Shown here: positions 1 to 43,625 of the stretch, piece by piece
Position numbering within the stretch: position 1 is the first letter of the stretch
Layout of the letters: each line of letters starts with the position of its first letter
Source: a virus
Strand: one strand, 5' to 3'
Virus record (IMG/VR): IMGVR_UViG_3300022668_000023
Location: 1 to 43,625 of that record
DNA: 43,625 bases
Notes under the pieces: generated by a model
Database searches by the model: none
Told to the model about the DNA's origin: nothing
What the model saw: only the letters and a program-made list of their open reading frames with translations
Program-made: the position numbers and the translations under genes

Positions 1-1
1 T

Positions 2-172
2 TGCAAAGAATTGCAACTAAAATCAATAAGGGATTTTGCGAAAATAGCCAAACCTTCAGAGCGCACTATATACAACATGGTCAAGGATGTTGAGTTCGCC
101 GAGATCGAAGCCTTAACTATATGTAATGAAAAATATATTCCGGCTAAATTAAATCAGGAATTAATAAGATAA
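2..172 (+). CDS. Partial small helix-turn-helix-like protein (C-terminal end)
   Basis: The window opens inside a reading frame (frame 2) that stays open for 56 codons and ends in TAA at 170-172. No start codon is seen, so the gene begins upstream. The segment containing DFAKIAKPSERTIYNMVKD resembles a helix-turn-helix: a helix, a short turn at KPSE and a recognition-like helix. It lies 5 bases before a second small regulator-like gene, so the two probably share a transcript. The fold call is an inference from the pattern only. A non-DNA-binding small protein cannot be excluded. Confidence 0.5.
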   Translation, partial: CKELQLKSIRDFAKIAKPSERTIYNMVKDVEFAEIEALTICNEKYIPAKLNQELIR

Positions 173-177
173 ACGTT

Positions 178-429
178 ATGATATTTAATAGAACAAAATT
201 CAGGAATGATTTTAACATAGAAAAAAGAAGTAGAGAAATCAATGAATCGAGACACATAACTTTTAAGGAAATATCTGAATCTATAAACATTACCCGGATA
301 ACGTTACATGGCATTTTAACAAATAACGAAACGCCAAAAATCAAAGATATAGCTGGTATTTGTAGTTGGATGAATAGACCTATTGAAGAGTATATTTTTG
401 ACGATCAAAAAATATTTGTTATTGATTAA
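178..429 (+). CDS. Small XRE/Cro-type HTH regulator
   Basis: 83 aa. Residues about 27-60 (TFKEISESINITRITLHGIL followed by PKIKDIAGICSWMNRPIEEY) fit an XRE-like helix-turn-helix: 'ls..i.is..tl..i' followed by a helix counting as 'i..i...l..pi.e.'. The ATG is the first one in the frame and lies 5 bases after the preceding stop. The gene is followed at once by a promoter whose -7 box sits inside an inverted repeat (436-451). This regulator, or its upstream neighbour, is therefore a natural candidate for controlling the recombination operon starting at 472. The target is inferred, not shown. Confidence 0.6.
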   Translation: MIFNRTKFRNDFNIEKRSREINESRHITFKEISESINITRITLHGILTNNETPKIKDIAGICSWMNRPIEEYIFDDQKIFVID

Positions 430-451
430 AAAGTTACTTACATTTGTAAGT
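416..451 (+). promoter_or_regulatory. Bacteroidota-type promoter with overlapping operator palindrome
   Basis: TTG at 416-418, a 20-base spacer and TACATTTG at 439-446 match the Bacteroidota consensus TTG-N19-21-TAnnTTTG. ACTTAC (436-441), ATTT, GTAAGT (446-451) is a perfect 6-bp inverted repeat that covers the -7 box. A repressor bound there would block initiation. The expected start site lies about 20 bases before the ATG at 472, giving a short leader for the recombination operon. Confidence 0.7.
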
Positions 452-471
452 ATCAACTAAATAAACAACTT

Positions 472-1488
472 ATGAACAAAATGGAATTAGTACAAAAGCC
501 AGTAATTAAACACCAATTGAAAGAGATTGGTGCTGAAGTTACAGTTAGGTTGAAAGCGTTAGGCATTAAAAACCTTGTCGCGACCGAAGAGAACGTTAAA
601 TCTTTAAAAACCCTTAGAGCCGATTTAACAAAAGAAATAACTAACTATGAAGAACAACGCAAGTTCATTAAAAAAGAGCTTAATAGTCCTTACACAGAAT
701 TTGAGAACCTTTATAAAATTGAAATAGCAGATAAGTACAAAAATGCTGTTGACACTTTAAAGGGCTCAATAAGCTCTATTGAGGAAAAAATCAAAGATAA
801 AAAAAAGGCTAATATAGAAGCTTACTTTGATGAGCTTTGCGCCTCTGAAAAAATCGACTTCCTTAAGTTTTCGGCTATGGATTTGGATATTAAATTATCC
901 ATTACAGAAAAAGCTTATAAACAACAATGCAATGATTTCGTGTTAGGCGTTAAGGATGACTTGGAATTGATCGAAAGTCAGGAATTCAGCGTTGAAATAT
1001 TGGTCGAATATAAAGAAACTCTCAAGGCTTCAAAAGCTATTACAGACGTACTTATTAGAAAAGAACGCGAGAAAGAAGAGTTAGAAAGGGAGAAGCAAAA
1101 AGAATACTTGAGACGCTCTAAAGTGCTTCAAAGCATTAAAATGGTGCCAGACAAAGACACGGGAACCTATGTATATTCAAATGACATATATGTTGTATGG
1201 GACAAGGTGAAGGATGTTGAAAAAGAAGTTTTTGAAACTATTGTAATTGAGTTTGACGAGAAAATTAAAAGCGTTGCAATAGAGGAGAAAAAAGAACCAG
1301 AACAAAAAAAGGCAGAATTTAAGGAGCCTATAAAAACTCCAAAAGTTGCACCGCCGTTACAAGCTCCGGTAGAGGAGAAAAAAGAGGAGACAGTCAATGT
1401 AAAATGGCAGATATCCGGCACTCTTTCCCAGCTTATGAAAATGAAACAATACTTTTTAGATAACAATTTAACTTATAAAAACTTATAG
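472..1488 (+). CDS. DUF1351-like phage coiled-coil protein
   Basis: 338 aa. Residues about 1-215 are helical and charged, with the pattern 'LKTLRADLTKEITNYEEQRKFIKKELNSPYxxFE' typical of DUF1351 proteins that sit beside RecT-type annealases in phages. A Lys/Glu-rich coiled coil (about 200-220) is followed by a Pro/Glu/Lys linker (about 275-315) and a short C-terminal segment. The role of the family is not settled; it is assumed to help single-strand annealing recombination. The gene starts 25 bases after the promoter at 416-446 and is followed after one base by the RecT-like gene, so it is the first gene of a recombination operon. Confidence 0.7.
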   Translation: MNKMELVQKPVIKHQLKEIGAEVTVRLKALGIKNLVATEENVKSLKTLRADLTKEITNYEEQRKFIKKELNSPYTEFENLYKIEIADKYKNAVDTLKGSISSIEEKIKDKKKANIEAYFDELCASEKIDFLKFSAMDLDIKLSITEKAYKQQCNDFVLGVKDDLELIESQEFSVEILVEYKETLKASKAITDVLIRKEREKEELEREKQKEYLRRSKVLQSIKMVPDKDTGTYVYSNDIYVVWDKVKDVEKEVFETIVIEFDEKIKSVAIEEKKEPEQKKAEFKEPIKTPKVAPPLQAPVEEKKEETVNVKWQISGTLSQLMKMKQYFLDNNLTYKNL

Positions 1489-1489
1489 T

Positions 1490-2212
1490 ATGGCAAATGT
1501 AGCAAAATATGAAGATGCTCAGAAGAAATTTGAATTAGTCTGCAACAGCGCAGAAGGATTAACAATAGCACAAAATGCCGGGGCTGCATTTGATGCCGTT
1601 ATTGTCGTAAAAACATTACGTGAACTTTTAACGGATGACATAATGAAAGACGTATTCATGCCGTTAATGAATACAAAAATCGGATTCGCAACAGATCGAA
1701 ACGGAAAGCCGAATAAGCAGGGTAAAATAAAACCTCTGTATTCAATAGCTATTGTGAGGGATGCAATTATAGATGCAGCAGCATTTGGTTTATTACCAAC
1801 TTTTAATCAGATGAACATTATCTCTGATAAAATGTATCCAACAAAAGAAGGTTTTACAGCTTTATTAAAAAAGATAAAGGCGAAATACATTCTTAATTTT
1901 GGTCCAGACACAAGTCCTGATACGGCTAAATTTGCAGAAATAAGCATTAAGATAAATTATGAATATAGAGGTGAAAAAAGCTCATTTGTAATGATGGCTT
2001 TAGTCCCTAAAAATGCTTATTCAAGTTACGACCAACTAAAAGGCAAAGCCGAAAGACGAGGGAAGAAAATGCTTTATGAATATCTAACAGGGTTAGATCT
2101 AGGTGAAAATGATGGTGAAACGATTCAGTCAGTAGATGAACCTAGGGGTGTTGCTGATGCCAAGTTAATTGATCAGTCTGAAAACACAGAGGGGAAAACT
2201 GTAAAAATTTAG
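1490..2212 (+). CDS. recT: RecT-family single-strand annealing protein
   Basis: 240 aa, close to the usual length for RecT-like proteins. Residues about 60-150 carry the family pattern: a block around LYSIAIVRDAIIDAAAFGLL (start of a core helix), then NIISDKMYPTKEGFTALLKK, and a C-terminal YDQLKGKAERRGKKMLYEYLTG. RecT-type proteins bind and anneal single strands after a 5'-3' exonuclease has resected DNA. Here the nuclease partner is probably the next gene, a metallo-beta-lactamase-fold protein. The start ATG is one base after the upstream stop, so the genes are translationally coupled. The family call is by pattern; distant annealase families (Erf, Sak) fit less well. Confidence 0.75.
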   Translation: MANVAKYEDAQKKFELVCNSAEGLTIAQNAGAAFDAVIVVKTLRELLTDDIMKDVFMPLMNTKIGFATDRNGKPNKQGKIKPLYSIAIVRDAIIDAAAFGLLPTFNQMNIISDKMYPTKEGFTALLKKIKAKYILNFGPDTSPDTAKFAEISIKINYEYRGEKSSFVMMALVPKNAYSSYDQLKGKAERRGKKMLYEYLTGLDLGENDGETIQSVDEPRGVADAKLIDQSENTEGKTVKI

Positions 2213-2215
2213 TAA

Positions 2216-2842
2216 ATGACATATAAAATAATCGCCTCTAGTTCTAAGGGTAATTGTGTTATCTATCACAACTCTATTGTTGTAGATATGGGTGTTAATT
2301 TTTCAATGATAGAGCCTTTTTTATCTGACATGCAGATTATCTTATTAACTCATGAGCACCATGACCATTTAAATATTGCCTCCATTAAAAAAATACAGCT
2401 CGAAAGACCATCTATCCGGGTGACCTGTGGCGAATGGATGCTGCCTTTTTTGGAGGGGGTTAGGAATATTGATGTGTTGGAGGCTGGGAAAACTTATGAT
2501 TACGTAGCTTTTAAAATAATACCTATCACTCTTTATCATGATGTGCAAAATTTTGGGTACAGGATTTTTAAAGACGACTACAAGATTATACATTGTACTG
2601 ATACTTGCCATTTAGAAGGCATAACAGCATCTAATTATAATCTATATGCTTTAGAGCACAACTACGATGAAGATACGGTATACGATAAGATAGAAGCTAT
2701 TGAAGCTGAAGGAGGCTTTGCATATCAACGATGGGCAATTAACAGCCATTTATCAGAGCAACAAGCAAGAAGCTTTTTTTACAAAAATAAAGGAGAAAAC
2801 AGTAAATTAATAAGGCTCCATGAGAGCTCAATTTTTAACTAA
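2216..2842 (+). CDS. Metallo-beta-lactamase-fold nuclease of the recombination operon
   Basis: 208 aa. The N-terminus has the MBL start 'IIASSSKGNC' and the metal-binding motif THEHHDH (residues 45-51, HxHxDH). Later ligands are probably H at about 107 and the Asp in CTDTCH near 123-128. MBL-fold proteins next to RecT-like annealases take the place of lambda-type or YqaJ exonucleases, so a DNA exonuclease role is likely. It follows the annealase by 3 bases. Hydrolysis of a non-DNA substrate cannot be excluded from sequence alone, but the operon context argues for DNA processing. Confidence 0.75.
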   Translation: MTYKIIASSSKGNCVIYHNSIVVDMGVNFSMIEPFLSDMQIILLTHEHHDHLNIASIKKIQLERPSIRVTCGEWMLPFLEGVRNIDVLEAGKTYDYVAFKIIPITLYHDVQNFGYRIFKDDYKIIHCTDTCHLEGITASNYNLYALEHNYDEDTVYDKIEAIEAEGGFAYQRWAINSHLSEQQARSFFYKNKGENSKLIRLHESSIFN

Positions 2843-2854
2843 AAACAAACAACT

Positions 2855-3130
2855 ATGACACGAAAAGAATGTGTACAAAGAATTAATTTAAAAACTGATT
2901 TTGACAAATCTGAAATTGCTAAAATGTTAGAGTTGGCAATCGAAGAGATGCGTACGGCGTTAATTAACGGCGAAGAAATCTATTTTAGAAGTTTAGGCAC
3001 TATCAAAGCAGTAGATAGGAAGGGAAAACTGGTTCGGAATATTTCAAAAAATAAGTCTTTTATGATGCCGGCCTATAAAAAGGTTGTTATTAAGCCATCA
3101 AAAGGGCTTCAAGATGAAATTAATCATTAA
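2855..3130 (+). CDS. HU/IHF-family DNA-bending protein
   Basis: 91 aa, the normal HU length. It shows the HU layout: two N-terminal helices (residues 1-40, including EIAKMLELAIEEMRTAL), the strand-turn 'GEEIYFRSLGTI' that matches the family 'G..V.l.gFGtF', a basic arm (KAVDRKGKLVRNISKNKS) and a C-terminal 'VVIKPSKGLQDEI'. HU proteins bend duplex DNA and assist recombination and replication, consistent with its place after recT and the MBL nuclease. The arm lacks the usual conserved proline, so it may bend DNA less sharply. Confidence 0.75.
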   Translation: MTRKECVQRINLKTDFDKSEIAKMLELAIEEMRTALINGEEIYFRSLGTIKAVDRKGKLVRNISKNKSFMMPAYKKVVIKPSKGLQDEINH

Positions 3131-3142
3131 AAAATAAAAACC

Positions 3143-3583
3143 ATGAATAACATTGATGAAAAAATCCTTCAGGATCAACCTAGGGAAAAAAGAAGACAAA
3201 TATTAGTTGATACAGCAGACCATGTTGAGAAATCATTCCCTTATTTGAGATTGTTTAGTTCTGATGAATTGATTGAGGTTAAAGATGAGCTTTCAGAGGT
3301 AAGCATTGAATTGAGCCAAATTCAAGATGAATATGCAGAATTGAAAGCAGAGTTTACAGATAAAATGAAGCCTTTAAAAGACAGCCTTAAAGTTACTTTA
3401 ACAAATATTAAGCAAAGAGGCGAATTCATCCGGGGTGAAGCATTTATTTTGTTAGATCCAGAAAGCAGAGTTGCTGCTTACTATAATTCTGAAGGTACTT
3501 TAATACATCAAAGACCAATGAAACCCTCAGAGTTTCAGAAAACAATTCAAATGGAAGCACGTAAAACAGGCACTAACGAATAA
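3143..3583 (+). CDS. Hypothetical coiled-coil protein
   Basis: 146 aa, not recognised. Residues about 40-95 form a strongly charged heptad-like helix (ELIEVKDELSEVSIELSQIQ and onward), which predicts a coiled coil. The C-terminal part (about 100-146) looks globular, with RVAAYYNSEGTLIHQRPM. It sits in the recombination operon with a 12-base gap from the HU-like gene and an A-rich leader, so a role in recombination or early DNA metabolism is likely by position only. Confidence 0.55.
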   Translation: MNNIDEKILQDQPREKRRQILVDTADHVEKSFPYLRLFSSDELIEVKDELSEVSIELSQIQDEYAELKAEFTDKMKPLKDSLKVTLTNIKQRGEFIRGEAFILLDPESRVAAYYNSEGTLIHQRPMKPSEFQKTIQMEARKTGTNE

Positions 3584-3610
3584 ATACTAACAACTTAACA
3601 ATAAATTCAA

Positions 3611-4321
3611 ATGGAAAATAAAATTATCTTACCAGAAGGTTGTGCTGAACTAACTTTAAGGAGTGGGGAGGCTATTCCAGCGAGAGAGCCAAGAGTATTT
3701 AAATTCAAAGGGGATATAAGGTCTGTATGCAACTTTATATCTTTCAACGAAATAGACCCTAAAAAATGCGTTCTAATTGTTAATAAGTCTAACCTTTTCA
3801 TGAGGTTAGATATTGATTATAATAGTTTTTTTAATAACTCTATTGAATCCGAAATAACACTAAATCCTGATTTTGTAAAATGGGGTATTAATACCGATAT
3901 TTTAGATTCAAAAGAACTAGTAAGCACAACAGAGCTTGCAGATTTCATAAAAATGAATAGATCTTGCTTTAAAGATCCTGCTGAGGGCATGAAGTTGAGC
4001 TCTCAACTTAGACAGTTTGTGTTGAAAGTTAAAACAGAAGTTGAGAAATACGATGATTTGAGGGGTAGTAAAAAAGAGGCTATGGAGCAACAAGTAATTG
4101 AAATAAATATACCGGAAATATTTACTCTCCAAATGCCAATAATTAAAAATCATGAAAAAGTTTCTTTTGATGTTGAAGTTTGTATTTCTTCTAATTATCA
4201 GTGCTATTTGATTTCTCCAATGGCAAAAGAGTATATAGATAAGGAATCGGATACTTTGATTTTGCAAGAAATTGAAAAAATTGCAGAAATTTACCCAACT
4301 CTATCTGTGATTTATCAATAA
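3611..4321 (+). CDS. Hypothetical early protein, possibly DUF2303-like
   Basis: 236 aa. Its position at the end of a RecT operon and its layout recall DUF2303 (YfdQ-like) phage proteins: an N-terminal beta-rich part, a central helix with the segment ELADFIKMNRSCF (about 106-120), a Lys/Glu-rich stretch (about 130-160), and C-terminal beta strands. The match is too weak to assert. No catalytic motif is seen. The last gene of the operon, it is followed by a GC-rich hairpin at 4369-4392, which probably ends transcription. Confidence 0.5.
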   Translation: MENKIILPEGCAELTLRSGEAIPAREPRVFKFKGDIRSVCNFISFNEIDPKKCVLIVNKSNLFMRLDIDYNSFFNNSIESEITLNPDFVKWGINTDILDSKELVSTTELADFIKMNRSCFKDPAEGMKLSSQLRQFVLKVKTEVEKYDDLRGSKKEAMEQQVIEINIPEIFTLQMPIIKNHEKVSFDVEVCISSNYQCYLISPMAKEYIDKESDTLILQEIEKIAEIYPTLSVIYQ

Positions 4322-4368
4322 CCATTAAAAGCATGTTGGTTGTTACAGGTCAGTAGGTTTAGTTCCAC

Positions 4369-4397
4369 GGCTCCGGGGTGAGATCCGGGGCCATTTT
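4369..4397 (+). terminator. GC-rich hairpin, probable weak terminator
   Basis: GGCTCCGG (4369-4376), loop GGTGAGAT, CCGGGGCC (4385-4392) form an 8-bp stem with one G-T pair, followed by ATTTT. In this AT-rich region the GC block stands out. The T run is short, so termination may be partial. It closes the recombination operon in the 93-base gap after the gene ending at 4321. Confidence 0.5.
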
Positions 4398-4414
4398 ACT
4401 AAAAAACTAAAATT

Positions 4415-4624
4415 ATGGAATCAGAAACAATTAAGTATTTAAGAAAGCTTCCTGAGAATAGCCACAAAAAAGTCTATCTTAAATTAGATGATAGGGTTTT
4501 GAAATGTGAATTCATGTGTTTCAGAGGCATTAATTTTATTAAATTAAGATCCTTTGATGATAGCATTATAAGCGTACCTATTTGTATTTGGCACAAAATT
4601 ACCTTAGATGAACCAGACAACTAA
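4415..4624 (+). CDS. Hypothetical 69-aa protein
   Basis: No family recognised. The sequence is mixed alpha/beta with alternating hydrophobic positions (KVYLKLDDRVLKCEFMCF, then INFIKLRSFDDSIISVPI), suggesting a small beta-barrel-like or SH3-like fold. The ATG is preceded by an A-rich leader. Its 3' end overlaps the next gene by 17 bases, so the two are translated together. Confidence 0.5.
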   Translation: MESETIKYLRKLPENSHKKVYLKLDDRVLKCEFMCFRGINFIKLRSFDDSIISVPICIWHKITLDEPDN

Positions 4625-5228
4625 AAAAGCACTTAAAGCTCTACTAGCGAGTATCGCAACATTCGTAATGGTAATGTTTTTAATATACATACTTGCATCT
4701 TTAATTGGGATGTTAACCGCCCAAAGTAAGCGTGCGGAGGGTATAAATTTAATTACAATGGGATTGGAAAAATACGAGGGCGATATGTTCACTTTTGCAG
4801 AAGAATTCACTTCAATAGTTAGGGACGGCGTTGTTTATTTGGAAGAATATGGAGAGGGGGAATTCCCTTTAATGCATATAAAAACAGAAGATCAGTATTT
4901 AATACTTTATGAGATATTAACAGGTGAAAAACACCCAGCACCTACGCTCAAAAAATTGCAACATATTAATTTAAAAATCATGGACAAATTTTTAATAACA
5001 GCTAAGGAACTTAAAAATCAAGTTGAAAAACTTAATTTAATCGCTGATGCTGTTGGCTCATTTGAGCTAAAAATGAAGCTTACAACAGATAGTATTAATG
5101 GTTTTCCGGGCCAATACTTCCCGGAGCTGAAAGCAAAATGGATGCACGATTTGGTAATTTACAACATGGCCCGTATGAGAATGCTATCTATTTATCAAAA
5201 AGAACTTGAAAGGTTGCCGAAATATTAG
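4608..5228 (+). CDS. Hypothetical membrane-anchored protein
   Basis: 206 aa. Residues about 12-36 (LLASIATFVMVMFLIYILAS) form one clear transmembrane helix after a short Lys-rich N-terminus. The rest is soluble and mostly helical, with the segment KKLQHINLKIMDKFLITAKE, so a cytoplasmic or periplasmic helical domain on a single anchor is expected. No family recognised. It overlaps the 69-aa gene and its 3' end contains the -33 element of the promoter for the RNA at 5241-5352. Confidence 0.5.
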   Translation: MNQTTKKALKALLASIATFVMVMFLIYILASLIGMLTAQSKRAEGINLITMGLEKYEGDMFTFAEEFTSIVRDGVVYLEEYGEGEFPLMHIKTEDQYLILYEILTGEKHPAPTLKKLQHINLKIMDKFLITAKELKNQVEKLNLIADAVGSFELKMKLTTDSINGFPGQYFPELKAKWMHDLVIYNMARMRMLSIYQKELERLPKY

Positions 5229-5236
5229 TATATTTG
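5206..5236 (+). promoter_or_regulatory. Bacteroidota-type promoter for the 5.24 kb RNA
   Basis: TTG (5206-5208), a 20-base spacer and TATATTTG (5229-5236) give a full match to the TTG-N20-TAnnTTTG consensus. The start site is expected 4-6 bases downstream, at about 5241, exactly where the 11-base 5' arm GTCGAAACGTA begins. The -33 box lies inside the end of the upstream coding region. Confidence 0.7.
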
Positions 5237-5240
5237 TTTT

Positions 5241-5352
5241 GTCGAAACGTATTAAACAACTCCCTAAATGATAGAAAATAATTCACATACATAGCTTTTA
5301 AACACAATTACCCGAGGTACGTTTCGACAACGTGGGGAGCCTCGGGTTTTTG
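5241..5352 (+). ncRNA. Probable structured small RNA or leader with possible pseudoknot
   Basis: About 110 nt between a consensus promoter and an intrinsic terminator, with no ORF of any size. GTCGAAACGTA (5241-5251) pairs perfectly with TACGTTTCGAC (5318-5328). CCCGAGG (5311-5317) pairs with CCTCGGG (5340-5346). The order is 5' arm A, 5' arm B, 3' arm A, 3' arm B, so both helices together would make an H-type pseudoknot, with B5' directly abutting A3'. A third possible pair is CTCCC (5260-5264) with GGGAG (5335-5339). It could be a free sRNA or an attenuating leader for the gene at 5388. Confidence 0.55.
5310..5351 (+). terminator. Intrinsic terminator at the end of the small RNA
   Basis: ACCCGAGG (5310-5317) and CCTCGGGT (5340-5347) form an 8-bp stem with a 22-nt loop, followed by TTTTTG TTTTT. 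The loop contains the 3' arm of the upstream 11-bp helix (5318-5328). Formation of that helix could therefore affect whether this terminator forms, giving a possible read-through switch for the replication genes downstream. Confidence 0.65.
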
Positions 5353-5387
5353 TTTTTAGGAGCTTTTTTAGTTTAAATACGGAACGT

Positions 5388-5894
5388 ATGAATTTTTTAG
5401 AAAAAGATTTGGAAGAAATCATCTATAAATCTGATAAGGAGTTGCTTCAGAAAAAAGGATTACCAATTTATGGTAAATTACTAAGACAATTAAGAATAGG
5501 CAATTACGGGACAGCCGATATAGTAGAGGTTGACAGGTCGTATATTGACGGGGCTAATAGTATATATCCGTACTTAAAAATAACAGTATACGAGCTTAAA
5601 AAAGATAAAATAGGCATTAGTGCTTTCTTACAGGCTGTTAGATATGTAAAGGGCATTAAAAAATACATAGAAAAAAGAGGAATTAATAGTTATTCATTAC
5701 ATATAACATTAATAGGCAAGGATTTAGATTTAAATTCTTCTTTCTGTTATCTACCAGATATACTTAATGATTATTGTAGCGAGTTTGGTGAAAACTTCTT
5801 ATCAAATTACACATATAAATATGGAATTAATGGGCTTGAATTTAATGATGAATTAAATTATTCATTAACAAATGAAGGGTTTAAAAATGAATAG
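5388..5894 (+). CDS. PD-(D/E)XK-like nuclease-fold protein
   Basis: 168 aa. The order of motifs is that of a PD-(D/E)XK core: an N-terminal helix with E at about 5-10 (EKDLEEII), GTADIVEVDR with D near 45, a strand with YELKK near 69-73 (the ExK half), then a helix AFLQAVRYVKGI containing the Q...Y/R pattern common in restriction-fold and Holliday-resolvase-like enzymes. It begins the replication module after the small RNA and overlaps the initiator-like gene by 8 bases (ATGAATAG). Substrate unknown; a phage recombination or anti-host nuclease role is possible. Confidence 0.6.
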   Translation: MNFLEKDLEEIIYKSDKELLQKKGLPIYGKLLRQLRIGNYGTADIVEVDRSYIDGANSIYPYLKITVYELKKDKIGISAFLQAVRYVKGIKKYIEKRGINSYSLHITLIGKDLDLNSSFCYLPDILNDYCSEFGENFLSNYTYKYGINGLEFNDELNYSLTNEGFKNE

Positions 5895-6738
5895 CTATGA
5901 ATTATCTAGGTGTTGGTTTGACTACTGCTTTGAGAACCCAGAAAAAATAAACCCTTCTCATTCGGCTATTTATTTATTTGCTATAGAGCATTGCAATAGA
6001 TTAGGATGGAAGAGAAAATTCGGATTTCCTTCTCAAATGACAATGGACGCATTAGGTATAAAAAAACATCAAACTTATATTAGGTATTTTAACGATTTGG
6101 TTGATTGGGGGTTTTTTACATTAATTCAGAAGTCAAAAAACCAATATTCAGCTAATATTATATCAATAAACGCCCCTACAAAAAACGGCAAAGCACTAGA
6201 CAAAGCATTCATAACCCATGCGACAAAGCAAACAGAATCCAAGGGGCAAAGCACAGGGCAAAGCACAGGGCAAAGCATAGGGCAAAGCATAGGGCAAAGC
6301 ATAGACAGTATAATTAAACAATTAAACAAGGAACAATTAAACAAAGAACAAATAGAGCGTTTAGAAAAAATTATTTCTAAAAATCAAAAAGAAAATATAC
6401 CCGCTTTTGATGAGTTTAAAAATCATGCTATATCAAAAGAGCCTTTTATTGATTTAAAGGCTTTACGAAACAAGTATGATTCATGGATTGAAAACGATTG
6501 GAAGGATGGTAATAATAAGGCAATAAAAAATTGGAAATCAAAGCTATCTAACACTATCACGTATATTCCTAAAACTGATAAGAAAAACGTAATAACAAAT
6601 AACAAGTTAAAAAAATACTTTGTAAAGAGTAGGTTTAACGTATCAAAAGATTTCTTTGCAGAATCAGAAGAACAGGCAAAAGATATGTATTGCAAAAATT
6701 ATGGAGTTACCATTGAAGACATAACAGAATGCAGCTAA
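5887..6738 (+). CDS. Replication initiator-like protein with internal iteron block
   Basis: 283 aa from the ATG at 5887, chosen because it gives an 8-base ATGAATAG overlap with the upstream stop; an ATG at 5872 is also possible. Residues about 1-100 look like a winged helix: CWFDYCFENPEKINPSHSAI, FPSQMTMDALGI, then YFNDLVDWGFF followed by a beta wing. The middle is a GQSTGQS/GQSIGQS repeat (about 118-140) followed by a Glu/Lys helix. The C-terminal third carries a DnaD/primosome-like 'NDWKDGNNKAIKNWKSKLSN' segment. Phage initiators of this layout bind origin repeats in their own gene and load the helicase encoded just downstream. It overlaps the primase-helicase gene by 10 bases. Confidence 0.65.
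   Translation: MNSYELSRCWFDYCFENPEKINPSHSAIYLFAIEHCNRLGWKRKFGFPSQMTMDALGIKKHQTYIRYFNDLVDWGFFTLIQKSKNQYSANIISINAPTKNGKALDKAFITHATKQTESKGQSTGQSTGQSIGQSIGQSIDSIIKQLNKEQLNKEQIERLEKIISKNQKENIPAFDEFKNHAISKEPFIDLKALRNKYDSWIENDWKDGNNKAIKNWKSKLSNTITYIPKTDKKNVITNNKLKKYFVKSRFNVSKDFFAESEEQAKDMYCKNYGVTIEDITECS
6244..6348 (+). repeat. Iteron-like tandem repeats and AT-rich repeats, candidate replication origin
   Basis: Five tandem 12-bp units GGGCAAAGCAyA run from 6244 to 6303 (two with C, three with T at the variable place). Directly after come AT-rich direct repeats: CAATTAAACAAGGAA (6319-6333) and CAATTAAACAAAGAA (6334-6348), with a further overlapping AATTAAACAA at 6312. Iterons plus an AT-rich unwinding block inside an initiator gene are the layout of lambda-type origins. 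The block also encodes the Gly-Gln-Ser repeat, so some constraint may be at protein level. Confidence 0.6.
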
Positions 6739-8012
6739 ACGGGTTTCAAATAGAGAGATACAATGTTCACAACATACCAGAGGGTGTTAAATATTATACT
6801 TGCCCCTTGTGTAGTGCTGAAAGAAAAAAGAAAACACAAAAATGTTTATCTGTCTTTTGGGATACAGGAATAGCAAAATGCTCCCACTGTGGCGAAGTAG
6901 TTCAATTACATAGTTTTAAACGAAAATCAAACTCAAATAATTATAAAATACCAGTTTGGAAAAACAGCACAAAACTAAGTGATGATGTTGTTAAGTGGTT
7001 TGAAAAAAGAAAAATAAGCCAATTTGTGTTAAGGCTTATGAAAATTGGCGAAGGTTTGGAAAGCATGCCCCACAAAGGGGAGTGGAAAAAGAAAAATACT
7101 ATTCAATTTCCTTATTTCAGAAATGGCCAAATAGTTGATGTTAAATACAGGTCAGGAGACAAAAACTTTAAATTATTCAAAGAGGCTGAGAGAATTACAT
7201 ATAATCTTGACAATATTCAAAGTCAAGAAATAATATACTGTGTCGAAGGTGAGCCAGATGTTTTGGCTGTTATGGAATGTGGTATTCATAATGTTTGCAG
7301 TCCTCCAAATGGGTTTACCGCAAAAGGCAATGTTAATTTAGATTGGTTGAATAATGATGTCGAGCATTTTGTAAAAGCTAAAAAACTAATACTTGCTTTT
7401 GATAATGACACACCCGGTGATAACGGCAAGAAAGAATTTATTAGAAGATTTGGAGGACATAAATGTTATGTGGTTGATCTTAAGGATTGCAAAGACTCAA
7501 ATGATTTTTTAATAAAATACGGATCTGATGAATTAAAAAAAGCCTTAGAAAACCATATAGAGCTACCTTTAGAGAATGTAAGCACTTACAACGACTGCAA
7601 AGAAAAAGTCCGGGATTTCTTTTTAAATGGTATGCCAAGGGGGTTAATTACAGGCAACCTAGGAGGTTTAGATGAAAATTTCAGCACTAATACATCGCAA
7701 ACAATATTAGTGACGGGAATTCCATCATGTTTTACTGCTAATCAAAAAATAATTACCTGCGATGGAGTCAAAAAAATATCAAAATTAAAAAAAGGAGATA
7801 AAGTTCTTTCTTATAATGAAAACAAGAAGTTAAATGAATATAATGCAGTTGTTAATGCCTTAGTAAATAAAAATACTAATGATAAGATATACAGGTTAAC
7901 CATGAAGGATGGAACAATAATAGAATGTACTGAAAACCATAGGTTTTATAATGGAACATCGTATGTGAAAATCAAAGAATTATTATTATCTTTAGACAAA
8001 TTTAATTTATAG
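6729..8012 (+). CDS. Primase-helicase N-terminal half fused to split-intein N-part
   Basis: 427 aa: N-extein 1-333, IntN 334-427. The extein has a zinc finger with C25, C28, C51 and C54, and a TOPRIM domain with CVEGEPD (E173) and LAFDND (D225, D227). It stops in the Walker A loop at ILVTGIPS. IntN begins with the nucleophile C334, has the block A 'GVKKISKLKKGDKVLSYN' and the block B TENH (T401, H404), then TAG. The missing half of the P-loop, SGKSE, starts the C-extein in the gene at 8534. After trans-splicing the product would read GIPSSGKS, a complete Walker A, in a T7 gp4/Twinkle-like primase-helicase. Neither half alone has a full ATPase site. Confidence 0.85.
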   Translation: MQLNGFQIERYNVHNIPEGVKYYTCPLCSAERKKKTQKCLSVFWDTGIAKCSHCGEVVQLHSFKRKSNSNNYKIPVWKNSTKLSDDVVKWFEKRKISQFVLRLMKIGEGLESMPHKGEWKKKNTIQFPYFRNGQIVDVKYRSGDKNFKLFKEAERITYNLDNIQSQEIIYCVEGEPDVLAVMECGIHNVCSPPNGFTAKGNVNLDWLNNDVEHFVKAKKLILAFDNDTPGDNGKKEFIRRFGGHKCYVVDLKDCKDSNDFLIKYGSDELKKALENHIELPLENVSTYNDCKEKVRDFFLNGMPRGLITGNLGGLDENFSTNTSQTILVTGIPSCFTANQKIITCDGVKKISKLKKGDKVLSYNENKKLNEYNAVVNALVNKNTNDKIYRLTMKDGTIIECTENHRFYNGTSYVKIKELLLSLDKFNL

Positions 8013-8015
8013 GTC

Positions 8016-8552
8016 ATGAAGACATGGAAGAAAATACCTGATTACAGATTATATGAAGCGTCAACAGATGGCGAGCTAAAAACATTTAATTGGAAGAATA
8101 CAGGTTTAGAAAGAATTATTAAGCCGGCTTTAGATAATTGTGGCTATTTACGGACAATGCTAAAAGATGATTCAGGAAATACACGCACTATTAAGGTTCA
8201 TAGAATTATAGCAAAAACATTCATTCCAAATCCAAATAATAAACCTCAAGTTAACCATATTAACGGGGTCAAGTATGACAATAGAGTTGATAACTTGGAA
8301 TGGTGTACAGCGTCAGAAAATTTAAAACACTCCTATAAAATAGGATTATCATCAGTAAAAGGGGAATTAAATCCAGCAACAAAGCTAACTGATAAAGAGG
8401 TTTTAGAGATTCGTTCTAAATATACATATGGTAGGCTAGGAGGTAGAGTTAAAGGAGCTACAACAAAACCTATGCTAGCTAAAGAATATGGGGTTAAAGT
8501 GCATGTTATTAAACAAATAGTGAGAGGCAAGACATGGAAGCATCTGTTATAG
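8016..8552 (+). CDS. HNH homing endonuclease (NUMOD4-HNH) inserted between intein halves
   Basis: 178 aa. It starts with a NUMOD4-like segment (WKKIPDYRLYEASTDGELKT), followed by the HNH core with VHRIIAKTFI, QVNHINGVKYDNR (N80, H81), VDNLEW and ENLKHS. The C-terminus has a NUMOD1-like DNA-binding helix ending GKTWKHLL. Such enzymes make site-specific breaks that lead to their own spread. It lies exactly between IntN and IntC. It is in the same frame as IntN, separated only by TAG-GTC, but has a full-length N-terminus of its own, so it is most likely a free-standing enzyme. The last 19 bases overlap the IntC gene. Confidence 0.85.
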   Translation: MKTWKKIPDYRLYEASTDGELKTFNWKNTGLERIIKPALDNCGYLRTMLKDDSGNTRTIKVHRIIAKTFIPNPNNKPQVNHINGVKYDNRVDNLEWCTASENLKHSYKIGLSSVKGELNPATKLTDKEVLEIRSKYTYGRLGGRVKGATTKPMLAKEYGVKVHVIKQIVRGKTWKHLL

Positions 8553-9502
8553 ACATTAAAGACATTAAAAGCGTTGAGATTATAGAAAACCAACATGTGT
8601 ATGATATAGAGGTTGAGAATAATCACAATTTTTATTTAAGTACAAACACAGATAAAATACTGGTACATAACTCTGGCAAAAGCGAGGTTGTAGACCAAAT
8701 GGTCTTAGGTTATGCTTTGAAAAGTGGCTATAAAACAGCATTTGCAAGCGTGGAAAATAAACCTAATCACTTACATCACCAAAAATTAGTACGCAAGCTT
8801 TCAGGCATAGCACCAACTAAAGAGAGCCATTTTAATAAATCATTTGAATTATGCGAGGATTTTGTGCAGAATAATTTTTACATGATCGATTTAGAAAATG
8901 GTTATGACTTGGAGCGAGTATTACTCAAGGCTGAAGAGCTTGTATTTAGGAAAGGAATAAGAATACTAGTTTTAGATCCATTCAATAAAATAAAGTTTAA
9001 AGGAGATGTTGAAAGTATCTCAGGCAATAGGACGAATGATTATACGAATAAGTATTTAGAGCTTATAAATGATTTTGCAACTAAATATGATGTTTTAGTC
9101 ATATTGGTAGCTCATCCTGTTAAAATGAATAAATTGGATAACGGGAAACGAGCCGTACCAGATTTCTATGATGTCAAAGGAGGGGGAGAATTTTATGACA
9201 TGTGCCATCATGGTTTAGTTGTTTCGCGTAATTATGATTTTGAATTAACTTTAATTAGAACTTTAAAAGTAAAATTTGCCCACTTAGGGGAAAATAATAA
9301 AGATTCATGGTTTAAGTACAATATTAATAATGGCCGTCTATCTGATGCGGTTGGTGATCCAGAAAGTGCTGAGGGAGTAATTATTGAATTTGATAACGAA
9401 AATTGGGTCACTCAAGATGAAATTTCAGACATTTCAATAAATAATGATTTAGAATCCAATGCTAATGATTGGATTGAGCCACAAACAAAAGTACCGTTTT
9501 AA
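8534..9502 (+). CDS. Split-intein C-part fused to DnaB-like helicase C-terminal half
   Basis: 322 aa: IntC 1-46, C-extein 47-322. IntC has the block F/G pattern 'VYDIEVENNHNFYL...ILVHN' with H45 and N46, and the splice acceptor S47. The extein begins SGKSE, the second half of a Walker A, and continues as a RecA-fold helicase: AFASVENKP, Walker B RILVLDPFNK, and ILVAHPVK as motif H3. The only in-frame ATG after the upstream stop (TAA at 8510) is 8534, so the start is fixed inside the last codons of the HNH gene. The N-extein and IntN are in the gene at 6729. The mature replicative helicase needs trans-splicing. Confidence 0.85.
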   Translation: MEASVIDIKDIKSVEIIENQHVYDIEVENNHNFYLSTNTDKILVHNSGKSEVVDQMVLGYALKSGYKTAFASVENKPNHLHHQKLVRKLSGIAPTKESHFNKSFELCEDFVQNNFYMIDLENGYDLERVLLKAEELVFRKGIRILVLDPFNKIKFKGDVESISGNRTNDYTNKYLELINDFATKYDVLVILVAHPVKMNKLDNGKRAVPDFYDVKGGGEFYDMCHHGLVVSRNYDFELTLIRTLKVKFAHLGENNKDSWFKYNINNGRLSDAVGDPESAEGVIIEFDNENWVTQDEISDISINNDLESNANDWIEPQTKVPF

Positions 9503-9963
9503 TGGAGAAAATAGGCGAATTAATACAAAAAGCAAGAGATAAGGCTGCGAATGAAAGTTATTATCACAGAACATCTAAAGAAACTTTAGGAAAGTGGTTT
9601 GATGAATCACCTGATATATTTGGTATCGAAAATCCAATATCAATAAGATATGAAGAACACGCCTGTACAAATGGAATAGTCTTTTTTGTTCCTGACGTTT
9701 GTATTTATTCAACTACTGGACTCTCTGCCATATTTGAGGTAGTTCATACAAATAACATCTCAAATAGAAAAATTGAGTTGATGAGTTTATATTTTTCCTT
9801 AATGGGTATTAATCCATCTGTTTTCGAAATATCTACTCATTGGATATTAAAGCAAACTAAAACACCTTCCTATTTACTCTGTAATAGCGCCATATTGAAC
9901 ACCAAACCTAAAAGTAATACAAATACACAACTCAAAATAGATCGTTCAAATAAACTATCTTAA
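9502..9963 (+). CDS. Hypothetical protein with nuclease-like core
   Basis: 153 aa. Around residues 60-95 the pattern FFVPDVCIY...LSAIFEVVHTN..S..KIELM..YF resembles the PD...(D/E)xx core of PD-(D/E)XK or CoiA-like proteins: PD on one strand, E on the next, then a helix. The last position is H rather than K, so activity is uncertain. The start ATG overlaps the helicase stop by one base (TAATG). The C-terminus (about 130-153) is polar and probably disordered. Confidence 0.5.
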   Translation: MEKIGELIQKARDKAANESYYHRTSKETLGKWFDESPDIFGIENPISIRYEEHACTNGIVFFVPDVCIYSTTGLSAIFEVVHTNNISNRKIELMSLYFSLMGINPSVFEISTHWILKQTKTPSYLLCNSAILNTKPKSNTNTQLKIDRSNKLS

Positions 9964-9964
9964 A

Positions 9965-10501
9965 ATGACAAATCAAGGTTTCTTAATTCTGCTAATTATT
10001 TTAATAATCTTATACGCTCTATTAACCTATTTACACTTAAAAAATGAAAAAGAAATGAACACTATTGAAACCAAATTACCCCTGGCGTTATTCAAAGAAA
10101 GCAAACAGGAGGTCTTGACGCTTATTCAAAAAATGATTGACAACTCCTACTCCATAAGCATACAACCACACTTTTTAAAGCCTAGTAATAGGATTAAGGC
10201 AGGAATCAAAACATTTATTTGTGATTGTCCTACAGGGTTAATGTCCTTCGATCGTATTTGTCCAGACACATGCATATTTCAGCATTTGAAAAATTGCAGT
10301 AAAATGTATTTTATTCCTAATGATGAGGCCCGGAATAGTTACGAGACTGCTAATAGATTTCTAAATGATCTTATGTATTTATTGCGAAATTTACCCGAAT
10401 TTTGCTTTGCTAATGAGTACAGATCTGAGCTATTCTATTTTATTGACACTTACGACAAAGCATTCAAGAAAAAACAACTTAAAAACAAAATAAATGGTTA
10501 A
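9965..10501 (+). CDS. Hypothetical single-pass membrane protein, Cys-containing
   Basis: 178 aa. Residues about 5-24 form one transmembrane helix (FLILLIILIILYALLTYL). The soluble part has a cluster of five Cys at about 89-114 (CDC, then CPDTC and C), which could bind metal or form disulfides. The C-terminus is Lys-rich. No family recognised. It follows the nuclease-like gene by one base and overlaps the next small ORF by 8 bases. Confidence 0.5.
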   Translation: MTNQGFLILLIILIILYALLTYLHLKNEKEMNTIETKLPLALFKESKQEVLTLIQKMIDNSYSISIQPHFLKPSNRIKAGIKTFICDCPTGLMSFDRICPDTCIFQHLKNCSKMYFIPNDEARNSYETANRFLNDLMYLLRNLPEFCFANEYRSELFYFIDTYDKAFKKKQLKNKING

Positions 10502-10658
10502 CCTAAAAAAATGCAAGGGCTTTGATAAGCCTATCTGTAATTGTTGCGCAAGGCTCGACAAAAATGAAAAAGACACTCTGATAAAAGAGTTATACTATAG
10601 CAGTATAACAAAACATGAGTGTTGTGAAAATCATATTTATAAACGATTAAAAAGGTAG
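10494..10658 (+). CDS. Small Cys-rich protein, 54 aa
   Basis: ATG at 10494 overlaps the end of the preceding gene. The protein has C7, then CNCC at 15-18 and CC at 43-44, a spacing that could form a small zinc site. The rest is Lys-rich. The tight overlap with its upstream neighbour and the gap of only 4 bases to the next gene support that it is translated. Function unknown. Confidence 0.45.
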   Translation: MVNLKKCKGFDKPICNCCARLDKNEKDTLIKELYYSSITKHECCENHIYKRLKR

Positions 10659-10662
10659 AAAA

Positions 10663-10848
10663 ATGAAAAAATTTATAACGGCAATAATGTGTATAATATT
10701 TTTGTCATTTATTTATTTAACTACTTACATGTACGACACTATAGAGGGTTCTGTTGCTAGAGAATTATTTTCAATTGTACTTGGTATAGTTTTTTTTATT
10801 CTAAGTGTGATTATTTTTCCTATTCGTGAATATGATAGGCATATGTAA
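10663..10848 (+). CDS. Small two-helix membrane protein
   Basis: 61 aa with two hydrophobic segments (about 4-24 and 34-54) joined by a short acidic loop (YDTIEGSVAREL). A two-pass inner membrane topology is expected. It lies in the accessory stretch between replication and the Rha-like gene and is too early in the map to be an obvious holin. No family recognised. Confidence 0.45.
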   Translation: MKKFITAIMCIIFLSFIYLTTYMYDTIEGSVARELFSIVLGIVFFILSVIIFPIREYDRHM

Positions 10849-10896
10849 CCTTTTCTACTTACCTGCGTATATATCAATAAACTAAACAATACAACC

Positions 10897-11112
10897 ATGG
10901 ACGCAATAGACCAATTAATAGAGAGGAATGATATACTGCAAAGTATAGATTTAATTAGTATATTTTCAGAAAAAGGAATGCTCAAAGAGCTAAAAGAATA
11001 CAGAGATAGAATAATACCACTAGGCTTAACAATAGATCAAATAGATATTGGAAGCCAGTTGATATATGAGAGATCAAACAAGGCCATTGCTTTGATGGAA
11101 AAGTGCTCTTAG
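10897..11112 (+). CDS. Hypothetical helical 71-aa protein
   Basis: All-helical acidic protein with no recognised family (IDQLIERNDILQSIDLISIF near the start). It has its own 48-base upstream gap and is followed by a strong terminator at 11134-11165, so it is the last gene of the transcript from the replication module. Confidence 0.45.
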   Translation: MDAIDQLIERNDILQSIDLISIFSEKGMLKELKEYRDRIIPLGLTIDQIDIGSQLIYERSNKAIALMEKCS

Positions 11113-11133
11113 TTTTTTGGTTCTAAGATGCCA

Positions 11134-11165
11134 CCCCGATGCTTAATTGTATCGGGGGTTTTTGT
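11134..11165 (+). terminator. Intrinsic terminator
   Basis: CCCCGAT (11134-11140), loop GCTTAATTGT, ATCGGGG (11151-11157) make a perfect 7-bp stem followed by GTTTTTG. It separates the replication transcript from the Rha-like gene. Confidence 0.8.
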
Positions 11166-11206
11166 TTATTATAAATAATATATAGCACTATTGTAAAATA
11201 ATGTTG

Positions 11207-11214
11207 TATATTTA
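11207..11214 (+). promoter_or_regulatory. -7-like element four bases before the Rha-like start
   Basis: TATATTTA matches TAnnTTTG except for the last base and ends 4 bases before the ATG at 11219. No TTG lies at the preferred -33 distance. If used, the mRNA would be leaderless. It comes just after a terminator, where a new promoter is expected. Confidence 0.4.
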
Positions 11215-11218
11215 CATT

Positions 11219-11929
11219 ATGAAAACAGATATTGTTCATATAAATAAAAAGGAAGTTTATACAACGTCTAAAATAATTGCTGAAATGTTAGGTGTTGTTC
11301 ATAAGGATCTATTAAGAACTATAGATGTAATTGTTTTAAGGCAGAAAAACAATGGGCTGGCCAGCCCATTGAAATTCCCTCAAAAGTTCATTGAGACAAA
11401 GTTTACAAATAAGATGAACCGAACATTTAAAATGTATGAGTTGAATGAACAAGCTTATATGAAGCTTGCAATGCATTTAAAAGGATATGAGAAAGCCGAA
11501 AAAGTGCAAGATTCAATTATTGAGGCTTTTTCTTTAATGAAGCAAGCTCTTTTAAATCATCAAAATGCAACTTGGTTAAGTGCGCGCGAGCATGGAATTA
11601 AAACTAGATTAGTTGAAGCGGATATGATTAAGTTGTTTGTTGATTATGCGACTAATCAAGGTAGTAAAAATGCTAAGTTCTATTATTCAAACATTACAAA
11701 GATGACTAATAAAGCCCTGGAGCTACTCGTTCAAGTAAAAGAGGGTAAACCTTTAAGGGATTTAGCAACAGTTCAAGAATTAGGGTTTATTAGCGTTGTA
11801 GAAAATCGAGCCGTTCAGGCATTAGAATATGGAATGAGTGAAAAACTTCCTTATAAATATATTTACAAAGAAGCAAAAGAGCAGGTTAATAACCTTGTTG
11901 ATAGTTTATGTTTTAAGCCGATCAAGTAA
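11219..11929 (+). CDS. rha: Rha-family phage regulatory protein
   Basis: 236 aa from the ATG at 11219; an ATG at 11201 would add six residues but would lie upstream of the -7-like box. Residues about 1-95 are a Rha (pRha) domain: EVYTTSKIIAEMLGVVHKDLLR, then KNGLASP, and NRTFKMYELNEQAYMKLAMH. The C-terminal half is helical, as in antirepressor-type proteins. Rha proteins occur in temperate phages and interfere with growth in some hosts; antirepressor-like regulation is the usual assumption. It stands alone between a terminator and the repeat-protein gene. Confidence 0.8.
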   Translation: MKTDIVHINKKEVYTTSKIIAEMLGVVHKDLLRTIDVIVLRQKNNGLASPLKFPQKFIETKFTNKMNRTFKMYELNEQAYMKLAMHLKGYEKAEKVQDSIIEAFSLMKQALLNHQNATWLSAREHGIKTRLVEADMIKLFVDYATNQGSKNAKFYYSNITKMTNKALELLVQVKEGKPLRDLATVQELGFISVVENRAVQALEYGMSEKLPYKYIYKEAKEQVNNLVDSLCFKPIK

Positions 11930-11965
11930 ACGAGATAGTGAAACGATATTTTAAAAATAAGAAGC

Positions 11966-12676
11966 ATGAAGACTAAAACTATATACGGAATCGAATACAA
12001 AGTAATTGATTTCAAGGAAGGTAGAGATATCATTTTCCCTAATGATAATATTTATTTGGAGGCAAATTTAATTGTCACAGGTTCGATAGAATGTAAAAAT
12101 CTATATATTAAAGGCGACCAGATAGTTAAAGGCGACCAGATAGTTAAAGGCTCCCAGAGAGTTAAAGGCTCCCAGAGAGTTAAAGGCTCCCAGATAGTTG
12201 AAGGCTCCCAGATAGTTGAAAGCTACCAGAGAGTTAAAGGCGACCAGAGAGTTGAAGGCGACCAGAGAGTTGAAGGCTCCCAGATAGTTAAAGGCGACCA
12301 GAGAGTTGAAGGCTCCCAGAGAGTTGAAGGCTCCCAGATAGTTAAAGGCGACCAGATAGTTGAAGGCTCCCAGATAGTTGAAAGCTACCAGATAGTTGAA
12401 GGCGACCAGAGAGTTGAAGGCGACCAGAGAGTTAAAGGCGTTTTAATTAATTCATATTGTAAATGGCGAATTGTAGTCTATATTAAGACTATAAAAATAG
12501 GATGCAAAGAGAAAACTACTTATGAATGGATTGATTTTTTTGGTAAGAATGAAACATTTGAAACTAATGTGGAATCAAAGGAGTATGCTTTAATCAAGTC
12601 GTCTTTCAATATGGCTATTCAGGCTCAGAAGCATTTAATTTTAATGAATAAGAAGAATGGAAGCAAAACATCTTAA
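11966..12676 (+). CDS. Hexapeptide-repeat protein, predicted left-handed beta-helix
   Basis: 236 aa. Residues 47-154 are 18 tandem hexads of the form [I/R]-V-[K/E]-G-[D/S]-Q, then a partial one. A six-residue period with a hydrophobic residue at a fixed place is the period of a left-handed beta-helix, where three hexads make a turn; 18 hexads would give six turns. The N-terminus (1-46) and C-terminus (155-236, with KTTYEWIDFFGKNETFETNV) are unique. A structural or surface role, or a decoy fold like pentapeptide-repeat DNA mimics, is possible. The near-identical DNA repeats mark recent expansion. Confidence 0.6.
   Translation: MKTKTIYGIEYKVIDFKEGRDIIFPNDNIYLEANLIVTGSIECKNLYIKGDQIVKGDQIVKGSQRVKGSQRVKGSQIVEGSQIVESYQRVKGDQRVEGDQRVEGSQIVKGDQRVEGSQRVEGSQIVKGDQIVEGSQIVESYQIVEGDQRVEGDQRVKGVLINSYCKWRIVVYIKTIKIGCKEKTTYEWIDFFGKNETFETNVESKEYALIKSSFNMAIQAQKHLILMNKKNGSKTS
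12104..12439 (+). repeat. 18-bp tandem minisatellite inside a coding region
   Basis: Eighteen and two-thirds units of 18 bp, based on rTAGTTrAAGGCkmCCAG with few variants. The unit length is in frame, so copy number changes keep the reading frame. Variants occur in blocks (for example the AGCTACCAG unit appears twice, nine units apart), which points to unequal crossing-over or slippage. Confidence 0.9.
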
Positions 12677-12679
12677 GTG

Positions 12680-13117
12680 ATGGATATCCTAATAAACTCT
12701 GAAGATAAAAAGACAAAAGCAATAGATCATATTGCAGCTTTAGATTTAAGTTATTCGTATCGAATAAAAATAGCTAAGGTAGTTAAAAAGCGAACATTAA
12801 CGCAAAACAGGGCCCTGCATTTATTCTTCAAGCATATGGCAATACATTTAAACAGCATCGGGCAAAACTTTCATTTTTCAGGGATAAAGGGATTGGATTT
12901 AGAAATACCGTACAACGAGATTTTAGTAAAAGAAACGATTTGGAAACCTATTCAAAAAACAATGTTTGAAATAGACAGCACTACTGATTTAGATACATTT
13001 ATGATTAATAAGATATTAGATGTTTTGACTCATTTTTTTGCACGAAATAACATTCAGTTAAATTTCCCTTCTAACATTGAACTTTTAATTAAGCAATTAA
13101 ATGAAAATGAAATTTAA
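12680..13117 (+). CDS. NinB-like recombination protein
   Basis: 145 aa from the ATG at 12680; a GTG at 12677 is possible. The segment KKRTLTQNRALHLFFKHMAI (about 36-56) matches the 'R..~QN...~~~~l~~ia' signature of NinB-like proteins, followed by a region with GLDLEIPYNEILVKETIWKP and a helical C-terminus. NinB (Orf) binds single-stranded DNA and helps RecBCD/RecF-type steps to be bypassed. Nearby RusA-like and HNH-like genes make this a nin-like segment. The assignment is by pattern and context. Confidence 0.5.
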   Translation: MDILINSEDKKTKAIDHIAALDLSYSYRIKIAKVVKKRTLTQNRALHLFFKHMAIHLNSIGQNFHFSGIKGLDLEIPYNEILVKETIWKPIQKTMFEIDSTTDLDTFMINKILDVLTHFFARNNIQLNFPSNIELLIKQLNENEI

Positions 13118-13140
13118 AAACCAGAAAGAAATTTGAATAC

Positions 13141-13422
13141 ATGTATAAACATAAGAATTTAAAGGAATTATTTGAATACGTATGGGAAACAAGACCTCAT
13201 GTATCTGAAATATCAGGAAAACAACTATTCTATAAGGGTCATTACAAATGGCATTGGCAGATGGCTCACGTCCTTAGTCGTGGCGCATACCCATCTTATA
13301 GGTTAAATCCAGACAACATTATGTTAATGCTTCCAGAAGAACACGAAAAGCAGGAAACATTCAAGATATTTATGGATAAAAAGAGTAAACTAAAAAGAGA
13401 ATATTACCAAAAATATTATTAA
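13141..13422 (+). CDS. HNH-like fold protein lacking the usual zinc cysteines
   Basis: 93 aa. It follows the layout of small phage HNH proteins of this region: 'RPHVSEISGKQL...WHWQMAHVLSRGAYPSYRLNPDNIMLMLPEEH'. The AH (about 42-43), N (about 59) and H (about 68) residues fit the H-N-H core. Where homologues usually have CxxC knuckles, this protein has S and no Cys at all, so the zinc structural site is lost. It may be folded without zinc or be inactive. It lies between NinB-like and RusA-like genes. Confidence 0.6.
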   Translation: MYKHKNLKELFEYVWETRPHVSEISGKQLFYKGHYKWHWQMAHVLSRGAYPSYRLNPDNIMLMLPEEHEKQETFKIFMDKKSKLKREYYQKYY

Positions 13423-13424
13423 TT

Positions 13425-13535
13425 ATGGAACCATACAGCCACGAAGACAATTCAAACCCTGACAACTCAGCTCCTGTAATCGCGTTGATTGTAATTGTAG
13501 TTATTGGAATGTTGTATTTTTTGATAAATTATTAG
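13425..13535 (+). CDS. Tiny single-pass membrane protein, 36 aa
   Basis: The ATG lies 2 bases after the previous stop. Residues 1-16 are acidic and polar (EPYSHEDNSNPDNSAP), and 18-35 form one transmembrane helix (VIALIVIVVIGMLYFLI). It is packed 4 bases before the RusA-like gene. Function unknown; the composition and packing support translation. Confidence 0.45.
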   Translation: MEPYSHEDNSNPDNSAPVIALIVIVVIGMLYFLINY

Positions 13536-13539
13536 GTTT

Positions 13540-13929
13540 ATGAAATTAATATTCAACATGCCATTCCCAACGCTTAATGAGTATATAAATGATGAGCGAG
13601 CAAATAAGTTTAAAGCATCCACATTAAAGCGGTATAAGACAAATTCAGTAGCTTTTTTAGCTAAACAACAAAAAGCAGACATTAATCCAGAAGGGCAATA
13701 CGATCTCATTTATACATGGTACAAGCCAAATAATAGAACCGACCATGATAATATTGCATTTGCTAAAAAATTCGTTAACGATGGATTAAAATTGGCTGGT
13801 GTTATTAAAGATGATTCTCCTAAATTCATAAGGAATTTTAAGGATGATTTTGTGTTGGACAGGACGCGTAGTTATATCTCTTGCAGCGTTGAGTTTATAG
13901 AAGTACGAAAATATTTAAACAATAACTAA
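13540..13929 (+). CDS. rusA: RusA-family Holliday junction resolvase
   Basis: 129 aa, the normal length. RusA hallmarks are all present: N-terminal PFPTLNEYI, the acid cluster RTDHDN (D68, D70), K-F-V-N-DGL (D81), and AGVIKDD (D91, D92). The acidic residues bind metal at the dimer interface. The enzyme resolves Holliday junctions and branched replication or packaging intermediates. It is the clearest gene of the nin-like region. Confidence 0.85.
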   Translation: MKLIFNMPFPTLNEYINDERANKFKASTLKRYKTNSVAFLAKQQKADINPEGQYDLIYTWYKPNNRTDHDNIAFAKKFVNDGLKLAGVIKDDSPKFIRNFKDDFVLDRTRSYISCSVEFIEVRKYLNNN

Positions 13930-13940
13930 AATACATTAAA

Positions 13941-14093
13941 ATGATACTAACAATTATTATTCCTGCCTTTGTATTTTCGATAATTTTATGTAAATTAGGC
14001 ACTATAGCAGATGAAAAGATGGATAAGATTTTCCATCAACAAAACATTAACAACCTAAGACACCTGGATCATGACATTATCAGAAAGAATTAA
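13941..14093 (+). CDS. Small membrane-anchored protein, 50 aa
   Basis: ATG 11 bases after the RusA-like stop. Residues 2-20 (ILTIIIPAFVFSIILCKLG) form one transmembrane segment and the rest is a polar tail with KMDKIFHQQNINNLRHLDHD. It overlaps the next small ORF by 23 bases. No family recognised. Confidence 0.4.
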   Translation: MILTIIIPAFVFSIILCKLGTIADEKMDKIFHQQNINNLRHLDHDIIRKN

Positions 14094-14238
14094 AGCATGT
14101 AAAACGCTAAGTGAAATCAAAACTATTGAACCAGACATTAAAAGAGGTGGTTTAGATTACTACGCTCATAGAGAAGAATGGAGAGCAAAAAAAAAAGAGA
14201 TTAAAGAGGGTGTTTTGCATAGAGGCTTAAAGCCTTAA
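14071..14238 (+). CDS. Small basic protein, 55 aa
   Basis: The ATG lies inside the end of the preceding ORF. The protein is charged and helical (MTLSERIKACKTLSEIKTIE, then a Lys-rich stretch around 36-45). It ends just before the -7-like box at 14263. No function can be assigned. Confidence 0.4.
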   Translation: MTLSERIKACKTLSEIKTIEPDIKRGGLDYYAHREEWRAKKKEIKEGVLHRGLKP

Positions 14239-14262
14239 TTTTAACTAGTGGAATAATTTTCG

Positions 14263-14270
14263 TAAATTTG
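14263..14270 (+). promoter_or_regulatory. -7-like promoter element
   Basis: TAAATTTG is an exact TAnnTTTG box, six bases before an ATG at 14277 that opens only a 25-codon frame and about 20 before the GTG at 14291. No TTG is found at 19-21 bases upstream, so strength is uncertain. It precedes the packaging module. Confidence 0.45.
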
Positions 14271-14290
14271 CAAGCGATGAATTATAAGAA

Positions 14291-14440
14291 GTGCCACATA
14301 AAACTATCATACCGGCTCAACATGCCAAAGTCATCAAAGAACAAACAGGCATGAGTAATGTTGAATCCTACTTAAAAAAGGATATGACACGAGAAATTAT
14401 TATCCCTAATGATGAAAGGTTTTTATATTTAAAGAACTAA
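14291..14440 (+). CDS. Small hypothetical protein, 49 aa (GTG start)
   Basis: The frame opens with GTG at 14291; an internal ATG at 14351 would leave 29 aa. The protein is basic in its first half (PHKTIIPAQHAKVIKEQTG) and ends FLYLKN. Its stop overlaps the next ATG by one base (TAATG), the coupling used throughout this genome, which supports translation. Start site uncertain. Confidence 0.4.
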   Translation: MPHKTIIPAQHAKVIKEQTGMSNVESYLKKDMTREIIIPNDERFLYLKN

Positions 14441-14634
14441 TGACTAAACCAGAACAATTAAAGAGCATAGACACCAAAAAATTGAGTGAAGTTTGCCAAC
14501 AGTACATCGACTTTGTGGATAACGATAAAGAATACCACGAGTATCATGATTATGACCATTACATATTTGAAAGTGCGATGGAAGCGATTTTTGGTAAAGG
14601 TGTATGGGACTTTATAAATAATAGACGACTTTAA
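14440..14634 (+). CDS. Small acidic protein, 64 aa
   Basis: No family recognised. The sequence is rich in His, Asp and Tyr (KEYHEYHDYDHYIFESAMEA), which could bind metal. It ends 56 bases before the small terminase gene; that gap holds the short palindrome TACGA-G-TCGTA (14648-14658), a possible protein-binding site. Confidence 0.45.
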   Translation: MTKPEQLKSIDTKKLSEVCQQYIDFVDNDKEYHEYHDYDHYIFESAMEAIFGKGVWDFINNRRL

Positions 14635-14690
14635 TTTTATACCAATTTACGAGTCGTAACTAATTGATAAACATACGTAGCTAGACAAAT

Positions 14691-15080
14691 ATGCCAAGCG
14701 GAGATAATAGCATAGCAACAAGATTCAAGATAGGAGATAAAGCAGCCGAAAAATGGACTGAAGAATCTACTTTAGAGTTATTAGTTCAAATGAGGAACAA
14801 CTCAGCAACAGACGACAAAATTTTATGCTTGCAGGACGCTATTCACTCAGTTGGGCTGTATGGTTCAGGACTAGATTATCTTCTCGAAAAATTTCCCATA
14901 TTCGTAAATATAAAAAAAGATATCCAAGACATAATAATAGCTAGAGTAAATAAAAGGGCGTTACAAAACGATTTTAACCCAGCTTCGAGTATATGGAGAA
15001 TGAAGCAATTAGGAGAGAAAGACGCAACAGAAGTTAGTCAAAACGTAAGAACTATTAACGTTAACATACCTGATGGATAA
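14691..15080 (+). CDS. Terminase small subunit
   Basis: 129 aa. The start is a DNA-recognition-like helical region, and the C-terminal half carries 'KRALQNDFNPASSIWRMKQLGEKDATEVS', the pattern of small terminase subunits where a helix contacting the large subunit is followed by 'W.l.....~.~~'. It overlaps the large terminase gene by 8 bases. TerS recognises the packaging site and recruits TerL to the procapsid. Confidence 0.75.
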   Translation: MPSGDNSIATRFKIGDKAAEKWTEESTLELLVQMRNNSATDDKILCLQDAIHSVGLYGSGLDYLLEKFPIFVNIKKDIQDIIIARVNKRALQNDFNPASSIWRMKQLGEKDATEVSQNVRTINVNIPDG

Positions 15081-16509
15081 TGTCAACTTTCCTCCACTAT
15101 CAGAATTAATTAACGAATCCTTTATCCCATCATGGGACAATACCAACAGATATCTAATAGAGTGGGGTGGTCGCGGTTCTTCAAAATCAGTATTCGCAGC
15201 AAAAAAGTTAATAGTAAGATGTCTTAAAGAAAAGTATTTCCGGTACGTATTGTTTAGGAATGTATTTGATACTATTCGAGATTCGCAGTACCAAACAATT
15301 AAAGATATAGTTGAAGAATGGGGATTACATCAATTATTTCATTTCACAAAATCACCTTTGGAAATCACTTGTATAAATGGCAATAAGTTTTTAGCCAGAG
15401 GTGGAGACAAAACAAGTAAAATCAAATCCCTTAAAGATCCAACGGGCGTATGGTACGAAGAAGACATACCTGATGAAGAAGATTTCTACAATATCTCAGG
15501 ATCAATTAGAACAACAAAAACCGATTACCTTCAGGAAATATTTACTATAAATCCAGAAGTTGAAGGGCATTACGAGGATAACTGGTTCTGGCAAAGGTTT
15601 TTTGCTGCAAGGAGTGGTGAGTTAAGTTTTACGGACACCACCGAAGTAGATATAGAGGGTGAGATAATTAAACTCAAATACACTACACACCACTCGACAT
15701 ATCATGACAATAGATTCTTGCCGAGTGAATACAAAGCTTTATTAGAGCAATATAAATACACCAATGAATACAAATACATTGTTCACACATTGGGGCAATG
15801 GGGCACTAAAGAAATCAAAGATAAATTCTTTAAGAACTTTTCTATTTCAAAACATACTGATAAGATAGATATTGATTTAGACGCACCATTACATATATCT
15901 TTTGATGAGAATACCAGACCCTACCCAGCATTAACTATATGGCAAATAGATAATGGATTAGAATTTTATCAAGTACACGAGATATGCTTAAGAACGCCCC
16001 GAAATAAACTACCAGAAGTATGTAAAGAGTTTGTAAACTGGTGTAGATCTATAGGATGGTCAAATGTTGTCTTTCTATATGGTGATGCCAGCTCGGATAA
16101 AGAAGATGCTAAACTAGAAAAAGGTGTTAACTATTGGACAATGATGAGGGATAGGATAGGGAAGTATTTTCCGGTAAGGATTAGGAAGCCTTCTAAAAAT
16201 CCGCCTGTTGCGCTTAGTGCTGAATTTATAAACCAAATTTACCAGTCTAATATATTCGGCATTTCTATAATGATAAGTGATACGTGTAGAGAAAGTATTA
16301 ATGATTATCAATTTGCTGAGGAGGCTCAAGACGGCACAATGAAAAAGAAGAAAGTTGACGGGGTTGAATTAATAGGCCATTGCTCAGACACAAAAAGATA
16401 TATAATATGCGAGGTGTTTAAAGAACAATTTAATGAGTATAGAAGAGGCGAGTTTAAACCCGAAGACTCATATAAGCTAGGGAATAGCGTAACAGATAGA
16501 AAGTTTTAA
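15073..16509 (+). CDS. terL: Terminase large subunit
   Basis: 478 aa, normal size. The ATPase has Walker A GGRGSSKS (residues 32-39) and Walker B TGVWYEED (with the catalytic acid at about 129-131). The nuclease half has LHISFDENTRPYPALTIW (Asp near 276), then VVFLYGDASS (Asp near 338) and later acids, as in RNaseH-fold terminase nucleases. It drives DNA packaging and cuts the concatemer. The motif set is closer to PBSX/SPP1-type terminases than to Mu. A -7-like promoter follows its stop. Confidence 0.9.
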   Translation: MDNVNFPPLSELINESFIPSWDNTNRYLIEWGGRGSSKSVFAAKKLIVRCLKEKYFRYVLFRNVFDTIRDSQYQTIKDIVEEWGLHQLFHFTKSPLEITCINGNKFLARGGDKTSKIKSLKDPTGVWYEEDIPDEEDFYNISGSIRTTKTDYLQEIFTINPEVEGHYEDNWFWQRFFAARSGELSFTDTTEVDIEGEIIKLKYTTHHSTYHDNRFLPSEYKALLEQYKYTNEYKYIVHTLGQWGTKEIKDKFFKNFSISKHTDKIDIDLDAPLHISFDENTRPYPALTIWQIDNGLEFYQVHEICLRTPRNKLPEVCKEFVNWCRSIGWSNVVFLYGDASSDKEDAKLEKGVNYWTMMRDRIGKYFPVRIRKPSKNPPVALSAEFINQIYQSNIFGISIMISDTCRESINDYQFAEEAQDGTMKKKKVDGVELIGHCSDTKRYIICEVFKEQFNEYRRGEFKPEDSYKLGNSVTDRKF

Positions 16510-16519
16510 TAATTATTCA

Positions 16520-16527
16520 TATATTTG
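16520..16527 (+). promoter_or_regulatory. -7-like element four bases before the neck gene
   Basis: TATATTTG is an exact TAnnTTTG box and ends 4 bases before the ATG at 16532. No -33 TTG at the right distance. Transcription from here would start at or next to the ATG, giving a leaderless message for the head module. Confidence 0.45.
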
Positions 16528-16531
16528 TAAA

Positions 16532-17224
16532 ATGGCATACTTGATTAGAAACGACTTGGAAAACACGCTTAACAAGGCTGATCTTGATACGTTAGCCCCG
16601 ACCGATGTCCTTATATCTTTATCATCAAACAAAGCGGTAGCAAAAGCAAAAACATACATTCAACATAGGTACGATCCAGACGAGATATTTATTGATGTTA
16701 ATGTGTTTTCAGTCTCTAAAGCCTATATTGTTGGCGATTTAATATATTATGCTGAATCTGATTACGTTGCTGAAACAACATACGAGCTAAATGCAAGGGT
16801 TAATTACAACGGCACTATATATAAGTCATTACAGTCATCCAATATAGGCAATACACCTGATACCGAAGCAGCATGGTGGGAGTCGGTAACAGCTAATAAG
16901 CAATATTATGTTTGCGCAGCCGATTCAACAGGTAACTACCCTGAAAACACATCATATTTTACTGAAGGTGATTCCAGAGATCAGGAGTTATTAGATATAA
17001 TTACAATTATTGCCATATTTCAACTATTCAGGAAAATTCAACCGACAAACATACCAGATTGGATATCCGAAGAGTTCGACAGAGCTTCATCTGATTTAGA
17101 AAAATACGGGTTAAAAGGAACGAGAACTATCATACTACCTGTTCAGGTTGACGAGGATGGAGAAGAAGAAGGACATAGGATTAATTACGGATCTTCCGAA
17201 ACACAAAAAGATTGGGAGTATTAG
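16532..17224 (+). CDS. Mu gp36/DUF1320-like neck protein with inserted beta module
   Basis: 230 aa. The N-terminus (MAYLIRNDLENTLNKADLDT; AVAKAKTYIQHRYD) and the C-terminus (LLDIITIIAIFQLFRKIQPTN; DRASSDLEKYGLKG) fit the DUF1320 fold of Mu gp36. Between about 55 and 140 is an insertion with 'Y..GD.I.Y.......Y....YN.TIYKSL.....GN.PD....WWE', the look of small chitin-binding-like beta modules. These modules bind sugars in other proteins. The insert would be displayed at the neck. It follows the terminase and precedes the portal gene. Confidence 0.65.
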   Translation: MAYLIRNDLENTLNKADLDTLAPTDVLISLSSNKAVAKAKTYIQHRYDPDEIFIDVNVFSVSKAYIVGDLIYYAESDYVAETTYELNARVNYNGTIYKSLQSSNIGNTPDTEAAWWESVTANKQYYVCAADSTGNYPENTSYFTEGDSRDQELLDIITIIAIFQLFRKIQPTNIPDWISEEFDRASSDLEKYGLKGTRTIILPVQVDEDGEEEGHRINYGSSETQKDWEY

Positions 17225-17227
17225 AAA

Positions 17228-18496
17228 ATGGATATTAGCCAAAAGATAGTTGCAAGAGAAATAACAGAAAGCATTAACAAAAAAACGATGCCTGGGAGGG
17301 CTAAGTTAGATGATTTAATAGATTATTTCAATCTCGAATCAACTAAGCAAGATGTTAAAGATTGGCAATCCGCAAGGCTTAACGCACTAGATGTTCACAT
17401 ACCCGACTGGACTGATTTGATTAGGGTTTATGATGATGTTATAGTAGATTCACACTTAACCGGAATAGTAGAGATAGTAAAAGATAAAATAAAAGCTACT
17501 GAATTTGAAATAGTAAATGATAAGGGCGAAGTCGATGACGAGAAAACAGGATATTTTGAAAAGAAATGGTTTTTTAAATTTCTTGATTGGGCGATAGAGG
17601 CGATATATTACCCTGTTTCTTTAATCCAACTTGGCAACATGGTTGATAATGGCTTTCCCGATATTGAGTTGATAAAAAGGGAGTATGTCACGCCTAACAG
17701 AGAGTTTGTTAAGAAAAGTTTGGAAATATACGGGACTTACAAACATGGTGTAGATGGATGGGTATACACAAACCCATCCATCAGCCAATATTTTATTCCA
17801 GTGTATCCGCCAACCGTATTAGGTATGTTTGACAGAGTTGCTTCTCATGCTTTAGGCAAAAAACACATGTTAATATATTTATGGAGATACGGAGAGTTGT
17901 TTGGCCTCCCAATTCGCATAGGCAAGACAGATACAAAAGACCCTGCAAGACGTGTTAACATGGAGAACATGATGTCTAATATGGGAAATGCTATGTGGGG
18001 AGTTATTGATCCAGATGATAGCGTAGAGTTAAAAGAGGCTAAAAGCAATTCAAGCGAACCTTATTTAGCTGCAATGAACTATTCTAACAAAGAAATGTCT
18101 AAAGCTTTAATGGGTACTTCGTCTGTTATGGATGAAACATCATTTGTTGGTGCTGCTGAAATAGGCGAAAGGATATACGAAACTAAAGGCAAAGGGTATT
18201 TGAGAGATTTAAGATTCTTGATTAATGATGAATTAATACCCAGAATGATTAAATACATGATACCTATTGCTGGATGTAGTTTTAGATGGGTCAATGAAGA
18301 TAAAGTTAGTTACGATCAAAAAATAGAAGCTGTTAAAACGCTCGCTCCATATTTCAAGCTTGATAAGGACGAGGTAGGAGAAAAGATGGGTTTCGCATTG
18401 GATGAAAAAGAAAACACACAAGAGGATATAATTAAAGCCGTCCAAGCTAAAAGCAAATCAATTGTAGCAGAAGCATCTAAAATGTATTCAATCTAA
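17228..18496 (+). CDS. Portal protein, DUF935/Mu gp29-like
   Basis: 422 aa. It has the DUF935 features: DSHLTGIVEIVKDKIKATEF in the wing, then LIYLWRYGELFGLPIRIGKT followed by 'D...R.NMENMMSNMGNAMWGVIDPDDSVEL', and the C-terminal crown-side helical region. The portal forms the dodecameric ring through which DNA enters and leaves. It sits directly after the neck gene and before a baseplate J-like gene. Function is clear by family pattern and position. Confidence 0.8.
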   Translation: MDISQKIVAREITESINKKTMPGRAKLDDLIDYFNLESTKQDVKDWQSARLNALDVHIPDWTDLIRVYDDVIVDSHLTGIVEIVKDKIKATEFEIVNDKGEVDDEKTGYFEKKWFFKFLDWAIEAIYYPVSLIQLGNMVDNGFPDIELIKREYVTPNREFVKKSLEIYGTYKHGVDGWVYTNPSISQYFIPVYPPTVLGMFDRVASHALGKKHMLIYLWRYGELFGLPIRIGKTDTKDPARRVNMENMMSNMGNAMWGVIDPDDSVELKEAKSNSSEPYLAAMNYSNKEMSKALMGTSSVMDETSFVGAAEIGERIYETKGKGYLRDLRFLINDELIPRMIKYMIPIAGCSFRWVNEDKVSYDQKIEAVKTLAPYFKLDKDEVGEKMGFALDEKENTQEDIIKAVQAKSKSIVAEASKMYSI

Positions 18497-18502
18497 ATAA
18501 AA

Positions 18503-19486
18503 ATGGCAAGGGATTTACAAACAATATATAACGAATTAACAGCAAGCAAGGAGTCCAACACAGATTTAGACACTTTGCTTCCTAATCCAGACAATTGGTC
18601 TACATTATATACGTTCGAAAACTTTAAAATACTGGCAAATACAGTAATTAAACAATTAAGTGTATCTAAAGTAGCTATATGGCGGTTGATTATGAATGTT
18701 GTTGCCTATGCGCTATGGACACAAGAAAAGTTATATGACATTTTTAAAACAGAAATAGAAACAACATTAGAAAATAGGGAGTTTGGTCAAACTCCATGGT
18801 ATGTCGAAAAATCTAAGGAATTTCAGTTAGGATACCAATTAGAGTGGTTGAATAACAGATATTACGGCTATACAACAATAGATGAAGATGCTCAAATAAT
18901 AACACAAGCAACAGCGATAGTCACCAATGGAATAATACTTATAAAAGTAGCAAAAGGAGAGGTAGGTAGTCTTGAGAAACTAGATGCTGATGAGCTTAAC
19001 GGATTCACCGTATATATGAAAGGGGGCGTCACTATAGAGCAAGCGACTAAAGCACTAGCCCCGGCAGGTACTAACTTAGATATATTATCCGAGGATGCAG
19101 ATGAATTAAAATTTGCTATAGACATATTTTATAATAGCCAAGTATTAAATAGTAGTGGAGAATCTTTAGAGGATGGGGCTAAGCCAGTAGAGACAGCTAT
19201 TACAAATTACATCCAACAGATATCGTTTGACTCTAAGTTTAAAATATCAGCGTTAATTGATGCCATCCAAGCAGTAGTAGGCGTTAGAAATGTTGTTGTT
19301 AATAATTGTGATGCAAAAACAGCAACACAAATATGGGCCGATGCAACTAATGTAATAACAGAAATTGGAAAACAGTATATTGCAAGGGCTGGTTATTTAG
19401 CTATGGGTAGCGATTACGAGCTAGACGGCTATTATGATTACCCGTCTAATCTTGTCAAAACACTAACATACATAGAAGATGAATGA
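18503..19486 (+). CDS. Baseplate J/gp6-like wedge protein
   Basis: 327 aa. The C-terminal third has the baseplate J pattern: 'VETAITNYIQQISFDSKFKI..LIDAIQAVVGVRNVVV' (A-I..YI..l.Fd....s.l..ai..v.GV..v). The middle, with TVYMKGG.T.EQATKAL, is beta-rich. J/gp6-like proteins form the wedge ring of contractile tails. It is unusual to find it between the portal and the gpF-like head gene, away from the other baseplate genes at 30.6-33.2 kb. Overlaps the next gene by 8 bases. Confidence 0.6.
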   Translation: MARDLQTIYNELTASKESNTDLDTLLPNPDNWSTLYTFENFKILANTVIKQLSVSKVAIWRLIMNVVAYALWTQEKLYDIFKTEIETTLENREFGQTPWYVEKSKEFQLGYQLEWLNNRYYGYTTIDEDAQIITQATAIVTNGIILIKVAKGEVGSLEKLDADELNGFTVYMKGGVTIEQATKALAPAGTNLDILSEDADELKFAIDIFYNSQVLNSSGESLEDGAKPVETAITNYIQQISFDSKFKISALIDAIQAVVGVRNVVVNNCDAKTATQIWADATNVITEIGKQYIARAGYLAMGSDYELDGYYDYPSNLVKTLTYIEDE

Positions 19487-19874
19487 GGAAATATATACAG
19501 TTGATTATTCAGACTTTGCGAATAAATATATCCCTCATTTTATAAGGATTAAAGATTTTGATATAAAAGAAGGAGACTTCAAACTAGGGAATACCAATGA
19601 GCAGGAAAGCTATTTTATTTTGGAATCAAGTAAAGGAAATTATTATAATTCACTAAAACTAGGGTTTAGCATTAGGAAATATCTTGCTGCGGACATAGAT
19701 AAAAATGAATTCAAGAAGAAGATAAGGGAGAATTTAGAACGAGATTCATTTAAAGTACGAGAGGTGTATGTTGTAACCAAGGGAGATCTAAACTTATTAA
19801 ACATAAATGATCCTGAATTAATCAATATTATTAACCAGAACGGTTTTATTGTTTCACCTGATATTAGTAGATAG
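19479..19874 (+). CDS. Hypothetical structural-region protein
   Basis: 131 aa, not recognised. The mixed alpha/beta sequence carries a Lys/Arg-rich helix (LAADIDKNEFKKKIRENLER) followed by a strand (REVYVVTKGDLNLL). It overlaps the J-like gene by 8 bases and shares one base with the next start (TAGTG). By position it may be a baseplate wedge partner. Confidence 0.45.
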   Translation: MNEEIYTVDYSDFANKYIPHFIRIKDFDIKEGDFKLGNTNEQESYFILESSKGNYYNSLKLGFSIRKYLAADIDKNEFKKKIRENLERDSFKVREVYVVTKGDLNLLNINDPELINIINQNGFIVSPDISR

Positions 19875-20320
19875 TGGGCATATTTGTAAAAGACGGTAAC
19901 GGAAATGTTTTAAGATTTATTCAAGCTTGCTTGAGTGGTTTGCAAACACTTAATAACACATTTGCATCATTCACATCCAATACAAGGGAGGACTTAAAAT
20001 ACAATGCACAAATAATATATTTCACTAAACGTTTAAATGACTTGCACGACAATGAATTGAGGCGTATATATATAGTTAATACGGCCAGCACAAGCGTTCA
20101 GTACGTATCAAGAACTATTGAAGGAATAACACCTGTATACGTATCAAGAATAAGCGAGGGGATTACCTCAGTATACGTATCAAGAATAAACGATTCTGGT
20201 TCTGACTTTAATTACATAATTAAAATACCTACTGGATTGATTTACAGCGAGGATAATTTTAAAGCAACTATTTTAAGATACAATTTAGCAGATAAAAGAT
20301 ATACTATTAACACTTATTGA
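19874..20320 (+). CDS. Putative baseplate/fibre protein with YVSRI repeats
   Basis: 148 aa, GTG start overlapping the upstream TAG. Residues about 77-105 hold a tandem 12-residue repeat (YVSRTIEGITPV and variants, three starts) encoded by 36-bp DNA repeats. The N-terminus has a helical region that could trimerise, and the C-terminus is beta-rich. It is probably a minor tail or fibre-linking protein, as it lies between the J-like gene and a fibre-like gene. No firm family. Confidence 0.45.
   Translation: MGIFVKDGNGNVLRFIQACLSGLQTLNNTFASFTSNTREDLKYNAQIIYFTKRLNDLHDNELRRIYIVNTASTSVQYVSRTIEGITPVYVSRISEGITSVYVSRINDSGSDFNYIIKIPTGLIYSEDNFKATILRYNLADKRYTINTY
20102..20193 (+). repeat. 36-bp tandem repeats in a tail-region gene
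   Basis: TACGTATCAAGAA recurs at 20102, 20138 and 20174, a period of exactly 36 bases; the first two units are complete and the third is partial. In frame, it encodes the YVSR(T/I) repeats. Sequence between the shared starts has diverged, so this is an older duplication than the 18-bp array at 12104. Confidence 0.85.
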
Positions 20321-20322
20321 AA

Positions 20323-21087
20323 ATGGACAAACTAGTAGTGCCTACACCATCGAATGACGTTCCTTTTAATTGGGACGACTTAGATTTTTTTCTAGGGCAA
20401 GAAGCCTATTCAAAAGGGCTGTATCAAGCAATAGAAAATATATTAAAAGCATATGGTAATAACTTTATTATCTATGGAGTAGAAAAAAGCGGAGTAGATG
20501 AGCTAACCGCTGGCTTTGTAATGCTAGATGGTGAAATATTGGCTGTAGATCAACACGTGTCTTCTGGTAGTTATTTTGAGAAAGTCACAACAAATAATCC
20601 AGATGGAGCAAAACAGACTAATCTAGGCGGTGTTGTTAATATATACAAAAAAAATAGGGCGTACGCATATGGCACTGGGTCTCCCCCAACATCAAATACT
20701 CTAAAAAGTCCGTATAGTATTAGTGCCGGAAATCCTAAAAGGTTAGCTGATATAGTTAATGGCTCATATGTAACTGAGAAAATCAATACAGGCGCGTGGG
20801 ATATGGATACATCAGCTACGCTAGGTTTTCCATTAGCTACACTGATGCCTCATATCACAGCTAGTCAAATAAGAAAAATAGAAGTTACAATACAGCCGGA
20901 TACTAACGCATCGTTATTGCGAGTTAGACAGTTATCCGCAGCAGGAAATGTATACTGGGGCGTTGATACTGTTGGTGATCCAGAATACATTTATTTATTG
21001 CGAGATACGGGAGGCGTGTTTGATGGAACAAACTACAATGATCCGTCAATGAATAGAGGTGAGATGTTTGTCACATACGAGATATAA
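20323..21087 (+). CDS. Putative tail fibre/baseplate-associated protein
   Basis: 254 aa from the ATG at 20323; a TTG at 20317 overlapping the upstream stop is possible. The first 110 residues have the 'QEAYSKGLYQAIENILKAYG...GVE..G...L.AGFVMLDGEILAVDQ' pattern seen at the base of tail fibre or baseplate-attached proteins, where the fibre head describes itself as 'ltaG.v~~~Geil~~~g'. The C-terminal half is beta-rich (TPQ-like strands with RQLSAAGNVYWGVDT). The next gene starts at the stop codon. Confidence 0.5.
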   Translation: MDKLVVPTPSNDVPFNWDDLDFFLGQEAYSKGLYQAIENILKAYGNNFIIYGVEKSGVDELTAGFVMLDGEILAVDQHVSSGSYFEKVTTNNPDGAKQTNLGGVVNIYKKNRAYAYGTGSPPTSNTLKSPYSISAGNPKRLADIVNGSYVTEKINTGAWDMDTSATLGFPLATLMPHITASQIRKIEVTIQPDTNASLLRVRQLSAAGNVYWGVDTVGDPEYIYLLRDTGGVFDGTNYNDPSMNRGEMFVTYEI

Positions 21088-21914
21088 TGCTTGAAGAAGA
21101 AAAGGACGAAATATACGAAGGTATTTATTTAGGGGCAATTACAGTTTTCAACTTACCTGTAGGCATGTATGAAAATACTGCTAGTAAGCTTCAATCTAGC
21201 CTTTACAAAGGCTATGGTAAAAGACTGTCAACATCAACACCTTTAACACAAGAATGGTTATTATTAAACGATCTAAGGGAAAACGTTAATATATTCTCAG
21301 GAGCTAAAACATTCCAGCAAATAAAAGACAGCCAATCATTGATACTTGACAGTAGTGGAGTTATACGGCCATTTAATGATTACTTAACAGACGTAAAAAA
21401 ACTTGATGCTGTATTTAATGATACATGGTTAAAAACTGAGAGAGATACGGCTGTAACTCAAGCTCAGAATATCAGGCAATGGCAAGAGTTTGAAAAAGAT
21501 AAAGACATATTTCCCTTGTTGGTTTATCACACTCAAAAAGACGAACGGGTAAGAGCATCCCACGCAGCTTTAGAGGGATTCACGGCTCCGGTAAACGATC
21601 CGTATTGGAGTAGTATCGCGCCTCAAAATTCATGGAAATGCAGGTGTTGGTTAGAGCAAAAAGAGAGCGGTAACAGGTCAACCAAAGAATGGGAGATAAA
21701 CAGGACGAAAGAATATAACAAGAAAGTGAAGCCAGAAGAAAGAATAAAATCTATTAGAGATGTGCCAGAAAAGGAATTTAAATTCAATCCGGCTAAGAGT
21801 AGGATGATTTTTAAAACTGAGGGCGTAGGCTCACACCCTTATATGAAAGTCGGCGAAGCTTTCGAGTCGTACAAAGCTGATAATTTCAATTTAGATATTA
21901 ACTTTGGGTTATGA
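21087..21914 (+). CDS. Mu gpF-like minor head morphogenesis protein
   Basis: 275 aa. The diagnostic C-terminal motif is present: HTQKDERVRASHAALEGF, then VNDPYWSSIAPQNSWKCRCW, matching 'T..D..vr..H..LdG......D.fW....PPnGw.CRC'. The N-terminal helical part (about 1-120) is typical of the SPP1 gp7/Mu F family. These proteins join the portal and scaffold early in head assembly. It overlaps the gpG-like gene by 4 bases (ATGA). Confidence 0.85.
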   Translation: MLEEEKDEIYEGIYLGAITVFNLPVGMYENTASKLQSSLYKGYGKRLSTSTPLTQEWLLLNDLRENVNIFSGAKTFQQIKDSQSLILDSSGVIRPFNDYLTDVKKLDAVFNDTWLKTERDTAVTQAQNIRQWQEFEKDKDIFPLLVYHTQKDERVRASHAALEGFTAPVNDPYWSSIAPQNSWKCRCWLEQKESGNRSTKEWEINRTKEYNKKVKPEERIKSIRDVPEKEFKFNPAKSRMIFKTEGVGSHPYMKVGEAFESYKADNFNLDINFGL

Positions 21915-22459
21915 GTGTAACAGTTAAAATAAAAGGATCGTTTGAATTAGGTCGAGTGAGTAAAGGATATGACAAAGCCTTGCTAACTGGCGCTAGAAAA
22001 ATGGCTGTTAATTCTGTTAACCATTTCAAAAAAGGCTTTACTCAAGGGGGAGGGCAAACAAATGATTCAAAAAACGGATGGAAGCAAAGGCAATTTACTA
22101 GAGGATCAGGAAGTAGGAATACATTAATTAGTACAGGCACACTACAAAAAGACATTAAGAAAAAAGAGGTAAACACTAAAAGGGTTCGAATAGGTACAAG
22201 TAGCTTAACAAAAGATTATGCTGAAACACACAATGAAGGTGAAAAGATAAGGATAACCGAAAAGATGCGTAAATTCTTTTGGGCTAAATATTATGACACT
22301 AAAAACAAATCAGAAAAAGCTTACTGGAAAGGATTAGCTTTACATAAGGGTAGCTTTATTGATATTCCTAAGAGAGAGTTTATAGGTGACAGTGCTGTGC
22401 TAACCCTAAAGAATGAAAAAACCCTACATAAAGAACTTGATAAACTGTTTATGTTATGA
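21911..22459 (+). CDS. Phage virion morphogenesis protein (Mu gpG-like)
   Basis: 182 aa. Small basic protein with FKKGFTQGGGQTNDSKNGWK followed by RNTLISTGTLQKDI and YAETHNEG, the order of motifs in the phage virion morphogenesis family ('W......lR....~~G.L..si........i.s...YA..hn.G'). Such proteins act in head or neck completion. It overlaps both neighbours by 4 bases, which indicates tight coupling in the head operon. Confidence 0.8.
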   Translation: MSVTVKIKGSFELGRVSKGYDKALLTGARKMAVNSVNHFKKGFTQGGGQTNDSKNGWKQRQFTRGSGSRNTLISTGTLQKDIKKKEVNTKRVRIGTSSLTKDYAETHNEGEKIRITEKMRKFFWAKYYDTKNKSEKAYWKGLALHKGSFIDIPKREFIGDSAVLTLKNEKTLHKELDKLFML

Positions 22460-23037
22460 CGACAACAGATGACAAATCAGCAAAGCTAGTGTTATTCGAA
22501 GATATAGAAATAGCATTACAGCCATTAATGGCTGATGAAACTATACATTCAATCGAGGTGTTTAATAGTCAAAAAGATTTTGAAAATAAAGAAAGACCTA
22601 GAAACTACCCTTTCGTAGCAATTGATATAGCAACCGAATGGAGTGGGCCAACAACAAACAACGCATATAAGCAATTAGGGTATATTATTAACAACGAACA
22701 AGACGGCAATTGTTTAGTTACAGTTCATTGTGTGTTTGCCGATTTAGACGATGAAACAACAGCATTTAAAACAGCCGAACCTGTCAGGCATTGTGTGCAT
22801 AGATATATTCAAGAGATTAAAAACAATCCTTATTATACACCAGTAATTAGAATTGGTGACTTATTAGACACGTCTCACGGACGGGTATTTGATTTAATTA
22901 CAACATACAAGACAGACCTAAAAGAATTAGCCCTTATGTTAAGTGATACAAAGACTGGACAAATTGACGATGTTGATTTTGATAGGGATTTGATTATAGA
23001 AAATGAGGTAGTACGAACAGCCAAAGATATTAGCTAA
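22456..23037 (+). CDS. Tail completion/terminator-like protein
   Basis: 193 aa, alpha/beta. The pattern RPRNYPFVAIDIATEWSG, then 'CLVTVHCVFADLDDET' and 'PVRHCVHRYIQEI' recalls tail terminator or gp37-like proteins, which have a beta sheet flanked by helices and sit after gpG in Mu-type maps. The C-terminus is acidic. The identification rests on position as much as on sequence. Overlaps gpG by 4 bases and the next gene by one. Confidence 0.5.
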   Translation: MTTTDDKSAKLVLFEDIEIALQPLMADETIHSIEVFNSQKDFENKERPRNYPFVAIDIATEWSGPTTNNAYKQLGYIINNEQDGNCLVTVHCVFADLDDETTAFKTAEPVRHCVHRYIQEIKNNPYYTPVIRIGDLLDTSHGRVFDLITTYKTDLKELALMLSDTKTGQIDDVDFDRDLIIENEVVRTAKDIS

Positions 23038-23219
23038 TGTTTGTAAACAAAAAACAGTTCCAAAATTACAAAGGGTGTTCTTATAACACGGCTATGAAGT
23101 ATTATAAGAATTATCAAGCCAAAGCATTAAAAGACTCAGATCAAGAATTAACATATTATGATCTGAGTCGAATTGATAATTTGCCAGTCGATATAGTTAA
23201 GCAGAGATGTTTAATGTAA
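23037..23219 (+). CDS. Small HTH-like protein, 60 aa
   Basis: Short basic protein with the layout of a minimal HTH (KKQFQNYKGCSYNTAMKYYK, then LTYYDLSRIDNLPVDIVKQR), similar to AlpA-like or MerR-like N-terminal domains. The start overlaps the upstream stop (TAATG). It is the last gene before the convergent minus-strand mini-gene at 23222-23350. DNA-binding is an inference. Confidence 0.45.
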   Translation: MFVNKKQFQNYKGCSYNTAMKYYKNYQAKALKDSDQELTYYDLSRIDNLPVDIVKQRCLM

Positions 23220-23221
23220 TA

Positions 23222-23350
23222 TTATTCGCAATTAAATTCACGTATATGCCAATGAGTAGCCTCTAACTCATCTAAATCTTTATCGGAATCTTTAGGATAA
23301 ACAAAAGTCTCTAATGTACTGTCTAGTTCCAGAGCTTCAAATATAATCAA
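23222..23350 (-). CDS. Minus-strand mini-gene for a small acidic protein
   Basis: An open minus frame of 42 codons begins with TTG at 23350-23348 and ends with TAA at 23224-23222. The protein is strongly acidic (7 Glu and 5 Asp against 2 Lys and 1 Arg), with a motif VYPKDSDKDLDELEATHWHI. Directly upstream on the minus strand is a consensus Bacteroidota promoter (-33 at 23388-23386, -7 at 23365-23358). The TTG comes 7 bases after the -7 box, so the message would be nearly leaderless. It is the only minus-strand gene I can support here. Small acidic 'moron' proteins in this kind of position include DNA mimics and anti-defence proteins, but no family is recognised. Confidence 0.45.
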   Translation of the reverse strand: MIIFEALELDSTLETFVYPKDSDKDLDELEATHWHIREFNCE

Positions 23351-23357
23351 TAAAAAG

Positions 23358-23388
23358 CAAATATACGTAACTCGTTAATAAATAGCAA
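23358..23388 (-). promoter_or_regulatory. Minus-strand Bacteroidota-type promoter
   Basis: Read on the minus strand: TTG (23388-23386), a 20-base spacer, then TATATTTG (23365-23358). This is a complete match to the consensus and points away from the protease gene at 23411, into the mini-gene. Confidence 0.65.
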
Positions 23389-23398
23389 GCTTAATCGG

Positions 23399-23406
23399 TA
23401 AATTAG
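23399..23406 (+). promoter_or_regulatory. Weak -7-like element before the protease-scaffold gene
   Basis: TAAATTAG differs from TAnnTTTG at one place and ends four bases before the ATG at 23411. No -33 TTG is found. It shares its spacing with the boxes at 11207, 16520 and 32899. Confidence 0.3.
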
Positions 23407-23410
23407 CGCT

Positions 23411-24634
23411 ATGAATTTAGTTTATGCTAAAAAAAGTACAGATCCTAGAGTTATTGAATTCAATATCAACGACACTATAGGAGAAGGAATAAACGGTGCT
23501 TATATAGAGTCTGACATGGCTTTCATTAATATGAATGACATGGCAGAAGAGATTCATTTTAGAATAAATTCAGAAGGCGGTTCTGTCATGGAGGGGGTTA
23601 AAATAATATCCTCAATATTCAAATCAAAAATTCCAGTGCATACATACAATGACGGCTTTGCAATGTCTATGGGGGCTTATATTTTCTTCGCAGCTAAGAA
23701 AGAAAATAGACATATGGCCTCATTTGCATCTAATATGATTCATGCAGCTAGATTTGTCGATGATGAAGGCAATGTAATTAAGTCAGACGATGTAGAGGAT
23801 CAGACATACCTACAAGTAATTAATACGATGCTTGCTAATATATCTGAGAATGTCACCGGAATGGCTAAAGCGCAAGTTTTAAAAATGATGTCAAAAGACA
23901 CCTTTTTAAATGCTGAACAAACACGGAAAGCCGGACTAATCAACAAAGAAAACATCATAGAAATCAAAGACATGCCTCAATTTAAAGCCGAGGCAAGCAT
24001 ACAAGAAAAAATGCAGAGTATTGCAGCATTTTATAACGAAAAAGATAACGTAAATAATAACAAAATGACAGATTACAAAAATGTCGCTGCAAAACTGAGC
24101 TTACAGCCAGAAGCAAGCGAAACGGCAATCGTTGGCGCAATTGATTCAATTGTAGCTGAAAAAAACTCTGCATTGAACGATCTAAAAGATGCTCAAGCAG
24201 TGATTAAAGAACAAGAAACAAAAGCAACTGAGCAAACAAAAAAAGTAACAGAACTAGAAGCCTCTGTTACGGATTTTAAAGCAAAAGAAACTGAGCTCAA
24301 AAAGACAATGGCTAAAGCCGAAGTAGAAAAAGCAATCAAAGAAGGCAAATTTGAAGCCTCTGAGAAAGCTGATCTTGAAGCGATGGCAATTGAGAACCCT
24401 GAGTATTTTACTAAACTGGTATCTAAAGCAAAGGTTTCTATTACTGTAGAAGGTGCAGACATAGCAGCACAATTACAAGGCGATAATGTTTCTGAAATCG
24501 CAGCTAAATACGGCCTTACGGTAGCGCAAATGAATTACGGTGAATTGTGGCAGAATCATAGCGATGTACTCGCTAGGATGAAAAAAGACATGCCAAAATT
24601 TATCGAGAAATTACAAAAAACTTGGGAGGAATAA
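23411..24634 (+). CDS. ClpP-like prohead protease fused to scaffold domain
   Basis: 407 aa. Residues 1-190 are a ClpP-fold serine protease: INSEGGSVMEG, the nucleophile S86 in GFAMSMGAY, H111 in MIHAA, and the acid D163 in SKDTFLNAEQ. Residues about 225-330 are a Glu/Lys/Ala-rich coiled coil typical of scaffolds, and the C-terminus (AAKYGLTVAQM and onward) ends in helices. The protease matures the prohead and removes the scaffold after capsid assembly. The fused form places both roles in one gene upstream of the decoration and capsid genes. Confidence 0.8.
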   Translation: MNLVYAKKSTDPRVIEFNINDTIGEGINGAYIESDMAFINMNDMAEEIHFRINSEGGSVMEGVKIISSIFKSKIPVHTYNDGFAMSMGAYIFFAAKKENRHMASFASNMIHAARFVDDEGNVIKSDDVEDQTYLQVINTMLANISENVTGMAKAQVLKMMSKDTFLNAEQTRKAGLINKENIIEIKDMPQFKAEASIQEKMQSIAAFYNEKDNVNNNKMTDYKNVAAKLSLQPEASETAIVGAIDSIVAEKNSALNDLKDAQAVIKEQETKATEQTKKVTELEASVTDFKAKETELKKTMAKAEVEKAIKEGKFEASEKADLEAMAIENPEYFTKLVSKAKVSITVEGADIAAQLQGDNVSEIAAKYGLTVAQMNYGELWQNHSDVLARMKKDMPKFIEKLQKTWEE

Positions 24635-24637
24635 AAA

Positions 24638-24976
24638 ATGAGCACAATAAGATCACCTTTCGGAACGCCTGAAACAATTGCTTTAACAGCAACGGGTGCG
24701 CAAGCAGTAACGATAACTAACGATAGTACCATTATTGACGGCGTTACAGTAGAGGCTACAGGTAACAGGACAATAAATCTAACGATCGGAACCGACGTTA
24801 ATATTGGTGCACAAATATTGGTGCAATCAAAAACTAATGGAACGGAAACAACTATTTTCGGAACTGGCATTACTACAGCTACAATTACAGGAGTGGCAGG
24901 AAAAACAATAAATCAATTATTCATGTATAACGGTACTGCCTTTGTAGCTGCTGGTGCCGATCAACAAATAGATTAA
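24638..24976 (+). CDS. Putative head decoration protein
   Basis: 112 aa, Thr/Ala/Gly-rich and beta-rich (ETIALTATGAQAVTITND, then ATITGVAGKTINQLFMYNGT), like capsid decoration proteins that sit just before the major capsid gene. No aromatic or catalytic motif. The 3-base gap from the protease gene and 2-base gap to the capsid gene put it in the head operon. Assigned by composition and position. Confidence 0.55.
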   Translation: MSTIRSPFGTPETIALTATGAQAVTITNDSTIIDGVTVEATGNRTINLTIGTDVNIGAQILVQSKTNGTETTIFGTGITTATITGVAGKTINQLFMYNGTAFVAAGADQQID

Positions 24977-24978
24977 TC

Positions 24979-25914
24979 ATGGCTGACGTAAGAACAACGG
25001 CGTTTACACGCATTATAAAAGAAAAACTATTTAGCGGTTCTGAGTTTTTAAAGCTTGCTGTATCGCATGACGGTTTTGTAAATGATAAGACTGTAGAAAT
25101 TCCACTAGCAGGGGCCTTGCCTGATGTGGCAAGAGACAGAGGGTCTTTCCCTATTCCGGTTATTGATAGAACTGATGATAAGCAATCATACAATTTGATT
25201 GAGTATTCATTAGGAACTATCAGAGTATCGGACAAGAACAAAAGAGAATTAAGTTACGATCAAGCAGCCTCTATTTTGAGACAGCACGTTAACAAGCTTA
25301 ATGATGAAATGGGATTGGATGGAGCGTACAATTTAGGAGGCGCTGATCTAGTAACCGCAGGCGGTCAACTAATCCTAACAACAGGAACAGCAACGGCAGG
25401 CATTGCGCCTCCTTCTGGAACTGGAAATAGGAAAGCTCTTACACTTGCTGATATGGCTAATTCAGCTAAGAAGCTAGACAAAGATAAAGTGTCAAATGAT
25501 GGTCGTTACATGTTAATTCCATCTGATATTTATTGGGATTTTGTAGAGAAAAACAAAGCTCAATTGCTAAATTTAGATTATAACAAAAACCTCAGCAATG
25601 GAGATATTGCTAATGGTGTTGTTTCTAAGGTTTATGGGTTTAAAATAATCCAAAGAGCGCACACATTAGTCTATGCCGATGCTGCAACGCCGACTAAAAA
25701 AGCGGTAGGAGCAGCCGGGGCAACTACAGACCATTGGGCTTGTGTGGGCTGGCAAATGGATGAAGTTTCCAGAGCATTAGGAACAATTAAAGTATTTTCT
25801 GAAATGGGATCACCTACTTATCAGGCTGATTTATATTCTGCATTGGTTCGTTTCAACAACACGCCAATGAGAAAAGACGGAACTGGCATTGTAACTATTG
25901 TACAAGATTCATAA
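24979..25914 (+). CDS. Major capsid protein
   Basis: 311 aa, a normal size. It follows the protease-scaffold and decoration genes and is followed by a terminator, as expected for the most expressed head gene. The N-terminal arm (TTAFTRIIKEKLFSGSEFLKL), the region DKNKRELSYDQAASILRQHV (spine-helix-like) and the C-terminal 'TYQADLYSALVRFNNTPMRKDG' fit HK97-fold coat proteins of Bacteroidota phages. Exact family is not named; the fold is inferred. Confidence 0.75.
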   Translation: MADVRTTAFTRIIKEKLFSGSEFLKLAVSHDGFVNDKTVEIPLAGALPDVARDRGSFPIPVIDRTDDKQSYNLIEYSLGTIRVSDKNKRELSYDQAASILRQHVNKLNDEMGLDGAYNLGGADLVTAGGQLILTTGTATAGIAPPSGTGNRKALTLADMANSAKKLDKDKVSNDGRYMLIPSDIYWDFVEKNKAQLLNLDYNKNLSNGDIANGVVSKVYGFKIIQRAHTLVYADAATPTKKAVGAAGATTDHWACVGWQMDEVSRALGTIKVFSEMGSPTYQADLYSALVRFNNTPMRKDGTGIVTIVQDS

Positions 25915-25919
25915 TAATC

Positions 25920-25941
25920 GAGGGGTTAATAACCCCTCTTT
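25920..25941 (+). terminator. Terminator hairpin after the capsid gene
   Basis: GAGGGGTT (25920-25927), AAT, AACCCCTC (25931-25938) is a perfect 8-bp stem with a 3-base loop followed by TTT. The T run is short, so partial read-through into the tail genes is likely; this would set high capsid and lower tail expression. Confidence 0.7.
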
Positions 25942-25952
25942 AACTTAAAAAT

Positions 25953-26276
25953 ATGCTATACCCAAAGGAGAAATTAATAGAGATAGCAAAGCCTTATTTT
26001 GAAGGTGGAGTAAAAGTTATATATGCTTCAGAGGATGGAAATATGTTCTATGATAACGCGAAATCATACGCTGATGCCCATTCAAAAAGACTTGACACCA
26101 GGCTATATAAGCTTACCAAAGAAGATATGGCTGAAAATAAGCCCAAAACACCACCAAGTAAAGAACCAACGCTTAGAGAGAGGGCTAAATCATTAGGCTT
26201 AACAGTGCCTGGTAGAGCAAGCGATGAAACTATTCAGAAGATGATTGATTCAGCTTCTGAGCAAAATAAAGAATAA
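25953..26276 (+). CDS. Hypothetical protein with HeH/LEM-like C-terminus
   Basis: 107 aa. The N-terminal half is alpha/beta (PYFEGGVKVIYASEDGNMFY), followed by a Pro/Lys linker, and the last 35 residues (LRERAKSLGLTVPGRASDET and the next helix) fit a HeH/LEM-type helix-extended-helix. Proteins with this tail occur between capsid and sheath genes in related phages. Possibly a neck or head-completion protein. One base separates it from the sheath gene. Confidence 0.5.
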   Translation: MLYPKEKLIEIAKPYFEGGVKVIYASEDGNMFYDNAKSYADAHSKRLDTRLYKLTKEDMAENKPKTPPSKEPTLRERAKSLGLTVPGRASDETIQKMIDSASEQNKE

Positions 26277-26277
26277 T

Positions 26278-27900
26278 ATGCCAGAAAATAACATATCTTT
26301 TATTAGAACAAATGGGTTAGGGCGTAGAGATCCTTCTGAGGATCATATCTCTGGCTTTATGTTTTATTCAGACACACTGCCTAGCGGTTTCACATTAACC
26401 GATAATGCGAAACCGTTATTTAGCTTACAAGACGCTGAAGACTTAGGAATAACTGATACTCATACTGATGAGACTAAAGCCACGGGGGGAGCTGTTGCGA
26501 TAACCGCAGCCGGGGCAACTGGAGATGTAGAGACAATCACTATTGATGGCGTTTTGATGGCTACTTACACGGTATTAGCTGCCGATGCAGATACCGATAT
26601 AGCTCAAGGGTTGGTAGATTCGCTAAATGCTGGATTTTTACAGCATGGGTTTTCTGCTGCACTAGCAACGGCAACGGTTAATGTAACTGCTCCGGCTAAA
26701 TTAGGTCAAGTTCCTAACAGCGCTACTATAGCGTTTGCAAGTTCAGGAACAGGCGCAGCAACGGTAACACAATTTTCTAGCGGAGCCGGATCTTTTAATG
26801 CTGTAATGAATTATCATATATCTGAATTTTTTCGTAAAAAGCCAGATGGTAAATGTTGGGTAGGTATTTATCCAGTAGCTACATTTGACGCTTCAGATAT
26901 ACCTGATTTTAGACAAAAAACAGGAGGTAACGTAAGGCAGTTAGGTATTTTTGTTAATGGTGAGGCTTTTGCCACATCTCAATTAGCATTATTACAGACG
27001 GAACTTGAAACAGCCAGAACAGAGAAAGAAAATTTATTTGGTGTGTTTCATGCTAATATGTCGGCTCTTACGCTTTCAACACTTTCAAATCTGTCTAGCT
27101 TAACAGCGAGCAAGGTTACAGTAGCGTTAGGAGAGGACGGTAATTACCATCAAGCAGATTACTCAGCTTCCGTTAGCTATGTTGCAGGTGATAAAGTAAA
27201 ATGGCTTAACAAAACATACATTGCTGTTAGATCAAGTACCGGGCAAAAGGCTTATGATACTAACTATTTCAGTGAGGTTAGTTTGAACTTGCCTGACATT
27301 GTAGGGTATTCAGTATCTGTATTAGGAACTATTTTAGGAAGTTTAGCATTCGCTAAGGTTAACTTAAATATTGCTAATCCTGAACTATTCCCATTAACAG
27401 AGGGTAATTTATTAAGCGAGGCCGGATTTGCAACAGGAGACTTATATAAAAATCAATCGCAATCGTTAAGAAATCAGTTAAACGATTACCATTATACATA
27501 TCTGAGAGAATTTTCAGGCGGTGTAACGGGCGTGTATTTTAACGATGACTATACGGCCATCGCAAGATCAGATGATTATGCAACTGCCGAGAATAACCGC
27601 ACAATGGATAAGGCAGAGCGTAATATATACACTGCTTTAGTTCCTAAGTTGGTTGGTGACATAACTCTTAACGAAGACGGCACTTTAGCGCAAGCCACAA
27701 TTAATGAATACCATTCTATTGTTGCTGCTGAATTAGAATTCATGAAAGCCGATGGTGAAATATCCCAATATGAGGTTCAGATTGACCAGACGCAGGATAT
27801 TTTACAGACAAGTACGCTGGAAATCGCTGTAAAAATAATACCTAAAGGTAAAGCTAGGTATATAGTTATAAACAACAGTTATGCTGTTAAATTAGGATAA
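26278..27900 (+). CDS. Contractile tail sheath protein (DUF2586-like)
   Basis: 540 aa from the ATG at 26278, which is one base after the upstream stop; an earlier in-frame ATG at 26245 would lie within the upstream gene. The C-terminal part (about 400-540) has the sheath domain pattern 'YLREFSGGVTGVYFNDD...IARSDDYATAENNRTMDKAERNIYTALVPKL', with the DUF2586 'NRTMDKA' block. Residues about 60-190 are an inserted Ala/Thr-rich beta domain, and about 285-345 another small beta module (YVAGDKVKWLNKTYIAV). The sheath contracts to drive the tube into the host. Confidence 0.8.
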   Translation: MPENNISFIRTNGLGRRDPSEDHISGFMFYSDTLPSGFTLTDNAKPLFSLQDAEDLGITDTHTDETKATGGAVAITAAGATGDVETITIDGVLMATYTVLAADADTDIAQGLVDSLNAGFLQHGFSAALATATVNVTAPAKLGQVPNSATIAFASSGTGAATVTQFSSGAGSFNAVMNYHISEFFRKKPDGKCWVGIYPVATFDASDIPDFRQKTGGNVRQLGIFVNGEAFATSQLALLQTELETARTEKENLFGVFHANMSALTLSTLSNLSSLTASKVTVALGEDGNYHQADYSASVSYVAGDKVKWLNKTYIAVRSSTGQKAYDTNYFSEVSLNLPDIVGYSVSVLGTILGSLAFAKVNLNIANPELFPLTEGNLLSEAGFATGDLYKNQSQSLRNQLNDYHYTYLREFSGGVTGVYFNDDYTAIARSDDYATAENNRTMDKAERNIYTALVPKLVGDITLNEDGTLAQATINEYHSIVAAELEFMKADGEISQYEVQIDQTQDILQTSTLEIAVKIIPKGKARYIVINNSYAVKLG

Positions 27901-27901
27901 T

Positions 27902-28330
27902 ATGGCCAGAGGAATAGCAGTAATAAACGGACGAAATATAGCACATCAAGATTTAATTATTCAAATCGTAGGTGTGCCAATTACTTCAATATCTGACATT
28001 AGTTCAACTAAAAATCAGATAAAAGAATTCTCTTACGGAACACAAGAGCTTCCTGTAGGCTATGGGATAGGGAAGAAGGAAGCCCCGGAGTTAACATTCA
28101 CAATGTCAAAAAAAGACGCTGATGCATTGGAATTAGGTTCTCCTAATAAAGATCTATTAGACATCTTGCCTTTTGATATTCCGTTAACGGTTAATAATCC
28201 AGAAGCACCTCGATTTAAGATAATTAAAAACATCTTAATCCAGACCGTAGAGGAAAACTCAGACGAGGACACAACCGATATTAAAGTTCAATTTACTTGT
28301 GTTTGTTCACATATTCAAAACGTATTTTAA
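27902..28330 (+). CDS. Tail tube protein
   Basis: 142 aa, directly after the sheath gene, the standard place for the tube. It has a beta-rich core: GIAVINGRNIAHQDLIIQIV, then EFSYGTQELPVGYGIGKKEAPELTFTM, and a C-terminal strand KVQFTCVCSHIQN. Tube proteins form stacked hexamers inside the sheath. The stop overlaps the next ATG (TAATG). Confidence 0.75.
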   Translation: MARGIAVINGRNIAHQDLIIQIVGVPITSISDISSTKNQIKEFSYGTQELPVGYGIGKKEAPELTFTMSKKDADALELGSPNKDLLDILPFDIPLTVNNPEAPRFKIIKNILIQTVEENSDEDTTDIKVQFTCVCSHIQNVF

Positions 28331-28587
28331 TGTATATAATTGAAGTAGAGGAAAAGAAATACGAATTAGATGAAAGTAAAATGACTTTTGAAATATATGC
28401 AATAGGCATTCAAAAGTTATGGAAGGAAGAGCCAGACAGGGCAACTTCTGGCGCGGTTGTTTTTGACGCTTGCTATAAAGGTGATGACATAATTGACATT
28501 AAGAAGAATACTCAATTATATATAACCCTTTGCCTTCAAAGCGCTAATCTTATTCAGATATACGATAGCGAATTAAAAAAAAATTAA
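28330..28587 (+). CDS. Tail assembly chaperone, short form (G-like)
   Basis: 85 aa in zero frame. It sits between tube and tape measure, the universal place for the G/GT chaperones. The sequence starts with a strand (MYIIEVEEKKYELDESKMTF) followed by helices. Near its end is the slippery run A AAA AAA (28575-28581) just before TAA at 28585. An upstream ATG at 28297 is in frame but would overlap the tube gene. The long form is made by -1 frameshifting. Confidence 0.7.
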   Translation: MYIIEVEEKKYELDESKMTFEIYAIGIQKLWKEEPDRATSGAVVFDACYKGDDIIDIKKNTQLYITLCLQSANLIQIYDSELKKN

Positions 28588-28766
28588 AGCTATACGGATG
28601 TAAAAAAACAGGGTTAGGGCGACTGAGAATGTTAGCTTTAATCCTGTTTTATTTTAAAAAAGAACCCGATACGCTGAACGATTTTGCTAAATATTGGAAA
28701 TATATTGAATTATTAGAAAAAGATCAAGTATTACCAATGGCACAAGTTCCGTTAAAATTTGGATAA
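28330..28766 (+). CDS. Tail assembly chaperone, long form by -1 frameshift (GT-like)
   Basis: A second open frame runs without an own good start from the slippery site to TAA at 28764-28766, in the -1 frame. With a slip on A AAA AAA at 28575-28581, the protein is 145 aa: 84 from the zero frame plus 61 (KLKLYGCKKTG, then LRMLALILFYFKKEPDTL and a helix DFAKYWKYIELLEK). Frameshifted G/GT chaperones wrap the tape measure protein during tail assembly and are conserved in long-tailed phages. The fused frame ends immediately before the tape measure ATG. Confidence 0.75.
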
Positions 28767-30635
28767 ATGGGCAAGAAAAATGTAGAATATACAATAACCC
28801 TAAAAGATAAATTTACCAAACCAATAAAAGGGGCTAGTAAATCGGTAGATAAGATGGGTAAGTCGATGGGTAATTTAACTTCTATTATGAAGAAATTCGC
28901 CCCATTAGCTGCATCTATTGGAGGGGCTGCCATATTCACAAAAGCCATTAAGACGGGTATTGTATTTGAAAAAGAAATGTCAAACGTTAAAGCGTTAACG
29001 AACGCTACGTATGAAGAATTTAAAAGGATGCAGTCTCAAGCTGAGGAGTTAGGGGTTAAAACACAATTTAGCGCAAAGCAAGCAGCCGAAGGCATGAGTT
29101 TTTTAGCTATGGCTGGCTTTTCAACTGAGAATATAATGAAATCTTTACCGGGAGTGCTAGATTTAGCTGCTGCTGGTTCAATAGATTTAGGTAGGGCTGC
29201 TGATATAGCTTCAAATGTGTTAACACAATTTGGGATTAAAGCAGAGAATTTAGGGAGAGTTAATGATATTATTGCTAAAACAGCTACAAGCTCAAACACA
29301 AGTATTGAGCAAATGGCTGAAGCCTTGAAATTTACTGGTACAACATCTAAAGTCGTTGGTCAATCTTTGGAAGAAACTTCAGCAGCAATAGGGTTGTTGG
29401 GTAATGCAGGATTGCAAGGAAGTATAGGAGGCACATCTCTTAATTTCGCAATATTAGAAATGGCTAGATCAAGTAGCCCTACAGCTAAGAAATTAAAAGA
29501 CTTAGGTGTACAAGTTAGGGATACAGGGGGTAAATTTGTTGGTATAACTAACGTTTTAAAACAATTTGAAGATAGAAATATATCAGCAGAGAAGGCATTA
29601 GATATTTTCGGAGCAAGAGGGGGTAGGGCGTTTGGGGCTTTATTACAAGCCGGAAGCAGTCAATTAAGCGACTTTACAGCATCTTTAAAAGCTTCAGAAG
29701 GAGCTGCTAAAAGAATGGCAGAAATAAAACTAGACAACTTAGCAGGAGACTTAACTAAGCTTAAAAGCGCGACTCAGGGATTTGCAATAACGATGAGTAA
29801 GAAAGCCAGTCCAGCCTTGCGTAAGATGGCAAAGGGAGTCACTAAATTGTTTCAATCATTAGACAAGATAGCTAAGGTAAAAGCATCAGAGGAAATAAGG
29901 AAAGAAAGATTTGAATATAATTCACTTATAAATGTATTGCAAAAAGCAAATACTAATGAGGCTACTAGATCTAGAGTTATAGACACATTAAACACAAAGT
30001 ATAGTACGTATTTGGGGAAATTAGTAACTGAAAAAACAACACAAGCAGAATTAAACGAGCTAAGAAAGAAAGGGAACGAGGAATTTATTAAAAATATAAG
30101 AATACAGGCGCGTAGGGAATTAATAGCAGAAGAGGAAGCTAAAACGGCTAAAGTGTTGCAGAAGATAATAAAAGAGGAAATAAAACTAGGTGCTTTAAAT
30201 GAGAGATTGAAAACAGCAAGGAAGGGTCAGGCAGTAGGGGCATTCGGAGGCGTTCAAGCTGGGGGCTACGAGTCAACAGCCAAGGCTATAGATATGGTCG
30301 AGGCAAGAATTGCAAAATTAAGCGCAAAGGCAGAGAAAGGCTCTGAAAGTGTTAGGAAATTATTAGATGGAGGTATAGGAGATGCCATAGGAGGCACTAG
30401 TGCAAGTTTAAATTTAAAAACAACCCTTGACAAAAAAGGACAAGACTTACAAAAAGAAACTAAGATAACATCTCGCTCACCAAAAGTAATAAACATAAGT
30501 ATCAATAAGCTAATTGAAACTCAGGAAATAACCACAGAAACACTAACGGAAGGCAAGCCAGCTATCAAGAGAATGATAACTGAGACTATTTTAGAAGCAT
30601 TGAACGACACGCAATTAGCATATAAAGCAGGGTAA
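28767..30635 (+). CDS. Tail tape measure protein
   Basis: 622 aa. Residues about 70-330 are the TP901-type core: FEKEMSNVKALTNATYEEFK, GVKTQFSAKQAAEGMSFLAM, AGFSTENIMKSLPGVLDLAA and FGARGGRAFGALL. A helical, coiled region follows (about 360-540) with Lys/Glu repeats. The N-terminus has a hydrophobic segment (about 45-65). The length sets tail length; 622 residues at about 0.15 nm each would give a tail near 90 nm. Starts at the stop of the frameshifted chaperone. Confidence 0.85.
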   Translation: MGKKNVEYTITLKDKFTKPIKGASKSVDKMGKSMGNLTSIMKKFAPLAASIGGAAIFTKAIKTGIVFEKEMSNVKALTNATYEEFKRMQSQAEELGVKTQFSAKQAAEGMSFLAMAGFSTENIMKSLPGVLDLAAAGSIDLGRAADIASNVLTQFGIKAENLGRVNDIIAKTATSSNTSIEQMAEALKFTGTTSKVVGQSLEETSAAIGLLGNAGLQGSIGGTSLNFAILEMARSSSPTAKKLKDLGVQVRDTGGKFVGITNVLKQFEDRNISAEKALDIFGARGGRAFGALLQAGSSQLSDFTASLKASEGAAKRMAEIKLDNLAGDLTKLKSATQGFAITMSKKASPALRKMAKGVTKLFQSLDKIAKVKASEEIRKERFEYNSLINVLQKANTNEATRSRVIDTLNTKYSTYLGKLVTEKTTQAELNELRKKGNEEFIKNIRIQARRELIAEEEAKTAKVLQKIIKEEIKLGALNERLKTARKGQAVGAFGGVQAGGYESTAKAIDMVEARIAKLSAKAEKGSESVRKLLDGGIGDAIGGTSASLNLKTTLDKKGQDLQKETKITSRSPKVINISINKLIETQEITTETLTEGKPAIKRMITETILEALNDTQLAYKAG

Positions 30636-31303
30636 TGGCAGATAAAAACACACCTATAGGAGCTGGAAGGTCGATAGTTAAGCAAAGTATTTTCACATCA
30701 GCTTTAAAACGTCTTGAATTAGACACGCCTATTGATGTAAGTTATTTAGGGACCCCTATATATGATAACATTACATTTGGAAGCTTACAAGACAAAACGG
30801 CAAATAATTATCTTGATATTACCGGAAAAAAACAAACATTCACTCCTTTAAGATTGAACGAGGTATTGATTGATGCATCAATGACAAAAAATGTTTCTTC
30901 ATCAGTAGTTAGGGGGCGAAATGGAACTATTAAGCAATATATATCAAGAGGTGATTTTTCAATATTGATATCGGGCAAAATATCAGGGCAATATGATGAA
31001 ATTACCGGAAAGTGGAGTTCTTCAAGGAAGCTAAAAGGTAATTACTTCCCAGAAAAGGAGATGCAAATATTAGTAGAAATAGGTAATGCTGGTTACGCTA
31101 TCCCCATTAGCTCATCATACTTAAATAATATATGCGGTGTTGACTCTATAGTTATAACAGATTACAGGCTAACCCAAACAGAAGGGGGTAGATATTCTCA
31201 GAACTTTGAAATAAATTGCTTATCAGATAAGGATGCTATATTAACGTTTACGGAAGAAGAGGTAAACGATAGTGAGAAATTAAATACTATTTTAGGCTTG
31301 TGA
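30635..31303 (+). CDS. Baseplate/tail tip protein, DUF6046-like
   Basis: 222 aa. It lies after the tape measure, in the place of the T4 gp53/LysM hub adaptor. The pattern ITGKKQTFTPLRLNEVLIDA, then NGTIKQYISRGDFSILISGK and FPEKEM.ILVEI resembles DUF6046-type proteins of Bacteroidota phages; I am not certain of the family number. The role is probably to attach the hub to the tube. Its stop overlaps the next GTG start by 4 bases. Confidence 0.6.
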   Translation: MADKNTPIGAGRSIVKQSIFTSALKRLELDTPIDVSYLGTPIYDNITFGSLQDKTANNYLDITGKKQTFTPLRLNEVLIDASMTKNVSSSVVRGRNGTIKQYISRGDFSILISGKISGQYDEITGKWSSSRKLKGNYFPEKEMQILVEIGNAGYAIPISSSYLNNICGVDSIVITDYRLTQTEGGRYSQNFEINCLSDKDAILTFTEEEVNDSEKLNTILGL

Positions 31304-32340
31304 AAAGATTATATCAAAAGATACAAATTGATGATATTAGCTTTACTGAGGATATAAGGTGTGAAATAATTAAATCGCGCAATAACTTTACGCAAACATG
31401 CGTAATTACATTTCCTAACATCTTATATAAAAAGACAAATCAAGCTGCTGGGATTGATAATGAAGCTCAAAATTTAACAGCCTTAATAAAGGTAAATGAC
31501 ATTGTAAAAGTATGGAGTGGATACAATAAGCCCTTTAATGATCTACCTATAAAGTTTAATGGATTCATTAGCCGTATAGAAGTAAAAGAAAATGTAGTTA
31601 TTCATTGCGAGGATTATGGTTATGTTTTAAAACAAATAAACGTACCCAGCAAGGCATTTACTAACGCAACAATTAAAGACATAGTTGAATATTCGCTTCA
31701 GGGCGCAAACATAACTGTTGAATACGATAATGAGTCTCTAGTAATTGGTGATTGGGTTATAGATAATAATTCAAATATAAACAGCATACAGGTATTAGAA
31801 AAATTAAACAAATACGGAATAAGAGTATATTTTATTGAATCTGTACTTAGAATAGGAGGCTTAACAGACACAGCCAACAATACGCAGAATTTTATTTTTG
31901 AACACAATATAGTACAAGACAATCTTATCTACAGGCAAGACGACCAATTAAACGTTTGCATAAAAGGAATATCCAACTTAGAAAGTAATGAAAAAATAGT
32001 AAGATATGCTTATTTAAAAGGTGATAGTGTTGTGTTAAGTGACAACCCGGTGCCGGGTGAGCAAATAACATTAAATTACTATAACAAAACAGCCGATAAA
32101 TTAGACGAGGAATTAACTAATAATTTCAACAAATATATATATAAAGGATTCGTAGGAAGTTTCACGACATTTTTAGAACCTTTAACTGAAGTAAACGACA
32201 CTATTAATTTATTTTCATTGAAATACCCTGAAAGAAATGGAGCGTACAAATGTAAATCAGTAGTGACTAGAACCGGAACAGACGGGGGATATCAGGAAAT
32301 AGAATTAGATTATAAAATCGCTAGCTTTAATGTCGTATGA
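31300..32340 (+). CDS. Baseplate hub protein, gp27/gpD-like
   Basis: 346 aa, GTG start in a GTGA overlap with the previous stop. Beta-rich, with the features of hub proteins: an N-terminal tube-like barrel (residues about 1-90, 'VKVWSGY...FNGFISRIEVKENVVIHCEDYGYVLKQ'), then a segment 'ATIKDIVEYSL' and 'SIQVLEKLNKYGIRVYF' and a second barrel. Hub trimers form the centre of the baseplate that carries the spike. The order tape measure, adaptor, hub, spike matches contractile phages. Confidence 0.7.
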   Translation: MKRLYQKIQIDDISFTEDIRCEIIKSRNNFTQTCVITFPNILYKKTNQAAGIDNEAQNLTALIKVNDIVKVWSGYNKPFNDLPIKFNGFISRIEVKENVVIHCEDYGYVLKQINVPSKAFTNATIKDIVEYSLQGANITVEYDNESLVIGDWVIDNNSNINSIQVLEKLNKYGIRVYFIESVLRIGGLTDTANNTQNFIFEHNIVQDNLIYRQDDQLNVCIKGISNLESNEKIVRYAYLKGDSVVLSDNPVPGEQITLNYYNKTADKLDEELTNNFNKYIYKGFVGSFTTFLEPLTEVNDTINLFSLKYPERNGAYKCKSVVTRTGTDGGYQEIELDYKIASFNVV

Positions 32341-32894
32341 GCCAATTGTCAGAAGCCATAAAAGAAATAACCAAAGAGCAAATGGGTTCAGAGAAAATAT
32401 ATTCACAGATATGTAAGGTTATTTCTATTGACGAGGATAAGCGAACCTGCCAAGTAGAGCCTATAAATGGGGATGCTGAAAGAAAAGCCAGAATACAAGC
32501 TAGTTTAGAATTAAAAGAAGGTATATATATTAAGCCTAAACTAGAAAGCTTTATAAGCCTTTCTTTTATAAATGAACTAACAGGCGTTATAACATCTTAT
32601 TCTGAAATAGATTTTATCCAATTAATAATAGGCGATTCAATTATAGAAATAGAGGATGGACTCATTAAATTAAATAAAGGAGAACTAGGGGGAGTCCCAA
32701 TTTCGCAAAATACAACAGACCGTCTGAATTTAATTGAAGACGACATAAATGCCTTAAAACAAGCTTTCACTAGTTGGGTAGTTGCCCCTCAGGATGGTGG
32801 TTTAGCGTTGAAAACGGCTGCTGCGACATGGTATGGTAGTGTGCTTATGGAAACAAAATCCAGTGATTTAGAGAATGATAAATTTAAACAATAA
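32337..32894 (+). CDS. Baseplate spike protein, gpV-like
   Basis: 185 aa. The N-terminal OB-like domain has 'QICKVISIDEDKRTCQVEPINGDAE' and 'IYIKPKLESFISLSFINELTG', and the C-terminal part has a short beta-helix-like segment (IIIGDSIIEIEDGLIKLNKGE, then a LGG turn) that would form the needle base. The tail LKTAAATWYGS looks like an exposed C-terminus. It overlaps the hub gene by ATGA. A PAAR-type tip is not seen. Confidence 0.65.
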   Translation: MSQLSEAIKEITKEQMGSEKIYSQICKVISIDEDKRTCQVEPINGDAERKARIQASLELKEGIYIKPKLESFISLSFINELTGVITSYSEIDFIQLIIGDSIIEIEDGLIKLNKGELGGVPISQNTTDRLNLIEDDINALKQAFTSWVVAPQDGGLALKTAAATWYGSVLMETKSSDLENDKFKQ

Positions 32895-32898
32895 TTAG

Positions 32899-32906
32899 TA
32901 CCTTTG
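32899..32906 (+). promoter_or_regulatory. -7-like element four bases before the LysM-like gene
   Basis: TACCTTTG is an exact TAnnTTTG box ending four bases before the ATG at 32911. No -33 TTG at a good distance. The gap of 16 bases between genes is larger than most here, which leaves room for a start site. Confidence 0.4.
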
Positions 32907-32910
32907 AATT

Positions 32911-33231
32911 ATGAAAGTAGAAAGCGGTCAAAATACATTTGATATATGCCTTCAAGAGTTTGGAGACATGGAGCTTTTATTTGAGGAAGTACTGATACCT
33001 AATGGATTAACGTTAAATTCGAACCTAAACGCAGATCAAGAATTAAATATAAACTCATCAGGAAAGGGAGATCAGGAATTAAAAGATTACGTTTTAATAA
33101 ATGATCTTACAATTAACAATAGATCAATACAAGGGACTCAAATTACCGAAAATCAAATAGCAATTCAGTGGCCTGTGTATGTAGACTTAGAAGAAGCTAT
33201 ATATTTAACTAAAAGAATTCAAGTGGTATGA
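32911..33231 (+). CDS. LysM-like tail protein
   Basis: 106 aa. The first 45 residues follow the LysM/gpX pattern 'V.SGQNTFDICLQEFGDMELLFE...NGLTLN..L.ADQEL.I', a peptidoglycan-contact fold used at the tail end of contractile phages. The remainder is beta-rich with NDLTINNRSIQGTQITENQI. It shares a 4-base overlap with the next gene. The role at the host wall or in baseplate assembly is an inference. Confidence 0.6.
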   Translation: MKVESGQNTFDICLQEFGDMELLFEEVLIPNGLTLNSNLNADQELNINSSGKGDQELKDYVLINDLTINNRSIQGTQITENQIAIQWPVYVDLEEAIYLTKRIQVV

Positions 33232-33563
33232 GCTATATAGACTTAGAAGCCAAAGCAGAAGCACAAGGGACTAATTACAAAACACGGGACTTGCTGCAAG
33301 ATATTGATAGTAATTTTGGGCAAGCTCAAAATATATCAGATAGCGTTCACACATTTAATTTTTCTAACTCAGATTTAATAGGTGGCGTATTAACGTTAAC
33401 GCATGACTTAGATACAGCATACCCTAAGCCATTAATACGCCGACCTGACGGAACATATGAAGACGCATTGAAAATTATGACATATATTACATCAAACAGA
33501 GTGTCGTTTGATTTTAACGGGGCTATAACATCAGGAACATGGGTTGGACAAATAAGCATTTAA
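33228..33563 (+). CDS. Small fibre-base protein, putative
   Basis: 111 aa. The N-terminal 40 residues are helical and polar (IDLEAKAEAQGTNYKTRDLL), and the rest is beta-rich, ending with ITSGTWVGQISI. The opening 'Y.tRdLL.DID..FGQAQN' is like the attachment end of small tail fibre proteins. It ends two bases before the first signal-peptide gene. No family recognised with certainty. Confidence 0.45.
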   Translation: MSYIDLEAKAEAQGTNYKTRDLLQDIDSNFGQAQNISDSVHTFNFSNSDLIGGVLTLTHDLDTAYPKPLIRRPDGTYEDALKIMTYITSNRVSFDFNGAITSGTWVGQISI

Positions 33564-33565
33564 TT

Positions 33566-34099
33566 ATGAAGAATTTATTAGTAATATTAACATCATTAGC
33601 GTGTTGTGGCGTTTATGGAAATGATATTATTAGAAATGATACTATTGAACATAAAAATAGCAACGGGACTACAAAGCTATATCACGGTACTCAAGCCTAT
33701 CAATTTAGCACTGACTTAGACAGTTTTAATTTCAATAAAAAAGTCTTAATCAATGGAATAGCAATAGGTGCTGAAACTCCTATGAGTATTACTGTGCCTG
33801 ATGGCGGTAATTATACTGTTATAGTTGGCAACATCACAACAAACAAAGTAGTGCGTATTAAATACTCTGCTTTCAGGGGGAGTTTGTACGAAACAGGCGT
33901 TATTGAAGTGACCAACACAGCCGACACACGTATATATATAACAAGTAGGTTTGACTTAACAATTGATTCATCACCACCGAGCACAGATACAATCACAAAA
34001 TCAATATCTGGAAATGACATTAGGATAACATTCAAAGACAATCTATCAGATGGAAATGATACAGAAATAACCTTAACTTTGGAGCATGAACCCTTATAA
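33566..34099 (+). CDS. Exported fibre-region protein with signal peptide
   Basis: 177 aa from the ATG at 33566, which lies after the preceding stop; an earlier ATG at 33539 overlaps the upstream gene. The N-terminus is a typical Sec signal peptide: K-positive, a hydrophobic stretch (LLVILTSLACCGVYG) and a likely cut near G18/N19; the double Cys leaves a lipoprotein possible but there is no clean lipobox. The mature part is beta-rich with a phage-fibre-like TITKSISGNDIRITF. Signal peptides are not expected on ordinary virion proteins. Confidence 0.6.
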   Translation: MKNLLVILTSLACCGVYGNDIIRNDTIEHKNSNGTTKLYHGTQAYQFSTDLDSFNFNKKVLINGIAIGAETPMSITVPDGGNYTVIVGNITTNKVVRIKYSAFRGSLYETGVIEVTNTADTRIYITSRFDLTIDSSPPSTDTITKSISGNDIRITFKDNLSDGNDTEITLTLEHEPL

Positions 34100-34109
34100 A
34101 AAAAATACT

Positions 34110-37100
34110 ATGAAAAAGATTTTAACAATCACTATTGGATTACTTTGTTTAAATTTGTTTTCTCAACAAACGCCTAGTTATAGCCATGGTGATAATCATG
34201 TTTTTGGCAACTTAAAAGTCAATAATCTCAATGGTTATACTGATTTAGATAGCTCTCTTATTCCTGTTTTGTTCGGGGATACAGCGAATTATGAATTATG
34301 GAGAGTTCGGGATAAAATCACATTTAGCGACGGAACCGAACAAAATACAGCATATGGCGAAGTAGATAACAAAATAACAGGAGATTCAACGGTGTATGTG
34401 TCTAAGCACTTAGGGAATGATGTTACCGGAACAGGAGAATTACTACTCCCTTATGCGACTATTGAAAAAGCTTCAGATCATTTGGTTGGATCTTTAATAG
34501 ATGGAGGGTATTTAACTATTCAATTAGATTCGGGTAATTACCCTTTGACTGCTCAGGCGAAGACTAATTTTGAAACAATTACACTATTAACATCAACTTC
34601 TTACTTTAAGATCAAAGGAAGTTCTGATACGTTGTATATAGCGCCAACTTTAACCGCTACGGCTGATCCATTCACGTATGATGTTTTAATTGGTGGTGCG
34701 CCCCCTGTTTGGAGTGCTGATTCAGTCAAGAATTGCTTTTTGAAAGAGCCTTCAGATGTTAACTATAATTATTTCCCTATCTATGGTAGTACTGTTAGCA
34801 CTCTTTCATCAATGACCGATTTAGAAAATGATTTATATCTTTTAAAGCCAAACACAATTCTAGATTTAGAAGATGACGGAGAAAGGTCTTCAATAACTAT
34901 GGCTGGAATCACCTCATCTGGGAATACCTCGAATTTCTATTACGAGCTGCTAAACTTCACATGTACAAGCAATACATTTAAACAGTTTAATGCTGTTAGT
35001 TATTTTGGATGTAACATTAATTACTCTACTAGCATGACCTTCAGGCACGAAGCGTCTAACATAGTATTTGACGGGTGTAACATCAACGGAACAATGGCTC
35101 TTAGAGCTGGTTCTGTAGATGCTTCATTATTGTTCACCTATTTTTACGGATCAAATACTACTGGAATTGTTAGATGTGCTAATTCGGGATTTGTGACATT
35201 CAGAGGACTAGTAATTGAAGGTATTAATCACACAGAACCGGCTATTCAGGTTAAGAATATATCATGTATTAACAACAATGCAACTGCTTCAAATGCAGAA
35301 AGTAAGATCATTAACTGCATTTATGGTGTATCAATAATCAATGGTGAATTCTCGGCCGGTCCAGATGGATTTTATTTAGACAATACGGATTATTATATCG
35401 AGGTAGATGCTGCCCCAGTTACAGCAACTATATCTGTCGCCCCAAGTACTCCGAATGTAGACTATATATTCGGAGCAGAATACCCTATTGATCTGGCACA
35501 AGGCATTCAGATTTCAATAGAGGGTTTATCAGGAGTCCAAGGGAAGATATACGCCTCAGACATTGAGTTTGAAGATGGTAGTATACTTAGCACGGCAGAT
35601 ACTCTTAAGCCTCTTGAAGTAGTATTCCCGGCAGGTGTTGTAATTGATGGCGATGGTGTTTATGTGCCTTCAGGGAGTAGTTATAATTTCGGCGACACAG
35701 AGTACGGCAACGGTGTTAATGTCAGTAAGACATCTACTAGTACTTCGAGTGAAATGTATGGAGGCTATGACGATGGGAGTGCTGATGCCGGTATTAGTGT
35801 CTTGCCTGAGGTTATTAACATTGCAGTTGCGAGTAATGTTGGTGACATGAATACTACTAACATTAAAATAGATACGACAGGGATATACTATTCTGATGAT
35901 GAAAGCTTACCAAGCACTTATACGGATAGACACCTTCTACCGAAAGGTTATGCTGATACAGCTTACGGTGGTGGTTCCATACCTGCGGGTAATGAAGGTG
36001 ACGTAGTTTTGTCAGATGGCGCAGGCGGTGCGGTTATTGATAGTAACTTTAATTACATTGAGGTTATTGGTGGCGGAAGTACAGGCTCAAAACTGAGCCT
36101 ATTAGGAGGAGATCAAGCTATTCATTCTACTAACTCAGTGATGGGCTATGCACAACTTCAGATAAGTAATGCGCGCTCATTCACTAGTAACACTACTAGA
36201 GTAGACTTGTATAGTAGCGATCAAGCCGGTTCTTCTGAGATAACTAGCACCATAGTAGATGATGGGACTATTTATGAGAGCATACTTGACGTGAATGGGA
36301 TTAGGTTGAATAATTACAATCCCGCGAATTGGACTGATGATTATTTAATTCCAAAAGGATTTGCTGATACGGCTTACACCTCATTGTCTGACGGCATATT
36401 AGAAAAAGACGGTAATACTTTAAATCCTCATCCATCATACAAAGCTAATAGTCTCTTTTATGGCAGCGAAAGACCTGTTAATACCACTAGACTTAGTTGG
36501 GATGGGGCTATAGCTGCTAATAATTTTAGATCCTTAAATTCAACGTGGGGCAGCTCTACTTACATGCTTACTGACCCTATCTCGTTCAAATTATATTATT
36601 TGGGATACGAGAGGGTTAGACTGTTTCCCTTGGATCAACCTAATTCAGTTCCTTTTTATTATGAATCTATTTCCGAGAGAGATCCGGGTGTTTCTATTAT
36701 GGAGCTCGTTGACGCTGGGGCTACGCATTATAAGTTTTTGTCTGACAGCTTATACGCCGAAGGGGTTCATGCTTCTTTTGATAAGGTGACGGCCTCATAT
36801 GGAAATATTGGATCTTATATAAAAGAGGTAGATGCCATTTCAGATACGACAAATCGAACTAATTACTATCTAAATGTCACATATACAACAACTGACACCG
36901 TATTAATAGTGTTGGAAGATGATTTTAAAGTTTCTGGAAACAATCTTTTTATAAAAGATGCCGGAGGGAATGCCTCAACAAATAAAATAAGAATAGCCCC
37001 TGAGTCTGGCACAATTGATGGAGCTGCAAGTGTTATCATTAATAGCAACTATGGGGCTATTGAAATATATTCCGATGATTCAAATTGGTTTATTAAAAAT

Positions 37101-37112
37101 ATTTTACCTTAA
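34110..37112 (+). CDS. Large tailspike/fibre with signal peptide and beta-helix domain
   Basis: 1000 aa from the ATG at 34110. Residues 1-19 are a Sec signal peptide (KKILTITIGLLCLNLFSQ). Residues about 100-400 contain the start motif of a pectin-lyase-like right-handed beta-helix: VYVSKHLGNDVTGTGELLLP then YATIEKASDHL, followed by many short strands. The second half repeats the phrase 'LLPKGYADTAY' or 'LIPKGFADTAY' (about residues 617-632 and 750-760), which links fibre modules. The C-terminus is 'NNLFIKDAGGNAST...SNWFIKNILP'. It is the main host-binding candidate. Confidence 0.7.
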   Translation: MKKILTITIGLLCLNLFSQQTPSYSHGDNHVFGNLKVNNLNGYTDLDSSLIPVLFGDTANYELWRVRDKITFSDGTEQNTAYGEVDNKITGDSTVYVSKHLGNDVTGTGELLLPYATIEKASDHLVGSLIDGGYLTIQLDSGNYPLTAQAKTNFETITLLTSTSYFKIKGSSDTLYIAPTLTATADPFTYDVLIGGAPPVWSADSVKNCFLKEPSDVNYNYFPIYGSTVSTLSSMTDLENDLYLLKPNTILDLEDDGERSSITMAGITSSGNTSNFYYELLNFTCTSNTFKQFNAVSYFGCNINYSTSMTFRHEASNIVFDGCNINGTMALRAGSVDASLLFTYFYGSNTTGIVRCANSGFVTFRGLVIEGINHTEPAIQVKNISCINNNATASNAESKIINCIYGVSIINGEFSAGPDGFYLDNTDYYIEVDAAPVTATISVAPSTPNVDYIFGAEYPIDLAQGIQISIEGLSGVQGKIYASDIEFEDGSILSTADTLKPLEVVFPAGVVIDGDGVYVPSGSSYNFGDTEYGNGVNVSKTSTSTSSEMYGGYDDGSADAGISVLPEVINIAVASNVGDMNTTNIKIDTTGIYYSDDESLPSTYTDRHLLPKGYADTAYGGGSIPAGNEGDVVLSDGAGGAVIDSNFNYIEVIGGGSTGSKLSLLGGDQAIHSTNSVMGYAQLQISNARSFTSNTTRVDLYSSDQAGSSEITSTIVDDGTIYESILDVNGIRLNNYNPANWTDDYLIPKGFADTAYTSLSDGILEKDGNTLNPHPSYKANSLFYGSERPVNTTRLSWDGAIAANNFRSLNSTWGSSTYMLTDPISFKLYYLGYERVRLFPLDQPNSVPFYYESISERDPGVSIMELVDAGATHYKFLSDSLYAEGVHASFDKVTASYGNIGSYIKEVDAISDTTNRTNYYLNVTYTTTDTVLIVLEDDFKVSGNNLFIKDAGGNASTNKIRIAPESGTIDGAASVIINSNYGAIEIYSDDSNWFIKNILP

Positions 37113-37123
37113 AAAATTACACC

Positions 37124-37939
37124 ATGAAAAAAACAGCAATAATACTATTTGTATTTATAAGTTTAGCGACTTATTCGCAAACCATCTACACTGCTAATAC
37201 CGATTTTTACCTTAAAGTTGCAATGGGTGAGGTTCCGGGGTATAGTTCGGTAAATAAATTTGGTCATAACCCGGCTGCGACAACCGGGGATGATGTATGG
37301 GGAGGTGGTGGAGTGTATGCTTTTTATCCCTCAACCGCCCAAGCTGTTGAAATCGCCAGTACAGACGCAGATGATAATTCTACAGGCACAGGCGCAAGAA
37401 CAGCTATAGTGTATGGCTTAGGTACTGCATGGCAAGAATCTAGTGAAGAGGTTACTTTAAATGGAACTACTCCGGTAGATTTGGATTCAAGTTTTATTCG
37501 GTTGTTTAGATGCGTTGTACTTACTGCTGGTAGTTCTGGTGCTAACGAGGGAACGTTAACTGTCAAAATTGATGGGGCAGGAACTACAGGAATTCAAGTA
37601 GATGTCGGAGACGGCCAAACTCAACAGACCATATATACTATTCCTGCAAATAAGACAGCGTATTTTGTAAAAGGTTATGTAGGTATGGCGGGCGATGATA
37701 AAGCAGGGGAGGTCGCTGAATTTCAATGGTTAATGAGACCTAATACTATCCCCGATGGAGCTTGGGCAGTGAAAGGGCAAGTTTCGTTAAATAGCATCGG
37801 TACGGGTACGTGGCAATATTTATACGGAATTCCAGCCGGAGGGATTCCTGAAAAAACAGACATAAGAATAAGAGTGATTGCAGCGACCGCAACCTTAGGT
37901 GTTGTGGGCGGTTACGACTTAATTTTAAAAGATAATTAA
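37124..37939 (+). CDS. Structural protein with signal peptide, fibre region
   Basis: 271 aa. Signal peptide KKTAIILFVFISLATYSQ at 1-19. The mature protein follows the pattern of a common phage structural family: 'VNKFGHNPAATTGDDVWGGGGVYAFYPSTAQAVEIASTDADDNSTGTGA' and later 'GTLTVKIDGAGTTGIQVDVGDGQTQQTIYTIPANKTAYFV'. Members are found on capsids or tail fibres of marine phages and form beta sandwiches. It is Gly/Thr-rich. The third gene in a row with a signal peptide. Confidence 0.6.
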   Translation: MKKTAIILFVFISLATYSQTIYTANTDFYLKVAMGEVPGYSSVNKFGHNPAATTGDDVWGGGGVYAFYPSTAQAVEIASTDADDNSTGTGARTAIVYGLGTAWQESSEEVTLNGTTPVDLDSSFIRLFRCVVLTAGSSGANEGTLTVKIDGAGTTGIQVDVGDGQTQQTIYTIPANKTAYFVKGYVGMAGDDKAGEVAEFQWLMRPNTIPDGAWAVKGQVSLNSIGTGTWQYLYGIPAGGIPEKTDIRIRVIAATATLGVVGGYDLILKDN

Positions 37940-37951
37940 AAACTTGAAATT

Positions 37952-38020
37952 ATGAGAGAATTTAGAATGCCGGGAGATCCTCCACCAGAAGGCGAACCAA
38001 CAACGGTTAAGCCGAAATGA
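37952..38020 (+). CDS. Micro-ORF, 22 aa, Pro-rich
   Basis: Encodes MREFRMPGDPPPEGEPTTVK and two more residues. It begins 12 bases after the fibre-region gene and ends in an ATGA overlap with the following membrane protein gene, so it could be a translated leader peptide. The composition is Pro/Glu-rich. Whether the peptide itself has a function is unknown. Confidence 0.3.
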   Translation: MREFRMPGDPPPEGEPTTVKPK

Positions 38021-38370
38021 AATTAACAATACGAGCAACCATATTATATTTTCCACTTATATTATTTTATAAGTTGTTTGCAGATAATTATACTAACTAT
38101 TGGGTGTGCGCTTATTGGTTAGTTACTGCTATTTATTTTATGGTTGTTTTTATTGATATTAGAAAAAATTGTGTGCTAAAAATGTATAGAAGAATAGCTG
38201 CGACTGTTTGCTTTTATTGGGGCGTAATGGCAATATTAAGAGTCTATCTATTATTCAACATAGAGCAATATTATAAATTAGTAACCAGTGTATGTAGGTT
38301 AACGGTTGGCGGTATTGCTATTATCATAATTCTAATTTATTTAACCGCTCAAATATGGCACCGAAAGTGA
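38017..38370 (+). CDS. Multi-pass membrane protein, possible holin
   Basis: 117 aa with four hydrophobic segments: about 7-22, 29-47, 60-80 and 92-113. N- and C-termini are basic (ends QIWHRK). Position directly before the amidase gene and with two further small membrane proteins fits a lysis cassette, so a holin or holin-partner role is plausible. No holin family recognised. It overlaps the next gene by 16 bases. Confidence 0.45.
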   Translation: MKLTIRATILYFPLILFYKLFADNYTNYWVCAYWLVTAIYFMVVFIDIRKNCVLKMYRRIAATVCFYWGVMAILRVYLLFNIEQYYKLVTSVCRLTVGGIAIIIILIYLTAQIWHRK

Positions 38371-38639
38371 GAGATAGAATAATTAATGCTTTGATCATGA
38401 CAGCCAGCGGTAGTGCTGTTGCTTTATTGGCCTTTTGGTTGTCAGCAAATGAATTAAATGCAAATGAATTAGAGCAAAAATTGAATGATAAATTAAGTAC
38501 TGAAAATTACGAGAAAGATCAATTGCTGAGGTGGTCTAACCATGATAAAATTCATAACGATGTCGAAAACGATATTAAAGAAACGAAGCAAATGGTTAGG
38601 GACATACACAACCATTTATTAAAAAATTTCAGAAACTAA
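38355..38639 (+). CDS. Membrane-anchored coiled-coil lysis protein
   Basis: 94 aa. One transmembrane segment (about 10-28, ALIMTASGSAVALLAFWL) followed by a charged helical part (about 35-94) with NELEQKLNDKLSTENYEKDQ and KETKQMVRDIHNHLL. This layout recalls XhlA-like hemolysin or spanin/holin-accessory proteins. It overlaps both neighbours, placing it in the lysis operon. Exact role inferred. Confidence 0.5.
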   Translation: MAPKVRDRIINALIMTASGSAVALLAFWLSANELNANELEQKLNDKLSTENYEKDQLLRWSNHDKIHNDVENDIKETKQMVRDIHNHLLKNFRN

Positions 38640-38782
38640 TGGATAATTTAAGTGATTACATAACAGTTTTCACACAAACTCCATTAGCTGTTATTCAGAT
38701 GTATTTTATATTTAAAATAATGCAAAACCATCAGGAATTTATCAAAGAGGTTATGAAGATTTTAAAACGAGAAAGTAAATGA
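38639..38782 (+). CDS. Small membrane protein of the lysis operon, 47 aa
   Basis: ATG overlaps the upstream stop (TAATG) and the stop overlaps the amidase start (ATGA). Residues about 8-28 are hydrophobic (ITVFTQTPLAVIQMYFIFKI), followed by a basic tail (KEVMKILKRESK). The tight coupling supports translation. Possibly a second holin component. Confidence 0.45.
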   Translation: MDNLSDYITVFTQTPLAVIQMYFIFKIMQNHQEFIKEVMKILKRESK

Positions 38783-39399
38783 GCAAAGCAATAATATTAG
38801 ACCCTCCACACGGGAAAAATACCCCTGGGAAAAGATCGCCAGACGGCAAGCATAGAGAATGCTTTTGGGGCCGGAAGCGTATTATTAAAGTGGTTAATAA
38901 TATCCTTAAATCAAAAGAGAGTTCAGACATATACTATCCTTTTGTTTACGAAGAGAACGAGCCGGGCCTTACTAACAGGGTATTAAAATACAATTCTATT
39001 GCGAAGGATTACGATGAAACCTTAGTAATTAGCCTTCATAATGACGCAGAAAATCCAAAAACTTGTGATATTAACGGCTGGGGCAAAGCAAATGGGGCTG
39101 CGGTATGGACTTCTAAAGGTCAAGATGCATCAGACGAGTACGCAACCAATTGGTTTAACTACTTTCATGCCAGATACCCGAACCAAAAATTTAGGCAAGC
39201 AAAATGGGAGGGTAACGACCCGGATTACGAAGCCAATTTTACAATTTTAGCAGGGAATTCAAAAGTTAAGCCTTTATATAATGCTATTCTGATAGAATGG
39301 CTATTCCAGACTAATAAAAGCGATGTTGAAAAGCTTATGAATGATAAGCACAACGAGTATTTTGAAGACATGTTAACTAATTGGATTTTGACATTATGA
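38779..39399 (+). CDS. N-acetylmuramoyl-L-alanine amidase (endolysin)
   Basis: 206 aa, Amidase_3 fold. Zinc ligands are readable: H11 in ILDPPHGKNTPG, E27 in HRECFWGRK, H87 in LVISLHNDA. The catalytic Glu is in ILIEWLFQTN near residue 174. The enzyme cuts the amide between N-acetylmuramate and L-alanine in peptidoglycan at the end of infection. There is no signal peptide, so it needs a holin. Overlaps the next gene by ATGA. Confidence 0.85.
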   Translation: MSKAIILDPPHGKNTPGKRSPDGKHRECFWGRKRIIKVVNNILKSKESSDIYYPFVYEENEPGLTNRVLKYNSIAKDYDETLVISLHNDAENPKTCDINGWGKANGAAVWTSKGQDASDEYATNWFNYFHARYPNQKFRQAKWEGNDPDYEANFTILAGNSKVKPLYNAILIEWLFQTNKSDVEKLMNDKHNEYFEDMLTNWILTL

Positions 39400-39776
39400 C
39401 ACCAATAGCATACGCAATAATAATAATACTTCAAGCCTTAACGGATGCTTTATTTTTTAATGGAGATAAAGCAATGTCTAAAATAGTTGAGGACATTGTA
39501 ATCGTTTCATTTATATTCGTTCCTTTAACTTATACAAAAATCACTTATAAGCATTTAATTGGGTATGGAATAATTTATCTATTTTTCAGAATAGCTTTAT
39601 TTGATCCGTTTTTTAACTTATTCGCAGGATTGGATATTATGCATACCGGTACGACTACTTATGTTTGGGACAATTTAATGTCTCGCTTTAGTGATTGGAA
39701 ATTCTGGATAGTTAGGGCTTGGTTTTTATTTTTAGGTTTATTTATATGGTTTAAAGTAGAATTTTTAAGGTTATGA
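39396..39776 (+). CDS. Membrane protein with four helices
   Basis: 126 aa from the ATG at 39396 in an ATGA overlap; the frame also has an upstream ATG at 39381. Four hydrophobic segments: about 4-22, 32-48, 52-70 and 104-122. Found directly after the endolysin, so it may take part in lysis or host membrane changes. No family recognised. Confidence 0.5.
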   Translation: MTPIAYAIIIILQALTDALFFNGDKAMSKIVEDIVIVSFIFVPLTYTKITYKHLIGYGIIYLFFRIALFDPFFNLFAGLDIMHTGTTTYVWDNLMSRFSDWKFWIVRAWFLFLGLFIWFKVEFLRL

Positions 39777-39949
39777 ATGGCATTTTAGAAATAGTTGCAG
39801 TGGCAGCAATAACCAAGGCAGCCAACATGTTCATAGATTGGGGCCTTGCCAGATCTAAAAGAACTAAAAAAAATTCGGTTGATGATTTTATTTTTGGTAC
39901 TTTAGATGCTTTAAGAGGCTTGACAAAATATATCAAATTCAAAAAATAG
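39773..39949 (+). CDS. Small basic amphipathic protein, 58 aa
   Basis: ATG overlaps the upstream stop (ATGA). N-terminal segment ILEIVAVAAITKAANMFIDW could associate with membrane; the rest is basic (ARSKRTKKNSVDDFIFGTLD, then GLTKYIKFKK). The coupling supports translation. Function unknown, perhaps part of the lysis group. Confidence 0.45.
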   Translation: MNGILEIVAVAAITKAANMFIDWGLARSKRTKKNSVDDFIFGTLDALRGLTKYIKFKK

Positions 39950-39954
39950 GACTT

Positions 39955-40317
39955 ATGGACGGGAAATTTTTGACAAAAGACACAAAGAAAAATATTATTG
40001 AAATTCTGGACGGGCTAACCAATTTAGGAATATTTGAAATAGTGGAAAAGCCAGCATATACACTTATTTTAAATCAGATAGATAAGTATGCGGACAAGGT
40101 TGTGCCTGACGAGTATGATAACATGATTAATGATATTTCAGAATTAGCCTTAAATGGTTACTACGAAAAAGCAGCCGAAAAAGCAGGCATTATTATTGAC
40201 GGTTTAATTGATTTTGAAAAAGTTAATGATAGTATTGAAAAGCTTGTTTTTGTCGATGGCTTAAAATTCATTGTAAGGCAGATCCAATTTTACATAGAAA
40301 AGAAAAAGAGTAAGTAG
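39955..40317 (+). CDS. Hypothetical helical protein
   Basis: 120 aa. Amphipathic helices with a repeated look (IIEILDGLTNLGIFEIVEKP; GIIIDGLIDFEKVNDSIEKL), mixed charge and a Lys-rich end. No family recognised. It is the last gene of the phage transcript: a strong terminator follows at 40343. Confidence 0.5.
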   Translation: MDGKFLTKDTKKNIIEILDGLTNLGIFEIVEKPAYTLILNQIDKYADKVVPDEYDNMINDISELALNGYYEKAAEKAGIIIDGLIDFEKVNDSIEKLVFVDGLKFIVRQIQFYIEKKKSK

Positions 40318-40342
40318 GTTTATAGGTTGTATTTAGTTGAAT

Positions 40343-40369
40343 AAGGGGTCTTAGCGGGCCCCTTTTTTT
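40343..40369 (+). terminator. Intrinsic terminator closing the phage gene block
   Basis: AAGGGG (40343-40348) and CCCCTT (40359-40364), with a 10-base loop, are followed by TTTTTG (the T run is seven long, starting inside the stem). It ends the lysis transcript and lies about 70 bases before the first element of the cassette-like region. Confidence 0.8.
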
Positions 40370-40401
40370 GCCTTAAAAGTATTAAAAAGCAATAAAAAGT
40401 A

Positions 40402-40430
40402 TTGTTTATAGATAAAAAGCGTTATATTTG
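40402..40430 (+). promoter_or_regulatory. Promoter at the head of the cassette array
   Basis: TTG (40402-40404), 18-base spacer and TATATTTG (40423-40430). The predicted start site is near 40435, inside GGTGTTTAAAT, which resembles the right half of the att sites downstream. A promoter facing into the first cassette is what integrons use to express captured genes (Pc), though here it may simply be the promoter of the KH gene. Confidence 0.55.
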
Positions 40431-40483
40431 GGGGTGTTTAAATACTGAACTTAATTAAATGTGAAACTATTAAAAACTGCGTG

Positions 40484-40756
40484 ATGGCAAAAATAGAGCA
40501 AGATTTAGAACAGGCTAAGAAAGTAAAAAATATGTTCCTTATCTATTTTGATGGATGCTATGGAATAGATTCAGTTGAAAATACCTCTAACACCTTTGCA
40601 ATGGGAGTTTGCAAATTAGAATACAAAGACGATAAATTAACGATACACCTTAGAAGACCAGGACTATTAATTGGCAAAGGTGGGTGCATAATAGACGCAC
40701 TACAAAAACACTTAGATTGCAAAATAGATATTGTTGAAGTGAACCTCCTTAAATGA
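40484..40756 (+). CDS. KH-domain RNA-binding protein (cassette 1)
   Basis: 90 aa from the ATG at 40484; a GTG at 40481 is directly before it. The C-terminal 40 residues hold a KH motif: HLRRPGLLIGKGGCIIDALQ, with GKGG at 64-67 as the GxxG loop, then a helix and the strand IDIVEV. This resembles the S3/NusA type-II KH core. The N-terminus (about 1-45) is helical then beta. KH domains bind single-stranded RNA or DNA. The gene ends exactly where the first att-like core (40757) begins, so the cassette is one gene long. Confidence 0.7.
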   Translation: MAKIEQDLEQAKKVKNMFLIYFDGCYGIDSVENTSNTFAMGVCKLEYKDDKLTIHLRRPGLLIGKGGCIIDALQKHLDCKIDIVEVNLLK

Positions 40757-40819
40757 GGCTTAACGGATGGTTGTATGATTTCGTTGCTTTTCGCAATGAA
40801 TTATACAACGTGTTAGCTG
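40757..40819 (+). repeat. attC-like site 1
   Basis: Outer left core GGCTTAAC (40757-40764), spacer GGATG, left arm GTTGTAT (40770-40776), hairpin centre with TTTTC as loop, right arm ATACAAC (40803-40809), GT, outer right core GTTAGCTG (40812-40819). The inner 17-bp stem (40770-40809) has one bulge and G-T pairs. The left spacer has 5 bases and the right 2, an asymmetry like that of attC. The core fits GTTRRRY only at its first four bases. Confidence 0.7.
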
Positions 40820-40934
40820 ACTGTATGGGCGATTTGAACCCGCTAAAGCCTATTTGAAACACTACAGTAGTATTTATTTTTTTGTGTGTTGGCAAAATAA
40901 TTTTGAAAAAATTACATTTATTTTAGTATTGCTA

Positions 40935-40976
40935 TTGTATATACGAAAAATAAATGTATATTTGTATATACAAAAA
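40935..40976 (+). promoter_or_regulatory. Cassette promoter with two GTATATAC operators
   Basis: TTG (40935-40937), 19-base spacer, TATATTTG (40957-40964): a full consensus. A direct repeat TTGTATATAC is found at 40935-40944 and 40962-40971, each followed by an A-rich run. Each contains the perfect 8-bp palindrome GTATATAC (40937-40944 and 40964-40971). One copy covers the -33 region and the other the end of the -7 box, so a dimeric repressor would shut the promoter. Confidence 0.7.
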
Positions 40977-40993
40977 CGGTAAAACATACAGAT

Positions 40994-41158
40994 ATGATTG
41001 ATTATAGCAAATACAACGAGACAAATAAAACGGTAACTTTTACAAACGGTAAAACTTTTAAGGTTTATTCAAAAGAAACTAAAAGCGGAGTAAGATATTT
41101 TTATTGTTCTCCTTCAAATTTTAGAATGATGCCAGTTTCAAAAAACGACATTAAATAA
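40994..41158 (+). CDS. Small protein of cassette 2, 54 aa
   Basis: First gene after the cassette promoter. Beta-rich and basic (KYNETNKTVTFTNGKTFKVY, then RYFYCSPSNFRMMPV). Its stop overlaps the next ATG (TAATG). No family recognised. Confidence 0.5.
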   Translation: MIDYSKYNETNKTVTFTNGKTFKVYSKETKSGVRYFYCSPSNFRMMPVSKNDIK

Positions 41159-41385
41159 TGGATGCGCAAATGATAGAAAGTCAGTATAATAAAATGCTGG
41201 CTTTTAGTTACGGAAATGTAGATAGTTTAATACGCCAACTAAATAAAAGTATTAAGCTTTATAAGAATGCTAAAAACCCAAACCACCCTAAAGTAAAATA
41301 TAGAATTGAATTATATACTAAAATTATAGAACATGGGAACACCTGTAGAAATTTTAAAACACCAATTGGAATTGATAAAACATAG
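41158..41385 (+). CDS. Small helical protein of cassette 2, 75 aa
   Basis: Basic and helical (DSLIRQLNKSIKLYKNAKNP, then KYRIELYTKIIEHG). It overlaps the next gene by 53 bases, an unusually long overlap; the downstream start at 41333 is the only ATG that keeps a long frame. No family recognised. Confidence 0.4.
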   Translation: MDAQMIESQYNKMLAFSYGNVDSLIRQLNKSIKLYKNAKNPNHPKVKYRIELYTKIIEHGNTCRNFKTPIGIDKT

Positions 41386-41623
41386 ATTGCACATTGGTAA
41401 GGTTATGAGCCATAATAAACCAGAGGTAAAGAAATTAATCCTTGAATATGATGCTGCTATAAACATTTTAACAAGCGAGAAAGAATGTGTTGAGCATGAG
41501 TTTACTTACTTGAGAAATCATTTAAAACGCTTTATGAGATGGCAAGAAAACCAAGACATTGAACAATTCGATGACCAACCAGCAACTATAACAAGATACT
41601 TAAATATTATTAGAGATGAGTAA
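41333..41623 (+). CDS. Hypothetical helical protein of cassette 2, 96 aa
   Basis: Helical and charged (PVEILKHQLELIKHRLHIGK, then EYDAAINILTSEKECVEHEF). It overlaps its upstream neighbour by 53 bases and its downstream one by 8. A trimming of the start to ATG 41405 is possible and would remove the overlap with the 75-aa gene. No family recognised. Confidence 0.5.
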   Translation: MGTPVEILKHQLELIKHRLHIGKVMSHNKPEVKKLILEYDAAINILTSEKECVEHEFTYLRNHLKRFMRWQENQDIEQFDDQPATITRYLNIIRDE

Positions 41624-41786
41624 AGATAAAGAATTATTAATGCCACAAATGATAAGGATAACAGCAAGCTTAAAAGACCTTGTAAAAACCTCTGCCGATA
41701 AACACAACGAAGGCAATTTTAACCGTGAAGTACGTGATTTAATCCAAATCGGTTTGAAAAACCGAAAGAGGGGAGAAAAAAAATAA
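41616..41786 (+). CDS. Ribbon-helix-helix-like regulator of cassette 2, 56 aa
   Basis: Residues about 11-50 fit an Arc/MetJ-type ribbon-helix-helix: a strand IRITASL followed by a helix KDLVKTSADKH and a second helix NFNREVRDLIQIGLK. Such proteins bind short palindromes as dimers, often to control their own operon. The GTATATAC sites in the same cassette's promoter are a natural target. This and the four-gene layout resemble a small self-regulated module; toxin-antitoxin function is not shown. Confidence 0.6.
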   Translation: MSKDKELLMPQMIRITASLKDLVKTSADKHNEGNFNREVRDLIQIGLKNRKRGEKK

Positions 41787-41839
41787 ATACGGGCTTATAG
41801 TACTGACTTTGATTAAATACACAAACATAGCCCATATTG

Positions 41840-41909
41840 CAGCTAACGATGGTTATAAGATTAAGCGTAGCGACCCCTTTTCGGGGTTAATTTTATAACG
41901 TGTTACCTA
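41840..41909 (+). repeat. attC-like site 2
   Basis: Left core CAGCTAAC (41840-41847), spacer GATG, left arm GTTATAA (41852-41858), inner pair ACCCC (41873-41877) with GGGGT (41883-41887), right arm TTATAAC (41893-41899), GT, right core GTTACCTA (41902-41909). The left core is the exact complement of GTTAGCTG at the front of the same cassette (40812). One side carries a bulge (about 8 bases), as in folded attC sites. Confidence 0.75.
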
Positions 41910-41954
41910 CTGGCGTTTACACTGAATTTAATTTAAAACATAAAGCTAAATAAA

Positions 41955-42332
41955 ATGAATATTGACGACTTATTTAAAATTGATACAACCGAAGAATCTG
42001 CTCCACAAATGACTATTAAAGAGTTTGTAGAAAAAACAAGAGCCATACTAAAGAAAATAGATAGCGAATACGGAGTTGCGAACCAATGGAATATGGTTGA
42101 AGATGAAGAACACGAACAGCAAGATTGCGAAAACTGCAAGGGTGAATGTACAATAAATCGCAACGGTAGAGAACTGCAATGCCAGCCAGATAAATCAGAA
42201 GGCGAATGTTTTGTGCTTGAATTTGCACACGAATCATTTGTGGAGGAATTAGAAAACATAATGTTCCATGATGAGAAATATTCATTTTATGAATTATTAG
42301 GCTGCGAAATTACCAACGAAGAGCAAAAGTAA
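41955..42332 (+). CDS. Acidic Cys-containing hypothetical protein (cassette 3)
   Basis: 125 aa, acidic. The centre has DCENCKGEC (about 56-64) with further Cys at about 76 and 85, a possible metal-binding cluster. Helices flank it (TIKEFVEKTRAILKKIDSEY near the start; SFVEELENIMFHDEKYSFYE near the end). No family recognised. It ends 12 bases before the next core, so it is the whole cassette content. Confidence 0.5.
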   Translation: MNIDDLFKIDTTEESAPQMTIKEFVEKTRAILKKIDSEYGVANQWNMVEDEEHEQQDCENCKGECTINRNGRELQCQPDKSEGECFVLEFAHESFVEELENIMFHDEKYSFYELLGCEITNEEQK

Positions 42333-42344
42333 ATTACGCTTGTT

Positions 42345-42474
42345 GGTAACGAAAAAGTATATGCGGTCGGTTGCGATTAGATGCACGACTGACCAAGTAT
42401 AGAAAGACTTAAATAAATGAACAATAGTAACAAATACAGACAAACCGCAACTGCCGTATATACGGTGTTGTGTG
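42345..42474 (+). repeat. attC-like site 3 (long form)
   Basis: Left core GGTAAC (42345-42350), spacer GAAAAA, left arm GTATATGCGG (42357-42366) and GTTGCG (42370-42375), a loop of about 70 bases, CGCAAC (42446-42451), right arm CCGTATATAC (42454-42463), GGT, right core GTTGTGTG (42467-42474). At 130 bases it is about twice the other sites. The large loop holds a short open stretch but no convincing gene. GGTAAC complements GTTACC at the front of the same cassette (41902). Confidence 0.75.
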
Positions 42475-42491
42475 TCTTTTAAAAAAGGGAT

Positions 42492-43130
42492 ATGCACAGA
42501 CCTACAATAGAATTACATAATGTTGACTGCTTGCCTTTTATGCGTGGGTGTGTGGACAAACAATTTGATTTAGCAATAGTAGACCCTCCTTATGGGATAA
42601 ATAGGGGCGGACAACCTGAAACATTTACAAAGAATCCGAAACATAAACGCAAAGAGCATAAGCAAAAAGACTGGGATAAAAACCGCCCCGATGCTGAATA
42701 CTGGAATGAACTATTTAGAATATCGAAACATCAAATTGTTTGGGGGGCTAACTATTTCACGGGCTATTTGCCACCGAGCATGGGGTGGGTGTTTTGGGAT
42801 AAAGGACAAGATTTAAGTATGAGTGACGGTGAATTAGCTTATACCTCATTTGAAAAAGCGTTGCGGAGGGTTATAATAAACAGGGCTGAAATAATGAAAG
42901 ACGGCGCAATACACCCGACACAGAAGCCCGTGAAACTTTACAAATGGTTACTAACTAAATATGCAACTGCAGGAATGACAATATTTGACAGCCATTTAGG
43001 TGCGGGGGGCATAGGGATTGCGTGCCATGACTTAGGCTATGATTTAACCGCATGTGAAATTGATAAAGAGTATTTTGAAAAGGCAAGCAACCGCATAAAG
43101 TTACATCAGCGGCAGTTATCCCTTTTTTAA
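42492..43130 (+). CDS. DNA adenine/cytosine-N4 methyltransferase (cassette 4)
   Basis: 212 aa. Catalytic motif DPPYG (31-35), then IHPTQKPVKLYKWLL (motif X-like) and the SAM-binding block TIFDSHLGAGGIGIACHDLG with CEID. The order (catalytic motif first, SAM motif later) is that of the beta-type N6-adenine/N4-cytosine enzymes. No restriction partner is in the same cassette. It is small but complete. It ends 3 bases before the next core. Solitary methyltransferases are used by phages and mobile elements against restriction. Confidence 0.8.
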   Translation: MHRPTIELHNVDCLPFMRGCVDKQFDLAIVDPPYGINRGGQPETFTKNPKHKRKEHKQKDWDKNRPDAEYWNELFRISKHQIVWGANYFTGYLPPSMGWVFWDKGQDLSMSDGELAYTSFEKALRRVIINRAEIMKDGAIHPTQKPVKLYKWLLTKYATAGMTIFDSHLGAGGIGIACHDLGYDLTACEIDKEYFEKASNRIKLHQRQLSLF

Positions 43131-43133
43131 TTG

Positions 43134-43167
43134 CACACAACGGGATTCGGGTATGATGCGTTGTTTG
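43134..43167 (+). repeat. attC-like site 4, degenerate
   Basis: Left core CACACAAC (43134-43141) is the exact complement of GTTGTGTG at the front of the same cassette (42467). The right core is best read as GTTGTTTG (43160-43167), with 7 of 8 bases complementary to the left core. The inner 18 bases do not form a good stem, so the site looks truncated. A longer hairpin GGGTA (43148-43152)/TACCC (43174-43178) is an alternative. Confidence 0.45.
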
Positions 43168-43222
43168 TTGAATTACCCACAGAAGTAAATGCGAGAACAT
43201 AAAATAACAAATACTATAAGCG

Positions 43223-43525
43223 ATGGCAAAAGATAATGAATACCCATACAAGCATAAACACGTAGCTATAAAGCACGGACATGCTACATTTTACGGAGAT
43301 ACAGAACCGAGCAAAGAACTATTAGAAGCCCTAAATAAAATGGCTGAACTTGCATACGAGCAGTGCGGTGGGGTGAAGGTTGACACGGGAGAAAACAATG
43401 CATTATTACCCGATGTTAGCTTTGCGAAGCGAAAGGTTTGCCGATGCTACGAAGTGCCACCGAAGAAAGATTTTGAAAAGTGCGATACTTGTGGAAAACC
43501 ATACCAATATATTCGGCAAACTTAA
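43223..43525 (+). CDS. Zinc-ribbon-like hypothetical protein (cassette 5)
   Basis: 100 aa. The C-terminus has CRCYEVP followed by FEKCDTCGKPYQYIRQ (Cys pairs near 73/75 and 89/92), a likely zinc ribbon. The N-terminal half is His/Lys-rich (YPYKHKHVAIKHGHATFY) then a helix ELLEALNKMAELAYEQCGG. No family recognised. It begins the last visible cassette. Confidence 0.5.
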   Translation: MAKDNEYPYKHKHVAIKHGHATFYGDTEPSKELLEALNKMAELAYEQCGGVKVDTGENNALLPDVSFAKRKVCRCYEVPPKKDFEKCDTCGKPYQYIRQT

Positions 43526-43565
43526 AGCTAACTAGTAGATACCTGTACCTAAAAAATTGCAACTC

Positions 43566-43625
43566 ATGAACAGCCTATTAACAAAGGAAGAAAAAGAACG
43601 TACTGCAAAACTTTGCAAGGAAAAT
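43566..43625 (+). CDS. Partial gene running off the window
   Basis: ATG at 43566 opens a frame that is still open at the end (20 codons, charged: LTKEEKERTAKLCKEN). It may be the next cassette gene. The 40-base gap before it contains AGCTAAC (43530-43536), which has the AAC ending of the left cores but no visible partner within the window. Confidence 0.35.
   Translation, partial: MNSLLTKEEKERTAKLCKEN

Follow-up and report, generated by a model that had tools for sequence, protein, structure and literature searches.

A probable phage-borne, integron-like cassette array at the end of a viral genome record

Described cassette systems and the phage version

Integrons are bacterial platforms whose attC sites bear the canonical core GTTRRRY / RYYYAAC, in which IntI cuts G|TT; dif-like chromosome resolution sites, to our knowledge, form no cassette arrays. 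In the strict sense an integron comprises an IntI with a specific insert and an attI at which insertion occurs beside the recombinase, and a CALIN is defined by at least two attC sites with no integrase nearby. Clusters of attC on phages were reported in 2023, with the Bacteroidota phage P12002L and TJE1 among the examples; in that study, IntI1 recombined 5 of the 6 phage attC sites tested and, for P12002L, 1 of 2 (Qi et al. 2023, PMC9892861). An earlier note on the DNA studied here had regarded phage integron arrays as unusual; in view of this report, they are not unprecedented. The published phage CALINs share methyltransferase cassettes with the arrays discussed below but are either integrase-free or part of known IntI integrons. 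Neither a recombinase of the phage type nor an attI nor the exchange of cassettes among phages is described in the main text, which does not mention the Freya, Danklef, Cellulophaga or Tenacibaculum phages. In the Treponema reverse integrons, integrase and cassette genes share a strand, and attI lies 3' of intI, to judge from the amplicons of that study (intI primer, attI, cassette; PMC4909258).

The phage system resembles integrons in that the front core is complementary to the cassette's own end core (as is also true of the canonical control L065), in its palindromic site of variable length, in a crossover placed inside AAC/GTT, in an attI bordering the recombinase gene on its 5' side, and in an insertion end that adjoins the recombinase. 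It differs in the orientation of its cargo, which lies opposite the integrase strand in canonical integrons (control L065) and on the recombinase strand in 248 of 257 phage cassettes; this arrangement is shared with the Treponema elements, from which the phage version differs in having attI 5' of the recombinase. The phage core arms span 8-11 bases and read GTT[A/G] followed by variable positions, so that of the canonical core GTT/AAC and often the next R are kept, and the spacers are uneven, commonly 4-7 / 1-4.

The cassette array of the window

The stretch analysed, hereafter the window, comprises the 43,625 nucleotides of positions 1 to 43,625 of a virus record (IMGVR_UViG_3300022668_000023), and all features given below lie on its + strand. 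Positions 40765-43532 hold four cassettes in a row, chained by core complementarity, each running from a hairpin through a GTT core and one or more genes to a complementary core with a terminal AAC. Front and end cores match over 8, 6, 8 and 9 bases in cassettes A to D; the earlier note had recognized the first three, and the fourth, which it missed, is added here. The window was tested with a relaxed chain rule and shuffles specific to that rule, because a strict detector, which asks for an 8-base match and a hairpin within 200 nt, recovers only one window cassette and none in locus L005. None of 200 dinucleotide shuffles equals the observed chain of four links with 19 matched bases past GTT, and the other 3.3-kb tiles of the window yield at most two links each on either strand, confirming that the array is real and beyond chance. 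Single-strand folding energy is significant for the hairpin of site S1 alone (z -3.0), the remaining hairpins giving z -0.2 to -1.0 on the + strand; the case therefore rests on the linked core rule together with the comparative data.

Where the lysis-side genes give way to the array, a terminator-like, GC-rich hairpin with a T run can be read directly (40346-40370). The last gene before S1 is an ORF with a putative RNA-binding KH domain (40484-40756; PF00013, E 1e-4, barely past the cut-off). The left limit of 40436 proposed in the earlier note lacks support, given that the upstream sequence offers no convincing partner to the first core, AGGCTTAAC (40756-40764); the sole 9-base match to this core, at 39265, falls inside an ORF and is probably due to chance. 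Site S1 (40756-40819) joins this end core to the hairpin GTTGTATGATT/AATTATACAAC and the front core GTTAGCTG (40812-40819), and a near-identical site is present in L005 and L006 with different flanks. Cassette A (40765-41847, 1083 bp) comprises the S1 hairpin and front core, four small ORFs (40994-41158, 41158-41385, 41333-41623 and 41616-41786) and the end core CAGCTAAC (41840-41847), which pairs with the front core over 8 bases; by analogy with relatives its boundary would lie directly after AAC. Site S2 (41840-41907) consists of CAGCTAAC, the hairpin GTTATAAGATTA/TAATTTTATAAC and the front core GTTACC (41902), the hairpin and front core being near-identical in L002 and preceded there by unrelated sequence. 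For both S1 (with L005) and S2 (with L002), homology begins at AAC and extends downstream. Cassette B (41848-42350, 503 bp) carries the S2 hairpin, an ORF of 125 aa with no family match (41955-42332) and the end core GGTAAC (42345-42350), a 6-base match to GTTACC.

Site S3 (42345-42474), made up of GGTAAC, the hairpin GTATATGCGGTCGG/ACTGCCGTATATAC and the front core GTTGTGTG (42467), is of a type, GTATATG..TATATAC-GGT-GTT, common to Tenacibaculum phage JQ and Polaribacter phage P12002L. It opens cassette C (42351-43141, 791 bp), which encodes a DNA adenine methyltransferase (42492-43130; PF01555, E 5e-13; phrog_67, E 1e-31) homologous to proteins of phage JQ and of the phage TJE1, whose attC sites have been published, and ends in CACACAAC (43134-43141), paired with the front core over 8 bases. 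In cassette D (43142-43532, 391 bp) the hairpin, TCGGGTATGATGCG/GCATTATTACCCGA, has a 240-nt loop inside which the gene starts, and the front core GTTAGCTTT (43415), which pairs over 9 bases with the end core AAAGCTAAC (43524-43532), sits within the ORF at 43223-43525. The AAC...GTT hairpins listed in the earlier note are thus present, except that the fourth is this long-looped pair and not the short ACAACG/CGTTGT.

The record ends 93 bases past the last AAC. Directly 3' of that AAC lies an attI-like segment, TAGTAGATACCTGTACCTA (43533-43551), identified by scoring against a consensus built from phage recombinase loci; the sequence after the last AAC ranks first among the 1644 AAC sites of the window, with a score of 6.6 compared with 5.9 for Freya and 11.8 for Leef. 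An ORF cut by the record end (43566-43625) starts 33 bases after the last AAC, the recombinases of relatives starting mostly at 42-60, and its 20 residues, compared with recombinase N-termini, do not identify the gene. From its position this ORF is predicted to be the recombinase gene, in which case the window phage would encode the array recombinase just past the record end. A Phage_integrase profile search of the record itself found no tyrosine recombinase. As far as it reaches, the record shows the sites of a CALIN with no integrase nearby, but it stops shortly after the attI-like segment; with regard to the integron sensu stricto, it has the attI-like match at 43533 and contains no IntI.

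Cassette exchange and the recombinase in related phages

A search with three of its proteins found no close relative of the window phage, and hence cassette movement is documented in other phages of the same site family, with which the window shares AAC boundaries and a hairpin at the cassette 5' end. The Polaribacter phages Freya_1-10 and Danklef_1-5 are near-identical save for whole cassettes, and all junctions lie directly after AAC. Freya_1, 5, 8 and 9 are base-identical to Freya_10 apart from whole-cassette differences, Freya_2 and Freya_6 show a few additional base differences, and the recombinase end of Freya_6 carries a distinct segment of 469 bp. AAC immediately precedes all 5 Freya junctions, and two sites have as few as 3 bases in common there. 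Danklef_2 is without exactly one 781-bp methyltransferase cassette that is present in Danklef_1 and _5, and in pairs of metagenomic phages whose recombinases are identical or 99% identical, the sequences part exactly at TAAC. These genome comparisons show that cassettes in the relatives have been gained, lost and swapped exactly at AAC. They support the earlier note's proposal of an attC-type recombining system, for which it had looked to swapped neighbours in related genomes and to core complementarity in further cassettes; the latter is kept in cassette D and in dozens of other arrays. The AAC side is the crossover position, and the hairpin therefore moves together with the downstream gene.

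In these relatives a fixed attI-like site closes the array, a short distance 5' of a same-strand gene for a XerA/IntI-like tyrosine recombinase of 265-280 aa. Counting the 61 viral contigs that have sequence upstream of a related recombinase, 54 show a matched AAC end 15-130 nt before its start, mostly at 42-60, and a chain of at least two linked cassettes lies upstream of 46 of the 61 loci, against 1 of 46 downstream controls. The system has its own attI consensus, AAC|TATNATATATA, about 42-60 nt 5' of the recombinase start, with conservation confined to the downstream side of AAC, and phages with identical recombinases carry different cassettes beside the conserved attI. Wobble pairs are biased towards gene-strand folding, at 125:10 against a background of 21:20 (the sites are not independent), an asymmetry that could also mean selection on RNA, because the gene strand is the transcript. 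The Danklef recombinase gene is broken, yet a cassette was lost; it may have gone before the gene was disrupted, or another recombinase may work in trans.

The earlier note had suggested looking for an IntI-type recombinase by the array; a tyrosine recombinase does adjoin the arrays of relatives, but it falls below the curated IntI cut-off (TIGR02249, 92-96 bits against 265), with alignments mostly spanning the first 173-205 of 315 positions. These proteins lack the IntI-type insert in the C-terminal half, which separates them from integrons sensu stricto, although their loci share with these an attI with insertion beside the recombinase. In the tree they lie outside the IntI clade (support 100/99), and a single clade uniting them is neither supported nor broken, L005 and Leef forming long branches. 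The best curated family is NF040815 (XerA, 129-146 bits), whose members and XerC-like recombinases are of similar length, but the scores stay below its cut-off of 220 bits. PDB matches include 4a8e and 5hxy, and the best PDB match of the recombinase model, and hence the closest in fold, is the integron integrase 2a3v (IntI4).

The site family recurs across Bacteroidota phages, including contigs of 250-360 kb, and the P12002L arrays, predicted as attC by published pipelines, are also in our site list. In some phages that carry such sites, no recombinase of the Freya-type family lies nearby; phi18:3 has a different one, of 428 aa. Neither the four plasmid-borne recombinase relatives, which show no comparable array ending at attI, nor Leptospira phage LE1, with no array beside its recombinase, extends the pattern. 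Initial pattern matches in L001, L003 and L011 proved on reading to be due to chance.

Competing explanations and biological significance

On the whole, the region is very probably the cassette array of an integron-like recombination system carried by phages, the window contributing four such cassettes, a methyltransferase cargo and the terminal attI-like sequence. That it is instead an ordinary CALIN, namely bacterial integron cassettes that depend on a host IntI for movement and strayed into a phage lacking its own recombinase, would accord with the absence of a recombinase from the window record, with the published phage CALINs and with the recombination of a P12002L site by IntI1 (PMC9892861). 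This reading is improbable, given that most relatives found by way of the recombinase family carry it at the end of the array and that cassette genes are oriented opposite to those of a canonical integron. Moreover, among 84,980 genomes of bacteria and archaea the strict S1/S2 pattern met no genuine site (the lone match, in a MAG, is chance-like), against at least 4 viral contigs matching a similar pattern.

Mosaicism through homologous or illegitimate recombination at repeated hairpins, with no site-specific recombinase, could draw its homology from the recurring hairpin types and would account for the Danklef loss despite the broken gene; it is nevertheless very unlikely, as junction sites share as few as the 3 bases AAC, the hairpins differ, and independent phages have the same homology-free exchange point. 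Scarcely credible is the view that the hairpins are terminators or RNA structures between small early phage genes, complementary by chance. They are indeed intergenic on the transcribed strand, the sense strand folds better, and most window hairpins are not unusually stable, but an Rfam search of the array matched no terminator, riboswitch or other family, the linked front/end rule exceeds chance, and the base-precise natural junctions at AAC in Freya, Danklef and the metagenomic pairs largely refute it.

Under the favoured reading of a phage-borne system, the recombinase would use the gene-sense strand of the site in its folded form and cut inside AAC, at G|TT on the complementary strand, like IntI; cassettes would be excised as circles and new ones would enter at attI, beside the recombinase. 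The cargo may aid the phage against host defence, as with methylation against restriction. Somewhat more tentatively, we favour the view that the window array and the published phage CALINs belong to a phage-specific lineage of integron-like elements, widespread in Bacteroidota phages, with its own XerA/IntI-like recombinase and attI and with cargo reversed relative to every described integron, which actively exchanges small counter-defence genes between phages.

In the literature searched, which lay outside preprints and most subscription papers, the 2023 CALIN paper was the sole relevant item on phage or viral integrons; it had already made phage attC clusters known (PMC9892861), and no integron-like system that is encoded by phages, has reversed cargo and brings its own recombinase and attI was found. 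Such a system would provide, for the study of folded-single-strand recombination, a second natural set of recombinase, attI and sites, with Freya, Danklef and their Polaribacter hosts as a ready laboratory system, and its cargo a route to new anti-defence genes. Some phages thus appear to run their own gene-shuffling machine, and a phage-encoded cassette platform would explain the fast, homology-free reshuffling of small accessory genes such as methyltransferases.

Organization of the cassette array

The window corresponds to a full IMG/VR record (43,625 bases). The phage is contractile-tailed, with terminase, portal, head protease, tail sheath and tape measure proteins recognized through PHROGs. 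A terminator-like hairpin (~40346-40370) separates its lysis-side genes from the array, and 3' of it small plus-strand genes alternate with hairpins bearing AAC at the left and GTT at the right. Read from AAC to AAC, these form, all on the plus strand, cassettes A (40765-41847), B (41848-42350), C (42351-43141), which encodes a DNA adenine methyltransferase, and D (43142-43532). In all four, the front core beginning with GTT and the cassette's own end core terminating in AAC are exactly complementary, over 8, 6, 8 and 9 bases, respectively. The earlier note had reported the first three of these matches, which are exact as described; it missed cassette D because the arms of its hairpin are 240 bases apart with the gene start within the loop, and the complementarity extends to this cassette too. 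The front core lies within the coding sequence of a cassette gene both in the window (43415-43532) and in another array-bearing contig, L005 (3348-3561), with the core letters GTTAGCTTT common to the two, and such a placement may shape the protein sequence.

A chain search, which passes from a front core to the matching AAC, the hairpin and the next front core and keeps the longest chain, recovered 4 links with 19 matched bases in the window array. Among 200 dinucleotide shuffles, one reached 3 links and none 4, and the same search found no chain of more than 2 links in the other window tiles. Folding energy by itself is convincing for only the first of the window hairpins.

Close relatives of the window phage were absent from the collections searched. 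A pattern derived from the sites opening cassettes A and B recovered near-identical sites in 4 other viral contigs, each with different flanking genes. The similarity begins at AAC, spans the hairpin and front core and ends shortly past it, with unrelated sequence to the left of AAC; therefore, the hairpin moves together with the gene at its right. The type of site opening cassette C (GTATATG...TATATAC-GGT-GTT) is also present in Tenacibaculum phage JQ and the Polaribacter phages P12002L and P12002S, and single methyltransferase cassettes recur in phages JQ and Danklef. Another contig, L002 (IMGVR_UViG_3300022689_000178), contains about 11 successive cassettes (4570-12924) that follow the core rule with 9-10 bases matched; this 77-kb record also stops within the array, and no Phage_integrase match was found across it. 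The lytic phages P12002S and P12002L carry many sites of this family, far beyond the two examined in the 2023 study discussed below, spread across ~11 kb with several methyltransferases. A segment of the Tenacibaculum finnmarkense plasmid CP116298 (107578-107701) matches a site of phage JQ at 71%, and the surrounding sequence showed no linked array.

A recombinase and a probable insertion point at the array end in relatives

No recombinase is present within the window record. In L005 the array is directly followed, on the same strand, by a 277-aa tyrosine recombinase, and related recombinases adjoin arrays in the isolated phages Freya, Ingeline and Leef and in the metagenomic contigs L043, L045 and L047. 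A search of IMG/VR with the recombinase alignment yielded 109 confirmed loci, of which 80 were kept; de-duplication left 61 with 600 or more bases of upstream sequence. A chain of at least 2 linked cassettes was found upstream of the recombinase in 46 of these 61 loci; among 46 regions taken from the downstream side of these genes, 1 contained such a chain. A matched AAC end lies 15-130 bases before the recombinase start in 54 of the 61, mostly at 42-60. Four loci with recombinase and array (L087, L114, L117, L119) are on viral contigs of 276-362 kb, which is jumbo-phage size. Leptospira phage LE1 and four plasmid-borne relatives of the recombinase have no array of this kind. The plasmid relatives in Flagellimonas (L161) and Acinetobacter (L163) adjoin erm(F) and tet(X3), with no array ending at attI. 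In Cellulophaga phage phi18:3, the tyrosine recombinase that comes after an array of the same site type (7476-9511) is of another kind (428 aa).

Alignment of 42 loci on the last AAC revealed TATNATATATA conserved directly downstream of it and variable sequence upstream, as expected of a fixed insertion point. The window sequence after its last AAC (43532) ranks first among 1644 window AAC sites against the attI-like consensus from the phage recombinase loci, scoring above Freya and below Leef. The record stops 20 residues into an ORF that starts at 43566, too few for identification; this next gene after the last AAC is predicted to be the recombinase.

Against NCBIfam, the phage recombinases score 129-146 bits with XerA (cut-off 220) and 92-96 bits with IntI (cut-off 265), thus falling between the two families and under both cut-offs. 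The best fold match of the modeled structure (mean pLDDT 78) is the integron integrase 2a3v (E 1.4e-14), followed by XerA. In the phylogenetic tree the IntI proteins form a clade (100/99) with all phage recombinases outside it; the latter may form one clade or several.

Cassette exchange among relatives

One Polaribacter host yielded ten Freya isolates (PMC8776804), of which seven (Freya_1, 2, 5, 6, 8, 9 and 10) were compared. Freya_1, 5, 8 and 9 are base-identical to Freya_10 apart from whole cassettes, and Freya_2 and Freya_6 show a few further base differences; in Freya_6 a 469-bp piece at the recombinase end also differs. The junctions, at 5 array positions, are all immediately 3' of AAC, and some of the site pairs have only these three bases in common. 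Likewise, Danklef_2 lacks, from AAC to AAC, one 781-bp methyltransferase cassette found in Danklef_1 and Danklef_5. The loss is clean even though the recombinase gene is broken in Danklef, and a recombinase of another phage or of the host possibly acted in trans. Five sets of metagenomic contigs (L124/L126/L128, L125/L129, L141/L142, L118/L123 and L130/L131), whose recombinases are identical or 99% identical, are identical up to TAAC and unrelated past it, while L124 and L127 have one more cassette in common before diverging at the next AAC. Cassettes thus move, at AAC, in other phages that carry this site family, which bears out the shuffling that the earlier note had named as support for its reading.

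The Freya isolate paper (PMC8776804) makes no mention of integrons, cassettes or deletions. In the literature searched, mainly open-access journal papers, we found no description of natural Freya or Danklef cassette exchange, of a phage-type recombinase with attI at the array end, or of reversed cargo. The arrays themselves are already known: the study of Qi et al. 2023 (PMC9892861) reports 17 attC-site clusters on phages, including Bacteroidota phages, and methyltransferase cassettes within them, with IntI1 using 5 of 6 phage sites tested, one from P12002L. Hence, such arrays, which the earlier note called unusual, have precedents on phages, those of Bacteroidota included.

Relationship to integrons and possible role of the cargo

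The canonical integron L065, which served as a control and was read by the same method with its integrase placed on the plus strand, displays the same site order of AAC, hairpin and GTT, and its array is upstream of the integrase, as with the phage recombinase. A crossover within AAC on this strand corresponds to the known crossover between G and TT on the other strand. The cargo differs: the genes of L065 are on the strand opposite the integrase, whereas 248 of 257 phage cassettes are on the recombinase strand. The array is real and integron-like in its working, as the earlier note's attC-recombining system implied, but by these tests it lies outside integrons in the strict sense, because the recombinases beside such arrays fall below the IntI cut-off and the cargo orientation is reversed. 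This reading is weakest for the window itself, given its lack of a recombinase and of close relatives.

Where the hairpin arms form non-Watson-Crick pairs, nearly all of these are G.T on the gene strand (125, versus 10 A.C; background 21:20). This bias fits recombination via the folded gene-sense strand of the site; selection on the transcript is a possible source of the same bias. Transcription passes through the array toward the recombinase, and the cassettes are for this reason probably expressed from upstream phage promoters rather than from a promoter at attI.

The majority of 70 cassette proteins scanned are without a Pfam match. The commonest matches are DNA methyltransferases (N6_N4_Mtase, 6; D12, 2; plus C5 and MT-A70), the others including RNA ligase, exoribonuclease and ADP-ribosyltransferase-like domains, and the PADLOC matches are likewise mostly methyltransferases. 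Given this dominance of methyltransferases, the cargo would suit a role in counter-restriction.
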